DNA of 64,000 nt from Paracoccaceae bacterium. GTDB taxonomy: Bacteria > Pseudomonadota > Alphaproteobacteria > Rhodobacterales > Rhodobacteraceae. The position numbers were made by a program, and so were the translations under genes. A model generated the notes under the pieces. That model was not told the origin of the DNA. It was given only the letters and a program-made list of their open reading frames with translations, and made no database searches. The DNA lies in assembly GCA_020446815.1 (NCBI GenBank), contig JAGRDY010000018.1, forward strand, positions 248,001-312,000, read 5' to 3'. This document shows, in pieces, positions 1 through 64,000 of this stretch; positions within the stretch are counted from its first letter, which is position 1, and each line of letters begins with the position of its first letter.

Positions 1-34
1 CGCGACAACATCAAGAGAAAACTGGAGAGTTCCG

Positions 35-667
35 ATGCATGAGCATTTGACCGTCGTTCGCCATCCGCTGGTACAGCATAAATTGACCATCATGCGCGAC
101 AAGGAAACCTCGACCAATTCCTTTCGCAGACTCTTGCGCGAGATCAGCCAGCTTCTGGCCTATGAAATCACCCGCGAAATGGAGTTGACCACCAGACGCA
201 TCGAAACACCGCTATGCGCCATGGACGCGCCCGAGATTGACGGCAAGAAACTGGCGCTGATCTCGATCCTGCGGGCGGGTAACGGATTGCTCGACGGAGT
301 GCTGGAACTGATTCCGGCGGCACGGGTCGGGTTCGTCGGTCTTTACCGAGACGAAAAGACCCTGCAACCGGTGCAATACTACTACAAGGTGCCGTCACGG
401 CTCGAGGACCGTCTGGTCATCGCGCTCGATCCGATGCTGGCAACCGGCAATTCTTCGGCGGCGGCGATTGATCTTTTGAAAAATTCTGGCGCGACGAACA
501 TCCGTTTCATGTGCCTGCTGGCGGCACCAGAAGGTGTCAAGCGGATGAAGGAGGCCCACCCCGATGTGCCGATCGTCACCGCCGCGGTCGATGAAAGGCT
601 GAATGAGCTGGGATATATCGTTCCGGGACTAGGGGATGCGGGCGACCGCATGTTTGGCACTAAATAG
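35..667 (+). CDS. upp: Uracil phosphoribosyltransferase
   Basis: Cytosolic pyrimidine salvage enzyme that makes UMP from uracil and PRPP. The 210-residue length is normal for Upp. The PRPP-binding loop is visible around residues 130-142 (DPMLATGNS), and the C-terminus has the family ending [13 protein letters not shown], where uracil is bound. The ATG start follows a purine-rich ribosome site (CTGGAGAG) 5 bases upstream. It stands alone at the window edge, so any operon partner to its left cannot be seen. Confidence 0.97.
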
Positions 668-733
668 GCCGTTTTCGCTTTACTCTGAACGCCGGGTTTG
701 GCATCCTTCCTCAAAATAAGAATGAGGCGGCAA

Positions 734-1717
734 ATGCAGGTGTTGAGGGTGGCTGCGGCTGCGCTTTTGGCAGGTGTACTGACTTTGCAGCAAGTCGCGG
801 CCCAGCCGTTGTCGCGTGTTGCTGGCCCCAGTGAATTTCCTCCGTCAGGCTTTGCAGGCACTCAATATGTGGACAGCACGGGCTGCGTTTTCGTGCGCGC
901 AGGGGCGAACGGCCAGATCACCTGGATTCCGCGCGTGGATCGCAACCGCAATCTTGTCTGCGGATTTGCGCCGTCGGTTCCACCTGCCAGTACCGTCCGG
1001 GTGGAAAGCGCCAGGGCTAAGCCGTCCGATGCGCCGGCCGCGCGCACGCGCATGGCCGCACCCCGGCCGGCGGTCAAGGCCGCGCCGGGCGGGGCGATGG
1101 AACCCGGATCGGCAAAAGGCACCGGCCCCGCGGTCCAGATCGTTTATGCGCGCCCGTTGGCCGCAGCCCAGACCCTGTGCCCGCAGCCGCCCGACATGGC
1201 CCACCGGTATCTGCTGAGCGACGGGAGGCGGGTGACACGCTGCGGTCCCGGTGATGATGATCCGGTAACCTATCTGAACGGGTTGAATGCAACCGACCTG
1301 ACCGTGGATGACGCGGCGCCCGAAAGGCGGCAGGCGCAGCGCGCACTGGCGGCCGATGCGGGGGGCTACCGGGTGGTCTGGAGCAAGGGGGCGCTGGCGA
1401 TCGACAAACCTGCGCCTACATCGGCGCCCGCAACGAAAACCGCCCGGGTTTCGACACAACGGTCGCCAGCAACCGGCGCGGTTCGGCCGCCGCCGCGCTA
1501 TGTGCAAGTCGGGGTTTACGCCGAGCCCGGCAATGCCGACAGGGCGATTGCCACGTTGCAGGCGCTGGGGCTTACGGTGTCGACCGCCCGGAGCCGGAGT
1601 GCACAAAGGCCGCTTCGGATGGTTCTGGCCGGTCCGTTTGTCTCTGTTGAGGAACTGACAATGGCGCTGCGGCTGGCGCGTCAATCCGGCTATCGGGATG
1701 CGTTCGTTCGGCCTTGA
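734..1717 (+). CDS. SPOR domain-containing secreted protein
   Basis: A 327-residue exported protein. The N-terminus is a clear signal peptide (charged start, hydrophobic core, cleavage near VAAQP). The middle is low-complexity and rich in Ala, Pro and Arg. The last ~75 residues (from YVQVGVYAEPGNADRA) form a SPOR fold, which in known proteins binds denuded peptidoglycan at division sites. I chose the ATG at 734 because a GAGG sits 6 bases upstream; an in-frame ATG at 722 is the alternative. The exact role is unknown, but cell-wall or septum localisation is likely. Confidence 0.8.
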   Translation: MQVLRVAAAALLAGVLTLQQVAAQPLSRVAGPSEFPPSGFAGTQYVDSTGCVFVRAGANGQITWIPRVDRNRNLVCGFAPSVPPASTVRVESARAKPSDAPAARTRMAAPRPAVKAAPGGAMEPGSAKGTGPAVQIVYARPLAAAQTLCPQPPDMAHRYLLSDGRRVTRCGPGDDDPVTYLNGLNATDLTVDDAAPERRQAQRALAADAGGYRVVWSKGALAIDKPAPTSAPATKTARVSTQRSPATGAVRPPPRYVQVGVYAEPGNADRAIATLQALGLTVSTARSRSAQRPLRMVLAGPFVSVEELTMALRLARQSGYRDAFVRP

Positions 1718-1723
1718 CCGCCG

Positions 1724-2740
1724 TTAATCGCTGCAAATGCCCTGAATGGCCACCCAGTCGCCGTCGGAAATGATCGTTCTGGCGGTCGCGCCTGCGGTGG
1801 CGTTCGATAGCGCAAGGCTGCCCTTGGCGATTTCGGATGGGTCGCGCGTGGCGGCATAAGGCTGGATCGGCACGCCTGCCTCGGCAAAACGCGCCAGAAG
1901 GGCGGTATCAGGCAGCGGCTTTCTGACTTGTGCCAGAAGATGTTCGCCATATCCGGTCAGGGCACCTTCTGGCAGATCGCCGGTGGTCAAAAGTTCGAAG
2001 CTTGCGCGCAGGCCGGCAAATTTCAATGTATCCAGCATTGGGTCGGCCAGATCGTTGCGCAATTGCTCGGCGATAATGTGACCGGCGGCGGCACCGGCTG
2101 TATCCTGTCTTTCGACAAGATCGCGGCCAAGCAGCACGATTCGCCCCGGCAGCAGCGCCGAATACGTTACGCCCGCAGGAAGAACGTAAAGCCCGTCACC
2201 GGGGCGCATCAGCCGGTCGCGCAATTGTTCAAGGGCGATCGATCCTTCGGGTGCGACACAGGGGGTGCCGGACACGCGCGTCAGATCCGCCAGCGCATCA
2301 AGACCGATCTCATGCCGTTTGCTCAAAGGGAGCGCCCTTGCGGTATGCTCGATCAGCGCCGTGGGGAGCCAGAAAAACCCGAGCCCGAAAACCCCGGCAA
2401 GCGCCAGGACCAGAAGCACCGCGCGCAGCCGTCCGGGATGCGGTCGGCGGGTTTCGATGATCGTATGGACCTTGGCGATGGCCTTGATCAGGGTTTCGTC
2501 CGCGATTTCCAGTTCTTCGCCCGCATCGGGGCCGGGGGCAAAAAGGGCAGGCCGTTCACCGGGGTTGAGACAATAGACGGAGGGGAGCGACCAATGGGCC
2601 AGCGCCCGGGCGTTCCTGGCATCCGAAATCACCAGCGTTGCATCGCCGAACGAAACGATCACCTCGCGCCGCTGGGCATCCGGCGTGTCGCGCCAGAGGC
2701 CCGTGCATTCAAGCCGCTGAAATTCCGAAAGCGCCGTCAT
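1724..2740 (-). CDS. M48-like membrane protein lacking the HExxH zinc motif
   Basis: 338 residues. An N-terminal ~95-residue domain resembles the one that precedes some alphaproteobacterial M48 peptidases, then one transmembrane helix (about 105-127), then a region laid out like an M48 peptidase core: VLPAGVTYSALLPGRIVL (186-203) corresponds to the usual NAFALPGGRIVV stretch. The place where HExxH should follow reads AEQLR (224-228), so both zinc histidines are gone. The C-terminal ending (GDWVAIQGIC) also matches that peptidase subfamily as I remember it. I infer an inactive peptidase homologue, perhaps a membrane-bound regulator. The ATG at 2740 starts the conserved part; the longer reading frame upstream looks non-coding. 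Confidence 0.6.
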   Translation of the reverse strand: MTALSEFQRLECTGLWRDTPDAQRREVIVSFGDATLVISDARNARALAHWSLPSVYCLNPGERPALFAPGPDAGEELEIADETLIKAIAKVHTIIETRRPHPGRLRAVLLVLALAGVFGLGFFWLPTALIEHTARALPLSKRHEIGLDALADLTRVSGTPCVAPEGSIALEQLRDRLMRPGDGLYVLPAGVTYSALLPGRIVLLGRDLVERQDTAGAAAGHIIAEQLRNDLADPMLDTLKFAGLRASFELLTTGDLPEGALTGYGEHLLAQVRKPLPDTALLARFAEAGVPIQPYAATRDPSEIAKGSLALSNATAGATARTIISDGDWVAIQGICSD

Positions 2741-2776
2741 GGGCGGATGGGTCTGCTCTTGCCTCTGATTGGCAAC

Positions 2777-2805
2777 ACAATAGCGGATCGGAAGGGGTCG
2801 AACAA
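2777..2805 (-). promoter_or_regulatory. Possible sigma-70-type promoter of the M48-like gene
   Basis: On the minus strand TTGTTC and TATTGT are separated by exactly 17 bases, 37 bases upstream of the ATG at 2740. The matches to consensus are only 3/6 and 4/6, so this is weak. The rest of the 206-base gap up to the ligase gene shows nothing else I recognise. Confidence 0.25.
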
Positions 2806-2946
2806 TCTTTGTTGGCGGCTGCGCATTCATCCACCAGCCTGGTTGAAATGGCCGCGGGCACAGGATCGAAAGAAGGCCTGCTTGCCAAGATCGCGGGCGG
2901 CGAAACCGCGACATCGCGCGTTCGCGACAAGGCCGGGCCCCCGCAG

Positions 2947-4572
2947 TCAGAGAGATTTGGCCAATGTGCGCAGCTCGAATTTTTGTATCTTGCCGGTCGA
3001 AGTCTTGGGCAGATCGCAAAAGATCACCTTTTTGGGCGTCTTGAAACCGGCGAGCCTTTCGCGGGCAAAAGCGATGAGTTCGGCCTCATTCGCCGCCGCA
3101 CCCTGTTTCAGTTCGACAAAGGCACAAGGCACCTCACCCCATTTTTCGTCAGGCTTCGCCACAACGGCGCAGAGCGATACAGCAGGGTGGTGCATCAGCA
3201 CGCCCTCCACCTCGACCGAAGAGACGTTTTCCCCGCCTGATATGATGATGTCCTTGGCGCGGTCGGTGATCTTGATATGGCCGTCGGGATGCTGGAATGC
3301 GATGTCGCCCGAGCGGAAAAAACCGCCCCTGAAGGCTTCGGCGGTCGCTGTCGGGTTGCGGTAATAGCCTTTCATCACCGAATTGCCGCGGATGGCAATT
3401 TCGCCCAGTGTCGCACCATCGCGCGGCACCGGTGCGCCCCGGTCGTCATGCACCGCGATGTCTTCCATCATCGGCATCAAGACACCGGTGCGCGCCTTTA
3501 TCGCGGATTTTTCTGCTTGGGAGAGATTGTCCCATTCATCGCGCCATAGGCATTCGGTGACATGGCCGTAGGTTTCGGTAAGCCCGTAGACCTGCGTGAC
3601 CCGAAACCCGAGCGGCTCGATGGCTGCCAGCGTGGCGGCAGGTGGGGGCGCACCGGCGGTGAACGCCTCGACCACATGATCGAAGGGGCGGCGGTCGGCG
3701 GGTTTGGCGTTGATGATTGTATTGAGCACGATCGGCGCGCCTCCGAAATGGGTCACCCCTTCATCGGCGATTGCGTCATAGATCGCCTTTGCCGTCACAT
3801 CGCGGCAAAACACGATGGTGCCGCCGACAAGCGGCATCATCCAGGTGTGGCACCAGCCGTTGCAATGGAACAGCGGCACGATGGTCAGATAGACCGGGTG
3901 GAGCACCATGCGCCAGCTGACCACGGTGCCCATGGTCATCAGATACGCCCCGCGATGGTGATAGACCACACCCTTGGGCCGCCCTGTTGTGCCGGAGGTG
4001 TAGTTGAGCGCGAGGCTTTCCCATTCATCCTCGGGCATCTGCCACGGCAGGGCGGGGTCGCCCCGGGCCAGTAACGTCTCGTATTCCGTGTAGCGCCCGC
4101 TGGGGGCAATACCGGCCTCGGCATCGGCGACTTCGATGATCGTGGGCGCGGGTCCGTCCATCGTCGCGATGGCGGCTTCGGCTAGGGGCAGCAGGGCGGT
4201 ATCGATCAGCGCCATCTTCGCCTGCCCGTGATCAAGGATATAGGCGACGGTACCGGCATCGAGCCGCGTGTTGATGGTATTGAGCACCGCCCCCGCGGCG
4301 GGGATACCGAAATGCGCCTCGGCCTGGGCGGGAATATTGGGCAGCAGGGTGGCCACCACATCGCCGGGCTGGATGCCGCCGGCGGCCAGTGCCGATGCAA
4401 GGCGGCCGACGCGGGCATGAAAATCGGCATAGCTGCGGCGGGTCTTGCCATAGATGATGGCCGGGCGGTCGGCAAAGACATCGGCGGCGCGCGCCAGATG
4501 TGAAAGCGGTGTAAGCGGCACGAAATTCGCCGCGTTGCGATCCAGCCCGGTTTCATCCGCCATCCAGCCCAT
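2947..4572 (-). CDS. Acyl-CoA synthetase (AMP-forming), DmdB-like family
   Basis: Activates a carboxylic acid to its CoA thioester through an acyl-adenylate. At 541 residues it is full length. Adenylating-enzyme motifs are present: phosphate loop YTSGTTGRPKG (~190-200), YGLTET (~325-330), the hinge region SGGENVSSVEVE, and the C-terminal catalytic lysine in TSTGKIQKF. Length and motifs fit the clade that includes methylmercaptopropionyl-CoA ligase DmdB and medium-chain acyl-CoA ligases; substrate cannot be told from sequence alone. The gene is monocistronic and divergent from the EamA permease. A nearby start at 4563 is possible. Confidence 0.88.
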   Translation of the reverse strand: MGWMADETGLDRNAANFVPLTPLSHLARAADVFADRPAIIYGKTRRSYADFHARVGRLASALAAGGIQPGDVVATLLPNIPAQAEAHFGIPAAGAVLNTINTRLDAGTVAYILDHGQAKMALIDTALLPLAEAAIATMDGPAPTIIEVADAEAGIAPSGRYTEYETLLARGDPALPWQMPEDEWESLALNYTSGTTGRPKGVVYHHRGAYLMTMGTVVSWRMVLHPVYLTIVPLFHCNGWCHTWMMPLVGGTIVFCRDVTAKAIYDAIADEGVTHFGGAPIVLNTIINAKPADRRPFDHVVEAFTAGAPPPAATLAAIEPLGFRVTQVYGLTETYGHVTECLWRDEWDNLSQAEKSAIKARTGVLMPMMEDIAVHDDRGAPVPRDGATLGEIAIRGNSVMKGYYRNPTATAEAFRGGFFRSGDIAFQHPDGHIKITDRAKDIIISGGENVSSVEVEGVLMHHPAVSLCAVVAKPDEKWGEVPCAFVELKQGAAANEAELIAFARERLAGFKTPKKVIFCDLPKTSTGKIQKFELRTLAKSL

Positions 4573-4666
4573 TTGATCCTCCCCGATCGGTCCATGTCGC
4601 TAACGGGCGCGATTATTGCAGCCAGCCGGGCTTGAAGTGAAGGAAGAACCGACAGCCGGAGCACTT

Positions 4667-5590
4667 ATGACAACAACATCTTTCGCCCCTGAGGCCAACA
4701 GGACGGTAACGGCGGCCATGCTGATCCTCGGATATGCCCTGGCGATCGGGTTTACCGACAATTTCGTCCAGGTGATCGCGCGCGACAGCGGTTTGTGGCA
4801 GTTTTTTGCAATTCGGACGGCGTTCGGGTTGGTGATCCTGGGTCTGGTGGCGGCGGCATTCGGGTGGCGGCTCAGGCCACAGAATCTTTGGGCGGTCGCC
4901 GCGCGCAGCGCCCTGCACGGGGCGGCGATGATCATCTATTTCGGCTGTCTGGGGTTCCTGCCAGTGGCGCAGGTCGCCGCGGGGCTGTTCACCGCGCCGA
5001 TCTTCACGCAGCTGATTGCCCGGTTTGCCTTTGGGGTGCCGATGGGGCCGTTCCGGATTTTCGCAGTGATTCTCGGGTTCTGCGGTGCGCTTCTGGTGCT
5101 GGGGCCGGGTCAGGAGGCCGCCATCGGACCCCTGACGACATTGCCCCTGGCGGCGGGCGCGCTTTACGCGCTGGGCAATATCGCGACCCGCCAGTGGTGC
5201 GAAGGGGAAACGGCGCAAACCCTGTTGATGGGGTTCTTTGCCAGCCTCGGGATCATCGGCCTTTTCGGCATTGCGGTGTTGGCCATCTGGCACCCCGAGG
5301 TGCCGACAGGGACGGACGGCTTCATCCTGCGCGGGATGGTATGGCCGTCGGGGTCTTTCCTCTACTGGACCTTCGTGCAGGCGGCAGGGTCACTGCTGGG
5401 GGTTGGCCTGATGATCAAGGCCTATCAGGTGGCCGAGGCCAGCCGGGTCGCGATTTTTGAATATGTGATCCTGCCCGCCAGCGCCCTCTGGGCCTATTTC
5501 CTGTGGGGTGACATGCTGGGCGGCCTAGCCATTGCCGGCATCGCGATGATCTTTGCCGCGGGGCTTATCATCGCGCTGCGGGGCCGTTAG
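4667..5590 (+). CDS. EamA/DMT-family membrane transporter
   Basis: 307-residue inner-membrane protein with about ten hydrophobic helices in two EamA-like halves, typical of drug/metabolite transporters. Helices begin at AAMLILGYALAIGFTDNFV and end with IAMIFAAGLIIAL. I took the ATG at 4667, preceded by GGAG 5 bases upstream; the longer frame from 4616 adds an unconvincing hydrophilic leader. Substrate unknown. It is divergent from the acyl-CoA ligase and is followed closely by the sulfotransferase-like gene (10 bases), so the two are probably co-transcribed. Confidence 0.85.
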   Translation: MTTTSFAPEANRTVTAAMLILGYALAIGFTDNFVQVIARDSGLWQFFAIRTAFGLVILGLVAAAFGWRLRPQNLWAVAARSALHGAAMIIYFGCLGFLPVAQVAAGLFTAPIFTQLIARFAFGVPMGPFRIFAVILGFCGALLVLGPGQEAAIGPLTTLPLAAGALYALGNIATRQWCEGETAQTLLMGFFASLGIIGLFGIAVLAIWHPEVPTGTDGFILRGMVWPSGSFLYWTFVQAAGSLLGVGLMIKAYQVAEASRVAIFEYVILPASALWAYFLWGDMLGGLAIAGIAMIFAAGLIIALRGR

Positions 5591-5600
5591 TCTTGGCCCG

Positions 5601-6287
5601 ATGATCCTGTCGCGCGGCCGCCGCTATATCTTTGTCCACATTCCCAAGACCGGGGGCACGGCGTTGGCGCTGGCGCTGGAGTCCCGCGCCATGAAGGACG
5701 ATATCCTGGTCGGCGATACGCCCAAGGCGCGGCGGCGCAAGCGGCGGTTGCAGGGGGTCGTGGCGGCGGGGCGGCTTTGGAAGCATTCGACGCTGTCCGA
5801 TATTGCCGGGCTGGCGAGCGACGACGACATAGCCGATTTCTTTGTTGTCACATTGGTGCGCAATCCCTGGGACCGGATGGTCAGCTACTATCACTGGCTG
5901 CGCGGGCAGGGTTTCGATCACCCGGCGGTGAAGCTGGCACAAAGCCTGGATTTCAGCGGGTTTCTCAATGCCGATGAGACCCGCGCCACCATCGCCGCCC
6001 ACCCCTATGGGCGTTATGTGACCACCCGGGCAGGGCAGGAACGCTGTGATCTTTTCATCCGGCTGGAGCATTTTGCCGAGGATGTGAAACCCTTCGAGGC
6101 GCATCTGGGTTTTGCCCTGGCGCCGCTTGCGGCGGCCAATCTGTCGGCGCGCGATCGCGACTGGCGCGGCTATTACAGCGATGCCGATGCCGATCTCGTG
6201 GGGCTGGTTTGCGGCGCCGATATCGCCCGGTTCGGCTACCGGTTTGATTCAACGGGTGAAATTGCCAAGAACCCGCCCTTTGTCTGA
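5601..6287 (+). CDS. Sulfotransferase-family protein
   Basis: 228 residues. The N-terminal HIPKTGGTALALAL (about 11-24) is the 5'-phosphosulfate loop of PAPS-dependent sulfotransferases, and LVRNPWDRMVSYYHW further on matches the 3'-phosphate-binding strand and helix. The rest is compatible with the small sulfotransferase-2 fold. No signal peptide, so it should be cytosolic. The acceptor (glycan, lipid or small molecule) is unknown. The ATG at 5601 lies 10 bases after the EamA gene; an earlier in-frame start would overlap that gene. Confidence 0.75.
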   Translation: MILSRGRRYIFVHIPKTGGTALALALESRAMKDDILVGDTPKARRRKRRLQGVVAAGRLWKHSTLSDIAGLASDDDIADFFVVTLVRNPWDRMVSYYHWLRGQGFDHPAVKLAQSLDFSGFLNADETRATIAAHPYGRYVTTRAGQERCDLFIRLEHFAEDVKPFEAHLGFALAPLAAANLSARDRDWRGYYSDADADLVGLVCGADIARFGYRFDSTGEIAKNPPFV

Positions 6288-6380
6288 AACAACCCAATGC
6301 GCCGGTGTGTTTGAGCGAAATCAGAGCGGCCCGCTCCGGCGCCTGCTATGATGGTCAGGCAATGAAAAAGAGGTTCAAGG

Positions 6381-6755
6381 ATGTTAGCAATCACCAAACC
6401 GAGCGCCAATCGCCTGGATATCAAGCTTAGCGGCAGCATTGATGCGGAAACCATGCGCAAGGCGCTGGATGACCTGATCGATTTGTCAGAGGACGTCAGC
6501 CAGGGCCGGATGCTCTATACCATCACCGATTTCGCCTTTCCGACCTTGGGGGCCATCGGCGTCGAGTTTACCCGGCTGAGCAAGCTTTTCGGGCTGCTGG
6601 GCAAGTTTGACAGATGCGCGGTGCTGAGCGATTCGGGCTGGTTGCGCAAGGCGGCAGAGGTTGAGGGCGCCCTGTTTCCGGGGATCGAGATCAAGGGGTT
6701 TGAACTTGGCGAAACGGCCGCGGCCGAAGCATGGCTGGCAACCGGCGTCGCCTGA
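6381..6755 (+). CDS. SpoIIAA/STAS-like protein
   Basis: 124-residue cytosolic protein. The pattern of a short beta strand (NRLDIKLSGSID), an acidic helix (MRKALDDLIDLSED) and a repeated strand/helix arrangement matches the SpoIIAA-like family, a STAS-fold group found alone in many proteobacteria. No catalytic motif is visible and no partner kinase or phosphatase is nearby, so no role in sigma-factor control can be claimed. The start is supported by AGG just upstream of ATG. Confidence 0.7.
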   Translation: MLAITKPSANRLDIKLSGSIDAETMRKALDDLIDLSEDVSQGRMLYTITDFAFPTLGAIGVEFTRLSKLFGLLGKFDRCAVLSDSGWLRKAAEVEGALFPGIEIKGFELGETAAAEAWLATGVA

Positions 6756-6790
6756 ACATCCGACCGCGCCGTGGCATATCTGTCAACTAT

Positions 6791-6888
6791 AGCGTTTCGA
6801 CCTGACCTTGAACCGTTTGTTCGCGGCCTTTCCCTTTGGTCGAACGGGAAAAACCGTGCGTGATGCTTCAACCTGGGGTCGAAACGCT
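6791..6888. repeat. 98-bp self-complementary intergenic element
   Basis: The ends form an inverted repeat: AGCGTTTCGACC at 6791-6802 and GGTCGAAACGCT at 6877-6888 are perfectly complementary, and pairing continues inward to 18 of 22 positions. The interior also folds back (TTTCCC near 6829 with GGGAAA near 6846). It sits between the convergent ends of the SpoIIAA-like gene and fadJ. It could be a MITE- or REP-like element used as a bidirectional terminator. No second copy was found in the window and no target-site duplication is clear. Confidence 0.6.
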
Positions 6889-6932
6889 TTTGCGGCCCGC
6901 GCGGGGCGATTGAGCCCCGCCCTGGCGCGGGC

Positions 6933-9134
6933 TCACGCCGCTTTGGCGTCGGCGCTGAACCGGATGTAAAAGCGCTCACCCTTCTTGGCCATGTCGCGCA
7001 AGAGCGCGGGCGCGGCAAAGCGGGCGCCGTGACCGGCTGCCAGACCGTCACAAAGTTCCACCGCGCGTGCGGCCCCGAGCATGTCGAGCCAGGAAAACGG
7101 CCCGCCCGACCAGGGGGCGAAGCCCCAGCCGAGGATCGCGCCGACATCGCCCTCGCGGATGTCTTCGAGAACGCCTTCCTCAAGTGCCCGTACCGCTTCG
7201 AGGACTTGCGCGAAGAGCAGGCGGTGCTGAACCTCGCTCAAGCCCGGCTGGGCGGCAGCGACGGGGTAGGCCTTGGCCAGACCGTCCCAGAGACCGGTGC
7301 GTTTGCCCGCCTCGTCATAGGCATAAAACCCCGATCCGGACTTGCGCCCCAGACGGCCCTGATCGGCCATGGCGAACAGGATCTCATCGACCGCGCCGTC
7401 GGGATAGGCATCGCCCAGCGCGAGCTTTGTCGCCTTGGCGATCTTGACGCCAAGGTCGATCGATGTTTCATCGACCAGTTGCAGCGGGCCAAGCGGCATG
7501 CCGACCAGCTTGGCGGCGTTTTCCACAAGCACCGGCGCGACACCTTCGCCGACCATGCGGATACCTTCGTTGATATAGGGGATGATGCAGCGATTGGCGT
7601 AGAAAAAGCGCGCATCATTGACGACGATCGGGGTCTTGCGGATCTGGCGGACGAAGTCGAGCGCCCTGGCCACGGCGATGTCACCGGTCTTTCTGCCCTT
7701 GATGATCTCGACCAGCAGCATCTTTTCGACGGGCGAAAAGAAATGGATGCCGATGAAGTGTTCGGGCCGCTTGCTGGCCTTGGCCAGATCAGTGATCGGC
7801 AGGGTGGAGGTGTTGGTGGCAAAGACCGCATCGGCAGAGATCTCCGTCTCGGCCTTTGCGGTGACTTCGGCTTTCACGCCCATATCCTCGAACACCGCCT
7901 CGATCACCAGATCGCAGCCCTTCAGGGCGGCATAATCAATGGTGGCGTTTATGCGGCCCAGCACTTCGGCCTTCTTTTCGGCGGTCACCTTGCCGCGTTT
8001 CATCCCCTTGTCGAGAATATCCCCGGCATGGGACTTGCCCTTGTCCGCCGCTTCCTGACGGGCATCGATCAGCACCACCTCGATTCCGGCATTGGCCGCC
8101 ACATAGGCGATGCCCGCGCCCATCATGCCCGCGCCGAGAACGCCCAGTTTGCTGACTTTCTGATCCGCGACACTGGGCCGGTTGGCGCCTTTTTCCAGCG
8201 CTTCCTTGTTGATGAACAGGGACCGGATCATCGCCGATGATGAGGGGCTCATCAGGATATTGGTGAACCAGCGCGCCTCGATCTTCAACGCGGTGTCGAA
8301 AGGTACCAGCGCCCCCTCATAGACGGCGCTGAGCAGCGCCCTGGCCGCCGGGAAGACCCCCATGGTCTTGGCGTGCACCATGGCGCTGGCGCCCACGAAG
8401 GTCATGAAGCCTGCCGGGTGATAGGGCGTGCCGCCGGGCATCTTGTAGCCCTTTGCGTCCCAGGGCTTGACAAGATCGGCATCAGTGGCCGACAGCACCC
8501 ATTCCCGGGCTCGCGCCAGAAGTTCATCGGGGGCGACCACTTCGTCGATGATCCCCGCCGCCTTGGCCTTTTTGGGCTCACTCAGCTTGCCTTCAAGCAG
8601 GAATGGGGCCGCCGCCATGGCGCCCAGTTTGCGCACCAGCCGTGTGGTCCCGCCGGCGCCGGGAAAGATTCCGACCAGAATCTCGGGAAAGCCGATCCTC
8701 GCCCTGGGATTGTCTGCGGCGAAGATCCGATGGCAGGAAAGCGGAATTTCCAGACCAATGCCCAGGGCGGTGCCGGGCAGGGCGGCTACGATGGGTTTGG
8801 CCCCCTTCTTGGTCTTGAAATCCATGCCCGCCAGCTCGATCTTGCGCTCCAGCGCGTGGAATTTCATGATACCGTCAAACAGGCCCCGCGCCGGATCGTC
8901 GCCGGCGCTTTCCTTCATTTTCGCGATGATGTTGAGATCCATGCCGCCTGCAAAGTCTTTCTTGCCCGAGGTCAGGATCACGCCCTTTACACCGGTGTCG
9001 GCCAATGCCTTGTCGATGAAGCTTTCCAGCAGATCGCGGCTTTCCAGATTCAGCACGTTCATCGACTTGCCGGGTACATCCCAAACGATGGTGGCGATGC
9101 CCTCGGCGTCGACGGAATAGGTAAAATCGCTCAT
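6933..9134 (-). CDS. fadJ: Bifunctional enoyl-CoA hydratase / 3-hydroxyacyl-CoA dehydrogenase
   Basis: 733-residue alpha subunit of beta-oxidation. Residues ~1-190 are a crotonase (hydratase) domain. An NAD-binding 3-hydroxyacyl-CoA dehydrogenase domain starts near 330 with LGAGMMGAGIAYVAANAG, followed by its dimerisation domain (FFSPVEKMLLVEII is a family signature). Length equals FadJ/FadB-type proteins. It is the last gene of a minus-strand run with cupin and thiolase genes, overlapping the cupin stop by 4 bases, so it is translationally coupled. With the thiolase it should form the complex doing the last three steps of the beta-oxidation cycle. Confidence 0.95.
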   Translation of the reverse strand: MSDFTYSVDAEGIATIVWDVPGKSMNVLNLESRDLLESFIDKALADTGVKGVILTSGKKDFAGGMDLNIIAKMKESAGDDPARGLFDGIMKFHALERKIELAGMDFKTKKGAKPIVAALPGTALGIGLEIPLSCHRIFAADNPRARIGFPEILVGIFPGAGGTTRLVRKLGAMAAAPFLLEGKLSEPKKAKAAGIIDEVVAPDELLARAREWVLSATDADLVKPWDAKGYKMPGGTPYHPAGFMTFVGASAMVHAKTMGVFPAARALLSAVYEGALVPFDTALKIEARWFTNILMSPSSSAMIRSLFINKEALEKGANRPSVADQKVSKLGVLGAGMMGAGIAYVAANAGIEVVLIDARQEAADKGKSHAGDILDKGMKRGKVTAEKKAEVLGRINATIDYAALKGCDLVIEAVFEDMGVKAEVTAKAETEISADAVFATNTSTLPITDLAKASKRPEHFIGIHFFSPVEKMLLVEIIKGRKTGDIAVARALDFVRQIRKTPIVVNDARFFYANRCIIPYINEGIRMVGEGVAPVLVENAAKLVGMPLGPLQLVDETSIDLGVKIAKATKLALGDAYPDGAVDEILFAMADQGRLGRKSGSGFYAYDEAGKRTGLWDGLAKAYPVAAAQPGLSEVQHRLLFAQVLEAVRALEEGVLEDIREGDVGAILGWGFAPWSGGPFSWLDMLGAARAVELCDGLAAGHGARFAAPALLRDMAKKGERFYIRFSADAKAA

Positions 9135-9604
9135 GTTCTTTCTTCCTGATAGGGGGTGCCGTCCTTATGGGTGAAGGTCGCTTTGCCGTCCTTCAACTCC
9201 ACTTGCAGATCGACATCGCAATAGATGGCGGTTTCGGGGTTCATGCGGGCACCGATGACGAGAAAACGTGCCTCCGCCCCGGTCTTGTTGACGAAATGGT
9301 GCCCGTTTGGATCACCGGCCGGAAAGGCGGCGCAATCGCCGGGGCGCAGGACGGTTTCGCCCTCGTCCTGCACCAGCGTGCATTCGCCCCGCAAGACCAT
9401 CACGAATTCATCCTCGCGGTGATGCCAGTGGCGAAGGGAAGACTGCGCGCCAGGTTGCAAGATCACCTCGTTGGCGCCGAATTGCGTCAGCCCGCCCGCA
9501 TCGCCAAGCCGCTGCGAGGAACGCCCGGCCATCTGGCTGGCATAGGGCTCGGGATAGATCGAGCCGGTCCTGACCGGAACGCTGGCCTTGTCGATGATGG
9601 CCAT
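9131..9604 (-). CDS. Cupin-domain protein
   Basis: 157-residue single-domain cupin. The metal-binding motif 1 region reads [19 protein letters not shown], with the His-His-Glu pattern, and the second motif is near [13 protein letters not shown]. It resembles cupins found next to acyl-CoA genes in Rhodobacteraceae, but no enzymatic function is known. It lies between thiolase and fadJ, 3 bases after the thiolase stop codon and overlapping fadJ by 4 bases, so it belongs to the fatty-acid oxidation operon. It may be a small-ligand sensor or isomerase; this is a guess. Confidence 0.85.
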
Positions 9605-9607
9605 GGC

Positions 9608-10819
9608 TCAGACCCTCTCGATGATCGTCGCCGCCCCCATCCCCGAGGCAATGCAAAGCGTGGCCAGGCCTATACCCTTGCCCGAACGTTCCAGTTCGTC
9701 CAGCAGCGTGCCGACAAGCATCGCGCCGGTCGCGCCCAACGGGTGGCCCATGGCAATGGCGCCGCCATTGACGTTGACCTTGGCGTGATCGACATCGAAA
9801 GCCTGCATGAAGCGCAGCACGACCGACGCGAAGGCCTCGTTGACCTCGAAAAGGTCAATGTCGGAAATCGACATGCCGCTGTCACGCAGGATCTTTTCCG
9901 TCACCGGAACCGGACCGGTCAGCATGATCGTCGGATCGGTGCCGATCTTGGCGGTGGCGCGGATGCGGGCGCGGGGCTTGAGGCCGCGTGCCTCGCCGAA
10001 CGCCTTGCTGCCGATCAGCACAGCGGCGGCGCCATCGACGATACCGCTGGAATTGCCGGCGTGATGGATATGGTTGATCCGCTCCAGATGCGGGTATTTC
10101 ATCATCGCGATCTTGTCGAAGCCGGGCATCACTTCGCCCATCGCCTGAAAGGCCGGGGTGAGTCCGCCGAGTGTCTGCATGTCGGTGCCGGGGCGGATAT
10201 ATTCGTCGTGATCGAGGATCGGCAGGCCGTTCTGGTCGCGGATTGTCACGACGGATTTCTCGAAACGTTTTTCAGCCCAGGCGGCGGACGCGCGTTTTTG
10301 CGATTCCACGGCCAGGGCATCGGCGTCATCGCGCGACAACCCGTATTCGGTGGCGATGATGTCGGCACCGATCCCCTGCGGCACGAAATAGGTCTTCATC
10401 GCCAGCGACGGATCGACGGCAATCGCCGCCCCGTCCGAACCCATCGCCACACGGCCCATCATCTCGACCCCGCCCGCGATATAGGCCTGCCCGGCACCGG
10501 CCTTGATCTGATTGGCAGCAAGGTTCACCGCCTCCATGCCCGACGCGCAGAAGCGGTTGATGGCCAGCCCCGGGATGCTTTCGTCGAGGTCGGACAGAAG
10601 CACCGCGGATCGGGCGAGACAGCCCCCCTGTTCGCCGACCTGGGTGACATTGCCCCAGATCACGTCCTCGACCGCGTGACCGTCAAGCCGGTTGCGTTCC
10701 TTGGCGGCGTTGAGGATTCTTGCCGACAGGGCCACCGAGGTGACCTCGTGAAGGGAACCGTCGGCGCGGCCCTTGCCACGGGGCGAGCGCAGCGCATCAT
10801 AGATATAGGCGTCGGTCAT
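9608..10819 (-). CDS. fadA: Acetyl-CoA C-acyltransferase (thiolase)
   Basis: 403-residue thiolase. The acyl-accepting cysteine is in [15 protein letters not shown], the active-site histidine in [15 protein letters not shown], and the second cysteine in the C-terminal [15 protein letters not shown]. It cleaves 3-ketoacyl-CoA to acetyl-CoA and a shortened acyl-CoA. The ATG at 10819 gives the usual N-terminus ([16 protein letters not shown]). Linked to fadJ and a 65-residue gene; the symbol is given because of the fadJ linkage, but an acetoacetyl-CoA thiolase role is possible. Confidence 0.93.
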
Positions 10820-10820
10820 C

Positions 10821-11018
10821 CTACTGGCCTCCTCCTTCCGTCGTCTGAACACAGGTGGCCTTTACCGTGATGGCGCGGGTCTTGAGATCTTCCTCGACCC
10901 GTTGGCGCGCCGTCTGGCACAAGGCCTCGTTGGCGAATTCCACTTCGAACGTCTTGACTTCATGGGGCACGTTTTCGGAGGTGACGGTATAGGCGAGCAG
11001 TATCATTACCCAGTTCAT
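10821..11018 (-). CDS. Small conserved protein with hydrophobic N-terminus
   Basis: 65 residues: a short hydrophobic start (MNWVMILLAYTVTS) followed by a charged stretch with two cysteines (LCQTAR and ATCVQ). It may be a secreted or membrane-anchored small protein. Tight placement between the GST and thiolase genes, with one base to the thiolase start, supports that it is real and in the same operon. I do not recognise a family and propose no function. Confidence 0.6.
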   Translation of the reverse strand: MNWVMILLAYTVTSENVPHEVKTFEVEFANEALCQTARQRVEEDLKTRAITVKATCVQTTEGGGQ

Positions 11019-11034
11019 GTGGCGCTCCTTGGTT

Positions 11035-11670
11035 TCAGGCCCGGTCCGACGGGTTGCCGGGCATCATGTCATAGGGATGTTTCCAGCCCGGCTGGGCGGC
11101 GATGCGGTCCAGCCAGCGGTCGATATTGGGCCAATCCTTGCGGTCGAATCCGAAAGGTTCGGGATAGTAAAGATAGCCGCAACAGGCATTATCGGCGATG
11201 GTGATCTGGTCGCCGACCATCCAGGCGCGCCCATCCAGATGGGTGTCAAGCACACCGTAGGCGGCCTTGAGACGGGCCTGCATGAAGCTGATCACCTCGG
11301 GCACGCGCCGGTCGGCGGGCAGGAAGTTCATCAGGAAACGGGTCATGCCCGCCTGGCTCGACATCTTGTGATTGTCCCAAAAGACCCACCTCAGGATATC
11401 ACGCCGCTCCGCCGCCGAACGCCCGCCGAGCCTGCCGGTCTTGGAGCTGACGTAATCCTGAATCACCCCAGATTGCGTCAAGGTCACATCGCCGTCGATC
11501 AGCACCGGCACTTCGCCCATCTCGTTGAGCGCGCGGAATTCGGGGGTACGGGTGGCACCGTTGAAGTAGTCGACGAATTTGGCCTGCCATTCCATTTCGG
11601 CAAGCGTGAGGGTCAGCGCCGCCTTGTAGGCATTGCCGCTTTCGCCAAAGCAGTAGAGTTTCGCGCTCAT
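11035..11670 (-). CDS. Glutathione S-transferase family protein
   Basis: 211-residue protein with an N-terminal thioredoxin-like domain (KLYCFGESGNAYKAALTL; cis-proline loop EMGEVPVLIDGD) and an all-helical C-terminal domain (ADNACCGYLYYPE is near the conserved N-capping box). The SNA-type serine/tyrosine of the active site is probably in CFGESGNAYK. It would conjugate glutathione to electrophiles or act as a binding protein. It is the first gene after a 452-base gap and heads the thiolase-cupin-fadJ run. Confidence 0.9.
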   Translation of the reverse strand: MSAKLYCFGESGNAYKAALTLTLAEMEWQAKFVDYFNGATRTPEFRALNEMGEVPVLIDGDVTLTQSGVIQDYVSSKTGRLGGRSAAERRDILRWVFWDNHKMSSQAGMTRFLMNFLPADRRVPEVISFMQARLKAAYGVLDTHLDGRAWMVGDQITIADNACCGYLYYPEPFGFDRKDWPNIDRWLDRIAAQPGWKHPYDMMPGNPSDRA

Positions 11671-11707
11671 GCCATCCTCCCGGCCGGGGGCGTGCGGACC
11701 CATGTTG

Positions 11708-11733
11708 GGATTGAGTATTTTTGCAAAGAAGAA
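11708..11733 (+). repeat. Left arm of 26-bp perfect inverted repeat (GAGTATTT family)
   Basis: Core GAGTATTTTTGCAAAGAAG. It is exactly complementary to 11890-11915, 156 bases away. A related, shorter copy is at 25998-26018. I recall similar motifs as frequent intergenic sequences in Rhodobacteraceae. Confidence 0.75.
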
Positions 11734-11889
11734 GGCTTGGGGTAATCATTCCTTAACCCCTCTCTGCGCCAGATCGGATCGCGGTACAGGCTGGAGAGCC
11801 GATGACCGCCAAAGGAGAAGCCGCCCCGGCATCCGGTCAAAGGGCCGGTCGTGCCAGCCGCGCACGGGATGCCGGGGCGCACCTCGGGT

Positions 11890-11915
11890 TTCTTCTTTGC
11901 AAAAATACTCAATCC
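11890..11915 (-). repeat. Right arm of 26-bp perfect inverted repeat (GAGTATTT family)
   Basis: Reverse complement of 11708-11733 over all 26 bases. Whether the two arms pair in RNA or are two independent copies of a dispersed motif in opposite orientation cannot be decided here. Confidence 0.75.
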
Positions 11916-12122
11916 GGCGGGTGGCGATGCGCAAGTCATGCCTTGTACGCCTCGCTTCCGGCCCTGAAAACCACAAGTTGTCCGATGGCGTGGGTCGGGG
12001 CGACGGCGAGGCGTCGGGCCGGGCGCAGGTGTTCGGGCATCGGTACTCCCCAGATCATTGGCGTCTTGAACGTAGACCTCGCAGCGTGGCACATGGTCTT
12101 GCGTGTTTGCGTGCTGCCAATC

Positions 12123-13901
12123 CTAGAACGACTCGGCGGGCAATGCCATCACCGGATCCGCCCCTGTCTGGATGCGGGCGAGGTGGATCGCCGTCATCGG
12201 CAGTTGTCGCGCCATGTAGTAGCGCCCGGTGGCGAGCTTGGCCTTGTAGAAGTCCTTGTCGTCGCTGCCGCCGGCCAGCGCCTCCTGTGCCGCCTTCGCG
12301 GATCGCGCCCACATCAGGCCAAGGCAGACGTGACCGAAGAGATGCATGAAGTCGTAGGACCCTGCCAGCGCCGCATCGGGATTCTTCATGCCGTTCTGCA
12401 TGAAAAACATGCCCGCCGCCTGGAGATCCTTCGACGCCGCCTTCAGCGGATCGAGGAAATCCCCCTTCAGCGCCTCGCTGCCCTCGTTTTCCTTGATGAA
12501 GCGCTTGACCAGCCCGAAGAAGGCCAGCACATGCTTGCCCCCGTCCGCCGCCAGCTTGCGCCCCACGAGATCGAGCGCCTGCACACCGTTGGCGCCTTCA
12601 TAGATCATGGTGATGCGGGCGTCGCGGGTGAATTGGGACATGCCCTGTTCCTCGATATAGCCGTGACCGCCGTAAATTTGCTGGGCGTTGACCGCCATTT
12701 CGAAGCCCTTGTCGGTGAGAAAGCCCTTGATGACCGGGGTGAGCAGCGAAATCAGCCCTTCCGCCTCGGCATCGCCCGCACGGTGCGACCGGTCGATCAG
12801 CGAGGCGCCCCATAGGGTGAAGGCGCGCGCGCCCTCGACGAAGCTTTTCTGGTCCATCAGGTTGCGGCGGATATCGGGGTGGACGATCAGCGGATCGGCG
12901 GGGCCGTCGGGGTTTTTCGCCCCGGTGGCGGCGCGGCCCTGAAGCCGGTCCTTGGCATAGGCGACGGCGTTCTGATAGGCGGCCTCGGCCACGGCATAGC
13001 CTTGCAGGCCGACGCCCAGCCGCGCCTCGTTCATCATGGTGAACATGGCGCGCATCCCCTTGTGCAGATCGCCGATGAGGAACCCGGTGGCGCCGTCATA
13101 ATTCATCACGCAGGTCGCATTGCCATGAATGCCCATCTTTTCCTCGATCTTGCCCGCAGCGACAGCGTTGCGTTGCCCGAGCGAGCCGTCTTCGCCCACC
13201 AGGAACTTCGGCACGATGAACAGCGAAATGCCCCTGGTTCCCTCGCCGCCGCCCGGAGCCTTGGCCAGCACCAGATGGATGATGTTGTCGGCAAGGTCGT
13301 GTTCGCCCGCCGAGATGAAGATCTTTTGCCCGGTGATCTTGTAACTGCCATCCTTCTGGGGTTCGGCCCTGGTACGCAAGATCCCCAGATCGGTGCCGCA
13401 ATGCGGTTCGGTCAGGTTCATGGTGCCGGTCCAGTCGAGGCTGGCCATCCTGGGTACATAGGTGGCCTTTTGTGCCTCGGTTCCGTGTGCGAGGATCGCG
13501 CCGATGGCCCCGTGGGTCAGGCCCTGATACATGTTGAAGGCCATGTTGGCAGACACGAAGATTTCGCCAACCGCGATGCCGATCAGATAGGGCAGCCCCT
13601 GACCTCCGAATTCCTCTGGCAGATCAAGCCCGTTCCAGCCGCCGTCCTTCATCGTGGCGAAGGCCTCCTTGAACCCCCGGGGGGTGTGGACGACGCCGTT
13701 TTCGATCCGGCAACCCTCGGTATCGCCTGGTGCATTGAGCGGGGCGAGGATGTCGCGGGCGATCTTTCCGGCCTCGTCCAGAATGGCGCCGGTGAAGTCC
13801 GGTTGCAGATCCGAGTAGCCCGGCACATCACTACCGGAGATGATCAAGACCTCATCGAGCACGAATTGAATGTCTTTGGTCGGGGCCGTGTAGGCAGGCA
13901 T
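12123..13901 (-). CDS. Acyl-CoA dehydrogenase, large (DmdC-like) subfamily
   Basis: 592 residues, longer than the ~380 of ordinary acyl-CoA dehydrogenases because of an extra C-terminal domain, as in the subfamily containing methylmercaptopropionyl-CoA dehydrogenase DmdC. N-terminal, FAD-binding middle ([19 protein letters not shown]) and C-terminal helical domains are all present. [17 protein letters not shown] contains the likely catalytic glutamate. It oxidises an acyl-CoA to an enoyl-CoA using FAD. A MerR regulator lies 19 bases upstream, so it is in a regulator-enzyme operon. General fatty acid oxidation is as likely as DMSP demethylation. Confidence 0.9.
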
Positions 13902-13920
13902 GGCGGTCTCCTGGACAGGG

Positions 13921-14316
13921 TCAGGCGGCTGATTGGCGCATTTTTTCGGTAAGCAATTGCTGACCCGCAATGATCTGTTCGTCAAGTTCGCCGATCGCGC
14001 TATCAAGATCGGCGCGCTGTTGGCGCATGGCGTCAAGCCGTTGCCGGGCGATCTCGAGCGTCCGCTTCAACTGTGTCTGTTGTTGATCGCCCAGGTCGTA
14101 GAGCGACAGCAACTGCCGGATGTCTTCCAGCGTGAAGCCAAATCGCTTGCCGCGCAGGATCAGTTTCAGCCGCCCCCGGTCGCGGCGGGTGAACAGCCGC
14201 TTCTGCCCCTCGCGGATCGGCGACAAAAGCTCCTTTGCTTCATAAAAGCGCAAGGTTCGCGGTGTGACGTCGAAAGTGTCGCACATGGCGCGAATGGTCA
14301 TCAATTCCTCACTCAT
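13921..14316 (-). CDS. MerR-family transcriptional regulator (fatty-acid/acyl-CoA cluster)
   Basis: 131 residues. Winged helix-turn-helix at the N-terminus ([26 protein letters not shown]) followed by the MerR arm ([22 protein letters not shown]) and a long coiled-coil dimerisation helix. No cysteine cluster for metal binding, so an organic effector or acyl-CoA is more likely; LiuR-type MerR proteins control acyl-CoA degradation in proteobacteria. First gene of the operon with acyl-CoA dehydrogenase. Confidence 0.9.
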
Positions 14317-14393
14317 CCGTATCCCCTTTCAGCCGGACTGCAATATGTGTAGGCGGGGTACATCTTTGGTTTCGATGGCAGCTTACAAGACAA

Positions 14394-14440
14394 GTTGACG
14401 TGAAGGTCATTGTAACGTCACGTCACACCGACGTTCACGC
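14394..14440. promoter_or_regulatory. ACGT-rich cluster, possible MerR-type operator
   Basis: Four ACGT cores lie at 14398, 14415, 14420 and 14431, embedded in TGACGTGAAGGTCA-like and AACGTCACGTCA segments, upstream of the acyl-CoA cluster MerR gene. LiuR-type operators also have ACGT repeats, with 6-base spacing, whereas here the closest pair is 5 apart. On the minus strand TACAAT at 14409-14414 could be a -10 box. Confidence 0.35.
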
Positions 14441-14522
14441 AATGTCGTTAAAGATGGTCGGCAAGCCGATGAAACTTTGTGAGCGTGCCATTCGGCCGAT
14501 GATCCGGTTTCGGGGGTACCTG

Positions 14523-14891
14523 TTACACCAGAAGTTTGGCCGTTGCATCGCGCAATGCCGCAAGATCGTCGATCGTCGCGCCGATCTCTTTTTGCTGTTT
14601 TTTCAGAACCGCCAATTGCCGGTCGGCCATTTCTATCAGTGCCCTGTTCTGATCATGCGTGCCTTTGCGTTCGTAGATCAAAAGCCACTGGCGGATTTCC
14701 TCAAGGCTGAATCCAAACCGGCGGCCACGCAGGATCAGCGTCATGCGGGCCACTTCACGGTGCCCGTAGAAACGTGACCGCCCTTCCTTTGTCGGCGCCA
14801 GCAGTTCGATATACTCATAATAGCGCAATGTCCGGGGGGTCACGCCGAACCGTGCGCACATGTCTTTGAAATTCAGAAGGTCATCGGGCAT
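14523..14891 (-). CDS. Second MerR-family transcriptional regulator
   Basis: 122 residues, a paralogue of the neighbouring MerR protein: LNFKDMCARFGVTPRTLRYYEYIELL and LILRGRRFGFSLEEIRQWLL correspond position by position. The C-terminal helix is again a coiled coil without cysteines. Start at the ATG at 14891; an extension to 14939 overlaps mntX and adds no family sequence. Located between mntX and the acyl-CoA operon and possibly bound to the same operators. Confidence 0.88.
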   Translation of the reverse strand: MPDDLLNFKDMCARFGVTPRTLRYYEYIELLAPTKEGRSRFYGHREVARMTLILRGRRFGFSLEEIRQWLLIYERKGTHDQNRALIEMADRQLAVLKKQQKEIGATIDDLAALRDATAKLLV

Positions 14892-14913
14892 GGCGGCTCT
14901 CTCGAACCGCAAA

Positions 14914-16101
14914 CTACTCTTGCGCGAAGGCGGGCACAACTCCTCTGTCGGGCGAAGAATCCAAAAAGCCTGGGGCCAGAAAATGGAATCCGTAAGCGAC
15001 TACAAGCGCCGGTACGGTTGAAAACACCGTCGCCATGATGGCGGCGCGCGGGGCCAGGGCGATCGCGGGGAAAAGCGCGTCGCCGTCGTTTGAAATGGCA
15101 TTGGCCGCCAGCGCGGAAAAGGGGATTGCGCCGTTGACGAACAGCGTGGCTACCAGAACCTGCGGGCCGCAGCCGGGAACAAACCCCACCGCGGCGCCGA
15201 TCAGCGGCAGAATGGGGGCCACACTCATGAACATGGCTTTCAGGTCGAGCCCGGCGAAGGCGGCGGCATAGTCGTAGGCCAGATAGGCGATGATCACCCA
15301 GACCGAGATGAACGCCGTCTCCTCGGCCATCCGAGTGATCGGGCCGTCGGTGGGGTTGGTCATCGCTGCAACTGGCGAAAATGCCCAGATCGCCAGACCG
15401 CTGAAAACCCCTGCCAGGGCAAACCATTGAACGGGCATACCCATGACACTGCCGAGCGTGGCACCGCCGATCTGGGCGGCTCCGACGATCAGCGCCGGGG
15501 CGGCGGCGGCAAGATAGGCCAGATCGCGCAGGCGCAGGCCGCCGATGCGGGGGGCGATGTCGCAGGTGCTGCCGCCTGGCCGGTAGTCAGCGGCCACAAA
15601 ACGGTCGATCAGCCAGCCGGTGAGGATGCCGATCCCGATCTGCATAGGTAGCAGAACCAGGGCCGCATCGGGCCGGGTGGCCAGCAAAAGAAAGGCGGCG
15701 TCGCCCATCGTCGCTGTCAATGTCGCCACGACCGCCCCGAAGCTGACTTTGCCCGAAGCATAGGCCGCCACTACGACCACTGCCCCGCCGCAACCCGGTG
15801 TTGCCCCCAGCAAGGCGGCCATGGGCACCTGCATGTGCCGGGCACCGCCCATGGCAAGGCCGATATCGAAGCGAAACATTCTTTCCGCCCCGTAAAACAG
15901 CAAAAGTGTCGCGGCGACAAAGGCCGATACCTGTACGAAGGCATCGGTCATCAAACTACGGGTCAGCGCCCCAAGGTCGCCGGGAACCAGCGCCAGCCCG
16001 ACAAGCGCCGTGGCGATCATCAAGCGCCAGGGGCGGATGTGTCCGGCGGGCGCGATCGTCGCGGGCGGCAACGAGGTGAGCGTGGCATTGGGGTCGTGCA
16101 T
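14914..16101 (-). CDS. mntX: MntX-type manganese transporter (10-TM, ArsP_2-like family)
   Basis: 395-residue membrane protein with about ten helices in two related halves. Each half carries a PGCG-type motif: GATPGCGGAVVVVAAY and GFVPGCGPQVLVAT. A matching pair of GDA motifs (TMGDAAFLLLATRP and ISNDGDALFPAIAL) follows. I recognise this as the family called putative manganese transporter, which includes MntX, described as a Mn uptake system in roseobacters. A palindromic Fur/Mur-like box lies just before the start, which strongly fits metal regulation. Earlier database names call it a heavy-metal exporter, so direction of transport should be treated as unproven here. Confidence 0.8.
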   Translation of the reverse strand: MHDPNATLTSLPPATIAPAGHIRPWRLMIATALVGLALVPGDLGALTRSLMTDAFVQVSAFVAATLLLFYGAERMFRFDIGLAMGGARHMQVPMAALLGATPGCGGAVVVVAAYASGKVSFGAVVATLTATMGDAAFLLLATRPDAALVLLPMQIGIGILTGWLIDRFVAADYRPGGSTCDIAPRIGGLRLRDLAYLAAAAPALIVGAAQIGGATLGSVMGMPVQWFALAGVFSGLAIWAFSPVAAMTNPTDGPITRMAEETAFISVWVIIAYLAYDYAAAFAGLDLKAMFMSVAPILPLIGAAVGFVPGCGPQVLVATLFVNGAIPFSALAANAISNDGDALFPAIALAPRAAIMATVFSTVPALVVAYGFHFLAPGFLDSSPDRGVVPAFAQE

Positions 16102-16113
16102 GGGCAATCTTTT

Positions 16114-16132
16114 ATTGAGAATAATTCTCAAT
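16114..16132. promoter_or_regulatory. Fur/Mur-like operator of mntX
   Basis: ATTGAGAATAATTCTCAAT is a 19-base palindrome with only the central base unpaired. It matches the form of Fur-family sites (TGAGAATNATTCTCA). It is 12 bases upstream of the mntX ATG, so a bound repressor would block transcription start or leader. It is also about 78 bases upstream of the divergent thioesterase gene, which it might affect. Confidence 0.75.
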
Positions 16133-16209
16133 CGCAGAAGATAACACTTGCGGCGCGTTTGGCAAGGGCCAATAAAACGGCGCAAGGCAAGATGCGTCAG
16201 GGGGGCCGA

Positions 16210-16647
16210 ATGACAGACCAGATGCAGCGACTCGCGCGGCAGTTCATTGAATCCATTCCCTATGCACGCGCAATGGGCATGGTGCTGGACCGGATCGAGG
16301 ATGGCCGGGCCACGATATCAATGGCCTATGACGCGCGCCTTGTCGGCGACCCGGAATCCGGCGTCATCCATGGCGGCGCAGTTTCGGCGCTGATGGATAC
16401 CTGCGGAGGGGCGGCGGTGATGAGCCATCCGACCGGTCCGACGGGAACGGCGACAATAGACCTGCGGATCGATTACATGCGCCCGGCAACCCCCGGCCAG
16501 CGGATCACGGCGCGGGCGGAATGCTATCATGTCACCCGATCGGTGGCCTTTGTCCGCGCGACCGCCTTTGACGAGGACAGCGCCCGTCCCGTGGCCTCTG
16601 CGACCGGGGCATTTACCGTCGAGCGGGCGGCAGGGGGCAAGCCATGA
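16210..16647 (+). CDS. PaaI-family thioesterase
   Basis: 145-residue hot-dog-fold thioesterase. The catalytic helix and loop are visible in GVIHGGAVSALMDTCGGAAV, and TIDLRIDYMRPATPG is the conserved following strand. It hydrolyses acyl-CoA thioesters; PaaI proteins often act on aryl-CoA. The ATG at 16210 follows GGGGGCC. Its last 4 bases overlap the next thioesterase gene. Confidence 0.9.
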   Translation: MTDQMQRLARQFIESIPYARAMGMVLDRIEDGRATISMAYDARLVGDPESGVIHGGAVSALMDTCGGAAVMSHPTGPTGTATIDLRIDYMRPATPGQRITARAECYHVTRSVAFVRATAFDEDSARPVASATGAFTVERAAGGKP

Positions 16648-17168
16648 TGCGGCCGCGGCCCGAGCCGGTGCAGATCGTCAAGCAACGCCGCGATGCAGCG
16701 CTCAATGCGCTGGTGGCGGGCGTTCCCTTCGTTCAGTTTCTCGGCATCCGGTTCGATCGCCGCGGCGATGAACTGACCGCGCTTTTGCCGTTCGATGAAA
16801 AACTTATCGGCAACCCGCAACTGCCGGCGATCCATGGCGGTGTGACGGCGGCCTTTCTGGAGGTAACGGCGATCATCGAGCTGAGCTGGTCGATGATCTG
16901 GCAGGCAATGGAAAACGGCAACTTCGACCCCGCGGCGCCCGCGGCCGGGCGTTTGCCACGCTTGCCCAAGACCATTGATTTCACCGTAGACTACCTGCGC
17001 ACCGGCTTGCCGCGCGATGCCTATGCGCGCGCAAGGGTCAACCGCTCAGGGCGGCGATATGCCAGTGTCCATGTCGAGGCGTGGCAGGACAACCGCAGCC
17101 GGCTTTTCGCCCAGGGGACAGCGCATTTCCTGATGCCGGGCGGCGAGACCGGTCGCCAGAATGGCTGA
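16644..17168 (+). CDS. Second PaaI-family thioesterase
   Basis: 174-residue hot-dog thioesterase homologous to the preceding gene: IHGGVTAAFLEVTAIIEL and TIDFTVDYLRTGLPRDA align to its active-site helix and strand, but it has an inserted linker (GNFDPAAPAAGRLPRLP). Overlap by 4 bases with the preceding gene and 8 bases with the MATE gene indicates one translationally coupled operon. Two unlike thioesterases side by side may form a heteromer; this is inference. Confidence 0.88.
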   Translation: MMRPRPEPVQIVKQRRDAALNALVAGVPFVQFLGIRFDRRGDELTALLPFDEKLIGNPQLPAIHGGVTAAFLEVTAIIELSWSMIWQAMENGNFDPAAPAAGRLPRLPKTIDFTVDYLRTGLPRDAYARARVNRSGRRYASVHVEAWQDNRSRLFAQGTAHFLMPGGETGRQNG

Positions 17169-18468
17169 CATCACACACCGGCGCGTCCTGAATATCGCGC
17201 TGCCCATCGTTCTGTCGAACGCCACCGTGCCGCTTCTCGGAGCCGTCGATACCGGCGTCGTCGGTCAGATGGGGCTGGCCGCGCCGATTGGCGCGGTCGG
17301 GGTCGGGGCGGTGGTGCTGGCTTCGGTCTACTGGATCTTCGGATTCCTGCGCATGGGCACGTCGGGATTGGTGGCGCAGTCCCACGGTGCCCTCAATCCT
17401 GGCGAAACCGGCGCGATCCTGATGCGGGCGCTGATGATCGGGGCCGCCGCCGGACTGGCGTTCATCATCGTGCAAGGTCTGGTCTTTCGTGCCGCCTTCG
17501 CGCTAGCCCCCGCTTCGGCCGAAGTCGAGACGCTGACACGCGGCTATCTGGCGATCCGCATCTGGGGTGCGCCGGCGGCCATTTCGCTCTATGCGGTGAC
17601 AGGCTGGCTGATCGCGCTGGAACGCACACGTTCCGTGCTGGTCTTGCAGGTCTGGATGAACGGGTTGAACATTGGTCTCGATTTCTGGTTCGTCCTTGGC
17701 CTTGGCTGGGGGGTCGAGGGCGTCGCCATCGCCAGTCTGATCGCCGAGTGGGGCGGGCTGGCGCTGGGCCTGTGGCTGTGCCGGGCGGGGTTCTCGGGTG
17801 GCCAATGGTGCGACTGGGCGCGGGTCTTCGATCGCGCGCGCATGCGCCTGATGATGACGGTGAACGGCAATATCATGCTGCGCTCGGTCCTGTTGCAGGG
17901 GGCGTTCACGTCCTTTGTTTTCTTCGGCGCGCAATATGGCGATGTGACTCTGGCGGCCAACCAGGTGTTGCTGCAATTTCTGGAAATCACCGCCTTCGGG
18001 CTCGATGGCTTTGCCTTCGCCGCCGAATCTCTGGTTGGGCAGGCCGTTGGCGCGCGGTCGATGGAACGGGTGCGGCGGGCGTCGGTGGTGACCAGCCAGT
18101 GGGGCGTCGGCGGCGCGGTGTTGCTCGGGGTGTCGTTCTGGTTCGTGGGTCCGTGGATCATCGACCTGATGTCGACCGAACCGGATGTGCGGCTGGCCGC
18201 GCGGGACTATCTTGCCTGGGTTGCCGCGGCCCCGCTGATCGGCATCGCAAGCTGGATGTTCGACGGCATCTTCATCGGCGCGACCCTGTCGCGCGAGATG
18301 CGCAACACGATGCTGATATCGGTGGCGGTCTATGTGGCGGCGCTGCTGATCCTGACGGCGGCATGGGGCAATCACGGGCTTTGGGCGGCGCTCATGGTGC
18401 TGAACACGGCGCGCGCCGTCACCATGGCGCTGCGCTACCGCCATGCGGAATTGGCGGCGGCGTCATAG
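17161..18468 (+). CDS. MATE-family efflux transporter (DinF-like)
   Basis: 435-residue, 12-helix antiporter. The first helix ([29 protein letters not shown]) and [20 protein letters not shown] are typical of the DinF branch of MATE. It likely exports organic cations or drugs using a proton or sodium gradient. It is the last gene of the thioesterase operon and runs 6 bases into the convergent pyrD. Confidence 0.93.
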
Positions 18469-19521
18469 CCATTCACCGCGCCCCGTCGCCACTGCATCGG
18501 CCACCGTCGCGAACCCGTCGCGTGCCAGGAATGCGTCCAGCTCGCGGGCGATATCGGCGACCAGCGACAGACCACCATAGATCATCGCCGAATAGAGCTG
18601 CACCGCCGTTGCGCCGGCGCGGATCTTGGCATAGGCATGCTCTGCCGTGGCGATCCCGCCCACACCGATCAACGGCAACCGCCCTCCGGTCAGGTCCGAC
18701 AGGCGGGCGAGAACGCGGGTGGAGCGATCGAAAAGCGGTGCGCCGGACAACCCACCGGTTTCCTTTGCGTGATGGCTTTGCAGATTGTCGCGGGCAAGCG
18801 TGGTGTTGGTGGCGATAATGGCGTCGACCCGCGCGGCCAACGCCACCTCGGCCACGTCTTCCAGATCGGCACCATCAAGATCGGGGGCGATCTTCAGAAA
18901 TACCGGGATGGGTCGCGCCAGCCCGTCGCGCGCCGCCATGACCCTGGCCAGAAGGGCGGAAAGCGCGGCCTTGCCCTGCAGATCGCGGAGTTTTTCGGTG
19001 TTGGGCGAAGATACGTTGACGGTGGCGAAATCGACCACAGGCGCGCAGGTCGTCAGCACCTTGACGAAATCTGCGGCGCGGTCGCGGCTTTGCTTGTTGG
19101 CCCCGAGATTGACCCCCATCGGGATAAGTCGCTGCAATCGTGACAGCCGCGCTTTAATCGCATCCGCCCCGTCATTGTTGAACCCGAAACGGTTGATCAC
19201 GGCCCTGTCCTCGGTCAACCGGAAAAGCCGGGGCCGCGGGTTTCCCGGCTGGGCGCGCGGGGTCGCCGCGCCCAGTTCGATGAACCCGAACCCGGCGCGC
19301 ATCAAGGGCCCGGCGGCCTCGGCGTTCTTGTCATATCCGGCGGCAAGCCCGACCGGGTTGGGCAGAGACAATCCGCAAAGCGTTGTCGCAAGGCGCGGCG
19401 ATGTCACGACACCCGTCAGGGGCGCCAGCCCCAGCCTCAGCGCCCTGATCGAAAGCCCGTGGGCGGTCTCCGGATCAAGCCGGTGCAGGGCGCACAGCCC
19501 GGCGCGTTCGTATAGCTTCAC
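18463..19521 (-). CDS. pyrD: Dihydroorotate dehydrogenase (quinone), class 2
   Basis: 352-residue FMN enzyme of pyrimidine synthesis, oxidising dihydroorotate with quinone at the membrane. The N-terminal amphipathic segment typical of class 2 is present ([24 protein letters not shown]). FMN/substrate motifs include [40 protein letters not shown] and the C-terminal [27 protein letters not shown]. The start is GTG, overlapping the DUF952 stop by 4 bases (GTGA), so translation is coupled. Confidence 0.97.
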
Positions 19522-19856
19522 AGCACACCTTGCGGAAAGATATGCCCGGTGGCGCCAAGCGGCAGGGACTTGTCCCAGAGCACCTCATCAATGCGCAAGG
19601 CCCGGTAAAGATGCGGGAAAAGCGCCCCGCCGCGTGACTCTTCCCATTTCAGGGCCGCGCCCAGCCGATCGGCTTCGACCGCGACAAGCACCAGATCGCT
19701 TTCATCGGCGAAATGCCGGGCTGCGGTGGTGGCCAGTTGCGGTGCGGTCGAAAAATGAATGAAGCCGTCGGCCCGGTCTACAGGCGCCCCGTCAGTACAC
19801 CCGGCGGTGCGGAAGGCATCCCATTCGGGGCGGCGGAAAATCTTGAAGATCAACAT
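19518..19856 (-). CDS. DUF952-family protein
   Basis: 112 residues. The family pattern is clear: a start like [15 protein letters not shown], then [16 protein letters not shown] and [18 protein letters not shown], and a [13 protein letters not shown] segment near the end. DUF952 proteins have a fold related to glutathione-synthesis or ADP-ribosyl-type small enzymes in annotation, but no function is established. It is the leading gene of a pyrD operon in many Rhodobacteraceae, as here. Only this 3' part of a long open frame is coding. Confidence 0.9.
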
Positions 19857-20006
19857 GCACCGGTCATGCCTTGCACAGGTGTCGCGGTCAATGGCCCAGA
19901 TCGCCACCGGCGCGGTTTCGGGCGCGGCGGGCGGTGTGGATTGGCTTTGACTCTGCTCTGCGCTGACCGCAAACTTGAACGATGACAACCCTGAGGGAGA
20001 ATTCAA

Positions 20007-21530
20007 ATGACCAAGCCTCGTTGCCGATTGCCCGCCCTTTTGGGCGGCGCCACGCTCCTTGCCGCGGCCGCAACCACGCCGGTGTTCGGCGAGACCGTCA
20101 AGCTGACCATTCTCGGGGTCGGTGATACCTACGATTTTGCCGCGGAAGACGGCCGAGGCGGTTTTGCGCGCCAGAACGCCGTGGCCCTGGCCGAGCGCGC
20201 CGCCAACCCCAACACGCTTTACGTCTTCGATGGCGACATGCTGTCGCCTTCGCTTCTGTCGGGTTTCGACAAGGGTCAGAACACCATTGACCTGACCAAT
20301 CTGGTGCCCTTCGACATAGCCGTGCCAGGCAATCACGAATTCGATTTCGGGCCAGAGAACTTTTTCGACAAGATGAAGGCGTCGAAATATCCCTGGGCGG
20401 CGATCAACATCACCAACGCCGATGGCTCGCCCATCGAAGGGCTGGGCGGAGTGATGATGAAGGAGGTGGGCGGGCTGAAGGTCGCCCTTGTTCCGGTGGC
20501 GCAGGACACCTCGCCCGAGGTTGCCTCGACCGGAGATCTGAAATTCCTGCCGACGGTCGAAACCGCCATTGCTGCGGCAAAAAAGGCGCGCGACGATGGG
20601 GCCGACATCGTTGTCGGCGTCGTGCAAACCGACATGAGCAACGACCGCGAATTGATCGCCAGCCATGAATTCGACGTGATCATGTCGGGCGACGACCATT
20701 CCTATGCGACGGCCTATGACGGTGTTACTGCCTATGTGGAAACCTCGATTGACGGCGAATTCCTGTCGCCGGTCGATCTGATCGTCGATATCGGTACCGA
20801 CAAGGACGGCAAGCGTACCATCCATTGGGTGCCGCATTTCCGTTTCATCGACACGGCCGATGTCACACCCGACCCGCAGACCCAGGCGCTGGTTGACAAG
20901 TTGCAAAATGAACTGGACGAAAGCCTGAATGTCGAGATCGGCGTTGCCGAAACCGCGATGGATTCGCGGCGCAATGTGGTAAGGGCCGAGGAATCGGCGA
21001 TCGGAAACCTCATTGCCGATGCGATGCGTGCGACCACCGGGGCCGATATCGCGATTGCCAATGGCGGCGGTATCCGGGCGGACCGGACCTATGACCCAGG
21101 CACGGTGCTGACCCGCCGCGACATCCTTTCCGAACTGCCGTTCGGCAATGTGACGGTGATGACCGAATTGCCCGGTTCGCAGATCCTTGCGGCATTGGAA
21201 AACGGTGTGAGTCAGGTCGAGAAGGGCGCCGGGCGCTTCCCGCAAGTGTCGGGCATCACTTTCGCCTTCGATGCTTCGGCTCCTGCCGGGTCGCGGGTAT
21301 CGGATGTCATGGTCGACGGCCAACCGCTCGACCTGAACAGGGTCTACAAGGTTGCGACCAACGACTACATGCTGGGCGGTGGCGACGGTTATACGGCGTT
21401 GGGTGGCGGCAAGGTGATCATCAATGCCGGAAACGGCAGTTTGATGGCCAATGACGTGATCGAATATATCGCGGCGACGGGCAAGGTCACAAACAAGGTC
21501 GAAGGCCGGATCAGGAAACTGGGCCAGTAA
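20007..21530 (+). CDS. 5'-nucleotidase-family metallophosphatase with altered metal ligands
   Basis: 507 residues with a signal peptide (cleavage near VFGET, ~30), an N-terminal metallophosphatase domain and a C-terminal substrate-binding domain (NGGGIRADRTYDPG; NDYMLGGGDGYTAL). GNHEFDFG (108-115) and FDGD (74-77) are intact. Three other dinuclear-metal ligands are not: the NDxH motif reads GDTYDF (His to Tyr42), the SHxG motif reads TDMS (His to Asp209), and GHxH reads GDDH (His to Asp229). It is probably periplasmic. Activity as a nucleotidase is doubtful, or the metal centre is different. Good SD (GAGGGAGA) 6 bases upstream. Divergent from DUF952-pyrD. Confidence 0.85.
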   Translation: MTKPRCRLPALLGGATLLAAAATTPVFGETVKLTILGVGDTYDFAAEDGRGGFARQNAVALAERAANPNTLYVFDGDMLSPSLLSGFDKGQNTIDLTNLVPFDIAVPGNHEFDFGPENFFDKMKASKYPWAAINITNADGSPIEGLGGVMMKEVGGLKVALVPVAQDTSPEVASTGDLKFLPTVETAIAAAKKARDDGADIVVGVVQTDMSNDRELIASHEFDVIMSGDDHSYATAYDGVTAYVETSIDGEFLSPVDLIVDIGTDKDGKRTIHWVPHFRFIDTADVTPDPQTQALVDKLQNELDESLNVEIGVAETAMDSRRNVVRAEESAIGNLIADAMRATTGADIAIANGGGIRADRTYDPGTVLTRRDILSELPFGNVTVMTELPGSQILAALENGVSQVEKGAGRFPQVSGITFAFDASAPAGSRVSDVMVDGQPLDLNRVYKVATNDYMLGGGDGYTALGGGKVIINAGNGSLMANDVIEYIAATGKVTNKVEGRIRKLGQ

Positions 21531-21614
21531 CCTGCGGCCAGGTCAAGACGGAAAGGCGCCGGCGCTCGCTTGCTTGCGTCTTTTCATTACAGTGCGCTGC
21601 GTTAGACTGGCCGG

Positions 21615-22280
21615 ATGTGCGGACGCTTTGCCATCACCCTGCCTGCCGAAGCCATGGTGCAGCTTTTTGACGCCTTGCCTGGCAACGACCTGCCGCAGGG
21701 CGCGCGTTACAACGTCTGCCCGACCCAGAATATCGCCGTCTGCACCAGCGAGACCGGTCAGCGGCGGCTCAGGTCGATGCGTTGGGGATTCGTGCCGCAT
21801 TGGTATGAAAAACCAACCGGCGGACCGCTGCTGATCAATGCCCGGGCCGACACCATCGCCGAAAAGCCGGCCTTCCGCGCGGCGGTTCGGGCGCGGCGCT
21901 GCCTGATACCCGCGGATGGCTTTTACGAGTGGACGCGGCAGGAAGGGCAGACGCCTATGCCTTGGTATGTCAGCCGCACCGATGGCCAGCCGCTCGTTTT
22001 CGCGGGGATTTGGCAGGATTGGCAACGCCGGGGCGAAACCCTGACCGCCTGCGCAATCGTCACCACCGATGCCGGGCCGGGGCTGCGCGCGATCCATCAC
22101 CGTGAACCGGTGACGATCGAGGTGGCCGACTGGCCGCTATGGTTGGGCGAGGCGGGGCATGGCGCCGCCGCCCTGATGCGGCCTGCCGGGCCGGGGGTTC
22201 TGCAAAGCTGGCGTGTCGCCACCCTGGTCAATTCGAACCGCGCCGAAGGGCCCGGGTTGCCTTCCCCGCTGCCTGGATGA
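21615..22280 (+). CDS. SOS response-associated peptidase (YedK/HMCES-type)
   Basis: 221 residues. The protein begins MCGRF so that Cys2 is exposed after Met removal; this cysteine forms a thiazolidine crosslink to abasic sites in single-stranded DNA. Other conserved positions are [13 protein letters not shown], the Glu in [13 protein letters not shown], and the His in AIHHREPV. It protects abasic sites from breakage. Monocistronic here, 84 bases after the nucleotidase-like gene; no LexA box is obvious upstream. Confidence 0.93.
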
Positions 22281-22468
22281 GAGGCGTCCGGTCATCGTGC
22301 GCAATAACTGATATTTGTTGCAAAATGGGAAAAAATGACGCATATGGACGGCGCGACGTTATCACTATCGACCACTGTTTGCTTCAATGGCCTCAGTCTT
22401 TCGATACTGCCCTGACTGCGCCAGGCCGCTGCAATAGCGCGGGCGGCATACTTGAAGGAGACATCACG
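22281..22468 (+). promoter_or_regulatory. Long leader of the cold-shock gene
   Basis: 188 bases with an AT-rich first part and no open frame. Long 5' leaders that refold at low temperature are known for cspA-type genes. I see no conserved cold-box, so regulation by the leader is inferred from length and position only. The SD GAAGGAG is at 22454-22460. Confidence 0.35.
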
Positions 22469-22675
22469 ATGGCCACAGGCTCCGTGAAATGGTTCAATTC
22501 TACCAAAGGTTACGGTTTCATCGCCCCGGATGGCGGCACCAAGGACGTTTTCGTCCATATTTCCGCGCTGGAGCGGGCGGGTCTGCGTGAATTGAAGGAT
22601 GGCCAGAAGGTCACTTTCGATATCGAAGCAGGCCGCGACGGGCGTGAATCGGCGACCAATCTGGCACTTGCCTGA
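22469..22675 (+). CDS. Cold-shock protein (CspA family)
   Basis: 68-residue OB-fold nucleic-acid chaperone. RNP1 (KGYGFIAP) and RNP2 (VFVHISAL) are intact, and the start [17 protein letters not shown] is typical. It binds single-stranded RNA/DNA and melts secondary structure. The reading frame in the sequence extends upstream, but only the ATG at 22469 has an SD (GAAGGAG, 8 bases away) and matches family length. Followed by a good terminator, so it is monocistronic. Confidence 0.96.
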
Positions 22676-22702
22676 TTTCGATCCCGGTCGGTCGTGACGG
22701 AC

Positions 22703-22732
22703 GGAAGGGCGGGGTGAAAGCCCCGCCTTTCC
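22703..22732 (+). terminator. Hairpin terminator after the cold-shock gene
   Basis: GGAAGGGCGGGG (22703-22714) pairs with CCCCGCCTTTCC (22721-22732) with one G-T wobble across a 6-base loop (TGAAAG). No long T-run follows on either strand. It is 27 bases after the stop codon. Confidence 0.75.
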
Positions 22733-22860
22733 GGTTGCAAGGACATGGCGAGTCGAAGACCGCCAATTGACCGCATGTATGCCGTTTCGGCAACCCTCTG
22801 AATCGCCCAAAGCCCGAACCCTCCTGCAACGCGCGCGGGCCTTTGGCGATGCCTGATAGG

Positions 22861-24609
22861 TCAATGTGGCGTCGAAACGTTTTCGGTATCCCGGGTTCTT
22901 GTGCCCGCAAAGCGTTTTGCCCAATCCTCGCGGTCCTCGTCGGTGATCTTGGCAAAGAGCAACTCGGGTGTCTTGAAGGCATGGCCGGAGGGCAGTGCGG
23001 TGAGCGCCGTGGCGACATCGCCGGGCCAGGTGCGATCCTCGGTCTTCATGCCCGCCAGCATGTTGGCGGCGGCATCGGGGATGAAAGGTTCCGACAAGAC
23101 CGCATAAAGCCGCACCAGGTTCAACGACAGCCGGGTGATGGCCGCCGCCGCCGCGGGGTCGATCTTGAACAAGGCCCAGGGGGCGGCGGATTGCAGATAT
23201 TCGTTGCCTGCGGACCAGATCGTGCGCAGTTCGTTCGCGGCCTTTCTGACTTCCATCTCCTCCATGAATGTTTCATAGGCTCGGATGCGGGCTTCCAATT
23301 CGCCGATCAGGGCGCGGCCGCGCTCGTCGAGTGCACCCCCGTCCGGCACGGCTTCGCCAAACTTCGAGCGGCAGAATTTGGTGATGCGAGAAACGAAATT
23401 GCCCAGCACATCGGCCAGATCCTTGTTGACCGAGGTCTGGAAGTTTTCCCAGGTGAATTCACTGTCCGAGCTTTCGGGCGCGTGCGACAGGAGCCACCAG
23501 CGCCAGTAATCGGCAGGCAGGATCGAGAGCGCCTGATCCATGAAGACGCCGCGCCCCTGGCTGGTGGAAAACTGGCCGCCGTCATAATTCAGATAATTGA
23601 ACGACTTGATGTAGTCGACCAGCTTCCACGGCTCGCGCGAGCCCATGATGGTGGCCGGAAAGCTCAGCGTGTGGAAGGGCACGTTGTCCTTGCCCATGAA
23701 TTGCACGTAACGCACATCCGACGCCCCCTTGTCGGTGCGCCACCAGCGCTGCCATGCGCTGTCGTCGAGCCCCTTCGCATCTGCCCATTCGGCGGTGGCG
23801 GCGATATATTCGATGGGGGCATCGAACCAGACGTAGAAAACCTTGCCTTCCATGCCGGGCCAGGGCTGATCGCCTTTTTTGACCGGCACACCCCAATGCA
23901 GGTCACGGGTGATGCCGCGATCCTGCAATCCGTCGCCGTCGTGGAGCCATTTCTTGGCGATCGAAGTGGTCAGGACCGGCCAGTCGGTCTTGGAATCGAT
24001 CCAGGCCTCGATGGCGCCGCGCAGGCTGCGCTGTTTGAGGTAAAGGTGCTTGGTTTCGCGCACTTCGAGATCGGTCGATCCGGAAATCGCCGAGCGGGCG
24101 TCGATGAGATCGGTCGGGTCGAGCTGTTTGGTGCAGTTCTCGCATTGGTCGCCCCGCGCGCGCGCATAGCCGCAATTGGGGCAGGTGCCCTCGATATAGC
24201 GATCCGGCAGGAAACGGTTGTCGGCGATCGAAAAGACCTGCTTTTCGCAGACTTCCTCGATAAGGCCGTTTTCAGCGAGCTTGCCGGCAAAATGCTGAGT
24301 GAGTGCGTGGTTGCGCCGGCTCGAAGAGCGGCCGAAATGGTCGAAGGACAGGCGAAACCCCTTGGCCAGATCGGATTGCACCTGCCACATCTCGGCACAG
24401 TACTCGGCCACCGGCTTGCCCGCCTTGGCGGCGGCCAACTCGGCGGGGGTGCCGTGTTCGTCGGTGGCGCAGATGAACATCACCTCGTGGCCGCGGTCGC
24501 GGCAATAGCGGGCGTAGAGGTCGGCGGGCAACTGGCTGCCCACCAGATTGCCCAGGTGCTTGATCCCGTTGATATAGGGAATCGCCGAAGTGATGAGGAT
24601 GCGTGCCAT
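22861..24609 (-). CDS. metG: Methionyl-tRNA synthetase
   Basis: 582-residue class I synthetase. The HIGH-like motif is in [13 protein letters not shown]; the zinc-binding knuckle has Cys pairs in [17 protein letters not shown]; the anticodon-binding helical domain follows. The KMSKS loop reads QFSTSQGRG, a known variant in alphaproteobacterial MetG1 proteins. It ends after the anticodon domain, with no C-terminal tRNA-binding extension. Single gene, convergent with nothing and terminating near the cold-shock terminator. Confidence 0.97.
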
Positions 24610-24684
24610 GCGCCGCGCCTTTTTCCTGTCCGTCGGCGGTGATTTAACGGGTTGAGACGGCGAGGGCCAGAGCCATTGGCACGG

Positions 24685-25998
24685 TTATTGGCTCTCGCGC
24701 GACCGCCCGAAGAGCCGCCCGACCAGAAACGAGTTGCGCGGCGTGTAGATATAACGGGTTCTGGCATCGGGGGCAGGGCGGGCGCGCATCCGCAGCAGCC
24801 CGAAGACGAGCAACGCCAGATGTGCGGCTGCGATGAAGGCGAACATCGCCGCCGGGCCGAAGGCGCCGATCAGCGACGAGGCGATCAGCGGCGAGGCGAT
24901 GGCGCCGATGGCGTAAAGAAACATGAGTGCCGCGGAAAGCTCGACCCTTTCGCTGTCGTCCGCGAAGTCATGGGCATGGGCGGTCGCCACCGAATAGATC
25001 GGCATGGTGGTGGCGCCGAAGAGGGCCGCACCGAGGAAGATTCCGGCCGGGCCGAGCCCGGCAAGCTCGATCGTCAGCCCGCAAGACAGAATGGCGGCAA
25101 TGGAAAGCCCCATCAGCACATGGCGGCGGTCGAACTTGTCGGCAAGCCAGCCCAGCGGGACCTGCGCGATGGCGCCGCCCACTACATAGGCGGCCAGAAA
25201 AAGCGCGATCCTGTCGGCCGAAAGGCCGACGTGAAGGCCGTAAAGCGGCCCGACCATGCGAAAGGCGGCCCCGGTGACGCCGGCCACGACAACGCCGACC
25301 GCGGCCAGTGGCGATCTGGCCCAGGCCAGCGCCGGGCGCAGCCGGGGTGCGGCGGGCGTGTGGGGCTGTTCTCGCTTGGATACAGTTACCGGCAGCAGTG
25401 CCGCGCAGCACAGGATGGCCAGCAGATTGTAGGAAAAATACTGCGCCGGGGCGAGAATGCCGATGACGAGCTGGGCGCAAAGCGAACCGCAGACATCGAC
25501 CACCCGATAGATGCCCATGGCGCGGCCCCTGGTCTCGTTGGTCAGCTTGGCTTGCAGCCAGGCCTCGATGATCGTGTAACAGCCCGCCACACAGGCCCCC
25601 GACGCAATGCGCAAGAACGCCCAGGCGACGGGATTGACGATCATCATGTGGGCAATGAGACCGATCGTGCCCATCGCGGTAAAGGCGGCGAATGCGCGCG
25701 AATGGCCGACCGCCCCCATCAGTCGCGGCGCCCACCAGCAGCCGATGAAGAAGCCAAGGAAATGCGCCGATCCGAGTGTCCCGACCTCAGCCGTGGTAAA
25801 CCCCAGCAAGACCCCGGACAGCGCATCGAGCGGCGCCACGCCGCCGGTTCCCAGCTGCAACAGGATGACCGACAGGAAAAGGGCGGCAAAAGAGATCAGC
25901 AGGCGCATTTTCAACCGGTGGGAACTGTTTCGCGCCAGCATGGCGCGCACGGGCCGGAAAGCCCAGCGGAAATGTCGCGCGATGATTTCGTTCGGCAT
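24685..25998 (-). CDS. MFS transporter
   Basis: 437-residue 12-helix permease. The family loop motif between helices 2 and 3 is weak, but GWLADKFDRRHVLMGLS between helices 8 and 9 is clear. It looks like the YcaD/CynX-like group. Substrate unknown. The ATG at 25998 sits inside a GAGTATTT-type repeat that supplies a poor SD; internal ATG at 25908 (MRLLISF) is the alternative start. Confidence 0.85.
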   Translation of the reverse strand: MPNEIIARHFRWAFRPVRAMLARNSSHRLKMRLLISFAALFLSVILLQLGTGGVAPLDALSGVLLGFTTAEVGTLGSAHFLGFFIGCWWAPRLMGAVGHSRAFAAFTAMGTIGLIAHMMIVNPVAWAFLRIASGACVAGCYTIIEAWLQAKLTNETRGRAMGIYRVVDVCGSLCAQLVIGILAPAQYFSYNLLAILCCAALLPVTVSKREQPHTPAAPRLRPALAWARSPLAAVGVVVAGVTGAAFRMVGPLYGLHVGLSADRIALFLAAYVVGGAIAQVPLGWLADKFDRRHVLMGLSIAAILSCGLTIELAGLGPAGIFLGAALFGATTMPIYSVATAHAHDFADDSERVELSAALMFLYAIGAIASPLIASSLIGAFGPAAMFAFIAAAHLALLVFGLLRMRARPAPDARTRYIYTPRNSFLVGRLFGRSRESQ

Positions 25999-26018
25999 TC
26001 ATCTTTGAACAAATACTC
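25998..26018 (-). repeat. Third copy of the GAGTATTT...CAAAGA motif
   Basis: Minus strand reads GAGTATTTGTTCAAAGATGA, ending in the start codon region of the MFS gene. It has the same GAGTATTT and CAAAGA blocks, three bases apart here (GTT), as the copies at 11708 and 11890. The flanking base composition (CGCCGGAGG next to it) also resembles other Rhodobacteraceae copies from memory. Confidence 0.65.
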
Positions 26019-26306
26019 CCGCCGGAGGCAAACGGCACGCAGTGCCGTAAATCCCGCGTCCGCAAGGCCGCTCGATTGCCTTGCACTTTCGCGCATGGCC
26101 CGGAAGCCGCCCGCACATACCCTTCCCGCAAGGCCTGTCGGGTTCGCCCCCGACAGGCAGGGGAAACACATAAGGAAAACCACACCCGGCGAAAGCAGCC
26201 CTTAGCGATCGCGGCTTTGCCGTGGGTTCATGATCCGGGGCAGCCAGAACAACAAGGCCGATGTCCAGATGCACCGGGCCGGCGGCAGGGGCGCACAAGG
26301 CGCACC
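26019..26306. other. 288-base gap without a gene
   Basis: Lies between the MFS start and the stop of the GlxA-type gene. I see only the repeat at its left edge, a hairpin near its middle (26133-26158) and a short ACGGCAC/TGCCGT palindrome near 26033. Reading frames across it are repeat-like and rejected. Confidence 0.5.
26133..26158 (-). terminator. Ten-bp hairpin, likely terminator of the GlxA-type gene
   Basis: GCCTGTCGGG pairs perfectly with CCCGACAGGC over a 6-base loop. It is about 150 bases downstream of the GlxA-type stop codon on its transcript. No T-run is present, so termination may be Rho-assisted. Confidence 0.45.
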
Positions 26307-27311
26307 CTATGGCTTGCTGGCGGGTAGCCCCCCGCGGCCTTGCCGGCGCAGCGCCGTGGCGGTGGTGGCAAAGCGGGTGCGAAAGGCGCGGGCAAAGGCC
26401 ACCTGACTTGAAAATCCGCATCTGAGCGCGATCTCGCCAAGCGCAAGCCCGCTGTCGGTGACCATGCGGCGCGCCTCATCGAGCCGCAGGTCAAGAAAGA
26501 ACCGCCCCGGGCTGAGCCCCAGCCTGTCGGCAAATAGCATTTCCAGACGGCGCTGCGACAGGCCGACCGCGCTGGCGATCGCGGCGATGGGTGGCGGATC
26601 CTCCAGGCGTGCCTCCATCATCGCGATGGCGCGCCCCAGCGCGGGGGCGGTGCGTGCCAGCCCGGCGGCGGAAACGGCGTGCTGGGGGGCCGCCGCCGAA
26701 TGCACGGGTTCATAGAGCAGCGCGCCCGCCACCCTCAGCGCCAGTTCCGCGCCCTGGCGCGCGCGGATCAGTTCCAGCATCATGTCGAGGCTTGGCGCCG
26801 CCCCGCCGGTGGTCACGAAGCGGCCCGAGATCACATAGCGGTCGCGGCGCACATCGATGGCGGCAAAGCGGTCGGCAAAGATTTCGAGATCTTCCCAGTG
26901 AACCGTCGCCGCCTGCCCGTCGAGCAACCCCGCCAGCGCCAGGATCCAGCTGCCGCCGTCGACGCCGATCATCGCCCGCAACCGCGACGCCTGCTGCCGA
27001 AGCAGGCGGATCAGCGGTGGTGTGGCCTGTTCGGCAAGCCTGAAGCTCGCCACGATCATCAGTGCATCGGCTTCGGTGCGCACGGTCAGCGGCTCGGTGG
27101 CGATCTCGAAACCGGCGGTCAGCGGCACCGGCCCGCCTGCGGCTGAATAGTAGCGCCAGCGGTAAACCGTACGTCCGGCGCGGCGGTTGGCGGCGCGCAT
27201 CGGATCGACCGATGCGGCCAGCGCCAGCGCATTGGCATCGGCCAGCACGAGAACGGCAACGCAAAGCGGCGCGGATTCGGCGGCAAAGATCGTTTTCATT
27301 TCGCTTTTCAT
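26307..27311 (-). CDS. GlxA-family AraC-type regulator with DJ-1/PfpI-like domain
   Basis: 334 residues. The N-terminal ~170 residues have the class I glutamine amidotransferase-like fold (CVAVLVLADANALALAA...; SFRLAEQATPPLIRLL), which binds ligands here rather than acting catalytically. The C-terminal ~100 residues are two AraC helix-turn-helix units (GLSQRRLEMLFADRLGLSPGRFFLDLRLDEARRMV and GEIALRCGFSSQVAFARAFRTRF). The set is typical of ArgR/GbdR-type regulators of amine or amino-acid use; effector unknown. Start at 27311 (MKSEMKTIF) fits the domain boundary. Confidence 0.88.
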   Translation of the reverse strand: MKSEMKTIFAAESAPLCVAVLVLADANALALAASVDPMRAANRRAGRTVYRWRYYSAAGGPVPLTAGFEIATEPLTVRTEADALMIVASFRLAEQATPPLIRLLRQQASRLRAMIGVDGGSWILALAGLLDGQAATVHWEDLEIFADRFAAIDVRRDRYVISGRFVTTGGAAPSLDMMLELIRARQGAELALRVAGALLYEPVHSAAAPQHAVSAAGLARTAPALGRAIAMMEARLEDPPPIAAIASAVGLSQRRLEMLFADRLGLSPGRFFLDLRLDEARRMVTDSGLALGEIALRCGFSSQVAFARAFRTRFATTATALRRQGRGGLPASKP

Positions 27312-27441
27312 CAAGCCGCCTCGTAATTGGTGAATTCGCGCACGGCAAGAGAGGGAATTGAGCCCGGCCCATAGGGGTTGCACATCGGGTTTCAGTCAAA
27401 GAAGATATGTTGGAAATGCCGGTCATGGAGGGGTGCCAGAG

Positions 27442-27951
27442 ATGCCGCCGCGGCCATTCGCGCTAATCCTGATCCTCGCTCTGGCGGGTTGCACGGCGCT
27501 GCCGATGGGCCGGGGGCACCGCGATGGGGGTCGGCAGATTTCGTCGGCCGCAAACTTCGACCCGGCCCGCTTTGGCGATGTCTGGTTCATCGTTGCGGCC
27601 TACGGCGCCGAAGCGGAATGCGGCCCCTTGGGTGAAACCTGGAAACCGACGGGGCCAGGCGCGTTTCGCGTCACCGGCACCCGCTGCGGACCCAATGGCG
27701 CGCGTGCGTTTCTCGCCGAAACCCGGGTCACCGGCCCTGGCCGCATGATCCGTCAGGGGGCGGGTGTGCAGGAAGATCTGTGGGTGCTTTGGGTCGATGC
27801 CGATTATCGGGCGGCGGTCATTGGCACCCCTTCGGGGGCGTTTGCGCGGGTATTGTCGCGACGGCCGGTCCTGCGTGATGATTTGATGAATGTCGCGCGG
27901 CAAGTCCTTGAATTCAATGGCTATGACCCAGCAAACCTGTCGCGTCTTTAA
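27442..27951 (+). CDS. Lipocalin-family lipoprotein (Blc-like)
   Basis: 169 residues. The signal peptide ends in a lipobox LAGC (MPPRPFALILILALAGCTALP), so it should be a membrane-anchored lipoprotein. GDVWFIVAAYGA resembles the lipocalin GxW start, and DADYRAAVIGTPSG is like the Blc C-terminal strand. E. coli Blc stores fatty acids or lysophospholipids in the outer membrane; a similar ligand is plausible. Divergent from the GlxA-type gene. Confidence 0.7.
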   Translation: MPPRPFALILILALAGCTALPMGRGHRDGGRQISSAANFDPARFGDVWFIVAAYGAEAECGPLGETWKPTGPGAFRVTGTRCGPNGARAFLAETRVTGPGRMIRQGAGVQEDLWVLWVDADYRAAVIGTPSGAFARVLSRRPVLRDDLMNVARQVLEFNGYDPANLSRL

Positions 27952-28014
27952 TGCTTGCCGCATGGCTGTTACGCCCTTTGTCGGCGGCATTCGGCCCGGC
28001 TTTGCCAGACCTTT

Positions 28015-28875
28015 TCAGACGATTTCGCGGCTCAGCAGGTCAAGCAGGGCCGGAAAATCCCGCGCCCCCATTTCTGCTTCGCGCACCAGCCAGTCGAAAT
28101 GCGCCGAAAAGCCGGTAACGCGGGCGGTATCGCGAAAGGCAATGTAATGGCGGCCCAGGTAGATCACCGCCAGCAGCGGGCCAAAAACCGTCACCGGGGC
28201 GGAAAACACCCGCCGCGCATCAAAGACATAGATGCGCAAAACCGGGTAGAGCTGCGCATAAAGATCGCGCAACTGGGCGATCTGATCGCGGCGGATATCG
28301 ACGGGCAGACCGCGGTAATAGCCTTCGGCGCGGGCGAAGGCCTCGAGCTCATGCCGGGGCAGGGCGATTTCATAATCCGACCGCGCATTGCGCATCCAGC
28401 CCAGCCGGTCTTCGCTGGCGCCGATGGCCTGATCGGAGCTGCGCCCTAGCTGAGGCTCATATTCCCAACGCAGCATGGCGCGGGTCTTGAGCATGTCGGG
28501 CAGTGTCGCGGGCACATGGCGCACCTTGAATCCGGCCGCTTCCTGATGCCAGGCAAAGATCGTCTCGTCGATCAGGGCGCGCGGCGCTTCGGTCATGGTC
28601 AGCGAGGTCGCAAGCAGATCGGCCAGCTGCTCGGGCCGTTCGGACAACCCCAGGAGCCAGTCCGCCGATACCCCCAGCGACGCGGCACATTCGGCCACCA
28701 CCTGGGCATTCGGCAGTCTCGCGCCATCGCCCGTCAGAAGTTGGGAAATCGTCGACCGGTCCACGCCGACCGAGCGGGCCAGACCACTCTGGGTGAAGGC
28801 CTGTTCTGCCATTGCCTGGCCCAGACGGTCACGAAACATGCCGGCACGGTCGCGTTTGTCGATAAAATGACTCAT
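28015..28875 (-). CDS. XRE-family regulator
   Basis: 286 residues. N-terminal helix-turn-helix (FTQSGLARSVGVDRSTISQLLTG) and a long C-terminal domain (~75-286) I do not recognise; it is not a standard sugar or metal sensor. A related organisation occurs in Rhodobacteraceae regulators, but no target is known. Translation starts at the ATG at 28875; the longer frame reads through the divergent DUF2061 gene. It diverges from DUF2061-desaturase and could regulate them. Confidence 0.78.
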   Translation of the reverse strand: MSHFIDKRDRAGMFRDRLGQAMAEQAFTQSGLARSVGVDRSTISQLLTGDGARLPNAQVVAECAASLGVSADWLLGLSERPEQLADLLATSLTMTEAPRALIDETIFAWHQEAAGFKVRHVPATLPDMLKTRAMLRWEYEPQLGRSSDQAIGASEDRLGWMRNARSDYEIALPRHELEAFARAEGYYRGLPVDIRRDQIAQLRDLYAQLYPVLRIYVFDARRVFSAPVTVFGPLLAVIYLGRHYIAFRDTARVTGFSAHFDWLVREAEMGARDFPALLDLLSREIV

Positions 28876-28975
28876 ACGGTGATAAATAACATAGTTGCAT
28901 ATAAATGTTAACCATTCCCGGAATGGGCAAAACCCGCGACGCTTGCTAGCACCCGGAGCAAAGGAAGGCGGTATC

Positions 28976-29191
28976 ATGGACACGGGCAAGCGTACGATTC
29001 TGAAAGCGATTTTGTGGAATGCCCTGGGCTTGGCCACGATGCTTCTGGTGGGGTTCATCATGACCGGGTCGCTGGCGCTGGGCGGCATGATGGCGGTGAT
29101 AAACACCGGCACCGGGCTGATCTGTTACATATTTTACGAACGGGTGTGGGCCCGGATCACCTGGGGTCGGTCGGGGGGCGGAAATGTCTGA
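28976..29191 (+). CDS. DUF2061 membrane protein
   Basis: 71 residues with two transmembrane helices separated by a short turn (LGLATMLLVGFIMTGSLALGGMMAVINTG) and the family ending FYERVWARITWG. Function unknown. The SD GGAAGG precedes the ATG. It overlaps the desaturase by 8 bases, so the two are coupled. Confidence 0.85.
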   Translation: MDTGKRTILKAILWNALGLATMLLVGFIMTGSLALGGMMAVINTGTGLICYIFYERVWARITWGRSGGGNV

Positions 29192-30083
29192 AAAACACAA
29201 AAACCCAGTGGAATGGCCAACCCTGCTGCTGGTTTTTGCGTGTTATGTGACATGGGCTGTCGCGACGACATGGCTGGCCGCGCTGTGGTTGCCTGCCGCC
29301 ATGCTGGTGGCGACACTTGCGATGGTCATGCATTCGTCGTTGCAGCACGAGGTTCTGCACGGGCATCCGTTCGCCAACCGCATGATGAACGAAATTCTGG
29401 TATTTCTGCCCATCGGCCTGTTTTACCCCTACGGGCGGTTCCGGGATCTGCATCTCGCCCATCACCGCGATGAATTCCTGACCGACCCCTACGACGATCC
29501 GGAAACCAATTTTCTTGATCCTGCCGTCTGGGCGGGCCTGTCGCGGCTGCATCGGCTGATTCTGCGGGCCAACAACACGCTTTTGGGGCGGATGATCATC
29601 GGGCCCGCGCGGTCGGTTCTGGCGCTGATCCGTGGCGATCTGCGGCTGATGGCGGCAGGCGACCGGGCGATCTGGCGCGACTGGATACTACACGGCGCGG
29701 GGCTGGTTCCGGTATGCTACTGGATGGTGCATGTGCCGATGCCGGCCTGGGCCTATATCCTGTCGGCCTATGCGGGGCTGTCGATTCTCAAGATTCGCAC
29801 CTTTCTTGAGCACCGCGCACATGAGCGCGCCCGCGGCAGGTCAGTGGTGATCGAAGGCGGCACGATCTTGCCATTTCTCTTTTTGAACAACAACCTACAC
29901 TGTGTTCATCATGCCAAACCGCAGGTTGCCTGGTACCGTCTCCCGGCGATTTACGCCGCCCAGCGGGACGAGTTCTTGCGCCGCAACGATGGCTATCGCT
30001 ACGCCAGTTACAGCGAAGTCTTCCGCCGCTATCTGCTGAAAACCAAGGATCCCGTGCCCCATCCGCTCTGGCCGAAAAGCTGA
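29184..30083 (+). CDS. Fatty-acid-desaturase-family membrane di-iron enzyme
   Basis: 299 residues with three His boxes: HSSLQHEVLHGH (50-61), HLAHHRDE (90-97) and HCVHHAKP (around 240). These coordinate the di-iron site of membrane desaturases and hydroxylases. Four or more helices surround them. It could desaturate fatty acids or hydroxylate/ketolate another lipid or carotenoid. Translationally coupled to DUF2061. The divergent XRE gene may regulate it. Confidence 0.88.
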   Translation: MSEKHKNPVEWPTLLLVFACYVTWAVATTWLAALWLPAAMLVATLAMVMHSSLQHEVLHGHPFANRMMNEILVFLPIGLFYPYGRFRDLHLAHHRDEFLTDPYDDPETNFLDPAVWAGLSRLHRLILRANNTLLGRMIIGPARSVLALIRGDLRLMAAGDRAIWRDWILHGAGLVPVCYWMVHVPMPAWAYILSAYAGLSILKIRTFLEHRAHERARGRSVVIEGGTILPFLFLNNNLHCVHHAKPQVAWYRLPAIYAAQRDEFLRRNDGYRYASYSEVFRRYLLKTKDPVPHPLWPKS

Positions 30084-30120
30084 GCTTTCACAAGCCGCTG
30101 CGGCATGCCAGAAGGGGCGG

Positions 30121-31014
30121 ATGAGCCTGTGGGTAATCTTCACGCTGGCCGCCGCGGCCTTGCAGACGCTGCGCTTCATGCTGCAAAAGCAGTTGAAGCG
30201 TGTCGGTCTGTCGACGGGCGGCGCGACGTTTTCGCGGTTCCTGTTCGCCGCACCCATCGCCAGCGCCCTGGCGGGAACGGCGCTGGTGGTGCTTGACAGC
30301 GCTCTGCCGCCGCTCTCGCCCGATTTCTGGGTTTTCGTTCTGATCGGCGCCGTGGCGCAGATTGTCGCGACTTTTCTTACCGTTGCGCTTTTTTCCTTGC
30401 GCAACTTCGCGGTCGGGATCGCCTTTACCAAAACCGAAACCGTGCAGGTTGCCACTTTTTCCGCGCTGTTCCTTTCGGAGGCGGTCAGCCGCACCGGATG
30501 GATCGCCATCGGCATCGGCTTTTGTGGGGTCATACTGATGTCGCGGGGCACCGGGATCGGGGCAAAGATGATCGGCCGCGCACCCCTTTACGGGATCATG
30601 GCGGGGGGTCTTTTCGGCCTGTCGGCCATTGGTTATCGCGGTGCCACTCTGGCATTGTTGCCCGCGCCGTTTTTCCTGCGCACGATTCTGGCCCTGGCAG
30701 CGGCGACCATGTTGCAATCGGCGATCATGCTGGTCTGGCTGGTCTGGCGCGAACCGGGCGAGGTGACGCGGGTGCTGGGCCTGTGGCGCAAGACCGTTTG
30801 GGTTGGCGTTACCGGTGCTTTCGGCTCGCTGGGCTGGTTCGCGGCCTTTTCGCTGCAAAACGCCGCTTATGTGCGGGCCCTGGGCCAGGTCGAGATGGTG
30901 TTCATGGTGGCGGTTTCGACGCTGGTCTTTCGCGAAAGACTTCAGTTGCGTGAAGGGCTGGGCATCGCCCTCATTGTCGCATCGGTCCTGATCATCGTGC
31001 TCAGCTTCGGCTGA
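30121..31014 (+). CDS. EamA/DMT-family permease
   Basis: 297-residue, ten-helix permease with two repeated halves; FWVFVLIGAVAQIVATFLTVALF and VEMVFMVAVSTLVFRERLQLREGLGIALIVASVLIIVL are typical EamA halves. Substrate unknown. It follows the desaturase by 37 bases and is possibly co-transcribed. A GCCAGCG-type hairpin follows it. Confidence 0.88.
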   Translation: MSLWVIFTLAAAALQTLRFMLQKQLKRVGLSTGGATFSRFLFAAPIASALAGTALVVLDSALPPLSPDFWVFVLIGAVAQIVATFLTVALFSLRNFAVGIAFTKTETVQVATFSALFLSEAVSRTGWIAIGIGFCGVILMSRGTGIGAKMIGRAPLYGIMAGGLFGLSAIGYRGATLALLPAPFFLRTILALAAATMLQSAIMLVWLVWREPGEVTRVLGLWRKTVWVGVTGAFGSLGWFAAFSLQNAAYVRALGQVEMVFMVAVSTLVFRERLQLREGLGIALIVASVLIIVLSFG

Positions 31015-31026
31015 GCGGGCAAACCA

Positions 31027-31057
31027 CGCCAGCGCCGCTTTCCGGGGTCCGCTGGCG
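31027..31057. terminator. Bidirectional terminator between convergent genes
   Basis: CGCCAGCG at 31027-31034 and CGCTGGCG at 31050-31057 form an 8-bp perfect stem with a 15-base loop, located between the EamA and Nudix gene ends. No poly-T flank. Confidence 0.45.
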
Positions 31058-31067
31058 GCGCCCGGCG

Positions 31068-31766
31068 CTACAGGCGCCAAAACCGCGGCTCATCCCCGGA
31101 ATTGTCGAAAAAAGGCACCGATTCAGGTGGGCCACCGCGTTTCAAGAGTCCGTCCACCTCGCCCAGTACCACCTCGGTGATGAAGGGCAGGTTCAACCGG
31201 CGTGCCTGCCCCAGGGGCACCCAATGCAGATGGCCCAATTCATCGGAAGCGCGGGAAAAATCATCGAGATCGCCAATGATCCGATCGGCATCGGCCAGAA
31301 AGAACCGCGCATCGAAACGGCGGGGCCTGCCCGGCGGGGTAATGGCGCGAAAGATGAATGACAAGGGCGCGGCTGCCGGCCGGTGGCCGGTGGCGGCGAA
31401 ACCCTTCCAGCCAGGGGGGGCGGCATCCCAGACGCCTGGCGTGCCAAGCAAGAGCCCCGTTTCTTCCCAGAGTTCGCGGATGGCGCTGGCCGCCAGCGCG
31501 GGGCCGATTCCGGGCGGACAGTTCCGCGCAAGCCGCGCCGCGCAGCAGGCAGCAAGCGGGCTTGCCAGGGCCACCCTGGCATCGCCGGCATCGACGGCGC
31601 CGCCGGGAAAGACGTATTTGTCGGGCATGAACGCCGCCCCCGATCCGCGCTGACCCATCAGAAGCGTCGGGCCGTCCGGCCCCCGGCGCACCAGAACGAC
31701 TGTCGCCGCGTCGCGAATGGCCGCGGCCTGAGCGGCCGCACCTTCAGCCATCCGCGCCAAAACCAT
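31068..31766 (-). CDS. Nudix hydrolase
   Basis: 232 residues. The Nudix box is present, with the loop-helix part GGAVDAGD then AASAIRELWEETGLLL matching REUXEEXGU. The first glycine-rich segment is separated by a longer insert than usual, as in CoA- or NudL-type members. It would cleave a nucleoside diphosphate derivative. It overlaps DUF983 by up to 23 bases; an ATG at 31751 gives an 8-base overlap. Confidence 0.85.
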   Translation of the reverse strand: MVLARMAEGAAAQAAAIRDAATVVLVRRGPDGPTLLMGQRGSGAAFMPDKYVFPGGAVDAGDARVALASPLAACCAARLARNCPPGIGPALAASAIRELWEETGLLLGTPGVWDAAPPGWKGFAATGHRPAAAPLSFIFRAITPPGRPRRFDARFFLADADRIIGDLDDFSRASDELGHLHWVPLGQARRLNLPFITEVVLGEVDGLLKRGGPPESVPFFDNSGDEPRFWRL

Positions 31767-32136
31767 GCATCCGCTTGGCCCATTGAATGGCCACCAGCAC
31801 CCCCTTCAGGCGCGGCAGCAAAAAAAGCGACAAGGCAATGCAGCCCACCGAGAATGTGGTCGCCAGAACCAGCGGTTCGGGACGCAGCGCGATGAAGGCC
31901 CACAAGATCAGCGGTCCCATCAGATGTGCGACGATCAGGATCGTCAGATAGGCGGGCCCGTCGTCGGCGCGGTGGTGATGGAATGCCTCGCTGCAACTGG
32001 GGCAGCAGTCATTCACCTTGAGATAGGAATGGAGCATCGCACCGGCGCCGCAAGCCGGGCAATGGCGCCGCCATCCGCGCAACATCGCCGGGCGCAGCGG
32101 ACGGTCATCTTCGGGCAGGATCGCGGTATCGGACAT
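31744..32136 (-). CDS. DUF983 zinc-ribbon membrane protein
   Basis: 130 residues. N-terminal cysteine pairs CPACGAG and CCPSCSE form a likely zinc ribbon, followed by two transmembrane helices (AYLTILIVAHLMGPLILWAFI and LATTFSVGCIALSLFLLP). DUF983 proteins are widely conserved in alphaproteobacteria near cytochrome oxidase or Nudix genes; function unknown. The start at 32136 gives MSDTAILPEDD. Coupled to the Nudix gene. Confidence 0.88.
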   Translation of the reverse strand: MSDTAILPEDDRPLRPAMLRGWRRHCPACGAGAMLHSYLKVNDCCPSCSEAFHHHRADDGPAYLTILIVAHLMGPLILWAFIALRPEPLVLATTFSVGCIALSLFLLPRLKGVLVAIQWAKRMHGFGADG

Positions 32137-32327
32137 TGGGGGAGTTCCTTGTTCTGGCCCCTCCTCTAGCACTGATCGCCGCGAGGGTGGAAGCCCGCCG
32201 GACAGGCGGTGCAGGGATATCGCGCATTTTTGTTATCGCCCGGCGACGGAAATTCCGGTGATGGGCGTTTGATAAAACAGAAAGTGGGCGACCCCGCTGG
32301 AAAATTCAACCTGAAAGGACTTGGAAG

Positions 32328-32876
32328 ATGATGTCGAAAAATATTTCTGCCGCCCTTGCTCTGGCCCTTGGCGCCACGCCCCTCATGGCGCCGGTCCCTG
32401 CGCTGGCCAATCAGTTTGGGCAAGGTGGGATGATGGGCCAAGGCCCGCGTATGATGGAAATGATGTTCGACTTTGCCGCCACGGACGCGAACGGTGACGG
32501 CAAGGTGACGCAGGCGGAAATCCAGGCCCGGCGCCAGGCCGAAATTGCCGCGATGGACGCCGATGCAGACGGGTTGATTTCGCAAGCCGAACTTGCCACC
32601 TTCATTGGCGATCGAATGCAGAAGATGGCCGAGAGGATCGCAGCCGAGCGGATCAGCACGCAAGACAGCGACGGCGACGGCAAACTCAGTGCGGGCGAAA
32701 TGCAGATCCCGTCGATGCCGGGCCGGATGTTCGAGAGGCTTGACAGCGACGGCGACGGCGCGCTGAGCGAGGCGGAAATCGACGCCATGCGCAAAAGGAT
32801 GGCCGAGCGCGGCGGACATGGCAAAAGCCAACATGGCAAGCATGGCTGGTTCGGTTGGGGTGATGCCCAAGATTAA
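32328..32876 (+). CDS. Periplasmic EF-hand calcium-binding protein
   Basis: 182 residues with a signal peptide (cleavage near ALANQ, ~28). Four EF-hand loops are visible at about 53-64 (DANGDGKVTQAE), 77-88 (DADADGLISQAE), 113-124 (DSDGDGKLSAGE) and 139-150 (DSDGDGALSEAE). Each has Asp at 1, 3, 5 and Glu at 12, so it should bind calcium. The C-terminus is rich in His and Gly (RGGHGKSQHGKHG), possibly a second metal site. It lies 170 bases upstream of a sigma-factor operon. Confidence 0.9.
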   Translation: MMSKNISAALALALGATPLMAPVPALANQFGQGGMMGQGPRMMEMMFDFAATDANGDGKVTQAEIQARRQAEIAAMDADADGLISQAELATFIGDRMQKMAERIAAERISTQDSDGDGKLSAGEMQIPSMPGRMFERLDSDGDGALSEAEIDAMRKRMAERGGHGKSQHGKHGWFGWGDAQD

Positions 32877-33046
32877 GGTTGGCTGTTGAGGTTGCCGGGC
32901 GGTATCAATCGCCCGGTAGCGGCCCTCTGGCCGGAGGTGCGGAATTGCGAATGCTCGGGTGATGATTTGATGGTCTGGGCCCCGGCATTCTTCGGAAAAT
33001 GGTTTTGGTTTGGGCGATCGGCGCTGCGGGCCATGAGGCGATGAAA

Positions 33047-33625
33047 ATGGCGTTTGACGCGCGGCAAGAGGATAAGGACGCAGCGCTTCTGGCCCGCTAC
33101 GGCCGGGGTGATGCGCAGGCGGCGCGTGAACTGACGGCCCGGTTGACCCCGCTCGCTTTCCGGGTGGCGGTGCGGATGCTGGGCGACCGCGACGAAGCCG
33201 AGGATGTGGTGCAGGAGGCCATGTTGCGGCTTTGGCGGATGGCACCCGATTGGCGGCGCGGCGGGGCCAGGGTTTCGACCTGGTTATACAGGGTGGCGGT
33301 CAATCTGTGCACCGACCGGCTGCGGCGCCGCCGCGCCGTGGCGCTTGACGATGTACCCGAACCCGAAGATGGCCATCCGGGTGTGTCTGAACGGATGATC
33401 GCGGCCGACCGGGCCGCGGCCCTCGAGGCGGCATTGCAGCATCTGCCCGAGCGCCAGCGCCAGGCGGTGGTGCTGCGTCACCTCGAAGGGTTGAGCAACC
33501 CCGAGATTGGCGAGATCATGGACATCGGCACCGAGGCCGTCGAAAGCCTTGTTGCCCGCGGCAAACGGGCCCTGGTGGCGGCACTTGGAGGAATGCGTGA
33601 AGAATTGGGGTATGAACATGACTGA
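33047..33625 (+). CDS. ECF-type RNA polymerase sigma factor
   Basis: 192 residues. Sigma2 (FRVAVRMLGDRDEAEDVVQEAMLRLWRMAPDW, with STWLYRVAVNLCTDRLRRRR) and sigma4 (LQHLPERQRQAVVLRHLEGLSNPEIGEIMDIGTEAVESLVARGKRAL) are complete. It would recruit RNA polymerase to stress-type promoters. I chose ATG 33047, with GAGG 8 bases upstream; ATG 33041 is also possible. It overlaps the next gene by 14 bases, which fits a sigma/anti-sigma pair. Confidence 0.93.
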   Translation: MAFDARQEDKDAALLARYGRGDAQAARELTARLTPLAFRVAVRMLGDRDEAEDVVQEAMLRLWRMAPDWRRGGARVSTWLYRVAVNLCTDRLRRRRAVALDDVPEPEDGHPGVSERMIAADRAAALEAALQHLPERQRQAVVLRHLEGLSNPEIGEIMDIGTEAVESLVARGKRALVAALGGMREELGYEHD

Positions 33626-33977
33626 CGACGCAAAACGCGATGACCGGCTTGAAAACCTGTTTGCAGCGGCACGATCAGCGCCGCCGGAGCCGTCCGGCGC
33701 GCTGATGGCGCGGGTGATGAGAGCGGCGCAAACCGAGATGCGGATGCGCGCCGCTCCGGTCCGTGACAGTGTGTTTGCGCGGGTTCTGGCGGTGATCGGC
33801 GGCTGGGGCGGTGTCGGAGGTCTGGCCACGGCGGCCTGTGCGGGGCTGTGGATCGGTTTTGCCGGAAATGTCGCGCCGGAAGGGCTGGCATACGGATTGG
33901 CCGATCCCTCCGGCGCATCGGTGGAATTGCTGCCGGAGGCGGAAGTCTCTGCCTTTCTCGATGGATCGGAGGGTTGA
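33612..33977 (+). CDS. Membrane protein, putative anti-sigma (CnrY-like position)
   Basis: 121 residues: an N-terminal cytosolic part of ~60 residues rich in charges and Ala, one transmembrane helix (about 66-86, GVGGLATAACAGLWIGFAG) and a short periplasmic tail. No recognised zinc-binding anti-sigma domain. Its overlap with the sigma gene and placement before a periplasmic metal sensor match the order of CnrH-CnrY-CnrX; the role is inferred from this context only. ATG 33618 is an alternative start. Confidence 0.6.
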   Translation: MNMTDDAKRDDRLENLFAAARSAPPEPSGALMARVMRAAQTEMRMRAAPVRDSVFARVLAVIGGWGGVGGLATAACAGLWIGFAGNVAPEGLAYGLADPSGASVELLPEAEVSAFLDGSEG

Positions 33978-33979
33978 GC

Positions 33980-34489
33980 ATGGCTCGGATGGGCACAAAC
34001 GATTCCAGCGGCGGCAAGGGCGGTTCCGGCAAATGGACCAGGCTGGTGCTGGTCGTGTCGCTGGCGCTTAACCTGCTGGTTGCGGGCATTGTCGTCGGTG
34101 GCGCGATGCGGCACCATTGGTACGGCCCGCAGGGCCCGGCGCGCGATATCGGCTTTGGCCCTTTCACACAGGCCTTGTCAAAAGAAGATCGCAAGGCCCT
34201 GCGCGGGGCTTTCATGGCGGCGAATCCCGGCTTTCTCGACATGCGTCAGGATATGCGCCGGGACATGAACGCCCTGATTGCCGCATTGCGCGCCGAGCCC
34301 TGGGACAAAGACGCCGCCGGAGCAATCCTGGCCGGGCAAAGCCACAGAATGACAGAGTGGATGGATATAGGCCGCGAAGTTCTTTTGGAACGCATTGCCG
34401 CGATGACACCCGATGAAAGGGCCGCCTTTGCCGATCGTCTTGCCGCGATGGGCAAGGGATCATGGCGCGCCAGAGGTTCCTGGCGCTGA
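33980..34489 (+). CDS. Periplasmic heavy-metal sensor (CnrX/Metal_resist-like)
   Basis: 169 residues with a transmembrane anchor (about 21-43) and a helical periplasmic domain with repeated hydrophobic/charged pattern (LSKEDRKALRGAFMAANPGFLDMRQDMRRDMNALIAALRAEPWD; AMTPDERAAFADRLAAM) as in CnrX/Spy/CpxP relatives. CnrX senses Ni/Co and releases the sigma factor. Clear metal ligands are not obvious, although HH (45-46) near the helix end is one candidate. It follows the membrane gene by 2 bases, so the three form one operon. Confidence 0.75.
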   Translation: MARMGTNDSSGGKGGSGKWTRLVLVVSLALNLLVAGIVVGGAMRHHWYGPQGPARDIGFGPFTQALSKEDRKALRGAFMAANPGFLDMRQDMRRDMNALIAALRAEPWDKDAAGAILAGQSHRMTEWMDIGREVLLERIAAMTPDERAAFADRLAAMGKGSWRARGSWR

Positions 34490-34529
34490 CGCGTTTGAGA
34501 GACGGGGCCGCTGTGGCGGTTTGCCGGCG

Positions 34530-35915
34530 TCAGGCGGCGGATTTGGCCACCATTACCTGGTTGCGCCCGTCGATCTTGGCATCGAGCAGGGCCTTGTCCG
34601 CGAGGCCGATCAGATCGTCAATGACGAGGTCCGTCAGCGCCGCGCCGGAGGCTACTGTCAGCCCGATGGAAAGTGTCAGATTGGCCGACCTGCGACCGCA
34701 AGGCAGCAGAACCGGCGTGTCGCCGATCTTGCGTCGCAGCCGTTCGGCGGTGGCATGGGCGGCTTCGGGCGTGGTGTCGGGCAGTGCCACCAGAAACTCC
34801 TCGCCGCCGATCCGAGCGATCAGGTCGACGGCGCGCAGATTGGCGGTGAGCCGCGCGGCGACCTCGATGAGCACGCAATCACCGCCGGCATGGCCGAACG
34901 TGTCGTTGATCGCCTTGAACCGGTCGAGGTCGAGCACCATCACGGCGAATTGCCGGTTGGTGTCGCGGGCATGTGCGGCAATGCGCGCCAGATGCGGCAG
35001 GGCATAGCGGCGATTGTGCAAGCCGGTCAGCGGATCGACCATCGCCAGCCGCAACCCCTTTTGCATCGAGGCGCGCAACCGGTCGGACTGATGCTTGTGG
35101 GCGATCTGGGTGCGGATGCGCAGCGCCATTTCCGCTGGGTCGGCATGTGCCTCGATCAGGTCGCTGGCCCCGAGGTCGAGCGCCATGGCAGCGGTTTCGC
35201 CCGCCTCCTCGGGCAAGACCACGCAGACGGCCGAGTAGCGGGTTTCGGGGCGCGAGCGCAGTTCCGAAAGCAGGCGCAACCCGTCGCCGCGCCCGTCGAG
35301 ATCGGCGGTCAGCACAAAGACATCGGGCGCCGAATGGGCCGTCATACTGGCCAGCACCGCGTCGCGTTCCAGCGCCAGGACACGGTCTTGAAGGAAGGGC
35401 TGCAGATCGCGCTTCCAGCCCTCGGCGATCCCGATCTGCCCGGCGACCAGCCCGACGAGCGCCTGCCCCTCGAATCCGCTGGCGGGTTCGGCAAAGCCAA
35501 GCTCGCGGTAGGTGCCATCGCGCAGATCAAGCTGTTCGGCGGTTTCCCGAACGCGGATCAGGCTGCGCATTCTGGCCAGCAGCACCAGCTCATCCACCGG
35601 TTTCCAGAAAACCTCTTCGGCGCCGGCCTCCAATGCCTCCAGCTTGCGCGCCGGATCACGAAAAGCGGTAATCATCACGACGGGGATATCGCGGGTCAAA
35701 GGATCGGATTTGAGGATTCGGCACACTTCAATGCCGCTGATATCGGGTAGTTCCACATCCAGAAGCACCATCGCGGGCCGCAGTTTTCGCGCCAGATGAA
35801 TTGCCTGCGCGCCGTCAATCGCCTGAATTGTTTCATAAAAAGCCGATGCGAGCTTGACTTTCAGCACGATGCGGTTGGTGGCGACATCATCCACTATGAG
35901 AATTTTTCCGGCCAC
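34530..35915 (-). CDS. pleD: PleD-like response regulator with diguanylate cyclase
   Basis: 461 residues: REC1 (D9, D10, phospho-acceptor D53, K105), a second divergent REC-like adaptor (about 195-270), and GGDEF. The active site is GGEEF (370-374) and the inhibitory site RAVD (361-364) stands five residues before it, so product inhibition is likely. It makes c-di-GMP on phosphorylation. Same architecture as Caulobacter PleD. Start is GTG at 35915. The neighbouring DUF3572 gene is the usual partner in Rhodobacteraceae. Confidence 0.92.
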   Translation of the reverse strand: MAGKILIVDDVATNRIVLKVKLASAFYETIQAIDGAQAIHLARKLRPAMVLLDVELPDISGIEVCRILKSDPLTRDIPVVMITAFRDPARKLEALEAGAEEVFWKPVDELVLLARMRSLIRVRETAEQLDLRDGTYRELGFAEPASGFEGQALVGLVAGQIGIAEGWKRDLQPFLQDRVLALERDAVLASMTAHSAPDVFVLTADLDGRGDGLRLLSELRSRPETRYSAVCVVLPEEAGETAAMALDLGASDLIEAHADPAEMALRIRTQIAHKHQSDRLRASMQKGLRLAMVDPLTGLHNRRYALPHLARIAAHARDTNRQFAVMVLDLDRFKAINDTFGHAGGDCVLIEVAARLTANLRAVDLIARIGGEEFLVALPDTTPEAAHATAERLRRKIGDTPVLLPCGRRSANLTLSIGLTVASGAALTDLVIDDLIGLADKALLDAKIDGRNQVMVAKSAA

Positions 35916-36015
35916 GGGAATGTTCCGCTTGCTTTACATGTGCGATCCTTGTCCTCATCATTTCTTCGCAATGGTTAAGAAAAGCTTTCCGCCGAGGTAA
36001 TGAATTGGACAAATC

Positions 36016-36300
36016 ATGGTAACGGGGCGTGCATTCGCCGAGACCGTGGCCCTGAAGGCACTGGGCTGGCTGGCCAGCCAGGAGGACATGCTGGGCGGAT
36101 TTCTGGGAACCAGTGGGCTGGCCCCGGATGAGCTGCGTCAACGGGCAGGCGAGCCGGAATTCCTGGGTTCCGTTCTCGATTACATCCTGACCGATGATGC
36201 CTGGGTCATGGCTTTTTGCGACGAAAACGATCTGGCCTGTGACGTGCCGCTGGCGGCGCGGCGCGCTTTGCCCGGCGGACAGGAGACAAGCTGGACCTGA
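36016..36300 (+). CDS. DUF3572 protein
   Basis: 94 residues, matching the family pattern ALKALGWLASQEDMLGGFLGTSGL, then PEFLGSVLDYILTDDAWVMAFCDENDLAC. It is small, soluble and helical, with unknown function. It is regularly next to pleD in alphaproteobacteria; here it is divergent from it. Confidence 0.88.
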   Translation: MVTGRAFAETVALKALGWLASQEDMLGGFLGTSGLAPDELRQRAGEPEFLGSVLDYILTDDAWVMAFCDENDLACDVPLAARRALPGGQETSWT

Positions 36301-36378
36301 CCGTTCTTGGCCGGCCTTCGCCCGTTTCCGCCAGGCCCCCATCGCCCTTTCCCGAAACGTCATCCTGCGAGCACAAAC

Positions 36379-37089
36379 ATGAGCGATATCCTCGGACTGA
36401 TCTTCGACAAGGACGGCACGCTGTTCGATTTCCGCGCAACCTGGGGCGGTTGGTCGCGGCGGTTGCTGGAAAAACTCGCCGCCGACAACGGCGCGTCGGC
36501 CACGCTGCTGGGCGACATGATCGGTTATGACATGACAAGCGGCGATTTCGCACCCGGCAGCCCCGTCATCGCCCATACCGTTTGCGAGATTGCCGAAATC
36601 ATGTTGCCCTGCCTGCCAGGGATGCGCCTTGAATCGCTTGTCGCCGACATGAACCGGTTGGCGCTGGAGGCGGACCTGGTTGAGGCGACCCCGTTGTTGC
36701 CGCTTGTCGCGGATCTGTCGGCGCGGGGGGTGAAGCTGGGCCTGGCCACCAATGACGCCGAAGAGCCAGCCCGGGCGCATCTGGAAAAGGCGGGTGTGGC
36801 GGGTTTTTTCGATTTCATCGCAGGGTTTGACAGCGGCCACGGCACCAAGCCCGACCCGGCCCCGCTGCTGGCTTTCGCGCGCCGGACAGGGCTTGATCCG
36901 GCATCAGTGGCGATGGTCGGTGACAGCCGCCACGATCTGGTTGCCGGGCGCCGGGCCGGGATGCGCACGGTTGCCGTGCTGACCGGGATCGCCACATCAA
37001 CCGATCTGGCCGATCTGGCCGATGTGATCCTGGCCGATATCAGCCATCTGCCGGCCTGGATCGAGCAGGAAGCCAGCCTTAAATCTTGA
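36379..37089 (+). CDS. HAD-family phosphatase (phosphoglycolate phosphatase-like)
   Basis: 236 residues. Motif I FDKDGTLFDF has both catalytic aspartates, motif II is in LGLATNDAEEPARA, motif III lysine in GHGTKPDPAPL and motif IV VGDSRHDLVAGRRAG. Cap domain between I and II is of the alpha-helical type. It dephosphorylates a small sugar or phosphoglycolate; exact substrate unknown. Starts 79 bases after DUF3572. Confidence 0.85.
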   Translation: MSDILGLIFDKDGTLFDFRATWGGWSRRLLEKLAADNGASATLLGDMIGYDMTSGDFAPGSPVIAHTVCEIAEIMLPCLPGMRLESLVADMNRLALEADLVEATPLLPLVADLSARGVKLGLATNDAEEPARAHLEKAGVAGFFDFIAGFDSGHGTKPDPAPLLAFARRTGLDPASVAMVGDSRHDLVAGRRAGMRTVAVLTGIATSTDLADLADVILADISHLPAWIEQEASLKS

Positions 37090-37186
37090 TCACCTTTGCC
37101 AATATGCGACATGATCACGTCGCTCAACGCGGCGAATAGTGTCGCCGCCGGTTCGATGCTGGGCGAAACCGCGCGAGGAGACACAG

Positions 37187-38740
37187 ATGACCGATGAGCA
37201 GAAACGCAGGCGCGCCGGCGGACGCGCCGGACATGCCGACAGGGCGGGAACCCAAGCGGTCGATCAGATGCCCTGGCGCATCCCCGTCAACCGAGACCGG
37301 CCGACAGAGCCGCTCGACGACGACGGCGTGGCTGCCATTCACAATGGCGCAATGCGGATTCTCAAGGATTTCGGCATCCGCTTTCTCAACGACGAAGCCT
37401 TGCAGATCCTGGCCCGCGCGGGGTGCAGGATCGACGGCAATACCGTGCGCATGGACGAAGATTTCGTCATGGAAATGCTGGGACGGGCGCCCGCCGAATA
37501 CACCATCACCCCGCGCAACCCGGCCCGCGCCCTGCCGATGGGGGGCAAGCATATCCTTTTTGGCAATGTTTCCTCGCCGCCAAATTACTGGGATTTGGGG
37601 CGCGGCAAGGTGCCGGGTTTCATGGAGGGGTTCCGTGATTTCATCAAGCTGACGCAGTATTTCAACTGTATCCATTTCGCCGGGGGCTATCCGGTGGAGC
37701 CGATCGACGTGCATCCGTCGGTCCGCCATCTCGATTGCATCTATGAAAAGCTGGTGCTGACAGACAAGGTCTGCCACGCCTATTCGCTGGGCCGCGAACG
37801 GGTCGAGGATGCCATGGAAATGGTGCGCATCGCGGGCGGGCTTTCGCCTGACGCGTTCCGTGCCAGGCCGCATATGTATACCAACATCAATTCGGTTTCG
37901 CCGCTCAAGCACGATTTTCCGATGATCGACGGGGCGCTGCGGCTGGCGCGGGCGGGGCAGGTGGTGGTCGTCACACCCTTCACCCTGGCCGGGGCGATGG
38001 CACCGGTGACGATGGCCGGGGCGGTGACCCTGTCGATCGCCGAGGCCCTGGCGGCGATCGCGCTGTTGCAGTTCGAATGCCCCGGAGCACCCTGTGCGAT
38101 CGGCACCTTCACCTCGAATGTCGACATGAGATCGGGGGCACCCGCATTCGGCACGCCGGAATACATGCGCGCTACCCAGATGACCGGCCAGATGGGCCGG
38201 TTCTACAAATTGCCGATCCGCTCGTCCGGGGTCTGTGCGGCCAACGTGCCGGACGGGCAGGCGATGTGGGAAACCTGCAATTCGCTCTGGGCGGCGGTGC
38301 AGTCGGGCACCAACATGGTTTATCATGCCGCCGGCTGGCTTGAGGGCGGGCTGATCGCCAGCCCAGAAAAGTTCGTCATGGATTGCGAAGTCCTGCAGAT
38401 GATCCAGCGCTACATGGAGCCGGAGATCACCGCGACGACGCCCGACGATATCGCCCTTTCGGCGATAGAGGAGGTCGGCGCCGAGGGGCATTATTTCGGC
38501 TGCCAGCACACCCAGGACCGTTACGCCACGGCGTTTTATTCGCCTTTCGTCAGTGACTGGCGAAATTTCGAGGCCTGGCAGCTCGACGGATCGCTGTGGA
38601 CCGCCGAGCGCGCCCACGGCATCTTCAAATCGATCATCGCAGAGTTCGAGCCCCCGCCCCTCGATGAGGCCATCCACGAAGAGCTGCGCGATTTCGTGGC
38701 GCGGCGCAAATCCGAAGGCGGTGCGCCAACCGACTTCTGA
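37187..38740 (+). CDS. Trimethylamine methyltransferase-family protein (MttB-like, no pyrrolysine)
   Basis: 517 residues with the corrinoid-methyltransferase TIM-barrel pattern of MttB. There is no in-frame TAG, so it is one of the non-pyrrolysine homologues; some of these (MtgB) demethylate glycine betaine. The segment AHAYSLGRERVEDAMEMVR and NINSVSPLKHD are typical. SD CGAGGAG precedes the ATG. No corrinoid protein is nearby, so the methyl acceptor and substrate are unknown. Confidence 0.88.
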   Translation: MTDEQKRRRAGGRAGHADRAGTQAVDQMPWRIPVNRDRPTEPLDDDGVAAIHNGAMRILKDFGIRFLNDEALQILARAGCRIDGNTVRMDEDFVMEMLGRAPAEYTITPRNPARALPMGGKHILFGNVSSPPNYWDLGRGKVPGFMEGFRDFIKLTQYFNCIHFAGGYPVEPIDVHPSVRHLDCIYEKLVLTDKVCHAYSLGRERVEDAMEMVRIAGGLSPDAFRARPHMYTNINSVSPLKHDFPMIDGALRLARAGQVVVVTPFTLAGAMAPVTMAGAVTLSIAEALAAIALLQFECPGAPCAIGTFTSNVDMRSGAPAFGTPEYMRATQMTGQMGRFYKLPIRSSGVCAANVPDGQAMWETCNSLWAAVQSGTNMVYHAAGWLEGGLIASPEKFVMDCEVLQMIQRYMEPEITATTPDDIALSAIEEVGAEGHYFGCQHTQDRYATAFYSPFVSDWRNFEAWQLDGSLWTAERAHGIFKSIIAEFEPPPLDEAIHEELRDFVARRKSEGGAPTDF

Positions 38741-38831
38741 TCGCTTGGCGCAACCTGTCGCGGGTTGAACTTCGCTGCCCTCCGGCCTCATAAGGGGGCA
38801 GGTGCGCTTGGTGTCCGGGCGGAGGCTGGCA

Positions 38832-40592
38832 ATGAAAGACGCAATGGCAGAACGGTTGCTGCGCGCCGGGTTGGGGGCGCTGGCGGGATTGAGTGTCTGG
38901 GCGGCGATCGAGACCTGGGGCGCGGCGATGTCGCTGGCGGACCTGTTCCTGACGATGCTGGCCGTGGTCTTCTTTGGCGCGCTGCTTTTGCTGTTCCGCC
39001 GTGGGCAAGCGCGCCAATCGGTGCTGCATGCCGCGGTCATCGCGGTTCCTGTCGCCGGGTTGATGGCCAGCGCCAGCCTTCGCTACAACGAAACCTTCGG
39101 TGTGATCGAGGCGGCAAGCCCGCTTGTTGTGGCGTTTTTCCTTGCGGCGCTGCCGATTCCTTTCCTGATTTCGATGCAGCGCGCGGATGGCGATTGGCGG
39201 CACTATCCGACGCTGTTCACGGTTTCCTGGGCGCTGGCGCTCAAATCGCTGGCGGCGCTGCTGTTCGTTGGCATCGTCTGGGCGGTGATGATGCTCAGCG
39301 CCGCGTTGCTGCTGCTGGTCGGTATCGGTTTTCTCGAAAGGCTGTTGCACGAACATGTCGTGATCTGGCTCTTGAACGGGGTCGCGTTCGGGCTTGGCCT
39401 GGCAGTATTGGGAGAGCTTGCCGATATCGTCGTGCCGCGCCCGGTGCTGCGGCTGTTGCGGCTGTTTTTGCCGGTGATGGTCGTCGTCGAGGCGCTGTTT
39501 CTGCTGGGCCTGCCCTTTCGCGGGTTGGGCGAGTTGTTTGGCGGCCGGTCCACGGCGGGCGTCCTGATGGCCATCGCCATCGGCGCCATCGGGTTGATTT
39601 CGATCGCCGTGGCCGAAGCGGACAGCGAGGCGGTGCAAGGCCGGTTTCAGCGCCTTGCCGCGCGGGTGCTGGCAATGTTGCTGCCGCTGATCGCGGCGCT
39701 GGCGGCCTGGGCGATCTGGCTTCGCGTGCGCGATTATGGCTGGACGCCCGACCGCATCGCGGCGGCGCTCGGGGCGGCGCTCGTGGCGGGCTATGCGATT
39801 TGCTACGCCGTTGCGGTGCTGCGGGGCGACGGCTGGATGGCCCGGTTGCGGCGGGCCAATGTCGCCATGGCGCTGGCCCTGATCTTGCTCGGGGTGCTGT
39901 GGCTCAGCCCGGTTTTCGATGCCGGGGCGATTTCTGTGCGCAGCCAGATCGCCCGCTATCAGGCGGGCGCGGCCAGGCTCGATCAATTGCCGGTCCGGAA
40001 AATCCTCATGGATTGGGGCAGAACCGGGCCACAGGCGCTCGACCGGCTGCGCGCCGAAGCTCCCGACGCGGATCGCGCGCGGCTGGCCGATGCGATCAGC
40101 GCCGCCGAGGCGGATCGTTACGGTCTCACGAAGACCTTGCAACAAGGGGGCAACAATGCCCGGCTCGGTGATCTTGCGGCAAGGGCGATCATCCTGCCCG
40201 AAGGCGCGGCACTGCCGGATTGGCTGGGCGAAGGGCAGCCCGGCGGGAAATTGGCCGGCTGGCTCAGTGATTGCGGCCGCGCGCCGGCCCCCGGCCTGCC
40301 GGGCTGCGCCTTTGTCATAGCCGATTTCGTCTCGGCCATTCCGGGCGAGGAGGTGATGGTTTTTCTCAACAAGGATGTGGCGGCCCGGTCGGGCCAGCAG
40401 GTCGAGCAGTTCATCGAAATCTGGAACCCCGACAATGACGGGCATCCGATTACCCTGTACCCGATGCCGGGCGGCAGGGCCCTGTCGCCGCGAACGGTTT
40501 TTTCGGCGCTGGCCTCGGGCAACTATCGGATCGGCCCGGCCAACCTGCGGGCGCTGTTCATCGATGGCGTCGAATTTGGCGTCACTCCTTGA
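38832..40592 (+). CDS. DUF4153 polytopic membrane protein
   Basis: 586 residues: about 10-12 hydrophobic helices in the first ~380 residues, then a soluble C-terminal part (from ISVRSQIARYQ) with a GTAT-free, Ala-rich profile. Pattern and length match DUF4153, found near regulatory or stress genes; function unknown. The ATG at 38832 follows GGAGGC. It is in the same direction as the H-NOX pair, with a 149-base gap. Confidence 0.8.
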   Translation: MKDAMAERLLRAGLGALAGLSVWAAIETWGAAMSLADLFLTMLAVVFFGALLLLFRRGQARQSVLHAAVIAVPVAGLMASASLRYNETFGVIEAASPLVVAFFLAALPIPFLISMQRADGDWRHYPTLFTVSWALALKSLAALLFVGIVWAVMMLSAALLLLVGIGFLERLLHEHVVIWLLNGVAFGLGLAVLGELADIVVPRPVLRLLRLFLPVMVVVEALFLLGLPFRGLGELFGGRSTAGVLMAIAIGAIGLISIAVAEADSEAVQGRFQRLAARVLAMLLPLIAALAAWAIWLRVRDYGWTPDRIAAALGAALVAGYAICYAVAVLRGDGWMARLRRANVAMALALILLGVLWLSPVFDAGAISVRSQIARYQAGAARLDQLPVRKILMDWGRTGPQALDRLRAEAPDADRARLADAISAAEADRYGLTKTLQQGGNNARLGDLAARAIILPEGAALPDWLGEGQPGGKLAGWLSDCGRAPAPGLPGCAFVIADFVSAIPGEEVMVFLNKDVAARSGQQVEQFIEIWNPDNDGHPITLYPMPGGRALSPRTVFSALASGNYRIGPANLRALFIDGVEFGVTP

Positions 40593-40741
40593 GGGTTTTG
40601 ACGGTCATGCCAGGCAACTAGAAGAATTAAAACGATTTTTATTTGAAATTACGATCAACCCACCGGTGCGCTCCATGCCGGTTTTTCGCTTTCTTAACCC
40701 CGCCGGGCCTAGCCTGAGCCCGTGGATGGGAAGGGAAAGTG

Positions 40742-41323
40742 ATGCACGGTCTGATCAACCGGTCAATTCAACGGTTTTTGCACGACACCTATGGTGGCGA
40801 TACCTGGGCGCAGGTGGCCGAGGATGCCGGGTTGTGCGTTCAGGGTTTCGAAGCGCTGCTGAGCTATGACGACGCGTTGACCGAGGCCGTTCTGGCGGCG
40901 GCGTCAATTCGGCTGGCAAAGCCGCGCGATGCGGTGCTTGAGGATCTGGGTATCTATCTTGCCCATCTGGAACCGCTGCGCAGGCTCTTGCGCTTTGGCG
41001 GTGTGGATTACCCGGATTTTCTGCAATCGCTCGATGAACTGTCGCACCGCGCGCGCCTTGCCGTGCCTGGCCTGGAAATGCCGGAATTCACGATCCTGCC
41101 ACTGGGCGGCGGGCGGTTCAGGCTGGAGTGCCGCTCCGAGATGGCCGGTTTCGGGGCGGTGGCAACCGGAATCCTGCGGGCCATGGCCGACGATTACGGG
41201 GCCCTGGCGCTGATTGATGCAGTGGCATCCGACGGGCGGTGCGACACCGTTTCGATCGAGCTTCTGGAAGCGCGGTTCGCCGCGGGCCGAGGCTTCGATC
41301 TGGCCGCAAGACGGGGGTTGTGA
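40742..41323 (+). CDS. H-NOX (heme nitric-oxide-binding) sensor with unusual YxSxR motif
   Basis: 193 residues, full length for the H-NOX heme domain. Begins MHGLINRSIQRFL and has the proximal heme ligand at H102 (DELSHRARL). The heme-propionate motif YxSxR reads CRSEM (C130-S132-M134), so the Tyr and Arg are replaced. It is expected to bind NO (and perhaps CO). The true start is the ATG at 40742, with SD AAGGGA; a GTG just upstream is in frame. It overlaps the GGDEF gene by one base (TGATG), the usual pairing of H-NOX with a cyclic-di-GMP enzyme. Confidence 0.9.
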   Translation: MHGLINRSIQRFLHDTYGGDTWAQVAEDAGLCVQGFEALLSYDDALTEAVLAAASIRLAKPRDAVLEDLGIYLAHLEPLRRLLRFGGVDYPDFLQSLDELSHRARLAVPGLEMPEFTILPLGGGRFRLECRSEMAGFGAVATGILRAMADDYGALALIDAVASDGRCDTVSIELLEARFAAGRGFDLAARRGL

Positions 41324-42339
41324 TGGGCGGGAACGGTATTGCCCAGCCGGCCATGATCGACGCGGCGTCGCTGGGGCGCTTGATGCCGATGCATCTTTGG
41401 ATATCGCCAAGCGGCCATATCCGCGCCGCTGGCCCGACAATCGCCAAACTATGCGCAGACGGCTTGGCCGGGCGCCGGTTCCTCGAGGTCTTCGCGGTCA
41501 AAAAACCGCGCTGCACCATGACCATGCGCGATTTTCTGGCCCTTTCGGGGCAACGGCTGGAGATATGCCTGCGCGATCCTCCGCAAACCCGGTGGCGCGG
41601 CATATCGGTGCCGCTGCAAGACGGGCAGGGAGTTCTGGTCAACCTGTCGTTTGGCATCGCCGCTGCATCTGCGGTGCGCGAACATGCCCTGACCCATGCC
41701 GATTTCGCGCCCACCGATCTGACCGTGGAACTGCTTTACCTGACCGAGGTCAAGGCAATCGTGATGGGCGAACTGGCCGCCTTGAATAGGCGCCTGCAAG
41801 CCGCCCAGGCCGACGCCGAAGAAAGGGCGCTGACCGATGCGCTGACCGGTCTGGCCAATCGCCGGGCGCTGGATCTGGCGCTGGTCCGGGTCATCGCCGC
41901 GGCGCGGCGCGGCGATCATCCCTTCGCCCTGATGCATGTCGATCTTGATTTCTTCAAGGCGGTCAACGACACGCTGGGCCATGCTGCGGGCGATCTGGTG
42001 CTGGCCCATGCCGCGGGTGTTCTGCATTCGGTCGTTCGCGTCTCCGATGTTGTCGCGCGGGTCGGGGGGGATGAATTCGTGCTCTTGTTCCATGGCCTGG
42101 TTGACCAGAATGAAATCAACGCGATCGCCGCGCGGATCATCGATCAGCTTGAACGGCCGGTCGATTACAATGGCCGGCCGTGCCGGATATCGGCCAGTAT
42201 CGGTGTGACATTGTCGGGATTTTATCAGGATCTGGACCCGGACCGCCTGTTGAGCGATGCCGACACCGCCCTTTACGCCTCGAAACGCGGTGGCCGGCGG
42301 CGGTGCACGATCCACGACCCGCGCGAAGCGAACCGCTGA
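41323..42339 (+). CDS. HNOBA-GGDEF diguanylate cyclase, H-NOX partner
   Basis: 338 residues. Residues ~20-130 resemble the heme-NO-binding-associated (HNOBA) PAS-like domain (RLMPMHLWISPSGHIRAAGP is typical of its start), then a helical linker (~140-170), then GGDEF. The active site is GGDEF (248-252) and an inhibitory RVSD (239-242) precedes it. NO bound to the H-NOX protein would alter c-di-GMP synthesis, as in Shewanella and other H-NOX/cyclase pairs. No EAL domain, so synthesis only. Confidence 0.92.
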   Translation: MGGNGIAQPAMIDAASLGRLMPMHLWISPSGHIRAAGPTIAKLCADGLAGRRFLEVFAVKKPRCTMTMRDFLALSGQRLEICLRDPPQTRWRGISVPLQDGQGVLVNLSFGIAAASAVREHALTHADFAPTDLTVELLYLTEVKAIVMGELAALNRRLQAAQADAEERALTDALTGLANRRALDLALVRVIAAARRGDHPFALMHVDLDFFKAVNDTLGHAAGDLVLAHAAGVLHSVVRVSDVVARVGGDEFVLLFHGLVDQNEINAIAARIIDQLERPVDYNGRPCRISASIGVTLSGFYQDLDPDRLLSDADTALYASKRGGRRRCTIHDPREANR

Positions 42340-42385
42340 CAGGGGCGCCTATACCGGATGCCCGCCCAGCGCGGCTGACATTGCT

Positions 42386-45300
42386 TCAGTCGGAACCGGC
42401 CGCGGGGGCGGAAGGATCGGGTTCCCTGACCCGGAACACGGCCAGATAGAGCGCGGGTGCAAAGACCAGCGTGATCACCGTGCCGGCAATGATGCCGCCC
42501 ATCATCGCATAGGCCATCGGCCCCCAGAAGATCTGCCGCGAAATCGGGATCAGCGCCAGACTGGCCGCCGCCGCCGTCAGAAGGATCGGGCGGGCGCGGC
42601 TGTCGCTGGCCTCGAAAACCGCGTCCCAGGCGGACCGGCCCTTTTCGCGCAAGACCTCGATCTCGTGCACCAGGATGATCGAATTGCGGATCAGGATGCC
42701 GATCAGCGCCAGCACACCGAGGATCGCCACGAACCCCAGAGGCGCCCCCGAGGGGACAAGGGCGGCGACGACGCCGACAAGGCCGAGAGGCGCGACGCAG
42801 ATCACCACGAAAGAAAGCCGAAATCCCTGCATCTGCACCATGATCAGGGTCGCCATGATCAACATCATCAAAGGCACCACCGCGGCGATCGGCGCCTGGC
42901 TGTCGGCGCTCGCCTCGACCGCGCCGCCCACTTCGACCTTGTAGCCGAAGGGCAGCGTGGCATTGAACGAAGCGATCTTTCCCTTCAGGTCGTTGACGAT
43001 GGTCGCGGGCTGGTCCTTGCCCAGGATGGCGGCCTTGACGGTGATCGTCGGGATGCGGTTTCTCTGGTGGATCTCCGGCTGTTCGGTCTCATACCGGAAG
43101 GTCGCCAGCGAACGCAGCGGGATGGTCGCGCCCGAGGGGGTGGAAAGCTGCAATCCCGCCAGCGCTTCCACGGATTGGCGTGCCGCCGCATCGCCGCGCG
43201 CGACAATATCGACCAGATAGGCCGCATCACGCAATTGGGTGACGGCGGTGCCGTCATAGATCGTGTTCAGCGCCGTGGCGATATCGCTCGAGGTGATGCC
43301 AAGCTGGCGGGCCTTGTCCTGAAGGATGTCGACGCGCACCACGCGGGCGGGCTCGTTCCAGTTCATCACCATCTTGGTCAGACGGTCATCGCTGGCGATG
43401 ACGGCGGTCAGGTCGCGGGCGCGGTCGCGCAGGGTGGTGATATCGGGCCCCGAGATGCGGTATTGCACCGGCCGGCCCACCGGCGGGCCGATTTCCAGCA
43501 ATTTGACAAAGATATCGACGCCGGGAAATTCATTGCCGGCGATGGTGTTCAACTCGGCGCGCAGCGCGTCGCGGGCCGCGACCGAAGGCGTCTGAATGAC
43601 GATCTGGCCGGTGTTGACGCCAGGCGCGGCGACATCGGAGGCCAGCAGAAAGCGCGGCGCGCCGCGCCCGACATAGGAGGACCAGTAGAGAACGTTGTCA
43701 TTGCCGGCAAGATGCGCCTCCAGCCGGTCCATCTGGGCGCGCGTCGCCTCGATCGAGGCATTTTGCGGCAGCGCGAAATCGACCAGGAGCTCGACCCGGT
43801 CGGAGTTGGGGAAAAACTGCTGCTCGACAAAGCGCATCCCGAAAACCGAAAACCCGAATGCCGCCACCGTCAGAAGGATGGTCACCCAGCGAAACCGCAT
43901 CGCCGCGCGCAGCACCATGTGAAATGCCCTGCGGAACCGGCCAGGCACGTCACTGTGATGCTTCATCGTCGCGGGTAACAGCGTCACCCCGATCAGGGGC
44001 GCGAAAAGCACCGCCACGATCCACGATACCAACAGTGACACGGCGATCACGACAAAAAGCGAAAAGGTGAATTCGCCCGCCCTCGATGAGTTGAGCCCGA
44101 TGGGAATGAACCCCGCCACCGTGACCAGCGTGCCCGACAGCATCGGAAAGGCTATGGAGGTCCAGGCGTAAGAGGCGGCCTTGGTGCGGCTCTCGCCCTT
44201 TTCCAGCCGCGAAATCATCGTCTCGATCGCGATCATCGCGTCGTCGACCAGCAAACCGAGCGCGATGATCAGCGCGCCCAGCGAAATCCGCTGCAAGGTA
44301 AAGCCGCTATAGTGCATGACGACGAAAGTTATCGCCAGCACCAGCGGGATCGTCAGGGTCACGACCAGCCCCGCGCGCACGCCAAGCGAAATGAAGCTGA
44401 CCGCCAGCACGATCAACACCGCCTCCAGCAGCGCCCGAAGGAAATGCCCGACAGCCTCGTCGACCACATGCGGCTGATCGGTGACCTGATGGATTTGCAG
44501 GCCGATGGGCAGATCCGCCTGGGCCCGGGCCATCACTTCGTCAAGCTTCGCGCCGAAGTCGATGATGTTGGCCCCCTTGCGCATCCCCACCGCCAGGCCG
44601 ACCGCCTCTTGCCCGTTCCACCGGAACAGCTCTTTCGGCGGGTCGTCGTAGCCGCGGCGGATGTCGGCCACATCGATCAGCCGGAAAAACCGGTCGCCGA
44701 CGCGCAGGTTGATGTCTTCCAGGCTGCCGGTATCGGCGAACTGCCCGCCGACACGCACCAGAACCCGTTCCGGGCCGGCGTTGATAACCCCCGAGGGAAG
44801 AATCGCGTTTTGCGCGGCGAGCGTTGCCTGCACCGCCTGCTGGTTGAGCCCCAGCGCCGCCAGACGTTCGGTCGAGAATTCAAGATAGATCACTTCGTCG
44901 CGGGTGCCGAAAATGTCCACCTTGCCCGAATCGTCCAGCCCCTGCACCGCGCGGCGCACACGTTCGGCATAATCGCGCACCTCGCGTGGTGAAAAACCGT
45001 CAGAGGTAAAGGCATAGATATTGCCAAAGACGTCGCCGAAGTTGTCGTTGAACTGAAAGCCCGCGAATTCCCGAGGGAATTCGGGGCTGATATCGGCCAT
45101 CATGTTGCGCACGGTCTGCCAGATCTGGGGCAGATCGCGCGCCTTGGTGGTGGGCAAAAGCTCCACATAGACGGTCGATTGCCCGGCCCGCGTGGTCGAG
45201 CGGGTGAAATCCAGCGCATCGAGGTCGGCAAGCTTCTTCTCGATCCTGTCGGTCACCTGGGTCAGCGTGTCCTGCACATCCGCGCCCGGCAGCGCCGCCG

Positions 45301-45451
45301 AGATGATCATCACCTTGATGGAAAAGTTGGGGTCTTCCTCACGGCCGATGCTGATATAGGACAAGGCCCCGGCGATCAACGATACGATCATCAGGAACCA
45401 CACAAAGGAACGATGGTTCAGTGCCCAGTCCGACAGGTTGAAACGGCTCAT
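42386..45451 (-). CDS. RND-family efflux permease
   Basis: 1021 residues with the RND layout: 12 helices and two large periplasmic loops. The helix-4 region reads GALIIALGLLVDDAMIAIETM, with the proton-relay Asp pair of HAE-type pumps. The 1021-residue size fits. It works with the two adaptors downstream and an outer-membrane channel not encoded here. It overlaps the first adaptor gene by 4 bases (ATGA). It is similar to AcrB/MexF-type multidrug pumps; substrate unknown. Confidence 0.95.
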   Translation of the reverse strand: MSRFNLSDWALNHRSFVWFLMIVSLIAGALSYISIGREEDPNFSIKVMIISAALPGADVQDTLTQVTDRIEKKLADLDALDFTRSTTRAGQSTVYVELLPTTKARDLPQIWQTVRNMMADISPEFPREFAGFQFNDNFGDVFGNIYAFTSDGFSPREVRDYAERVRRAVQGLDDSGKVDIFGTRDEVIYLEFSTERLAALGLNQQAVQATLAAQNAILPSGVINAGPERVLVRVGGQFADTGSLEDINLRVGDRFFRLIDVADIRRGYDDPPKELFRWNGQEAVGLAVGMRKGANIIDFGAKLDEVMARAQADLPIGLQIHQVTDQPHVVDEAVGHFLRALLEAVLIVLAVSFISLGVRAGLVVTLTIPLVLAITFVVMHYSGFTLQRISLGALIIALGLLVDDAMIAIETMISRLEKGESRTKAASYAWTSIAFPMLSGTLVTVAGFIPIGLNSSRAGEFTFSLFVVIAVSLLVSWIVAVLFAPLIGVTLLPATMKHHSDVPGRFRRAFHMVLRAAMRFRWVTILLTVAAFGFSVFGMRFVEQQFFPNSDRVELLVDFALPQNASIEATRAQMDRLEAHLAGNDNVLYWSSYVGRGAPRFLLASDVAAPGVNTGQIVIQTPSVAARDALRAELNTIAGNEFPGVDIFVKLLEIGPPVGRPVQYRISGPDITTLRDRARDLTAVIASDDRLTKMVMNWNEPARVVRVDILQDKARQLGITSSDIATALNTIYDGTAVTQLRDAAYLVDIVARGDAAARQSVEALAGLQLSTPSGATIPLRSLATFRYETEQPEIHQRNRIPTITVKAAILGKDQPATIVNDLKGKIASFNATLPFGYKVEVGGAVEASADSQAPIAAVVPLMMLIMATLIMVQMQGFRLSFVVICVAPLGLVGVVAALVPSGAPLGFVAILGVLALIGILIRNSIILVHEIEVLREKGRSAWDAVFEASDSRARPILLTAAAASLALIPISRQIFWGPMAYAMMGGIIAGTVITLVFAPALYLAVFRVREPDPSAPAAGSD

Positions 45452-46509
45452 TGGCTCACCCGCGGGCCGACGACCTGGCCTTCTTGCAGGGAATGGACGC
45501 CCTTGACGATCACTTCGTCACCGGCAACCAGCCCGCTGGTCACGCGGACCTGCCCGCCGAAGCGCTCGCCAAGCCGCACCGGGGTCAGCGAAACCCTGCC
45601 GGAGCCGCGGTCCACGACCCAGACGGCGCTTTGCCCATCGTGTTCGACGACGGCGCCAAGATCGATGGCGACACCGGCATCCGGGCTGTCGGCCACGCTG
45701 ACACGCACCAGCGCCCCCAGCCGGAAACCGCCGGGCGGATTGGCCAGCGTCAGATGCACCCGCCGGGTGCGCGTGTCGCGATCGGCAACCGGGTCGATGC
45801 GCGTCAGGATGGCACGGGCGCTGATTGCGGCATTGGCGGCCAGTACGGTGGTGAACTCGGTGCCGATATCAAGCGCGGCAAGGTCGGCTTCGGCCAGGTC
45901 GATGACAACCTCGCGCTCATCGGTCGCGGCCAGACGCAGTACCGGCTGGCCTGCCGACAGGGCCGCACCCGGTTCGGCAAAGACATCTGTCACGATCCCG
46001 GCTTGCGGCGACCGCAGGTCGGCAAGGCTGCGCAGGTCGGCGGCGCGGGCCAGGCCGGCTTCGGCCTGGACCACGCGCGCCTCGGCGCCGGCCAGTGCGC
46101 GCCGGGCATCCTCAAGGCGCGTGTCGCTGCCCACGCCGCGGGCATTCAGCGCCTTGGCGCGCGCTTCGGCGTCGCGCGCCGAACGGAGCTGGGCCGCCGC
46201 CACGGCGACACCCGCCTCGGCGGCGCGTTTGTCGGCATCGAGAGTTTCCGGATCGAGCCGCGCGAGCATCTGACCCTCCGCCACCAGATCGCCGGTTTCC
46301 GCCGGACGTTCGGCCAGGATGCCCGTCAACGGGAACCCCAGGTCGATCTCGATCCGCGGCGCAACGGTGCCTGCATAGCTTGGCTGATGGCCGGATCGAA
46401 GGTTGACCAGCTCCGAGATGACCGGCCGGGGGGCGGTGTCAACCTGCGCCACGGCGTTTCCGGTACATACGGAAAGGGCGGCGAACGCGATCAGAACGGT
46501 TGCTTTCAT
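45448..46509 (-). CDS. RND periplasmic adaptor 1
   Basis: 353 residues. Signal peptide (MKATVLIAFAALSVCTGNAVAQ) then the adaptor plan: lipoyl half (DLGFPLTGILAERPAETGDLVAEGQMLARLD), alpha-hairpin coiled coil (KRAAEAGVAVAAAQLRSARDAEARAK...), second lipoyl half (LRSPQAGIVTDVFAEPG), beta-barrel and membrane-proximal domains. Start at 46509; upstream open frame is non-coding. Overlaps the other adaptor gene by 4 bases. Confidence 0.93.
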   Translation of the reverse strand: MKATVLIAFAALSVCTGNAVAQVDTAPRPVISELVNLRSGHQPSYAGTVAPRIEIDLGFPLTGILAERPAETGDLVAEGQMLARLDPETLDADKRAAEAGVAVAAAQLRSARDAEARAKALNARGVGSDTRLEDARRALAGAEARVVQAEAGLARAADLRSLADLRSPQAGIVTDVFAEPGAALSAGQPVLRLAATDEREVVIDLAEADLAALDIGTEFTTVLAANAAISARAILTRIDPVADRDTRTRRVHLTLANPPGGFRLGALVRVSVADSPDAGVAIDLGAVVEHDGQSAVWVVDRGSGRVSLTPVRLGERFGGQVRVTSGLVAGDEVIVKGVHSLQEGQVVGPRVSQ

Positions 46510-47561
46510 TGTCCGCCCTGCGCCTTGCGCACCACGCGCCCCGGAAACAGAAGCTGTGCGCCATCGGTGACCACCAGCGCACCGTCCTCCAGCCCGCCCG
46601 AAAGAATCATGCGCCCGGTCTCGAACCGGTCGATCGTGACCGGGTGCAGCGAGACGGCCATGGTTGCGGGATCTGCCAGCCACACCGCCGCGGACGTGCC
46701 GACCGCCGACAACGCTGTGTAAGGCAGCGCGATATGCGGCGCGCCATGGATCACCACCGTTCCGCGCACCGCCTCGCCAAAATCGAGATCCTCCGGCGGG
46801 TTGGTGATGCCGACCGTCACCGCGACCGTGCCCGAACGAGCATCCACCAGCGGCGATATTTCGCGGATGATGCCGCTGAAGGTCTGATCGGGGCTGTCGA
46901 GAAGGTTCAGCGTCACGTCGGGCGGCGGCGCATTGCTGGCCAGCAACACCTCGGGAACATCGAAAACCGCGTCGATGCCGTCGCCCAGGGCCATTTCCAT
47001 CACCGGCTGCGCCGCGCCGACAACCTGCCCCACCTCGATCATCCGCGCGGTGATCGTGGCATCCATCGGCGCCAGAAGCACGGTATCGGCCAGGGCTTTC
47101 TTGGCGCGATCGAGATCGGCGCCAGCCTGGGCCAGCACGCCTTCGGCGATCCGCAGGGCATCATCGGCGCTGTCGCGGGCGATGCGCGTCGTGGCGCCGC
47201 GTTCGAGCAAGGCATCCTGCCGGTCGAGATCTTCGCTGGCCTGACGGTGATCGGCCATCGCCGTGGCAAGCCCGGCCTGGGCGGCGCGTAACGCCTGTTC
47301 CTGCTGCACCGCGTCAATGCGGGCAAGCTCCGTGCCCTGTGCCACCCGGTCGCCGACATCGGCCAGAACCGCCGCGACGCGCCCGTCGGTCGGAAAGGCG
47401 GCGCTGAGCCTGTCGCGCGCGACGACCTCGCCGGTCAGCGAATAGGTCCGGCTGTCGGCGGTCGCCATCGCGCTCACGATATCCACGGCAAGGGGTTGCT
47501 CCGCCCAGGCGGGCGCCGCCCCCAGGGCAAGTATTGCGACAACGATGCGGAGCACGGGCAT
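46506..47561 (-). CDS. RND periplasmic adaptor 2
   Basis: 351 residues, signal peptide MPVLRIVVAILALGAAPAWAE, then the same adaptor domains: lipoyl (AAFPTDGRVAAVLADVGDRVAQGTELARID), hairpin (EQALRAAQAGLATAMADHRQASEDLDRQD) and barrel. First gene of the three-gene operon. It is a paralogue, not a copy, of adaptor 1. Two adaptors for one pump is common in alphaproteobacterial HAE-type systems, where they may form a heteromeric ring. Confidence 0.92.
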   Translation of the reverse strand: MPVLRIVVAILALGAAPAWAEQPLAVDIVSAMATADSRTYSLTGEVVARDRLSAAFPTDGRVAAVLADVGDRVAQGTELARIDAVQQEQALRAAQAGLATAMADHRQASEDLDRQDALLERGATTRIARDSADDALRIAEGVLAQAGADLDRAKKALADTVLLAPMDATITARMIEVGQVVGAAQPVMEMALGDGIDAVFDVPEVLLASNAPPPDVTLNLLDSPDQTFSGIIREISPLVDARSGTVAVTVGITNPPEDLDFGEAVRGTVVIHGAPHIALPYTALSAVGTSAAVWLADPATMAVSLHPVTIDRFETGRMILSGGLEDGALVVTDGAQLLFPGRVVRKAQGGQ

Positions 47562-48320
47562 GACAACATTTCTCCGGGTGCGGGGTATCGGGCGATGTTC
47601 CGGCCCGGCCAACGGTCTGGTCGGCCGTGCGATGGATCACCCTGCTTTCGGGCAGATTGGCCGCCTTGACCGAAAGGGTCAAGCAATCACGCCGCGTCAA
47701 AGACACTTTTGCGAAGCCAGGGGGAGGCGCGTGCCGCAACGCTGTGCGGATCGTTTACCCGCGCGAGGGGCCTGAGGCCCCGAAAACCATGATGCCGGGG
47801 TGGCTTGTCCACCCCGGCATCCTGTCGCGGCCGTTCTAACCGTCGACTACATGCCGACATCACCGTTACGCGAAAACACCAACCGCACTCGTTACCCGGC
47901 CAGAAACCTTCCTGATCGTCACAGCCGCCATTGGCCGGAAAAATCGGGCCAACTTGCGACCGCAATGTCTCGGAAACGGGAAGATTAGATGGCACGCTTT
48001 CGGGCGGCTGCTTTGCCTCGGGTTGTGGTCGTGTCGAATCCGGCGACAGTGATGGCGAGCGTCACGGCCATCGCCTTTGCTCCTTGTGCGGGCAGTGGCG
48101 ATTGTTGATGAAATCGACCGCGGCACTAACCTTTGACGCGAAGGGAAATAGGGCATTCCTGCCCGATTTTCTTTGTCGTCCTTCTGGAAACAAACCGTTT
48201 TCTGTTTTCAGGGTGATCGCTGCCGCAACGGTCTTGCATCCAACCGCGCGGCGGCGGCCGGGCACCGAACACGGGGCCGAGGCGGGTTTGCGAAGGGCCG
48301 GTGCCGCATGCGCAGGGCCG
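47562..48320. other. 759-base non-coding region with two strong hairpins
   Basis: Upstream of the RND adaptor operon and downstream of the LysR gene. Two hairpins lie at 47767-47781 (GGGGCC/GGCCCC) and 47791-47821. Small overlapping frames of 39 codons (47989-48108) and 86 codons (48108-48368) exist but have no family resemblance. The rest shows nothing recognisable. The RND promoter is probably close to 47600. Confidence 0.5.
47791..47821. terminator. 13-bp perfect hairpin
   Basis: GATGCCGGGGTGG (47791-47803) pairs perfectly with CCACCCCGGCATC (47809-47821), with a 5-base loop. It is more than 200 bases upstream of the RND adaptor start and 500 bases past the LysR stop codon, so its role is uncertain. 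A second small hairpin lies just before it. Confidence 0.6.
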
Positions 48321-49241
48321 CTATCCCGACGGCATCGCGCCGCCTTCCGCAGAGGCGAGGATCTGTGACCAGACCGACGCGGCCGCCGGCCCGCCATCGC
48401 CAAACAGCCTGACCGCCGTGACATCGAGCGGGTGACTGGGCAGGGTGGCGGAAAGATCGGCAAGAATGCCTCCCAGGATGCGCTTTCGGGCAAGCGATTC
48501 GGGCACCCATGCCACCGCGATACCGACGGCCGCCATTTCCAGCGCGGCCAGGGTCAGGGCGGTTTCGGCAATGGGGATGAGCCGGTGCATGGCATCCATC
48601 CGCGCCAGGATGAGCCGTTGCGTGACCTGGCCGAAAAACACTTCCTGCGGGTAGGCGATATAGGGCACCTCGCCACGGGCGATCCGCTGGCCCAGCCCGT
48701 CCACGCCGCTGGCCGCGAAAACCGGGATCAGCCGGTCGCTGCCGATCGTGGCGGTTTCGATATAGCCGGCGCTGATCGGGTGTTCTTCATCGCGGACGCG
48801 GTAGACAATGGCGATATCGGCCTGGCGCGACAGCAAGAGCCCGAAACATTCGTCGAGATTGGCCGATCTCAGCCGGGCAAAGATATATGCGTCGAACCGG
48901 TGAATGCCATCGAGCAGCGCCGGTGTCAGGGCGGTGGTCAAGGCGTGCTGGCTGGCGATCACCACGCGGTTCGAGGCGACGCGCGCATCAAGCCGAAGAT
49001 CGACGACCAGTTGGCGCAATTCGGTGGCGAGCCTTTGGATCTGTTCGCGCCTGTTGGCGATGGCGGGGCGCAACTGGACCGGTTTGCGCGCCCGGTCAAA
49101 GAGTTCGACCCCGACATGATCCTCGATGCTGCGAATCCGTCGCGAAAAGGCCGACTGTGTCAGAAGCCGCCGTTCGGCCGCCTCCTGAAAGGAACCGGTC
49201 TCGGCGACGGCAAGCATGTCTTCCAGCCATTCCAGCCGCAT
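48321..49241 (-). CDS. LysR-family transcriptional regulator
   Basis: 306 residues with the N-terminal winged helix-turn-helix (MRLEWLEDMLAVAETGSFQEAAERRLLTQSAFSRRIRSIEDHVGVELFDR) and the periplasmic-binding-like effector domain. Divergent from cuyA with a LysR box between them, so it very likely controls cuyA and the following transport and dehydrogenase genes. Effector perhaps a C3 sulfonate. The longer upstream frame is non-coding. Confidence 0.9.
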   Translation of the reverse strand: MRLEWLEDMLAVAETGSFQEAAERRLLTQSAFSRRIRSIEDHVGVELFDRARKPVQLRPAIANRREQIQRLATELRQLVVDLRLDARVASNRVVIASQHALTTALTPALLDGIHRFDAYIFARLRSANLDECFGLLLSRQADIAIVYRVRDEEHPISAGYIETATIGSDRLIPVFAASGVDGLGQRIARGEVPYIAYPQEVFFGQVTQRLILARMDAMHRLIPIAETALTLAALEMAAVGIAVAWVPESLARKRILGGILADLSATLPSHPLDVTAVRLFGDGGPAAASVWSQILASAEGGAMPSG

Positions 49242-49256
49242 CGGCGCCTTCCTAAA

Positions 49257-49271
49257 ATGCAATACCTGCAT
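49257..49271. promoter_or_regulatory. LysR-type binding site (T-N11-A)
   Basis: ATGCAATACCTGCAT is a 5-bp inverted repeat around a 5-base centre, with T at 49258 and A at 49270 (T-N11-A). It is 15 bases upstream of the LysR start and 82 upstream of the cuyA start, suited for both autorepression and activation of cuyA. Confidence 0.6.
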
Positions 49272-49353
49272 ATTACATGGAGAATTATGAATTTGCACCA
49301 CGAAATCCGACATGCAATTGTCAATTTCATCAAGTTTCCAGAGGATTCCCCCC

Positions 49354-50376
49354 ATGCACCTTGCCCGCTTTCCGCGCGTTTTCCTTGCCCATCTGCCGAC
49401 CCCGCTTGAAAAACTCGACCGTCTCAGCAAAGAGTTGGGGGGGCCGGAAATCTGGATCAAGCGCGACGACTGCACGGGGCTCTCGACCGGCGGCAACAAG
49501 ACGCGAAAGCTGGAATTCCTGATGGCCGAGGCGCAGGCGATGGGTGCCGATACGGTGATGACGCAGGGGGCCACGCAATCCAACCACGCGCGCCAGACGG
49601 CGGCCTTCGCGGCCAAGCTCGGCATGGCCTGCCAAATCCTGCTCGAGGATCGCACCGGCTCCAACGACGCCAACTACAACACCAACGGCAACGTCCTTCT
49701 CGACCATCTGCACGGGGCCACGACCTCGAAGCGCAAGGGCGGGATGGACATGCAGGCCGAGATGGAGGCGGTGGCCGAAAAGCTGCGTGCCGAGGGCCGC
49801 AAGGTCTATGTCATCCCCGGCGGCGGCTCGAACGCGACCGGCGCGCTCGGCTATGTCAACTGCGCCTTCGAGACGGTTTCGCAGGCCAACGACCGGGGCC
49901 TGGTGATCGACCATTTCGTCACCGCGACCGGCAGCGCCGGCACCCAGGCGGGCCTCATCACCGGGCTGAAGGCGATCAACGCGGGCATTCCGCTCACTGG
50001 CATCGGGGTGCGCGCGCCCAGGGAAAAGCAGGAAGAAAACGTCTACAAGCTGGCGCTCCAGACCGCCGAAAAACTCGGCTGCCCCGGCGTTGTGGCGCGC
50101 GAGGACGTGGTCGCCGACAGCAGCTATGTGGGCGAGGGCTACGGCATCCCGCGCGCCGACACGCTCGAGGCGATCCGCATGTTCGCCCAGCTCGAGGCGA
50201 TCCTTCTCGATCCGGTCTATTCGGGCAAGGGCGCGGCCGGGCTGATCGACTATTGCCGCAAAGGCAAGTTCAAGAAGGGCGAGCGGGTGGTCTTTTTGCA
50301 CACCGGCGGCTCTGCCGCGCTGTTCGGCTACAATGCCGCCTTCGCCGACGACCAGAAATCGCTGGCGGCCGAGTAA
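49354..50376 (+). CDS. cuyA: L-cysteate sulfo-lyase
   Basis: 340-residue PLP enzyme of the D-cysteine desulfhydrase/ACC-deaminase fold. It starts [22 protein letters not shown] and has the PLP lysine region [12 protein letters not shown] (44-55) and [11 protein letters not shown]; from memory it closely resembles CuyA of Ruegeria pomeroyi (HLPTPLERLDRL...). CuyA splits L-cysteate to pyruvate, sulfite and ammonia. First gene of a run with racemase, TauABC-like transporter and HDH-family dehydrogenase. SD GAGGA is 8 bases upstream of the ATG. D-cysteine desulfhydrase activity is the alternative. Confidence 0.88.
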
Positions 50377-50481
50377 ACGCATGGCAACACCGGGGCACAG
50401 GAAAAAACTCACGCAACTCCGGCCTGCGGCTTTGGCGATGAAACGCGCCGCCGGCCGCAACGCCGCAGTCCGCGTGCGGGG

Positions 50482-51267
50482 ATGCGCCCCATGATGCGGC
50501 GCGTGGGCATACTTGGCGGCATGGGGCCGCAGGCGACGATCCTGATCATGCAGAAGATACTGGACGCGACCCGGGTCCGGGACGACGCCGATCACATTCC
50601 GCTGATCGTCGATCAGAACCCGCAGGTGCCGTCGCGCATCCGGCACCTGATCGACGGCACCGGCGCCGATCCCGGCCCGGTACTGGCCGACATGGCCCGC
50701 CGTCTCGTGGCCGCCGGGGCCGAGGCGCTGGCCATGCCCTGCAACACCGCGCATCATTATGCGCCCGCGATCCGTGCCGCGGTCGATGTCCCCTTGCTGA
50801 ACATGGTCGATCTTGCCGTCGCCCGCGCCGCGGCGCTGGCCGGCCCGGGCAGCCCTGTCGGCATCCTCGCGTCACCGGCGGTCCGCAAGGTGGGCCTGTT
50901 CGACGCCGCGCTGTCGCAACGCGGCTTGCGGGCGGTCTACGCGCCCGACGAAGCCGCGATGCTGGCCGCAATTCGCCAGATCAAGGCTGACGGCCCCCGG
51001 CCCGAAGCGCGCCGTGCGCTGCGGGCGGCGTCCGCGGCGCTGGCGGCACAGGGGGCAACGGTGCAGATGATCGCCTGCACCGAATTCTCGCTGATCGCGG
51101 AAGCTGTTGACAAAACTGCCGCGACTTTCGACAGCATGGACTGTATAGTGCAGGCGATAGTCACATTTGCCAGGAAATCTCCGAATAAAGGAGCCAACGG
51201 GCATCGCGCGCCCGCGCCAAAGTTAGCGAAACGCCGATCCAACCCAACAATGGAGGAAAGAAGATGA
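50482..51267 (+). CDS. Aspartate/glutamate racemase-family protein
   Basis: 261 residues. Two catalytic cysteines fit the family: C87 in AMPCNTAHH and C199 in MIACTEFSL; GILGGMGPQAT opens the domain. Such enzymes invert alpha-amino acids without cofactor. Next to cuyA a cysteate racemase role (D- to L-cysteate, an aspartate analogue) is attractive. It has a C-terminal tail (from ~240) rich in basic residues. It ends in a 4-base overlap with the transporter gene. The start could also be 50494. Confidence 0.85.
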   Translation: MRPMMRRVGILGGMGPQATILIMQKILDATRVRDDADHIPLIVDQNPQVPSRIRHLIDGTGADPGPVLADMARRLVAAGAEALAMPCNTAHHYAPAIRAAVDVPLLNMVDLAVARAAALAGPGSPVGILASPAVRKVGLFDAALSQRGLRAVYAPDEAAMLAAIRQIKADGPRPEARRALRAASAALAAQGATVQMIACTEFSLIAEAVDKTAATFDSMDCIVQAIVTFARKSPNKGANGHRAPAPKLAKRRSNPTMEERR

Positions 51268-52256
51268 CCTCAATACTCAGAAAGACGATGCTGCTGGCGG
51301 CCACCGCCATGACCCTGACGGCGGGTGTGGCCAGCGCTGAAACCCTGGTGATCGCCACCTTCGGCGACCCGACACCGATGAATGCCGCGCGCGCCAACCA
51401 TGAATTCGAGAAGGCCACCGGCTGGACGGTCGAGTGGCGCAAGTTCGCCTCGGGCACCGATGTCATCGCGGCGATGGCGTCGGGCGATGTCAAGGTGGGC
51501 GAGCTTGGCTCCTCGCCGCTGGCCATCGCGGCAAGCCAGGGTGTCGAACTGAAGATGTTCATGTTCTCCTACGTCATCGGCGATTCGGAGAGCCTGATCG
51601 CGCGTGATGGCTCCGGTATCGAGAAGATCGAGGATCTCAAGGGCAAACGTGTCGCGGTGCCGGTCGGCTCGACGGCGCATTTCTCGCTGATGGGGGTGAT
51701 CAACCATGCCGGGATGGATCCGTCCGACGTGACCATCATGTCGATGCCGCCCGACCAGATCGCCGCCGCCTGGGAACAGGGCACCATCGACGCGGCCTTC
51801 ATCTGGCCGCCGGTCCAGTCCGAGATCCTCAAGACAGGCAAGCGTATCGTTTCCGCCAAGCAGGCGGGCGAATGGGGCTATCCGACCTTCAATGGCTGGG
51901 TTGCCAGTGACGATTTCATCGCCGGTCACGAAAAGGAACTTGTCGCCTTCGCCAAGGCGATGGATGCCGCGAACCTGGCCTATGTGAACGATCCGGCGGC
52001 CTGGACCCCCGACAGCACGCCGGTCAAGGAAATCGCCGAGATGACCGGCGCCTCGCCGGATCAGATCCCGGTGACGCTCGAAGGGTACACCTTCATCCCC
52101 CTCAAGGATCAGGTCAGCGACAAATGGCTGGGCGGCGCCGCGGCGTCGATCAAGGCCACGGCCGAATTCCTGAAATCGGCGGGGCGCATCGACAATGTCG
52201 CCGACGACTATTCTGGCTTCGTCGATACCGAGATCGCGAAAGAGGCGCTGGAATAA
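51264..52256 (+). CDS. tauA: Taurine/sulfonate ABC transporter, substrate-binding protein
   Basis: 330 residues with a signal peptide (cleavage after ASA, ~25). The binding-domain pattern LVIATFGDPTPMNAARANHEFEKATGWTVEWRKFASG and WPPVQSEILKTGKRIV is like TauA/SsuA-type proteins. Periplasmic; delivers an organosulfonate to the permease. SD GGAGGAAAG precedes the ATG. Clustered with a permease and ATPase and with cuyA, so taurine itself is less certain than a C3 sulfonate. Confidence 0.85.
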   Translation: MTSILRKTMLLAATAMTLTAGVASAETLVIATFGDPTPMNAARANHEFEKATGWTVEWRKFASGTDVIAAMASGDVKVGELGSSPLAIAASQGVELKMFMFSYVIGDSESLIARDGSGIEKIEDLKGKRVAVPVGSTAHFSLMGVINHAGMDPSDVTIMSMPPDQIAAAWEQGTIDAAFIWPPVQSEILKTGKRIVSAKQAGEWGYPTFNGWVASDDFIAGHEKELVAFAKAMDAANLAYVNDPAAWTPDSTPVKEIAEMTGASPDQIPVTLEGYTFIPLKDQVSDKWLGGAAASIKATAEFLKSAGRIDNVADDYSGFVDTEIAKEALE

Positions 52257-52320
52257 ATGAGCTGCCCTGCCCGGCCACCGCTTGGCCGGGCAGGTTCCGC
52301 GATGGCCAGGGGAGGGGTTC

Positions 52321-53112
52321 ATGCGCCTGAATATCAAAAATGTGTCGGTGGTGTTTCCCGCCACCGGCGGCCGGCCGCCCGTCGAGGCGCTGAGCCGCAT
52401 CAACCTGGCTATCGAGGATGAGGAATTCGTCGTCGCCCTCGGCGCCTCGGGCTGCGGCAAATCCACGCTTCTGAACCTGATCGCGGGGTTTCTCGCGCCC
52501 TCGTCGGGCGATCTGACGCTGGATGCGGCCCCGGTCGCCGGCCCCGGCGCCGACCGTGCGGTGGTCTTTCAGAAACACGCGCTGCTGCCCTGGCTCGATG
52601 TGCTCGACAATGTGGCGCTGGGGCTCAAGATCCAGGGTGTCGGCGCGGCCCAGCGCCACGAAACAGCCAACCGGTTCATCGAATTGCTGGGTCTTGACGG
52701 GTTCCAGAAGTCACCCGTCTACATGCTGTCGGGCGGTATGCAGCAGCGCGTCGGCATCGCCCGCGCGCTGACCTGCGACCCCAAGATCCTCTTGATGGAC
52801 GAACCGCTGGGCGCGCTCGACGCGCTGACGCGCGAAAGGGCGCAGGAACTGATCCTGAACATCTGGAACGATACCCACAAGTCGATCTTCTTCATCACCC
52901 ACAGTGTCGAGGAGGCACTGTTCATGGGCACCAAGCTGATCGTGATGTCGCCGCGCCCGGGCCGGATCACCCATACCTTCGATCTGCCCTTCTCGAAAAA
53001 GTTTCTGGCAGGCGAACCGGCGCGCCAGGTCAAGGCTTCGGCCGACTTCATCCGCCTGCGCGAAGAGGTGTTGAAAATCATCTTTGCCGACGAAGAGGAA
53101 GCAGTAGCATGA
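52321..53112 (+). CDS. tauB: Sulfonate ABC transporter, ATP-binding protein
   Basis: 263 residues. Walker A GASGCGKST, ABC signature LSGGMQQR, Walker B ILLMDEP and the H-loop region FFITHSVEEALFMG are present. TauB/SsuB-like. Its ATG follows AGGGGAGGGG, and its stop overlaps the permease start by 4 bases. Confidence 0.93.
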   Translation: MRLNIKNVSVVFPATGGRPPVEALSRINLAIEDEEFVVALGASGCGKSTLLNLIAGFLAPSSGDLTLDAAPVAGPGADRAVVFQKHALLPWLDVLDNVALGLKIQGVGAAQRHETANRFIELLGLDGFQKSPVYMLSGGMQQRVGIARALTCDPKILLMDEPLGALDALTRERAQELILNIWNDTHKSIFFITHSVEEALFMGTKLIVMSPRPGRITHTFDLPFSKKFLAGEPARQVKASADFIRLREEVLKIIFADEEEAVA

Positions 53113-53978
53113 CCGACGCAAAATCCGCCGCACCGCCAAAGGCCGATGGCCTGCTGTCGCGCCTTTCGCGGGGGCGGGCGACGAAACCGGGCGAAATCTA
53201 CGGCGTGCCGGGGCAGGGCAACACGCTGTGGCTGTCGGCGGTGTCGATCGCGCTTTTCCTCTTCATCTGGTGGCTGGTCACGGCGATGGGCTGGGTCAAG
53301 CCGCTTTTCGTGCCCTCGCCGATGGCGATCGTCAGCAAGTTCATCCAGATCTGGAACAACGGCTTTACCGGCACGCCGTTTCTGGAACATGTGATGATCT
53401 CCACCGTGCGGGTGTTCGGCGCCTTCCTTCTGGCCTGCGTCATCGGCCTGCCGCTCGGCCTCGCGATGGGGATGAGCCCGGCGGTGCGCGGCATCTTCGA
53501 TCCGCCGATCGAATTCTACCGCCCGATCCCGCCTCTGGCCTACCTGCCGCTGATGATCATCTGGTTCGGTATCGGCGAGACCTCGAAAATCCTGCTGATC
53601 TTCCTGTCGGTTTTCGCCCCGGTGGTGCTGGGCGCGCGCTCGGGCGTGAAATCCGCCGCGATCGAACAGATCCACGCCGCCTATTCCTTCGGAGCCACCC
53701 GCTGGCAGGTGATGCGCCATGTCATCATGCCCTCGGCGCTGCCCGAAATCCTGACGGCGATGCGCATCGGCATCGGCTTCGGCTGGACCACGCTCGTCGC
53801 CGCCGAGATGGTCGCCGCCACCAAAGGGCTTGGCTACATGGTGCTGTCGGCCAGCCAGTTCCTGCAAACCCCCGTCGTCATCATGGGAATATTCGTGATC
53901 GCCATCATCGCCTTTGCCTTCGACCTGCTGATGCGGTTCCTCGAAAGGCGCCTGGTGCCCTGGAAGGGCCGCATGTAA
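53109..53978 (+). CDS. tauC: Sulfonate ABC transporter, permease
   Basis: 289 residues with about six helices; the cytosolic EAA-like loop reads EQIHAAYSFGATRWQVMRHVIMPSALPEILTAMRIGIG. TauC/SsuC-like. Translationally coupled to the ATPase. Sits between the ATPase and the HDH-family gene, 16 bases before the latter. Confidence 0.93.
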   Translation: MTDAKSAAPPKADGLLSRLSRGRATKPGEIYGVPGQGNTLWLSAVSIALFLFIWWLVTAMGWVKPLFVPSPMAIVSKFIQIWNNGFTGTPFLEHVMISTVRVFGAFLLACVIGLPLGLAMGMSPAVRGIFDPPIEFYRPIPPLAYLPLMIIWFGIGETSKILLIFLSVFAPVVLGARSGVKSAAIEQIHAAYSFGATRWQVMRHVIMPSALPEILTAMRIGIGFGWTTLVAAEMVAATKGLGYMVLSASQFLQTPVVIMGIFVIAIIAFAFDLLMRFLERRLVPWKGRM

Positions 53979-53994
53979 CCGGAAAGCCAATGCC

Positions 53995-55305
53995 ATGAAA
54001 TATCTCAAGAAAGCTGCCCGCACCGCCGAGGCGGAACAGACCGATGTCCGTGCCGTCGTCGAAAGGATGCTGCACGAAATCGCCCAAGAAGGCGAAGTGG
54101 CCGCGCGCCGCCATGCCCGCGATCTGGACAAATGGGACGGCGACATCGTCGTCACCGACGCACAGCGCAGGGCGGCGGCGGCTTTGGTTCCGGCGCAGCT
54201 CAAGGCCGATATCCGTTTTGCCCATGACAATGTGCGCCGTTTTGCCGAGGCCCAGCGCGCGACCGTCAGCGATTTTTCCGTCGAGATTCTGCCCGGCCTG
54301 ACAGCCGGACAGAAACAGATCCCCGTCACCGCCGCGGGCTGTTATGTTCCCGGCGGGCGCTACAGCCATGTGGCCAGCGCGATCATGACCGTGACGACGG
54401 CGAAGGTCGCGGGGGTGGCCCATATCGCCGCCTGCTCGCCGCCGCGCCCGGGCATCGGCATCCCGCCCGCGATCCTCTATACGCTCGATCTGTGCGGCGC
54501 CGACGTCATCCTCAACATGGGCGGCGTGCAGGGCGTCGCGGCCATCGCCAACGGTCTTTTCGGCACGCAAAAGGCCGACATCCTTGTCGGCCCCGGCAAC
54601 CAGTATGTCGCCGAGGCCAAGCGGATGCTGTTCGGGCAGATCGGCATCGACATGTTCGCAGGCCCGACCGACAGCATGGTCATCGCCGATGACACGGCCG
54701 ATGCCCAGTTCATCGCGGCCGATCTTGTCGGGCAGGCCGAACACGGCTGGAACTCGCCGGTCTGGCTGGTCACCTCTGACGCGGGGCTGGCCGCGCGCGT
54801 GATCGCGCTCGTCCCCGAACTGATCGACACGCTGCCCCATGTCAACCGCGACAGCGCCCGCGCCGCATGGGCCGATTTCGCCGAAGTCATCCTGTGTGAC
54901 AGCGCCGAGGAAATGGCCCGCGTCGCCGACGATTACGCACCCGAACATCTGCATGTGCAGGCCGCCGATCTCGACTGGTGGCTGGGAAGATTGCGCTCCT
55001 ACGGCTCGCTTTTCCTGGGCGAGGAAACCACCGTGGCCTTCGGCGACAAGACCTCAGGGCCCAATCATGTGCTGCCGACATCCAAGGCCGCGCGCTATAC
55101 GGGCGGTCTGTCGGTGCACAAGTTCATGAAAACGGTGACCTGGCAGCGCGCCACCCGCGCCGCCGCAAAGCCGCTGGCCGAGGCCACCGCGCGCATATCG
55201 CGGCTCGAAGGGATGGAGGGCCATGCCCGGTCGGCCGATATCCGGCTGGCCAGGTTCTTTCCCGACGAGGTGTTCGACCTGCAAGCCGCCGACGCCGCAT
55301 CCTGA
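53995..55305 (+). CDS. Histidinol-dehydrogenase-family enzyme (HpsN-like; candidate cysteinolate/DHPS dehydrogenase)
   Basis: 436 residues, full-length HisD fold. Zinc and catalytic residues are kept: Q247 and H250 (GQAEHG), E317-H318 (APEHLH), D351 (DKTSGPNHVLPT) and H410 (EGMEGHARS). HisD itself oxidises an amino alcohol to an amino acid in two NAD steps. Here the operon with cuyA and TauABC points to a sulfonate. HpsN converts dihydroxypropanesulfonate to sulfolactate; oxidising cysteinolate to cysteate would be the direct analogue of the histidinol reaction. Not a his-operon gene: no his neighbours. Confidence 0.85.
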   Translation: MKYLKKAARTAEAEQTDVRAVVERMLHEIAQEGEVAARRHARDLDKWDGDIVVTDAQRRAAAALVPAQLKADIRFAHDNVRRFAEAQRATVSDFSVEILPGLTAGQKQIPVTAAGCYVPGGRYSHVASAIMTVTTAKVAGVAHIAACSPPRPGIGIPPAILYTLDLCGADVILNMGGVQGVAAIANGLFGTQKADILVGPGNQYVAEAKRMLFGQIGIDMFAGPTDSMVIADDTADAQFIAADLVGQAEHGWNSPVWLVTSDAGLAARVIALVPELIDTLPHVNRDSARAAWADFAEVILCDSAEEMARVADDYAPEHLHVQAADLDWWLGRLRSYGSLFLGEETTVAFGDKTSGPNHVLPTSKAARYTGGLSVHKFMKTVTWQRATRAAAKPLAEATARISRLEGMEGHARSADIRLARFFPDEVFDLQAADAAS

Positions 55306-55414
55306 ACCCGCAGGCGCGCGCCGGGCAGGGTTGTGCCTTGCGCTTGCATCGAAGCGGCAGGCATCGTTTATCGCCTTTGGCCGAAGGAAAAGCCAACGCC
55401 CAAGCGCCAGAGGG

Positions 55415-56890
55415 TCAGGGCGCAACGCTATTTGCGGCGCGCTGCCCCTTTTCCCCCGCCTTGGGGTGGAAACGAGCATGCGCGTGATCGGCGACATAAT
55501 CGCCAACGTAATCCGTGGCGTTCCGGGCAAGGCTGTCGACCGCGTCAATCACCAGGCTGGCCTTTTCATCGCTCATCAGTGCCGACAGGTTCAACCGCAC
55601 CCAGCCGGGTTTTTCGGTTTCCGCATGGGCAAGGATAGCATCCAGCACATCTTGCGATGCGTTCCTGCCCAGGCCCAGCAGGCGGTGCGCATAGGAACCC
55701 GCGCAGGCACAGCCGCCGCGCGCCTGAACGCCGTGCAGATCCGACAGGAGCCGGGTGAAAAGCTGGTGACGCACCCGGCCGCCCCGCCCGTCGCGCACCA
55801 GAAAGGAAAAGATCGGCAGGGCCCGGGCGCCGCGCGCGCCCAGCAGTTCAAGATTGGGATTGCGCGACCAGACCGCAAGCGCCCGCGCCCGCAGATCGTC
55901 CTGCCGCGCTGCCAGCCATTCGTCGCCCAGGGCCTCCTTGATCATCAACACGAGCCCGGCGCGGATATCGCCGATCACGTTGGGCGTGCCGCCTTCTTCG
56001 CGGTCCTGCAACCGGTCCGAATAGATATGCCCCCAGGGCGACACGAAGGAAACCGTGCCACCGCCGGGCAGCGTCGGGGTGCGGCGCCGCGCGATCGCAT
56101 CGCGCAGGATCATCACGCCCGAGGCCCCCGGCCCGCCGGGAAACTTGTGCGTCGAAAAGACCACTGCGTCCTTTTCGGCGTCGGTGCCGCTGTTCATCCG
56201 CATCGGCAAGTACGGGGCGGCGCAGCCATAGTCCCAGACCGCCAGCGCGCCATGACGCTTCAGCAGCCGCGTCACCGCGACATCATCGGTAATGATGCCG
56301 GTCACGTTCGATGCCGCGCCGAACGCGCCGACGATCAGGCCGGCGCCCTGTGCATCGCGCAGCGCGGATTCGAGCGCGCCCAGAACCGGCCCGCCTTCAG
56401 GGGCTTCGGCGATCTCGATCACCTCGGCGCCGCTTTCGCGCCACGGCAGCAGGTTCGAATGATGCTCATAAGGCCCGACAAGAACGACGGCGCGCTGCCC
56501 CGACGCCAGAACATTGGGAATGTCTAGCAGCATCACGATCCGGTTCAGGCCCGCCGTCGACCCGGCGCCGGCAAAGATCACCGACATGCCGTCGCCCGCG
56601 CCGGTGATGCGCGCGATCTCGGCGCGCAGTTCCTCGCGCAAAAGCGTCATGAAGGCACCGCAATAGGATGCCTGGGTATGGCTGTTCGCGTAATAGGGCA
56701 GCACCTTTTCAAGGATCAATGTCTCGACCTGGCGCAGGGCGCGCCCCGAGGCGACATAATCGGCGTAGATCAACGGTTTCCGCCCATACGGCCCGTCGAC
56801 CGTCGCCGTCTCGCCGATCAGGTCCGCGCGCAGCGCACCCGGCAGGTCAGGCGTTTCGAGCCATTTGCGGAATTCATCGAGAACGGTCAT
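55415..56890 (-). CDS. Class-V aminotransferase-fold PLP enzyme (NifS-like, uncharacterised clade)
   Basis: 491 residues, longer than SufS/NifS. The PLP lysine is in STHKFPGGPGASGV and the aspartate in AVWDYGCAAPYLP. A Cys-rich segment RGGCACAGSYAHRLLG sits at the place of the desulfurase cysteine loop. So it could be a desulfurase/lyase or a transaminase. It diverges from an Lrp regulator, and its transcript runs toward the HDH gene end. It may act on a sulfur amino acid; this is inference. Confidence 0.75.
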   Translation of the reverse strand: MTVLDEFRKWLETPDLPGALRADLIGETATVDGPYGRKPLIYADYVASGRALRQVETLILEKVLPYYANSHTQASYCGAFMTLLREELRAEIARITGAGDGMSVIFAGAGSTAGLNRIVMLLDIPNVLASGQRAVVLVGPYEHHSNLLPWRESGAEVIEIAEAPEGGPVLGALESALRDAQGAGLIVGAFGAASNVTGIITDDVAVTRLLKRHGALAVWDYGCAAPYLPMRMNSGTDAEKDAVVFSTHKFPGGPGASGVMILRDAIARRRTPTLPGGGTVSFVSPWGHIYSDRLQDREEGGTPNVIGDIRAGLVLMIKEALGDEWLAARQDDLRARALAVWSRNPNLELLGARGARALPIFSFLVRDGRGGRVRHQLFTRLLSDLHGVQARGGCACAGSYAHRLLGLGRNASQDVLDAILAHAETEKPGWVRLNLSALMSDEKASLVIDAVDSLARNATDYVGDYVADHAHARFHPKAGEKGQRAANSVAP

Positions 56891-57119
56891 CTTGGCTCCT
56901 CTCGCCGGTTCGCAACCGGTCTGCACCATTGCCCGGCAGCAACATCGCCCTTGCCTTGCCGCGAAATCCGGCGGATCCGATCGGATTTCCCGGATTTCGC
57001 GAAGCGCGCTGGCCCTGCCTGTCCCGGCGCCCGTATTACCTGCGGTTGCCGTTGTGGAAGATTGACACATAAGATACGATATTTCATTACGATAATACTG
57101 CATCTTTTTGCCTGAATTC

Positions 57120-57131
57120 TATCATATGATA
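57120..57131. promoter_or_regulatory. Palindrome upstream of the Lrp gene
   Basis: TATCATATGATA is a perfect 12-base palindrome that ends on the first base of the ATG at 57131. The 240-base region between the two divergent genes is AT-rich at its right end (GATACGATATTTCATTACGATAATAC). Consistent with an Lrp-type site, but the Lrp consensus itself is not exact. Confidence 0.45.
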
Positions 57132-57607
57132 TGCTGATGACCTTGAAACTGGATCAAATCGACCGCCGTATCCTGGAAGAGCTTCAGCGCGATTCATCGC
57201 GCTCCCAGCGTGAACTCGCCGATCGGGTCGGATTGTCGCAGAATGCCTGCTGGCGGCGGTTGAAGGCGCTCGACAACGCGGGCGCGATCCGCAGCCGGAC
57301 GGTTGTTCTCGACCGTGAAAAGGTTGGCGCCGGGCTGGTCGTGATCATGATGACCCGGACGCGCCACCATTCCGCGAACTGGCTGGAAGCGTTTCGCAGC
57401 CATGTCGCCGCAATCCCCGAAGTGGTGGATTTCTACCGCATCGGCGGCGACTACGATTACCTCATCAAGGTGGTGACACGCGACATGGCCAGCTATGACG
57501 CCATCTACCGCCGGCTGATCGCCCGCGTCGAACTGGAGACGGTCACATCCTATTTTTCCATGGAGGCCATCGTGGAACAACGGCCCATCGCCCTGTCACG
57601 GCAATGA
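57131..57607 (+). CDS. Lrp/AsnC-family regulator
   Basis: 158 residues. N-terminal HTH (IDRRILEELQRDSSRSQRELADRVGLSQNACWRRLKALDNAGAI) and RAM/AsnC effector domain (VVIMMTRTRHHSANWLEAFRSHVAAIPEVVDFYRIGGDYDYLIKVVTRD). It likely responds to an amino acid and controls the divergent class-V enzyme. ATG at 57137 (MTLKLD) is an alternative start. Confidence 0.92.
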   Translation: MLMTLKLDQIDRRILEELQRDSSRSQRELADRVGLSQNACWRRLKALDNAGAIRSRTVVLDREKVGAGLVVIMMTRTRHHSANWLEAFRSHVAAIPEVVDFYRIGGDYDYLIKVVTRDMASYDAIYRRLIARVELETVTSYFSMEAIVEQRPIALSRQ

Positions 57608-57694
57608 CCGGGCGGCTATGGCCCCGGCCGGCGGCCCGAACCGGGCAACGCGGCGGCCAGGGCCGGATGGCCGGTCAGGGCAGCCGGGCCCGGC

Positions 57695-59509
57695 TCATGC
57701 CGATTTGACCACCCTTACCCCGGCCTGTTCGGTCATCATCACCTTGTTCAGCAGCTTGACGCAGGCATAGACCGCCTTGATCGACGGTGCCGGCGTGGCG
57801 GTCAGTTCCGCCATTTCGAGGATCGACCCGACCAGCGCTTCGGTCTCCAGCGACCGGCCCACCTCGACGTCCTGCAACATCGACGTCTTGTGCGCGCCGA
57901 CCGATTCGGCGCCGGCGATGCGCTTTTCGATCGACACCCGGAACGTCACGCCCAGCTTGTTGGCCACGCTCTGCGCCTCGGCCATCATGTCGGCGGCCAG
58001 CGCGCGGGTTTCGGGAAACTGGCAGATCGCCGCCAGCGTGGCATGGCTCAGCGCGCTGATCGGGTTGAATGACATGTTGCCCCAGGCCTTGAGCCAGATT
58101 TCCGCACGGATATCGTCAAGCACGCGGGATTTCAGCCCACCCGACACCAGTACGTCATGCACCCACTTGACCCGCTCCGTCGTGGTCCCGTCCAGCTCGC
58201 CGATGGGAAAGCGGTCGCCCTCGACATGCTGGATCACCCCGAATTCACGCACCCCCGCCGCCGGATAGACCACCGCGCCGAGGATGCGCTTCGGATCGAT
58301 CTTGCTGCCCAGAAGCCCCGACGGATCGAGGCTGTCCATCCGGTGCCCGTCAAAGGCGCCCCCGAGACGCTGGAAATACCACCAGGGCATCCCGTTCTGT
58401 ACCGGCAGGACCATCGTGTCCTCGTGCATCATCTTCTCGATGTCGCGCACCACACCTTCGAGATAATGCGCCTTCACCGCCAGGATGACCAGATCCTGCT
58501 CGCCGGCCTCGGCGGCGCTGGCCACCGCCTTGACCCGCGACACGATCTCGGTTCCGTCGTGCCAGATCAGTTTCAGGCCATTTTTGCGGATCGCCGCCAG
58601 ATGCGGGCCCATGTCGATGACCGTCACGTCATGCCCGCCGGTGGCGATTTTCGCCGCCATCAGCCCGCCGATCGCCCCCGCGCCGATCACGCAGACGCGC
58701 ATCGGCCTGACCGCTTCGCAATACCGGAACGGCACCTTCTGAACGAAATGATTGGTCAGCGTGCCGATACCGTCTATGGAAATCTCGATCCTGTGCGACG
58801 CCTCGCGCATCGCACCGACGCCGACCGAGGTGCCGCAGGCCACCACGTCGCCGGGCATCAGCGTCATGTCCTGCGACAGCCGGGCGATCAGCTTTTCGGG
58901 GGGAAAGAACATGTCGGCCACCGGATAGTTCTGGCGTTCCTTGCCATTCACCACGGTCCTGATCCGCAGCGACATCGGGTCGAGCCCGGTGGCGATGACC
59001 GGGCCGAAGGCGCCGAAACTGTCGAAACTCTTGGCGCGCGCCCATTGCGGGAAACTCGGATCCTTGTTGAGAATGTCCTGCGCGGTCACATCGTTGATGC
59101 AGGTATAGCCAAAGATATGCGCGGCCGCTTCCGCCTCGGTGATATTGGCGCAGCGCTTGCCGATGACGATGCCAAGCTCGCCCTCATAGACGACATTGCC
59201 GGCATATCCCTTCGGGCGGTGAATCTCCTGCCCGTCGGCGATGAAGGCATTCGGCGCCTTGAGGAAATACAAGGGATCGGCGGGCCGTGTCGTGCCGATC
59301 CTGGCGGCCAGTTCGTGAAAATTGTTCCAAAGGCAGATCATCTTCGACGGCTGGCAGGGGGTGAGCAGTTCGACATCGGCCAGTTTTACCGTCGCGCCGG
59401 TCGGCTCGGCGGCGCCAAACATGTCGCCGGAATGAACCGCGATGCTGTCGCCGTCCAGAATGCCGAAGCCTTCGCTGCCGCCTTGCGAATATCTGAGCCA
59501 ATGTGCCAC
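57695..59509 (-). CDS. Fusion: fumarylacetoacetate-hydrolase domain + ketopantoate-reductase-type domain
   Basis: 604 residues in one frame. Residues 1-~258 are a FAH-fold hydrolase with metal ligands E109, E111 (YEGELGIVIG) and D140 (CINDVTAQD). Residues 270-604 are a complete PanE/ApbA-type reductase: Rossmann GAGAIGG (276-282), then EIWLKAWGNMSFNPISAL with the catalytic Lys and Asn. Start GTG at 59509 has AAAGG 7 bases upstream; an ATG at 59560 is the alternative. The join is a short linker ending in Met270, so a former separate start is likely. It may make and cleave a 2-keto acid. Same direction as the following oxidase cluster but separated by 361 bases. Confidence 0.8.
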   Translation of the reverse strand: MAHWLRYSQGGSEGFGILDGDSIAVHSGDMFGAAEPTGATVKLADVELLTPCQPSKMICLWNNFHELAARIGTTRPADPLYFLKAPNAFIADGQEIHRPKGYAGNVVYEGELGIVIGKRCANITEAEAAAHIFGYTCINDVTAQDILNKDPSFPQWARAKSFDSFGAFGPVIATGLDPMSLRIRTVVNGKERQNYPVADMFFPPEKLIARLSQDMTLMPGDVVACGTSVGVGAMREASHRIEISIDGIGTLTNHFVQKVPFRYCEAVRPMRVCVIGAGAIGGLMAAKIATGGHDVTVIDMGPHLAAIRKNGLKLIWHDGTEIVSRVKAVASAAEAGEQDLVILAVKAHYLEGVVRDIEKMMHEDTMVLPVQNGMPWWYFQRLGGAFDGHRMDSLDPSGLLGSKIDPKRILGAVVYPAAGVREFGVIQHVEGDRFPIGELDGTTTERVKWVHDVLVSGGLKSRVLDDIRAEIWLKAWGNMSFNPISALSHATLAAICQFPETRALAADMMAEAQSVANKLGVTFRVSIEKRIAGAESVGAHKTSMLQDVEVGRSLETEALVGSILEMAELTATPAPSIKAVYACVKLLNKVMMTEQAGVRVVKSA

Positions 59510-59870
59510 GGGGGAACCTTTCGTATCATGCGGGTGAATCTGGCGGCGACTATATGCCATTGTATACCGTGGCGCCAGAACGGCCGGCGCCGCCCGCCAC
59601 CCTGCCAGCGGCTCATCCGGCGCGGTGGCGCCCTGCCAGATGTTCGGATTAACCGGTTGATCTATCAGCTGAAATTCACCGCCCGCCAGCACCGTGGCCG
59701 GCGATTTTCAAATTTTTCAAGAGGGTCATTCTAATCCGTTTCGACCTTGTGGCAGCGGCTTTGACGTTCGGCTGGTTCCCGCGGCAGCCGACGACAAGCG
59801 GCAGCGGCGCAGAGCGGCCGGCAGGGCAGGGCGGGCCCGCGCCGGGTGGTCCGGCGCGCCCTGCGGCCCG
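59510..59870. other. 361-base gap without a gene
   Basis: Probably carries the promoter of the fusion gene. ATTGTATACCGT at 59559-59570 centres on GTATAC, the core of GntR-type operators. CGTTTCGACC at 59729-59738 resembles the start of the 6791 element but the rest is absent. A GC-rich stretch fills the right half. No reading frame looks coding. Confidence 0.4.
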
Positions 59871-61253
59871 TCACTCTGCCGCACCCAGCAGCTTGCCGGG
59901 ATTGAGCATCCCCTCAGGGTCCAGCGCCCGCTTGAGCGCGCGCATCACGGCAAGTTCGGCAGGGCTTCGCGAACAGCCGAGATAGGCGCGCTTCAGCGTG
60001 CCGATGCCGTGTTCGGCCGAAATCGACCCCCCCGCCTTGCGCACCAGATCATAGACGATCGCGCACAGCTCATGTGTCGCGTCATCCTGTCCGGGCAGCG
60101 GCTCATCGGCGGCGATATGCAGGTTGCCATCCCCGGCATGACCAAAGAACAGCACCCGGATATCCGCGAACCTGTCGCGCAGCGCGCGCCGGCAGCCGGT
60201 CGCGAATTCCTCCATCCGGCCGATGTCGAGACTGACATCCAGATTGATCAAATGCGGCATGAGGCGCGACAGATGGTGGCCTTCGCGAACCGCCCAGAAG
60301 GCGCCCGCCTCCTTCAGCGACCGGGCGACCAGCGCATCGGTCAGGATGCCGGCGCCAAGGGCGCGGCCAAGAAAATCCTCGAACCCTTCGGTCAGGCGCG
60401 CTTCGTCCATGCCTTCGGCCTCGATGATCACCGCAAAGGGCGGCGCGGGCGACAACAGCCGGATCCCTTCGGCCTCCTGAAGCAGCGCGAAATAATCCTC
60501 CCACATCACTTCCAGCGCCGAAAGGCCGGGAAGCGCGATTCTGGCCTGTTTCAGCAGTTCGATGACATCGGCGAAATCCTCCAGCGCGCACAGCGCCGTG
60601 CAACGCGCTCGCGGCAGCGGGCGCAGGCGCAGGACCGCGCGGGTGATCACCGCCAGCGTGCCTTCCGACCCCGCCAGAAGCTGCGTCAGATCATAGCCGG
60701 TGTTGTTCTTGGTCAGCTTGTTGAGGTTCGAAACCACGGTGCCATCGGCCAGCACCGCCTCGACGCCAAGCAGGTTGTTGCGGGTCATGCCGTGGCGGAT
60801 CACCCGTACCCCGCCCGCGTTATTGGCGATGATGCCGCCGATCTGGCAGCTTCCGCGCGACCCGAGGTCGATCGGCAGCAGGAACCCCGCCGTTTCGGCG
60901 GCCTCCTGCGCCACTTGCAGCACCGTGCCCGCGCGCAGGGTCATGGTTGCGCCGTCGGGGTCGATCTCCTCGATCCCCGACAGCCGGTCAAGGCAAAGCG
61001 CCACCTCGCCCTCGCCGGGATTGGCGCCTCCGGCAAGGCCGGTCATTCCGCCCTGCGGGACCACGGGCTGTGCGTGGCGGTGACAGATCGCCAGCGCGGC
61101 CGAAACCTCGTCGGTGCTGGACGGGCGCAACAAGGCGACCGGCCGGTGCCGCCCGGTTTCGCTTGCGTCCGAAACGGCACGCGCGGGAACCTCCGCACCG
61201 GACAGCACGGCACCCGGCCCCAGCCGCGCGGTCAGATCCGCAATCAGGCTCAT
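59871..61253 (-). CDS. FAD-linked oxidase, GlcD/D-2-hydroxyacid dehydrogenase family (SlcD candidate)
   Basis: 460 residues, VAO-type. FAD-binding region PQGGMTGLAGGANPGEGEVALCLDRL and DLGSRGSCQIGGIIANNAGG, substrate domain to FGHAGDGNLHIAAD and the C-terminal EHGIGTLKRAYL. It oxidises an alpha-hydroxy acid. In roseobacters a GlcD-like SlcD oxidises sulfolactate; the sulfonate cluster nearby suggests the same here, but D-lactate or 2-hydroxyglutarate fit too. It overlaps the next gene by 4 bases. Confidence 0.88.
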   Translation of the reverse strand: MSLIADLTARLGPGAVLSGAEVPARAVSDASETGRHRPVALLRPSSTDEVSAALAICHRHAQPVVPQGGMTGLAGGANPGEGEVALCLDRLSGIEEIDPDGATMTLRAGTVLQVAQEAAETAGFLLPIDLGSRGSCQIGGIIANNAGGVRVIRHGMTRNNLLGVEAVLADGTVVSNLNKLTKNNTGYDLTQLLAGSEGTLAVITRAVLRLRPLPRARCTALCALEDFADVIELLKQARIALPGLSALEVMWEDYFALLQEAEGIRLLSPAPPFAVIIEAEGMDEARLTEGFEDFLGRALGAGILTDALVARSLKEAGAFWAVREGHHLSRLMPHLINLDVSLDIGRMEEFATGCRRALRDRFADIRVLFFGHAGDGNLHIAADEPLPGQDDATHELCAIVYDLVRKAGGSISAEHGIGTLKRAYLGCSRSPAELAVMRALKRALDPEGMLNPGKLLGAAE

Positions 61254-62182
61254 GCCGCCTTGCGTCTGAGCGCCTGCGCCATGCAATGGATGCCGCCCCC
61301 GGTCTTGGAGATTTCGTCGCTATCGACCGCCGCCACCTCGAACCCGCGCGCCTTGAGCTGGCCGATCAGAACCTTCGACGAGGTGGGCGCGATCACCTTG
61401 TCATGGCCAAGCGACATGAAATTGCAGCCCAGGGCCATCGTGTCGCGGAACGGCACGTCGATGATCTCGTGGCCCTTGGCGCGCAGCCACTCGACGATCC
61501 CCGGATCGGTGCAGTCAAGGCACACCGCCGTCAGCTTCGGCGCGACCGGCACCACCATCAGGTCGATATGAACGTAATATTCGTCGATGAAGGCCAGCCG
61601 GGTTTCCCAGCCCTCCTTGTCGAACCAGTCCTTGACCTGGCGCGCGCCTTCCTCCTGGGTGCGCGCCCCGCCGCAGCCGATCAGCACGCAGCCTTCCTCG
61701 ATCACGTTGAAATCGCCGCCCTCGAAGGTGCCCGCCGTCACCATGTCGTAAATCGGGATGCCAAGCGCCTCATAGGCGCGGATCGCGGCATAGTTCTCGC
61801 CGCGCCGCCACCAGTTCGCCATCGCGGTGATGATCGCGCCCAAAGGCGTCATCACGCTCGAATCGCGGGCATAGACCTGCATCGTCAGTTCCGGCTCGGC
61901 CGGCAGCATGTGCACCTTGACGCCGAAATGCTCATAGGCCGCGACCAGTTCGGCGTGCTGGGCCTGCGCCACCTGGATGTCGCAGGGCGCCTCGCGCAGA
62001 TGCTTGCGCGACAGGCTCGACGTGGCGCGGTGCCGCAGATGCGCAGGCGATCCCAGAAGCACATCGGTCAGCGGATCGGTCTCGTTGCGGAACCCCCAAT
62101 GGGCGAGCGGGCGGGTGCCGCCCTTCGGGTTGCGGCGTTGCAGGCAAAAGCCTTCGGCTTGCGACAGGCGGTCAAGGGCCAT
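61250..62182 (-). CDS. Amidinohydrolase-family protein (dimethylarginine/arginine deiminase fold)
   Basis: 310 residues. Catalytic Cys in GGGIHCMAQ at the C-terminus, His in YVHIDLMVVP, and acidic residues in FEGGDFN and ARDSSV match the pentein guanidine hydrolases (DDAH-type). It would hydrolyse a guanidino compound to a ureido compound plus amine or ammonia. SD GAAGGAGG precedes the ATG. Overlaps the FAD oxidase by 4 bases. Confidence 0.88.
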   Translation of the reverse strand: MALDRLSQAEGFCLQRRNPKGGTRPLAHWGFRNETDPLTDVLLGSPAHLRHRATSSLSRKHLREAPCDIQVAQAQHAELVAAYEHFGVKVHMLPAEPELTMQVYARDSSVMTPLGAIITAMANWWRRGENYAAIRAYEALGIPIYDMVTAGTFEGGDFNVIEEGCVLIGCGGARTQEEGARQVKDWFDKEGWETRLAFIDEYYVHIDLMVVPVAPKLTAVCLDCTDPGIVEWLRAKGHEIIDVPFRDTMALGCNFMSLGHDKVIAPTSSKVLIGQLKARGFEVAAVDSDEISKTGGGIHCMAQALRRKAA

Positions 62183-62198
62183 CTTTTCTTCCTCCTTC

Positions 62199-63791
62199 TC
62201 AGGCGCCCGGCATGGCAGAGGGAATCCACCAGTCCCGGCCGCGCGGTGTCTCGACATATTCCGGCCAGCGGAAATGAATCGGCGGGGCATAATCGCACAA
62301 GGGGGCGAGCCAGTCGGAGCCGCCCACACCCCCGCCGGTGCGGGCCTGAAACTCCGCCATCGCGGCATCGCGGGCGGCTGCGTCCTCAAGCAGCCGCAGC
62401 GCCGAGGCGGCCAGCACCCTGGCCGCCGTCCGCACCATCGGGTCGATGGTTGCGGGGATGCCGCCCAGCGCGTTCATCACCCAGTTCGGATAGGTATACC
62501 CCCCGGGCGCCTTCAGGGCGGGTCGGGCGATGTAGAACCGCGCGGTCGGCGCGTGCCAGCTCATGTCGGTATAGTCGTCCGAGGTCGAATGGCTCTGCGA
62601 CGGCGGCAGGTCGCGGCGCAGGATGCTCTCGGCCTCCTCGGGCGCAATCAGCCGCGTCATCTCGTCAAGAAAGGGCTCCTTCATCGGCTCAAGCCCCAGC
62701 CCCTTCTGGATGTCGCGCGCCACGTCCCTTGCCGCCTCGTCCCAGACCGGCGCGCCGGCGGCCTGCATCGCCCCCCACACCGTGCGCGCCATCGCGTGAT
62801 TGGCCAGACCGGGGCGCGACTTCGACACCCAGTGGCGTTCCCAGCGACAGCCGCTCATCGCCGCCGCCGCCTCGGCGTTGCGGTCGAGCACGGCCGTGAC
62901 CTGTTCGGCCATCGCCACCGTCGGGGTCCGCATCATGTACTGCAACTCGGCCAGCCCCGCCGGCAGGTTGTCGGCGGTGGCCTGCCCGGCGGTCAGGATC
63001 GCCTCCGATACCGACCAGCCGCCCTGATGCGGCAGCATCGCCTCGCGCAGGCTTTTCGAGGACTGGTACATCAGCATCAGCGCGTCATTGGCGCCCGGCG
63101 CGCGGACGGCGGAATGCGATTGCGGGATCGGCGCGCCATCGGCCCGGCCCCAGGCTTCGGGCGCATCGCAGATAAACCGGTAGATCATCGCGTAGCCCGC
63201 GCCGCAATGGGTGTCCCAGCGGACCGTGTTGCACATCGGCAGCATGTAGAACGGATGAAACGACAGCATCGCCGCCAGCCCGTCGTAATACCCCTTCGCG
63301 GCATGGACCGGCTTCGATCCGCGCACCTTCTCGGCCGGCTCGCCGGTAAAGCGCAGCCCGCCCCTGATCCCGTGCTTTTCCATCGCCGCCTTGGTGGCCA
63401 GCAACCCGCCGAGCGCGCCGATGCCAAGCCCCGAATGCGGGTCGGTATGGCCGCCCGCCTGAAAGCCGAGCCCGGCGCGCGGCTCGCGCCGGCTCGAGGC
63501 GGCCTGGCAGTTGCCCGGCACCGCGTCATATTCGCCGTACATGCCAATCACCGGGCCGTCGCCGTTCGACCATTGGGCACAAAACGCGGTCGGCATCCCG
63601 CCCGAGCCTTCCTCGACCGTGAAGCCCTCGGCGCGCAGGCGCGCCACATACCAGTCGGCGGAACGGTATTCGCGCCAGGCGGTCTCGGCGAAATCGAAGA
63701 TCGTGGCGCACCACCGCGAAAGATCGCCGGCGCGCGCCGCGACGGCGGCAAAGGCATCCTTCTGGGCGGCGGTCAGGGTCGGTTCGGGCAA
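62199..63791 (-). CDS. M20-family amidohydrolase (AbgB-like)
   Basis: About 530 residues. The dimetal site region GEYDAVPG, GGHTDPHSGLGIGALGG and GEPAEKVRGSK is recognisable, and the SFHPFY segment carries a ligand His. It cleaves an N-acyl or amide bond; AbgB acts on aminobenzoylglutamate. I chose a TTG start at 63791: a strong SD GAGGAGG stands 5 bases before it, it fits family length, and the region upstream is an 11-bp tandem repeat. An ATG at 63878 would add 29 Arg/Pro-rich residues. The gene runs 16 bases before the amidinohydrolase gene. Confidence 0.85.
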   Translation of the reverse strand: MPEPTLTAAQKDAFAAVAARAGDLSRWCATIFDFAETAWREYRSADWYVARLRAEGFTVEEGSGGMPTAFCAQWSNGDGPVIGMYGEYDAVPGNCQAASSRREPRAGLGFQAGGHTDPHSGLGIGALGGLLATKAAMEKHGIRGGLRFTGEPAEKVRGSKPVHAAKGYYDGLAAMLSFHPFYMLPMCNTVRWDTHCGAGYAMIYRFICDAPEAWGRADGAPIPQSHSAVRAPGANDALMLMYQSSKSLREAMLPHQGGWSVSEAILTAGQATADNLPAGLAELQYMMRTPTVAMAEQVTAVLDRNAEAAAAMSGCRWERHWVSKSRPGLANHAMARTVWGAMQAAGAPVWDEAARDVARDIQKGLGLEPMKEPFLDEMTRLIAPEEAESILRRDLPPSQSHSTSDDYTDMSWHAPTARFYIARPALKAPGGYTYPNWVMNALGGIPATIDPMVRTAARVLAASALRLLEDAAARDAAMAEFQARTGGGVGGSDWLAPLCDYAPPIHFRWPEYVETPRGRDWWIPSAMPGA

Positions 63792-63811
63792 CAAAACCTC
63801 CTCGTCGCTGT

Positions 63812-63856
63812 CGGGACGGCTGTCGGGACGGATGCGGGACGGATGCGGGACGGATA
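63812..63856. repeat. Four-unit tandem repeat (11-12 bp)
   Basis: Units of CGGGACGGATG repeat four times with small changes (first CGGGACGGCTGT, last CGGGACGGATA). It lies in the 5' leader of the amidohydrolase. If ATG 63878 were the start it would code for an Arg-Pro-Ser-Asp repeat. Confidence 0.7.
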
Positions 63857-64000
63857 GCCGACGCGGACCCGACGTCATTTTCAAAAAACTACACTGCTCG
63901 GGCGCCTCTGCGAAAGTGAAACCTTCTCTTGACTTCGGCAAACTATTTTCACCATTCGGCTTTACTGCGCCCCCGCCCGCACTAGACTTCGCCCCCGAAA

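Follow-up and report, generated by a model that had tools for sequence, protein, structure and literature searches.

Which sulfonate is served by the seven-gene block at positions 48321-55305 of the window, the whole 64,000-nucleotide stretch of Paracoccaceae DNA analysed here? The block comprises a LysR gene, cuyA, cuyB, three tauABC-like genes, and a gene for an HpsN/HisD-type dehydrogenase, all of which are present. The database names "histidinol dehydrogenase" and "HpsN" blur the distinction between the use of cysteinolate and that of DHPS. Our analysis suggests that the block is a catabolic operon for cysteinolate (2-amino-3-hydroxypropanesulfonate), an assignment that we consider likely, and we infer that cysteinolate is the best supported substrate.

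Organization of the locus and its CuyA/CuyB core

The features of the locus are as follows.

48321..49271, minus strand: LysR-type regulator (PF00126 and PF03466), start at 49271 or 49241, divergent from the operon
49272..49353, no strand: putative divergent control region, the lysR/cuyA interval, proposed from gene positions
49354..50376, plus strand: cuyA, predicted PLP-dependent D-cysteate sulfo-lyase, PALP family (NCBIfam NF052482, 551.8 bits, cut-off 450)
50482..51267, plus strand: cuyB, predicted cysteate racemase, Asp_Glu_race family (NCBIfam NF052483, 287.5 bits, cut-off 190)
51264..52256, plus strand: tauA-like periplasmic binding protein, NMT1 family (TIGR01729, 326 bits, cut-off 304.25)
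52321..53112, plus strand: tauB-like ABC ATPase, PF00005 (NF008421, 324.9 bits, under the cut-off of 357)
53109..53978, plus strand: tauC-like permease, PF00528 (NF007545, 320.4 bits, under the cut-off of 342)
53995..55305, plus strand: HpsN-type (HisD-superfamily) four-electron dehydrogenase, Histidinol_dh family with HpsN similarity; proposed (R)-cysteinolate dehydrogenase

The domain search of the seven genes returned HTH_1/LysR_substrate, PALP, Asp_Glu_race, NMT1, ABC_tran, BPD_transp_1, and Histidinol_dh. Coordinates and families thus bear out the gene list of the initial annotation, which ran from LysR to the dehydrogenase with overlaps or small gaps. Specifically, cuyB/tauA and tauB/tauC overlap by 4 bases, and gaps of 105, 64, and 16 bases separate cuyA from cuyB, tauA from tauB, and tauC from the dehydrogenase gene, respectively. 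A promoter scan of 47600-55700 found no sigma-70-like match in the lysR/cuyA interval; its single match lies outside this interval, and shuffled sequences give 1.1. Terminator-like sites number 11, as compared with 6.8 in shuffles (standard deviation 2.7), and we base nothing on either scan. Many relatives likewise have a LysR gene that points away from cuyA, and the LysR product here probably regulates the operon.

The activities of CuyA and CuyB, whose genes adjoin, are predicted by NCBIfam equivalog models, both scoring above cut-off. Passages of PMC11382572 describe CuyB as interconverting L- and D-cysteate and CuyA as preferring the D-enantiomer. The initial annotation had CuyA cleave L-cysteate and found the racemase sensible for a D-configured substrate. 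Both statements are inverted with respect to the NCBIfam names and those passages, so that the presence of the racemase does not point to a D-substrate. Given these assignments, the racemase would make D-cysteate from L-cysteate for CuyA, and it is expected in a pathway forming L-cysteate. Compared with known CuyA/CuyB cysteate dissimilation (NF052482, NF052483), the locus has the same lyase, racemase, and LysR regulator, but differs in having a TauABC-type importer as well as a dehydrogenase of the HpsN type, with which the route would start one oxidation earlier than cysteate. Plain LysR-cuyA-cuyB loci without the dehydrogenase occur among relatives (L152, L153), and hence the dehydrogenase has the appearance of a single step added ahead of cysteate.

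The dehydrogenase is of the HpsN type

HisD oxidizes an amino alcohol to an amino acid in two NAD-dependent steps, and the initial annotation placed the dehydrogenase in the HisD family. The enzyme does belong to the same PF00815 superfamily and matches the HisD model TIGR00069 with 425.6 bits against a cut-off of 243.8, but this model is not specific, as the closest solved enzymes are HpsN rather than HisD. The scores are 590 bits with R. pomeroyi RpHpsN (8wwe), 552 bits with C. pinatubonensis CpHpsN (8v35), and 237 bits with the best HisD. In Cp numbering, which is used throughout, His126, Gln248, His251, Glu318, His319, Asp352, and His411 are kept in the window enzyme, which therefore has the Zn ligands, the catalytic Glu-His pair, and the sulfonate-binding His of HpsN; the same seven residues are kept in all 60 rows from cuy or taurine loci. 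The roles of these residues are taken from passages of PMC11382572. A separate HisD-like gene of the same genome, on contig C31, encodes Tyr at position 126. The higher HpsN scores and His126 rule out a plain histidinol dehydrogenase and make the enzyme HpsN-type rather than HisD-type.

Published results for HpsN with amino compounds point both ways as regards cysteinolate. According to passages of PMC11382572, L-cysteate is a weak inhibitor of CpHpsN (IC50 2.4 mM) that co-crystallises in the product site, and no activity of CpHpsN on L-histidinol was found. This amino alcohol is oxidised by RpHpsN 691-fold less efficiently, as stated in a passage of PMC11131964.

Phylogeny and gene neighborhoods of the dehydrogenase

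In a tree of 136 rows, 57 rows with cuyA/cuyB nearby and three taurine-locus rows fall into one clade (UFBoot 100, SH-aLRT 99), which also holds nine unlabelled rows and no hpsO/hpsP row. The locus-type label changes once on this tree; in a first, earlier tree, the cuy-linked rows did not form one clade. The window enzyme lies within the cuy-linked clade, apart from RpHpsN, which is counted as an hpsO/hpsP-type row. It shares family, catalytic residues, and sulfonate-binding residues with HpsN, the DHPS-3-dehydrogenase, but differs in belonging to a clade whose labelled members lack hpsO/hpsP at the loci examined. The comparison of binding residues proposed in the initial annotation sets the enzyme with HpsN and apart from HisD, but it does not separate NH2 from OH at C2, because the known HpsN active-site residues are identical in both clades. 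The columns that best separate the clades are 48, 165, 381, and 142. They failed as markers of cysteinolate versus DHPS, because at three of them (48, 142, and 381) CpHpsN carries the residue typical of the cuy clade. Since CpHpsN also branches at the base, DHPS oxidation may be ancestral.

The block is syntenic in many relatives, and this synteny is an observation beyond chance. The dehydrogenase gene is accompanied by cuyA and/or cuyB, without hpsO/hpsP in the fetched stretch, at 61 of 141 loci. Another 56 of the 141 carry hpsO/hpsP, one of them with cuyA (L148) and none with cuyB. L148 thus breaks a strict exclusivity of cuyA and hpsO/hpsP. Two main gene orders are found at the cuy-linked loci, with the dehydrogenase gene after cuyB (43/58) or before cuyA (13/58). 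The importers recognised there are Tau-type or ProX-type, and in about 26 of the 58 none was recognised; DHPS-type TRAP genes were matched at no cuy-linked locus, versus 36 of the 56 hpsO/hpsP loci. The loci without a recognised importer weigh against cysteinolate, as do clade members that lack adjacent cuyA/cuyB (e.g., L093, L095, L097, L099, and L123); the genomes G200, G073, G031, G270, and G049 (loci L093, L095, L097, L115, and L113, respectively) are outside the 76 CuyA-positive ones.

The TauABC-like importer

The TauA-like protein has E. coli TauA as its closest solved relative and scores above the TIGR01729 cut-off. Gly61, Gly79, Glu106, Thr132, and Trp176 of TauA are kept in all 23 module TauA proteins, while Leu204 is replaced by Phe or Tyr in all 23 and Asp205 by Asn in seven, including that of the window. 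Gln30, which lies outside the aligned part on its upstream side, may also differ, but we give this site no weight. Hence, among the residues to which passages of PMC6906117 assign binding of the taurine amine (Glu106, Thr132, and Asp205), the window protein keeps the first two. The genome has xsc and a tpa-like gene on another contig, so that the initial annotation was right about their absence from the neighborhood but not about the genome as a whole. As the 20 kb examined around these tpa-xsc genes hold no TauABC genes, the importer of the operon could serve taurine.

Proposed route and alternative explanations

In the proposed route, the TauABC-type importer, with a predicted amine-binding pocket, would take up the cysteinolate zwitterion. 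Judging by the HpsN mechanism, the dehydrogenase would hold the sulfonate, place the 2-amino group on Zn, and oxidize CH2OH to COOH with two NAD+, so that (R)-cysteinolate would yield L-cysteate. By family assignment, CuyB would then convert L- to D-cysteate, and CuyA would cleave the latter to pyruvate, ammonia, and sulfite. At the level of sequence, the lack of an HpsO/HpsP ortholog, the cuy-linked clade, the Tau-type importer, and the HpsN-like enzyme suggest cysteinolate. Neighborhoods, tree, and transporter residues best support import, oxidation to cysteate, and CuyA cleavage as first guessed; the racemase argument and the HisD type had to be given up.

The operon might instead end a DHPS route, in which an ordinary HpsN converts R-DHPS into R-sulfolactate, L-cysteate is then made by enzymes encoded elsewhere (a sulfolactate dehydrogenase and an aminotransferase), and CuyB and CuyA finish. 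A "CuyA pathway" of DHPS is described for R. pomeroyi in passages of PMC11382572, and every HpsN catalytic residue checked is present here, but the best sulfolactate-dehydrogenase-like match in the genome reaches 38%, and the importer is Tau-type. The own-genome search yielded no HpsO ortholog (best match 36% identity) and no HpsP ortholog (34%, over part of the query), extending to the genome the earlier remark that neither gene is nearby; HpsN alone suffices for R-DHPS, however, and HpsO/HpsP are not needed. Whereas L148 combines hpsNOP with cuyA in a stretch of about 7 kb, it sits among the DHPS rows of the tree, and hpsO/hpsP occur together with cuyB at none of the 141 loci. We regard the DHPS route as unlikely.

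It is improbable that the operon serves cysteate and taurine, with the dehydrogenase acting on another sulfonated alcohol such as an N-substituted cysteinolate or a longer sulfonolipid amino-alcohol sulfonate. An extended substrate would not give cysteate in one step, and in its catalytic residues the enzyme matches HpsN, which acts on a C3 sulfonate. On the other hand, TauABC is a generic amino-sulfonate importer, a DegT/DnrJ aminotransferase gene to which the simple route gives no role occurs at 20 of the 58 cuy-linked loci, the dehydrogenase is also found at the taurine-locus variants L060, L064, L075, and L113, whose fetched stretches contain neither cuyA nor cuyB, and G049, the genome of L113, shows no CuyA. 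The reverse direction, in which cysteate is reduced to cysteinolate that goes, for example, into sulfur-containing aminolipids or serves as a solute, would suit roseobacters, which contain cysteinolic acid, an aminolipid head group whose biosynthesis is not established in the passages of PMC8319176 and PMC11631085. The linked importer and lyase point to catabolism, however, and passages of PMC11382572 present the HpsN reaction as an oxidation that yields an unactivated carboxylate; we consider a biosynthetic role very unlikely.

Under the preferred cysteinolate reading, the operon supplies three enzymes for a concrete route as well as marker genes by which the use of cysteinolate might be told from that of DHPS; not every hpsN homolog should be counted as a DHPS gene. 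Cysteinolic acid is a widespread algal solute with intracellular levels in the DHPS range, according to passages of PMC8703288, and forms the head group of an aminolipid in roseobacters, as a passage of PMC11631085 reports. We found no paper under names such as "cysteinolate dehydrogenase", and the passages on cysteinolic acid propose no breakdown genes. We lean towards the view that the cuy-linked HpsN homologs are a distinct, widespread (R)-cysteinolate dehydrogenase family that, with CuyB and CuyA, acts as a main sink in bacteria for the cysteinolic acid of algae and of roseobacter aminolipids. As the gene set recurs in related bacteria, the cysteinolate assignment is directly testable. In the variants with a DegT-type aminotransferase, transamination may open the route to the 2-oxo analogue as well, or to the other enantiomer.

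Composition of the operon

A LysR gene, whose product would regulate the unit, is divergent from six genes lying on one strand. The operon and its surroundings are as follows.

49354-55305, six genes on one strand: PALP-fold lyase, Asp/Glu racemase, three ABC importer genes and a histidinol-dehydrogenase-family enzyme (53995-55305)
42386-47612 (-): two membrane-fusion protein genes with an RND efflux pump gene
55415-57103 (-), immediately after the operon: class-V aminotransferase
57131-57607 (+): divergent Lrp/AsnC regulator adjoining the aminotransferase
57695-59692 (-): single ORF of 665 aa with a fumarylacetoacetate-hydrolase domain (PF01557) and a ketopantoate-reductase domain (ApbA), either an unusual fusion or two genes sharing a frame

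The cluster described in the initial annotation, comprising LysR, cuyA, a racemase, a TauABC-like importer and a HisD-family dehydrogenase, is present. In NCBIfam, the lyase scores 551.8 bits against D-cysteate sulfo-lyase CuyA (cut-off 450), the racemase scores 287.5 bits against cysteate racemase CuyB (cut-off 190), and the binding protein is of the taurine type (326 bits, cut-off 304.25). The best matches of the ATPase and permease are TauB and TauC, respectively, both under cut-off. The source paper cited for CuyB in the literature is reportedly that of Liu et al. 2024.

The dehydrogenase is of the HpsN type

Against solved structures, the dehydrogenase scores 590 bits with HpsN of R. pomeroyi (RpHpsN, 8wwe), 552 bits with HpsN of C. 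pinatubonensis (CpHpsN, 8v35), and 237 bits with the top HisD. According to the portion of PMC11382572 available, CpHpsN coordinates zinc by His126, Gln248, His251, and His411*; when substrate is bound, Asp352 takes the place of His126, which then contacts the sulfonate, and catalysis depends on Glu318/His319. The same source describes M. tuberculosis HisD as lacking His126. All seven residues (CpHpsN numbering) are conserved in the window protein, in 60/60 rows from cuy-linked or taurine loci, and in 56/56 hpsO/hpsP-type rows, the exception being the truncated RpHpsN chain, which ends before 411. Since the seven residues are kept and the HisD of the same genome has Tyr at position 126, the window dehydrogenase very likely handles a sulfonate; the residues do not tell which one.

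Gene neighbourhoods and phylogeny

From a scan of named genomes, the best 80 of at least 573 relatives were kept. We added 40 stretches from the window's family, chosen for HpsN-like matches and paralogs, and later 20 more chosen by CuyA presence, giving 141 loci with the window. Each stretch spans at most ~10 kb either side of the match, and some end at contig ends. As the stretches were chosen selectively, the following counts across 141 loci are not frequencies: 61 have the dehydrogenase with cuyA and/or cuyB and without hpsO/hpsP in the stretch, two have cuyA-cuyB without the dehydrogenase (L152, L153), 56 have hpsO and/or hpsP, four have a Tau-type importer with xsc (and a Tpa-like gene in 3/4) without cuy genes, and 18 fall in none of these classes. 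The taurine loci L060, L064, L075, and L113 have the dehydrogenase adjoining the importer and xsc.

Excluding three near-duplicates left 58 cuy-linked loci. The dehydrogenase gene follows cuyB in 43/58 and precedes cuyA in 13/58; in one of the remaining two it precedes cuyB with cuyA not seen, and in the other it follows cuyA with cuyB not seen. Among the named genomes, the window-type block occurs in, for example, Cypionkella, Thioclava, Shinella, Ancylobacter, Paracoccus, and Tabrizicola. In the sampled family, 76/295 genomes have CuyA at E <= 1e-120, and at least 29 of these 76 carry a gene for a dehydrogenase of this family within ~6 kb of CuyA (listed positions compared by eye), one being DHPS-type L148. 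This locus, the only hpsO/hpsP locus with cuyA (cuyB is absent), combines hpsN-hpsO-hpsP, cuyA and a lactate-dehydrogenase-like gene, and looks like a DHPS-to-cysteate route gathered at a single locus.

A DegT/DnrJ-type aminotransferase gene is found in 20/58 cuy-linked loci (including L006:5303-6508, L008, and L017), between cuyA and cuyB or adjoining the dehydrogenase, and is absent from the window. The L006 copy scores well under all NCBIfam cut-offs listed, and the simple route proposed below offers no evident function for the gene. L046 and L079 have a DegT-type gene and an HpsN homolog, with neither cuy nor hpsO/hpsP genes within the stretch.

In a first quick tree of 119 rows, the hpsO/hpsP rows except CpHpsN form one clade (60 rows, five unlabelled among them), surrounded by cuy-linked rows that are not monophyletic. 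A second tree had 17 rows added (136 in total; five near-duplicates and the split L151 excluded), and was rooted along the long branch leading to HisD, with CpHpsN as a long branch at the base. Here the cuy-linked and taurine rows form a single clade of 57 cuy-linked, three taurine, nine unlabelled, and no hpsO/hpsP rows, with one label change. The clade is the same in the quick and careful versions, and its support in the latter is UFBoot 100 / SH-aLRT 99; L148 lies on the hpsO/hpsP side of the quick version. By elimination, the unlabelled rows are L005, whose stretch ends at a contig end, L048, L074, L093, L095, L097, L099, L115, and L123. L093, L095, L097, and L099 have no cuyA/cuyB in the stretch, and L093, L097, and also L101 carry a similar gene of LysR type that runs divergently to that of the dehydrogenase. 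The genomes of L093, L095, L097, L115, and taurine locus L113 are outside the CuyA-positive set, and such clade members are unexplained by the simple route.

The importer

As described in part of PMC6906117, the amine ligands of E. coli TauA are Glu106, Thr132, and Asp205, and binding by Glu106Ala is not measurable. Gly61, Gly79, Glu106, Thr132, and Trp176 are kept in 23/23 module TauA proteins, in all of which Leu204 is replaced by Phe/Tyr. Position 205 is Asp in 16/23 and Asn in 7/23, including the window. Four cuy-linked loci (L024, L029, L062, and L120) have a ProX-like binding protein in place of TauA, the one scanned being under the NCBIfam cut-off, and in ~26/58 our queries recognised no importer. 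The TRAP genes seen in 36/56 hpsO/hpsP loci occur in 0/58 cuy-linked loci; R. pomeroyi hpsKLM is a confirmed DHPS importer (PMC10130141, in part). This pattern fits a zwitterionic amino sulfonate in the loci whose importer is known.

Proposed route and the rest of the genome

Linkage, clade, and importer residues partly support the cysteinolate degradation proposed initially, and from them we infer cysteinolate as the substrate. HpsN-type chemistry converts R-CH2OH to R-COOH; CuyB and CuyA are fed by cysteate, and the compound one step before cysteate is cysteinolate. In the available part of PMC11382572, L-cysteate is termed R-cysteate and is shown in the R-sulfolactate site, so by priority rules the (R) enantiomer of cysteinolate would be expected. 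With L-cysteate as product, the CuyB step, giving D-cysteate, would be required ahead of cleavage by CuyA. The accessible portions of PMC11131964, PMC8703288, PMC8319176, PMC4413178, PMC8027193, PMC9695272, and PMC11631085 name no catabolic genes for cysteinolic acid, and a literature search for 'cysteinolate dehydrogenase' and similar names found no paper; an earlier published proposal of the route is possible.

In the genome, which comprises 3.47 Mb on 37 contigs with completeness listed as 99.98%, the HpsN-type dehydrogenase gene and a HisD-like gene each occur once, and cuyA also occurs once besides a fragmentary 30% match. The initial annotation saw no HpsO/HpsP, Xsc, or Tpa genes nearby. 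For HpsO and HpsP this extends genome-wide, the top matches being 36% identity and 34% over part of the query (the same queries give at least 57% and at least 50% inside hpsO/hpsP loci), but Xsc is encoded on contig C17 (L135) with Tpa-like and TauR-like (MocR-type regulator) genes. The top sulfolactate-dehydrogenase-like match is 38%, and SuyB gave no match in a search without positive control. As TauABC was not found in the 20 kb seen around the C17 xsc, the window importer may also carry taurine. Judging from sequence, contig C17 probably has TauE-like and pta genes as well.
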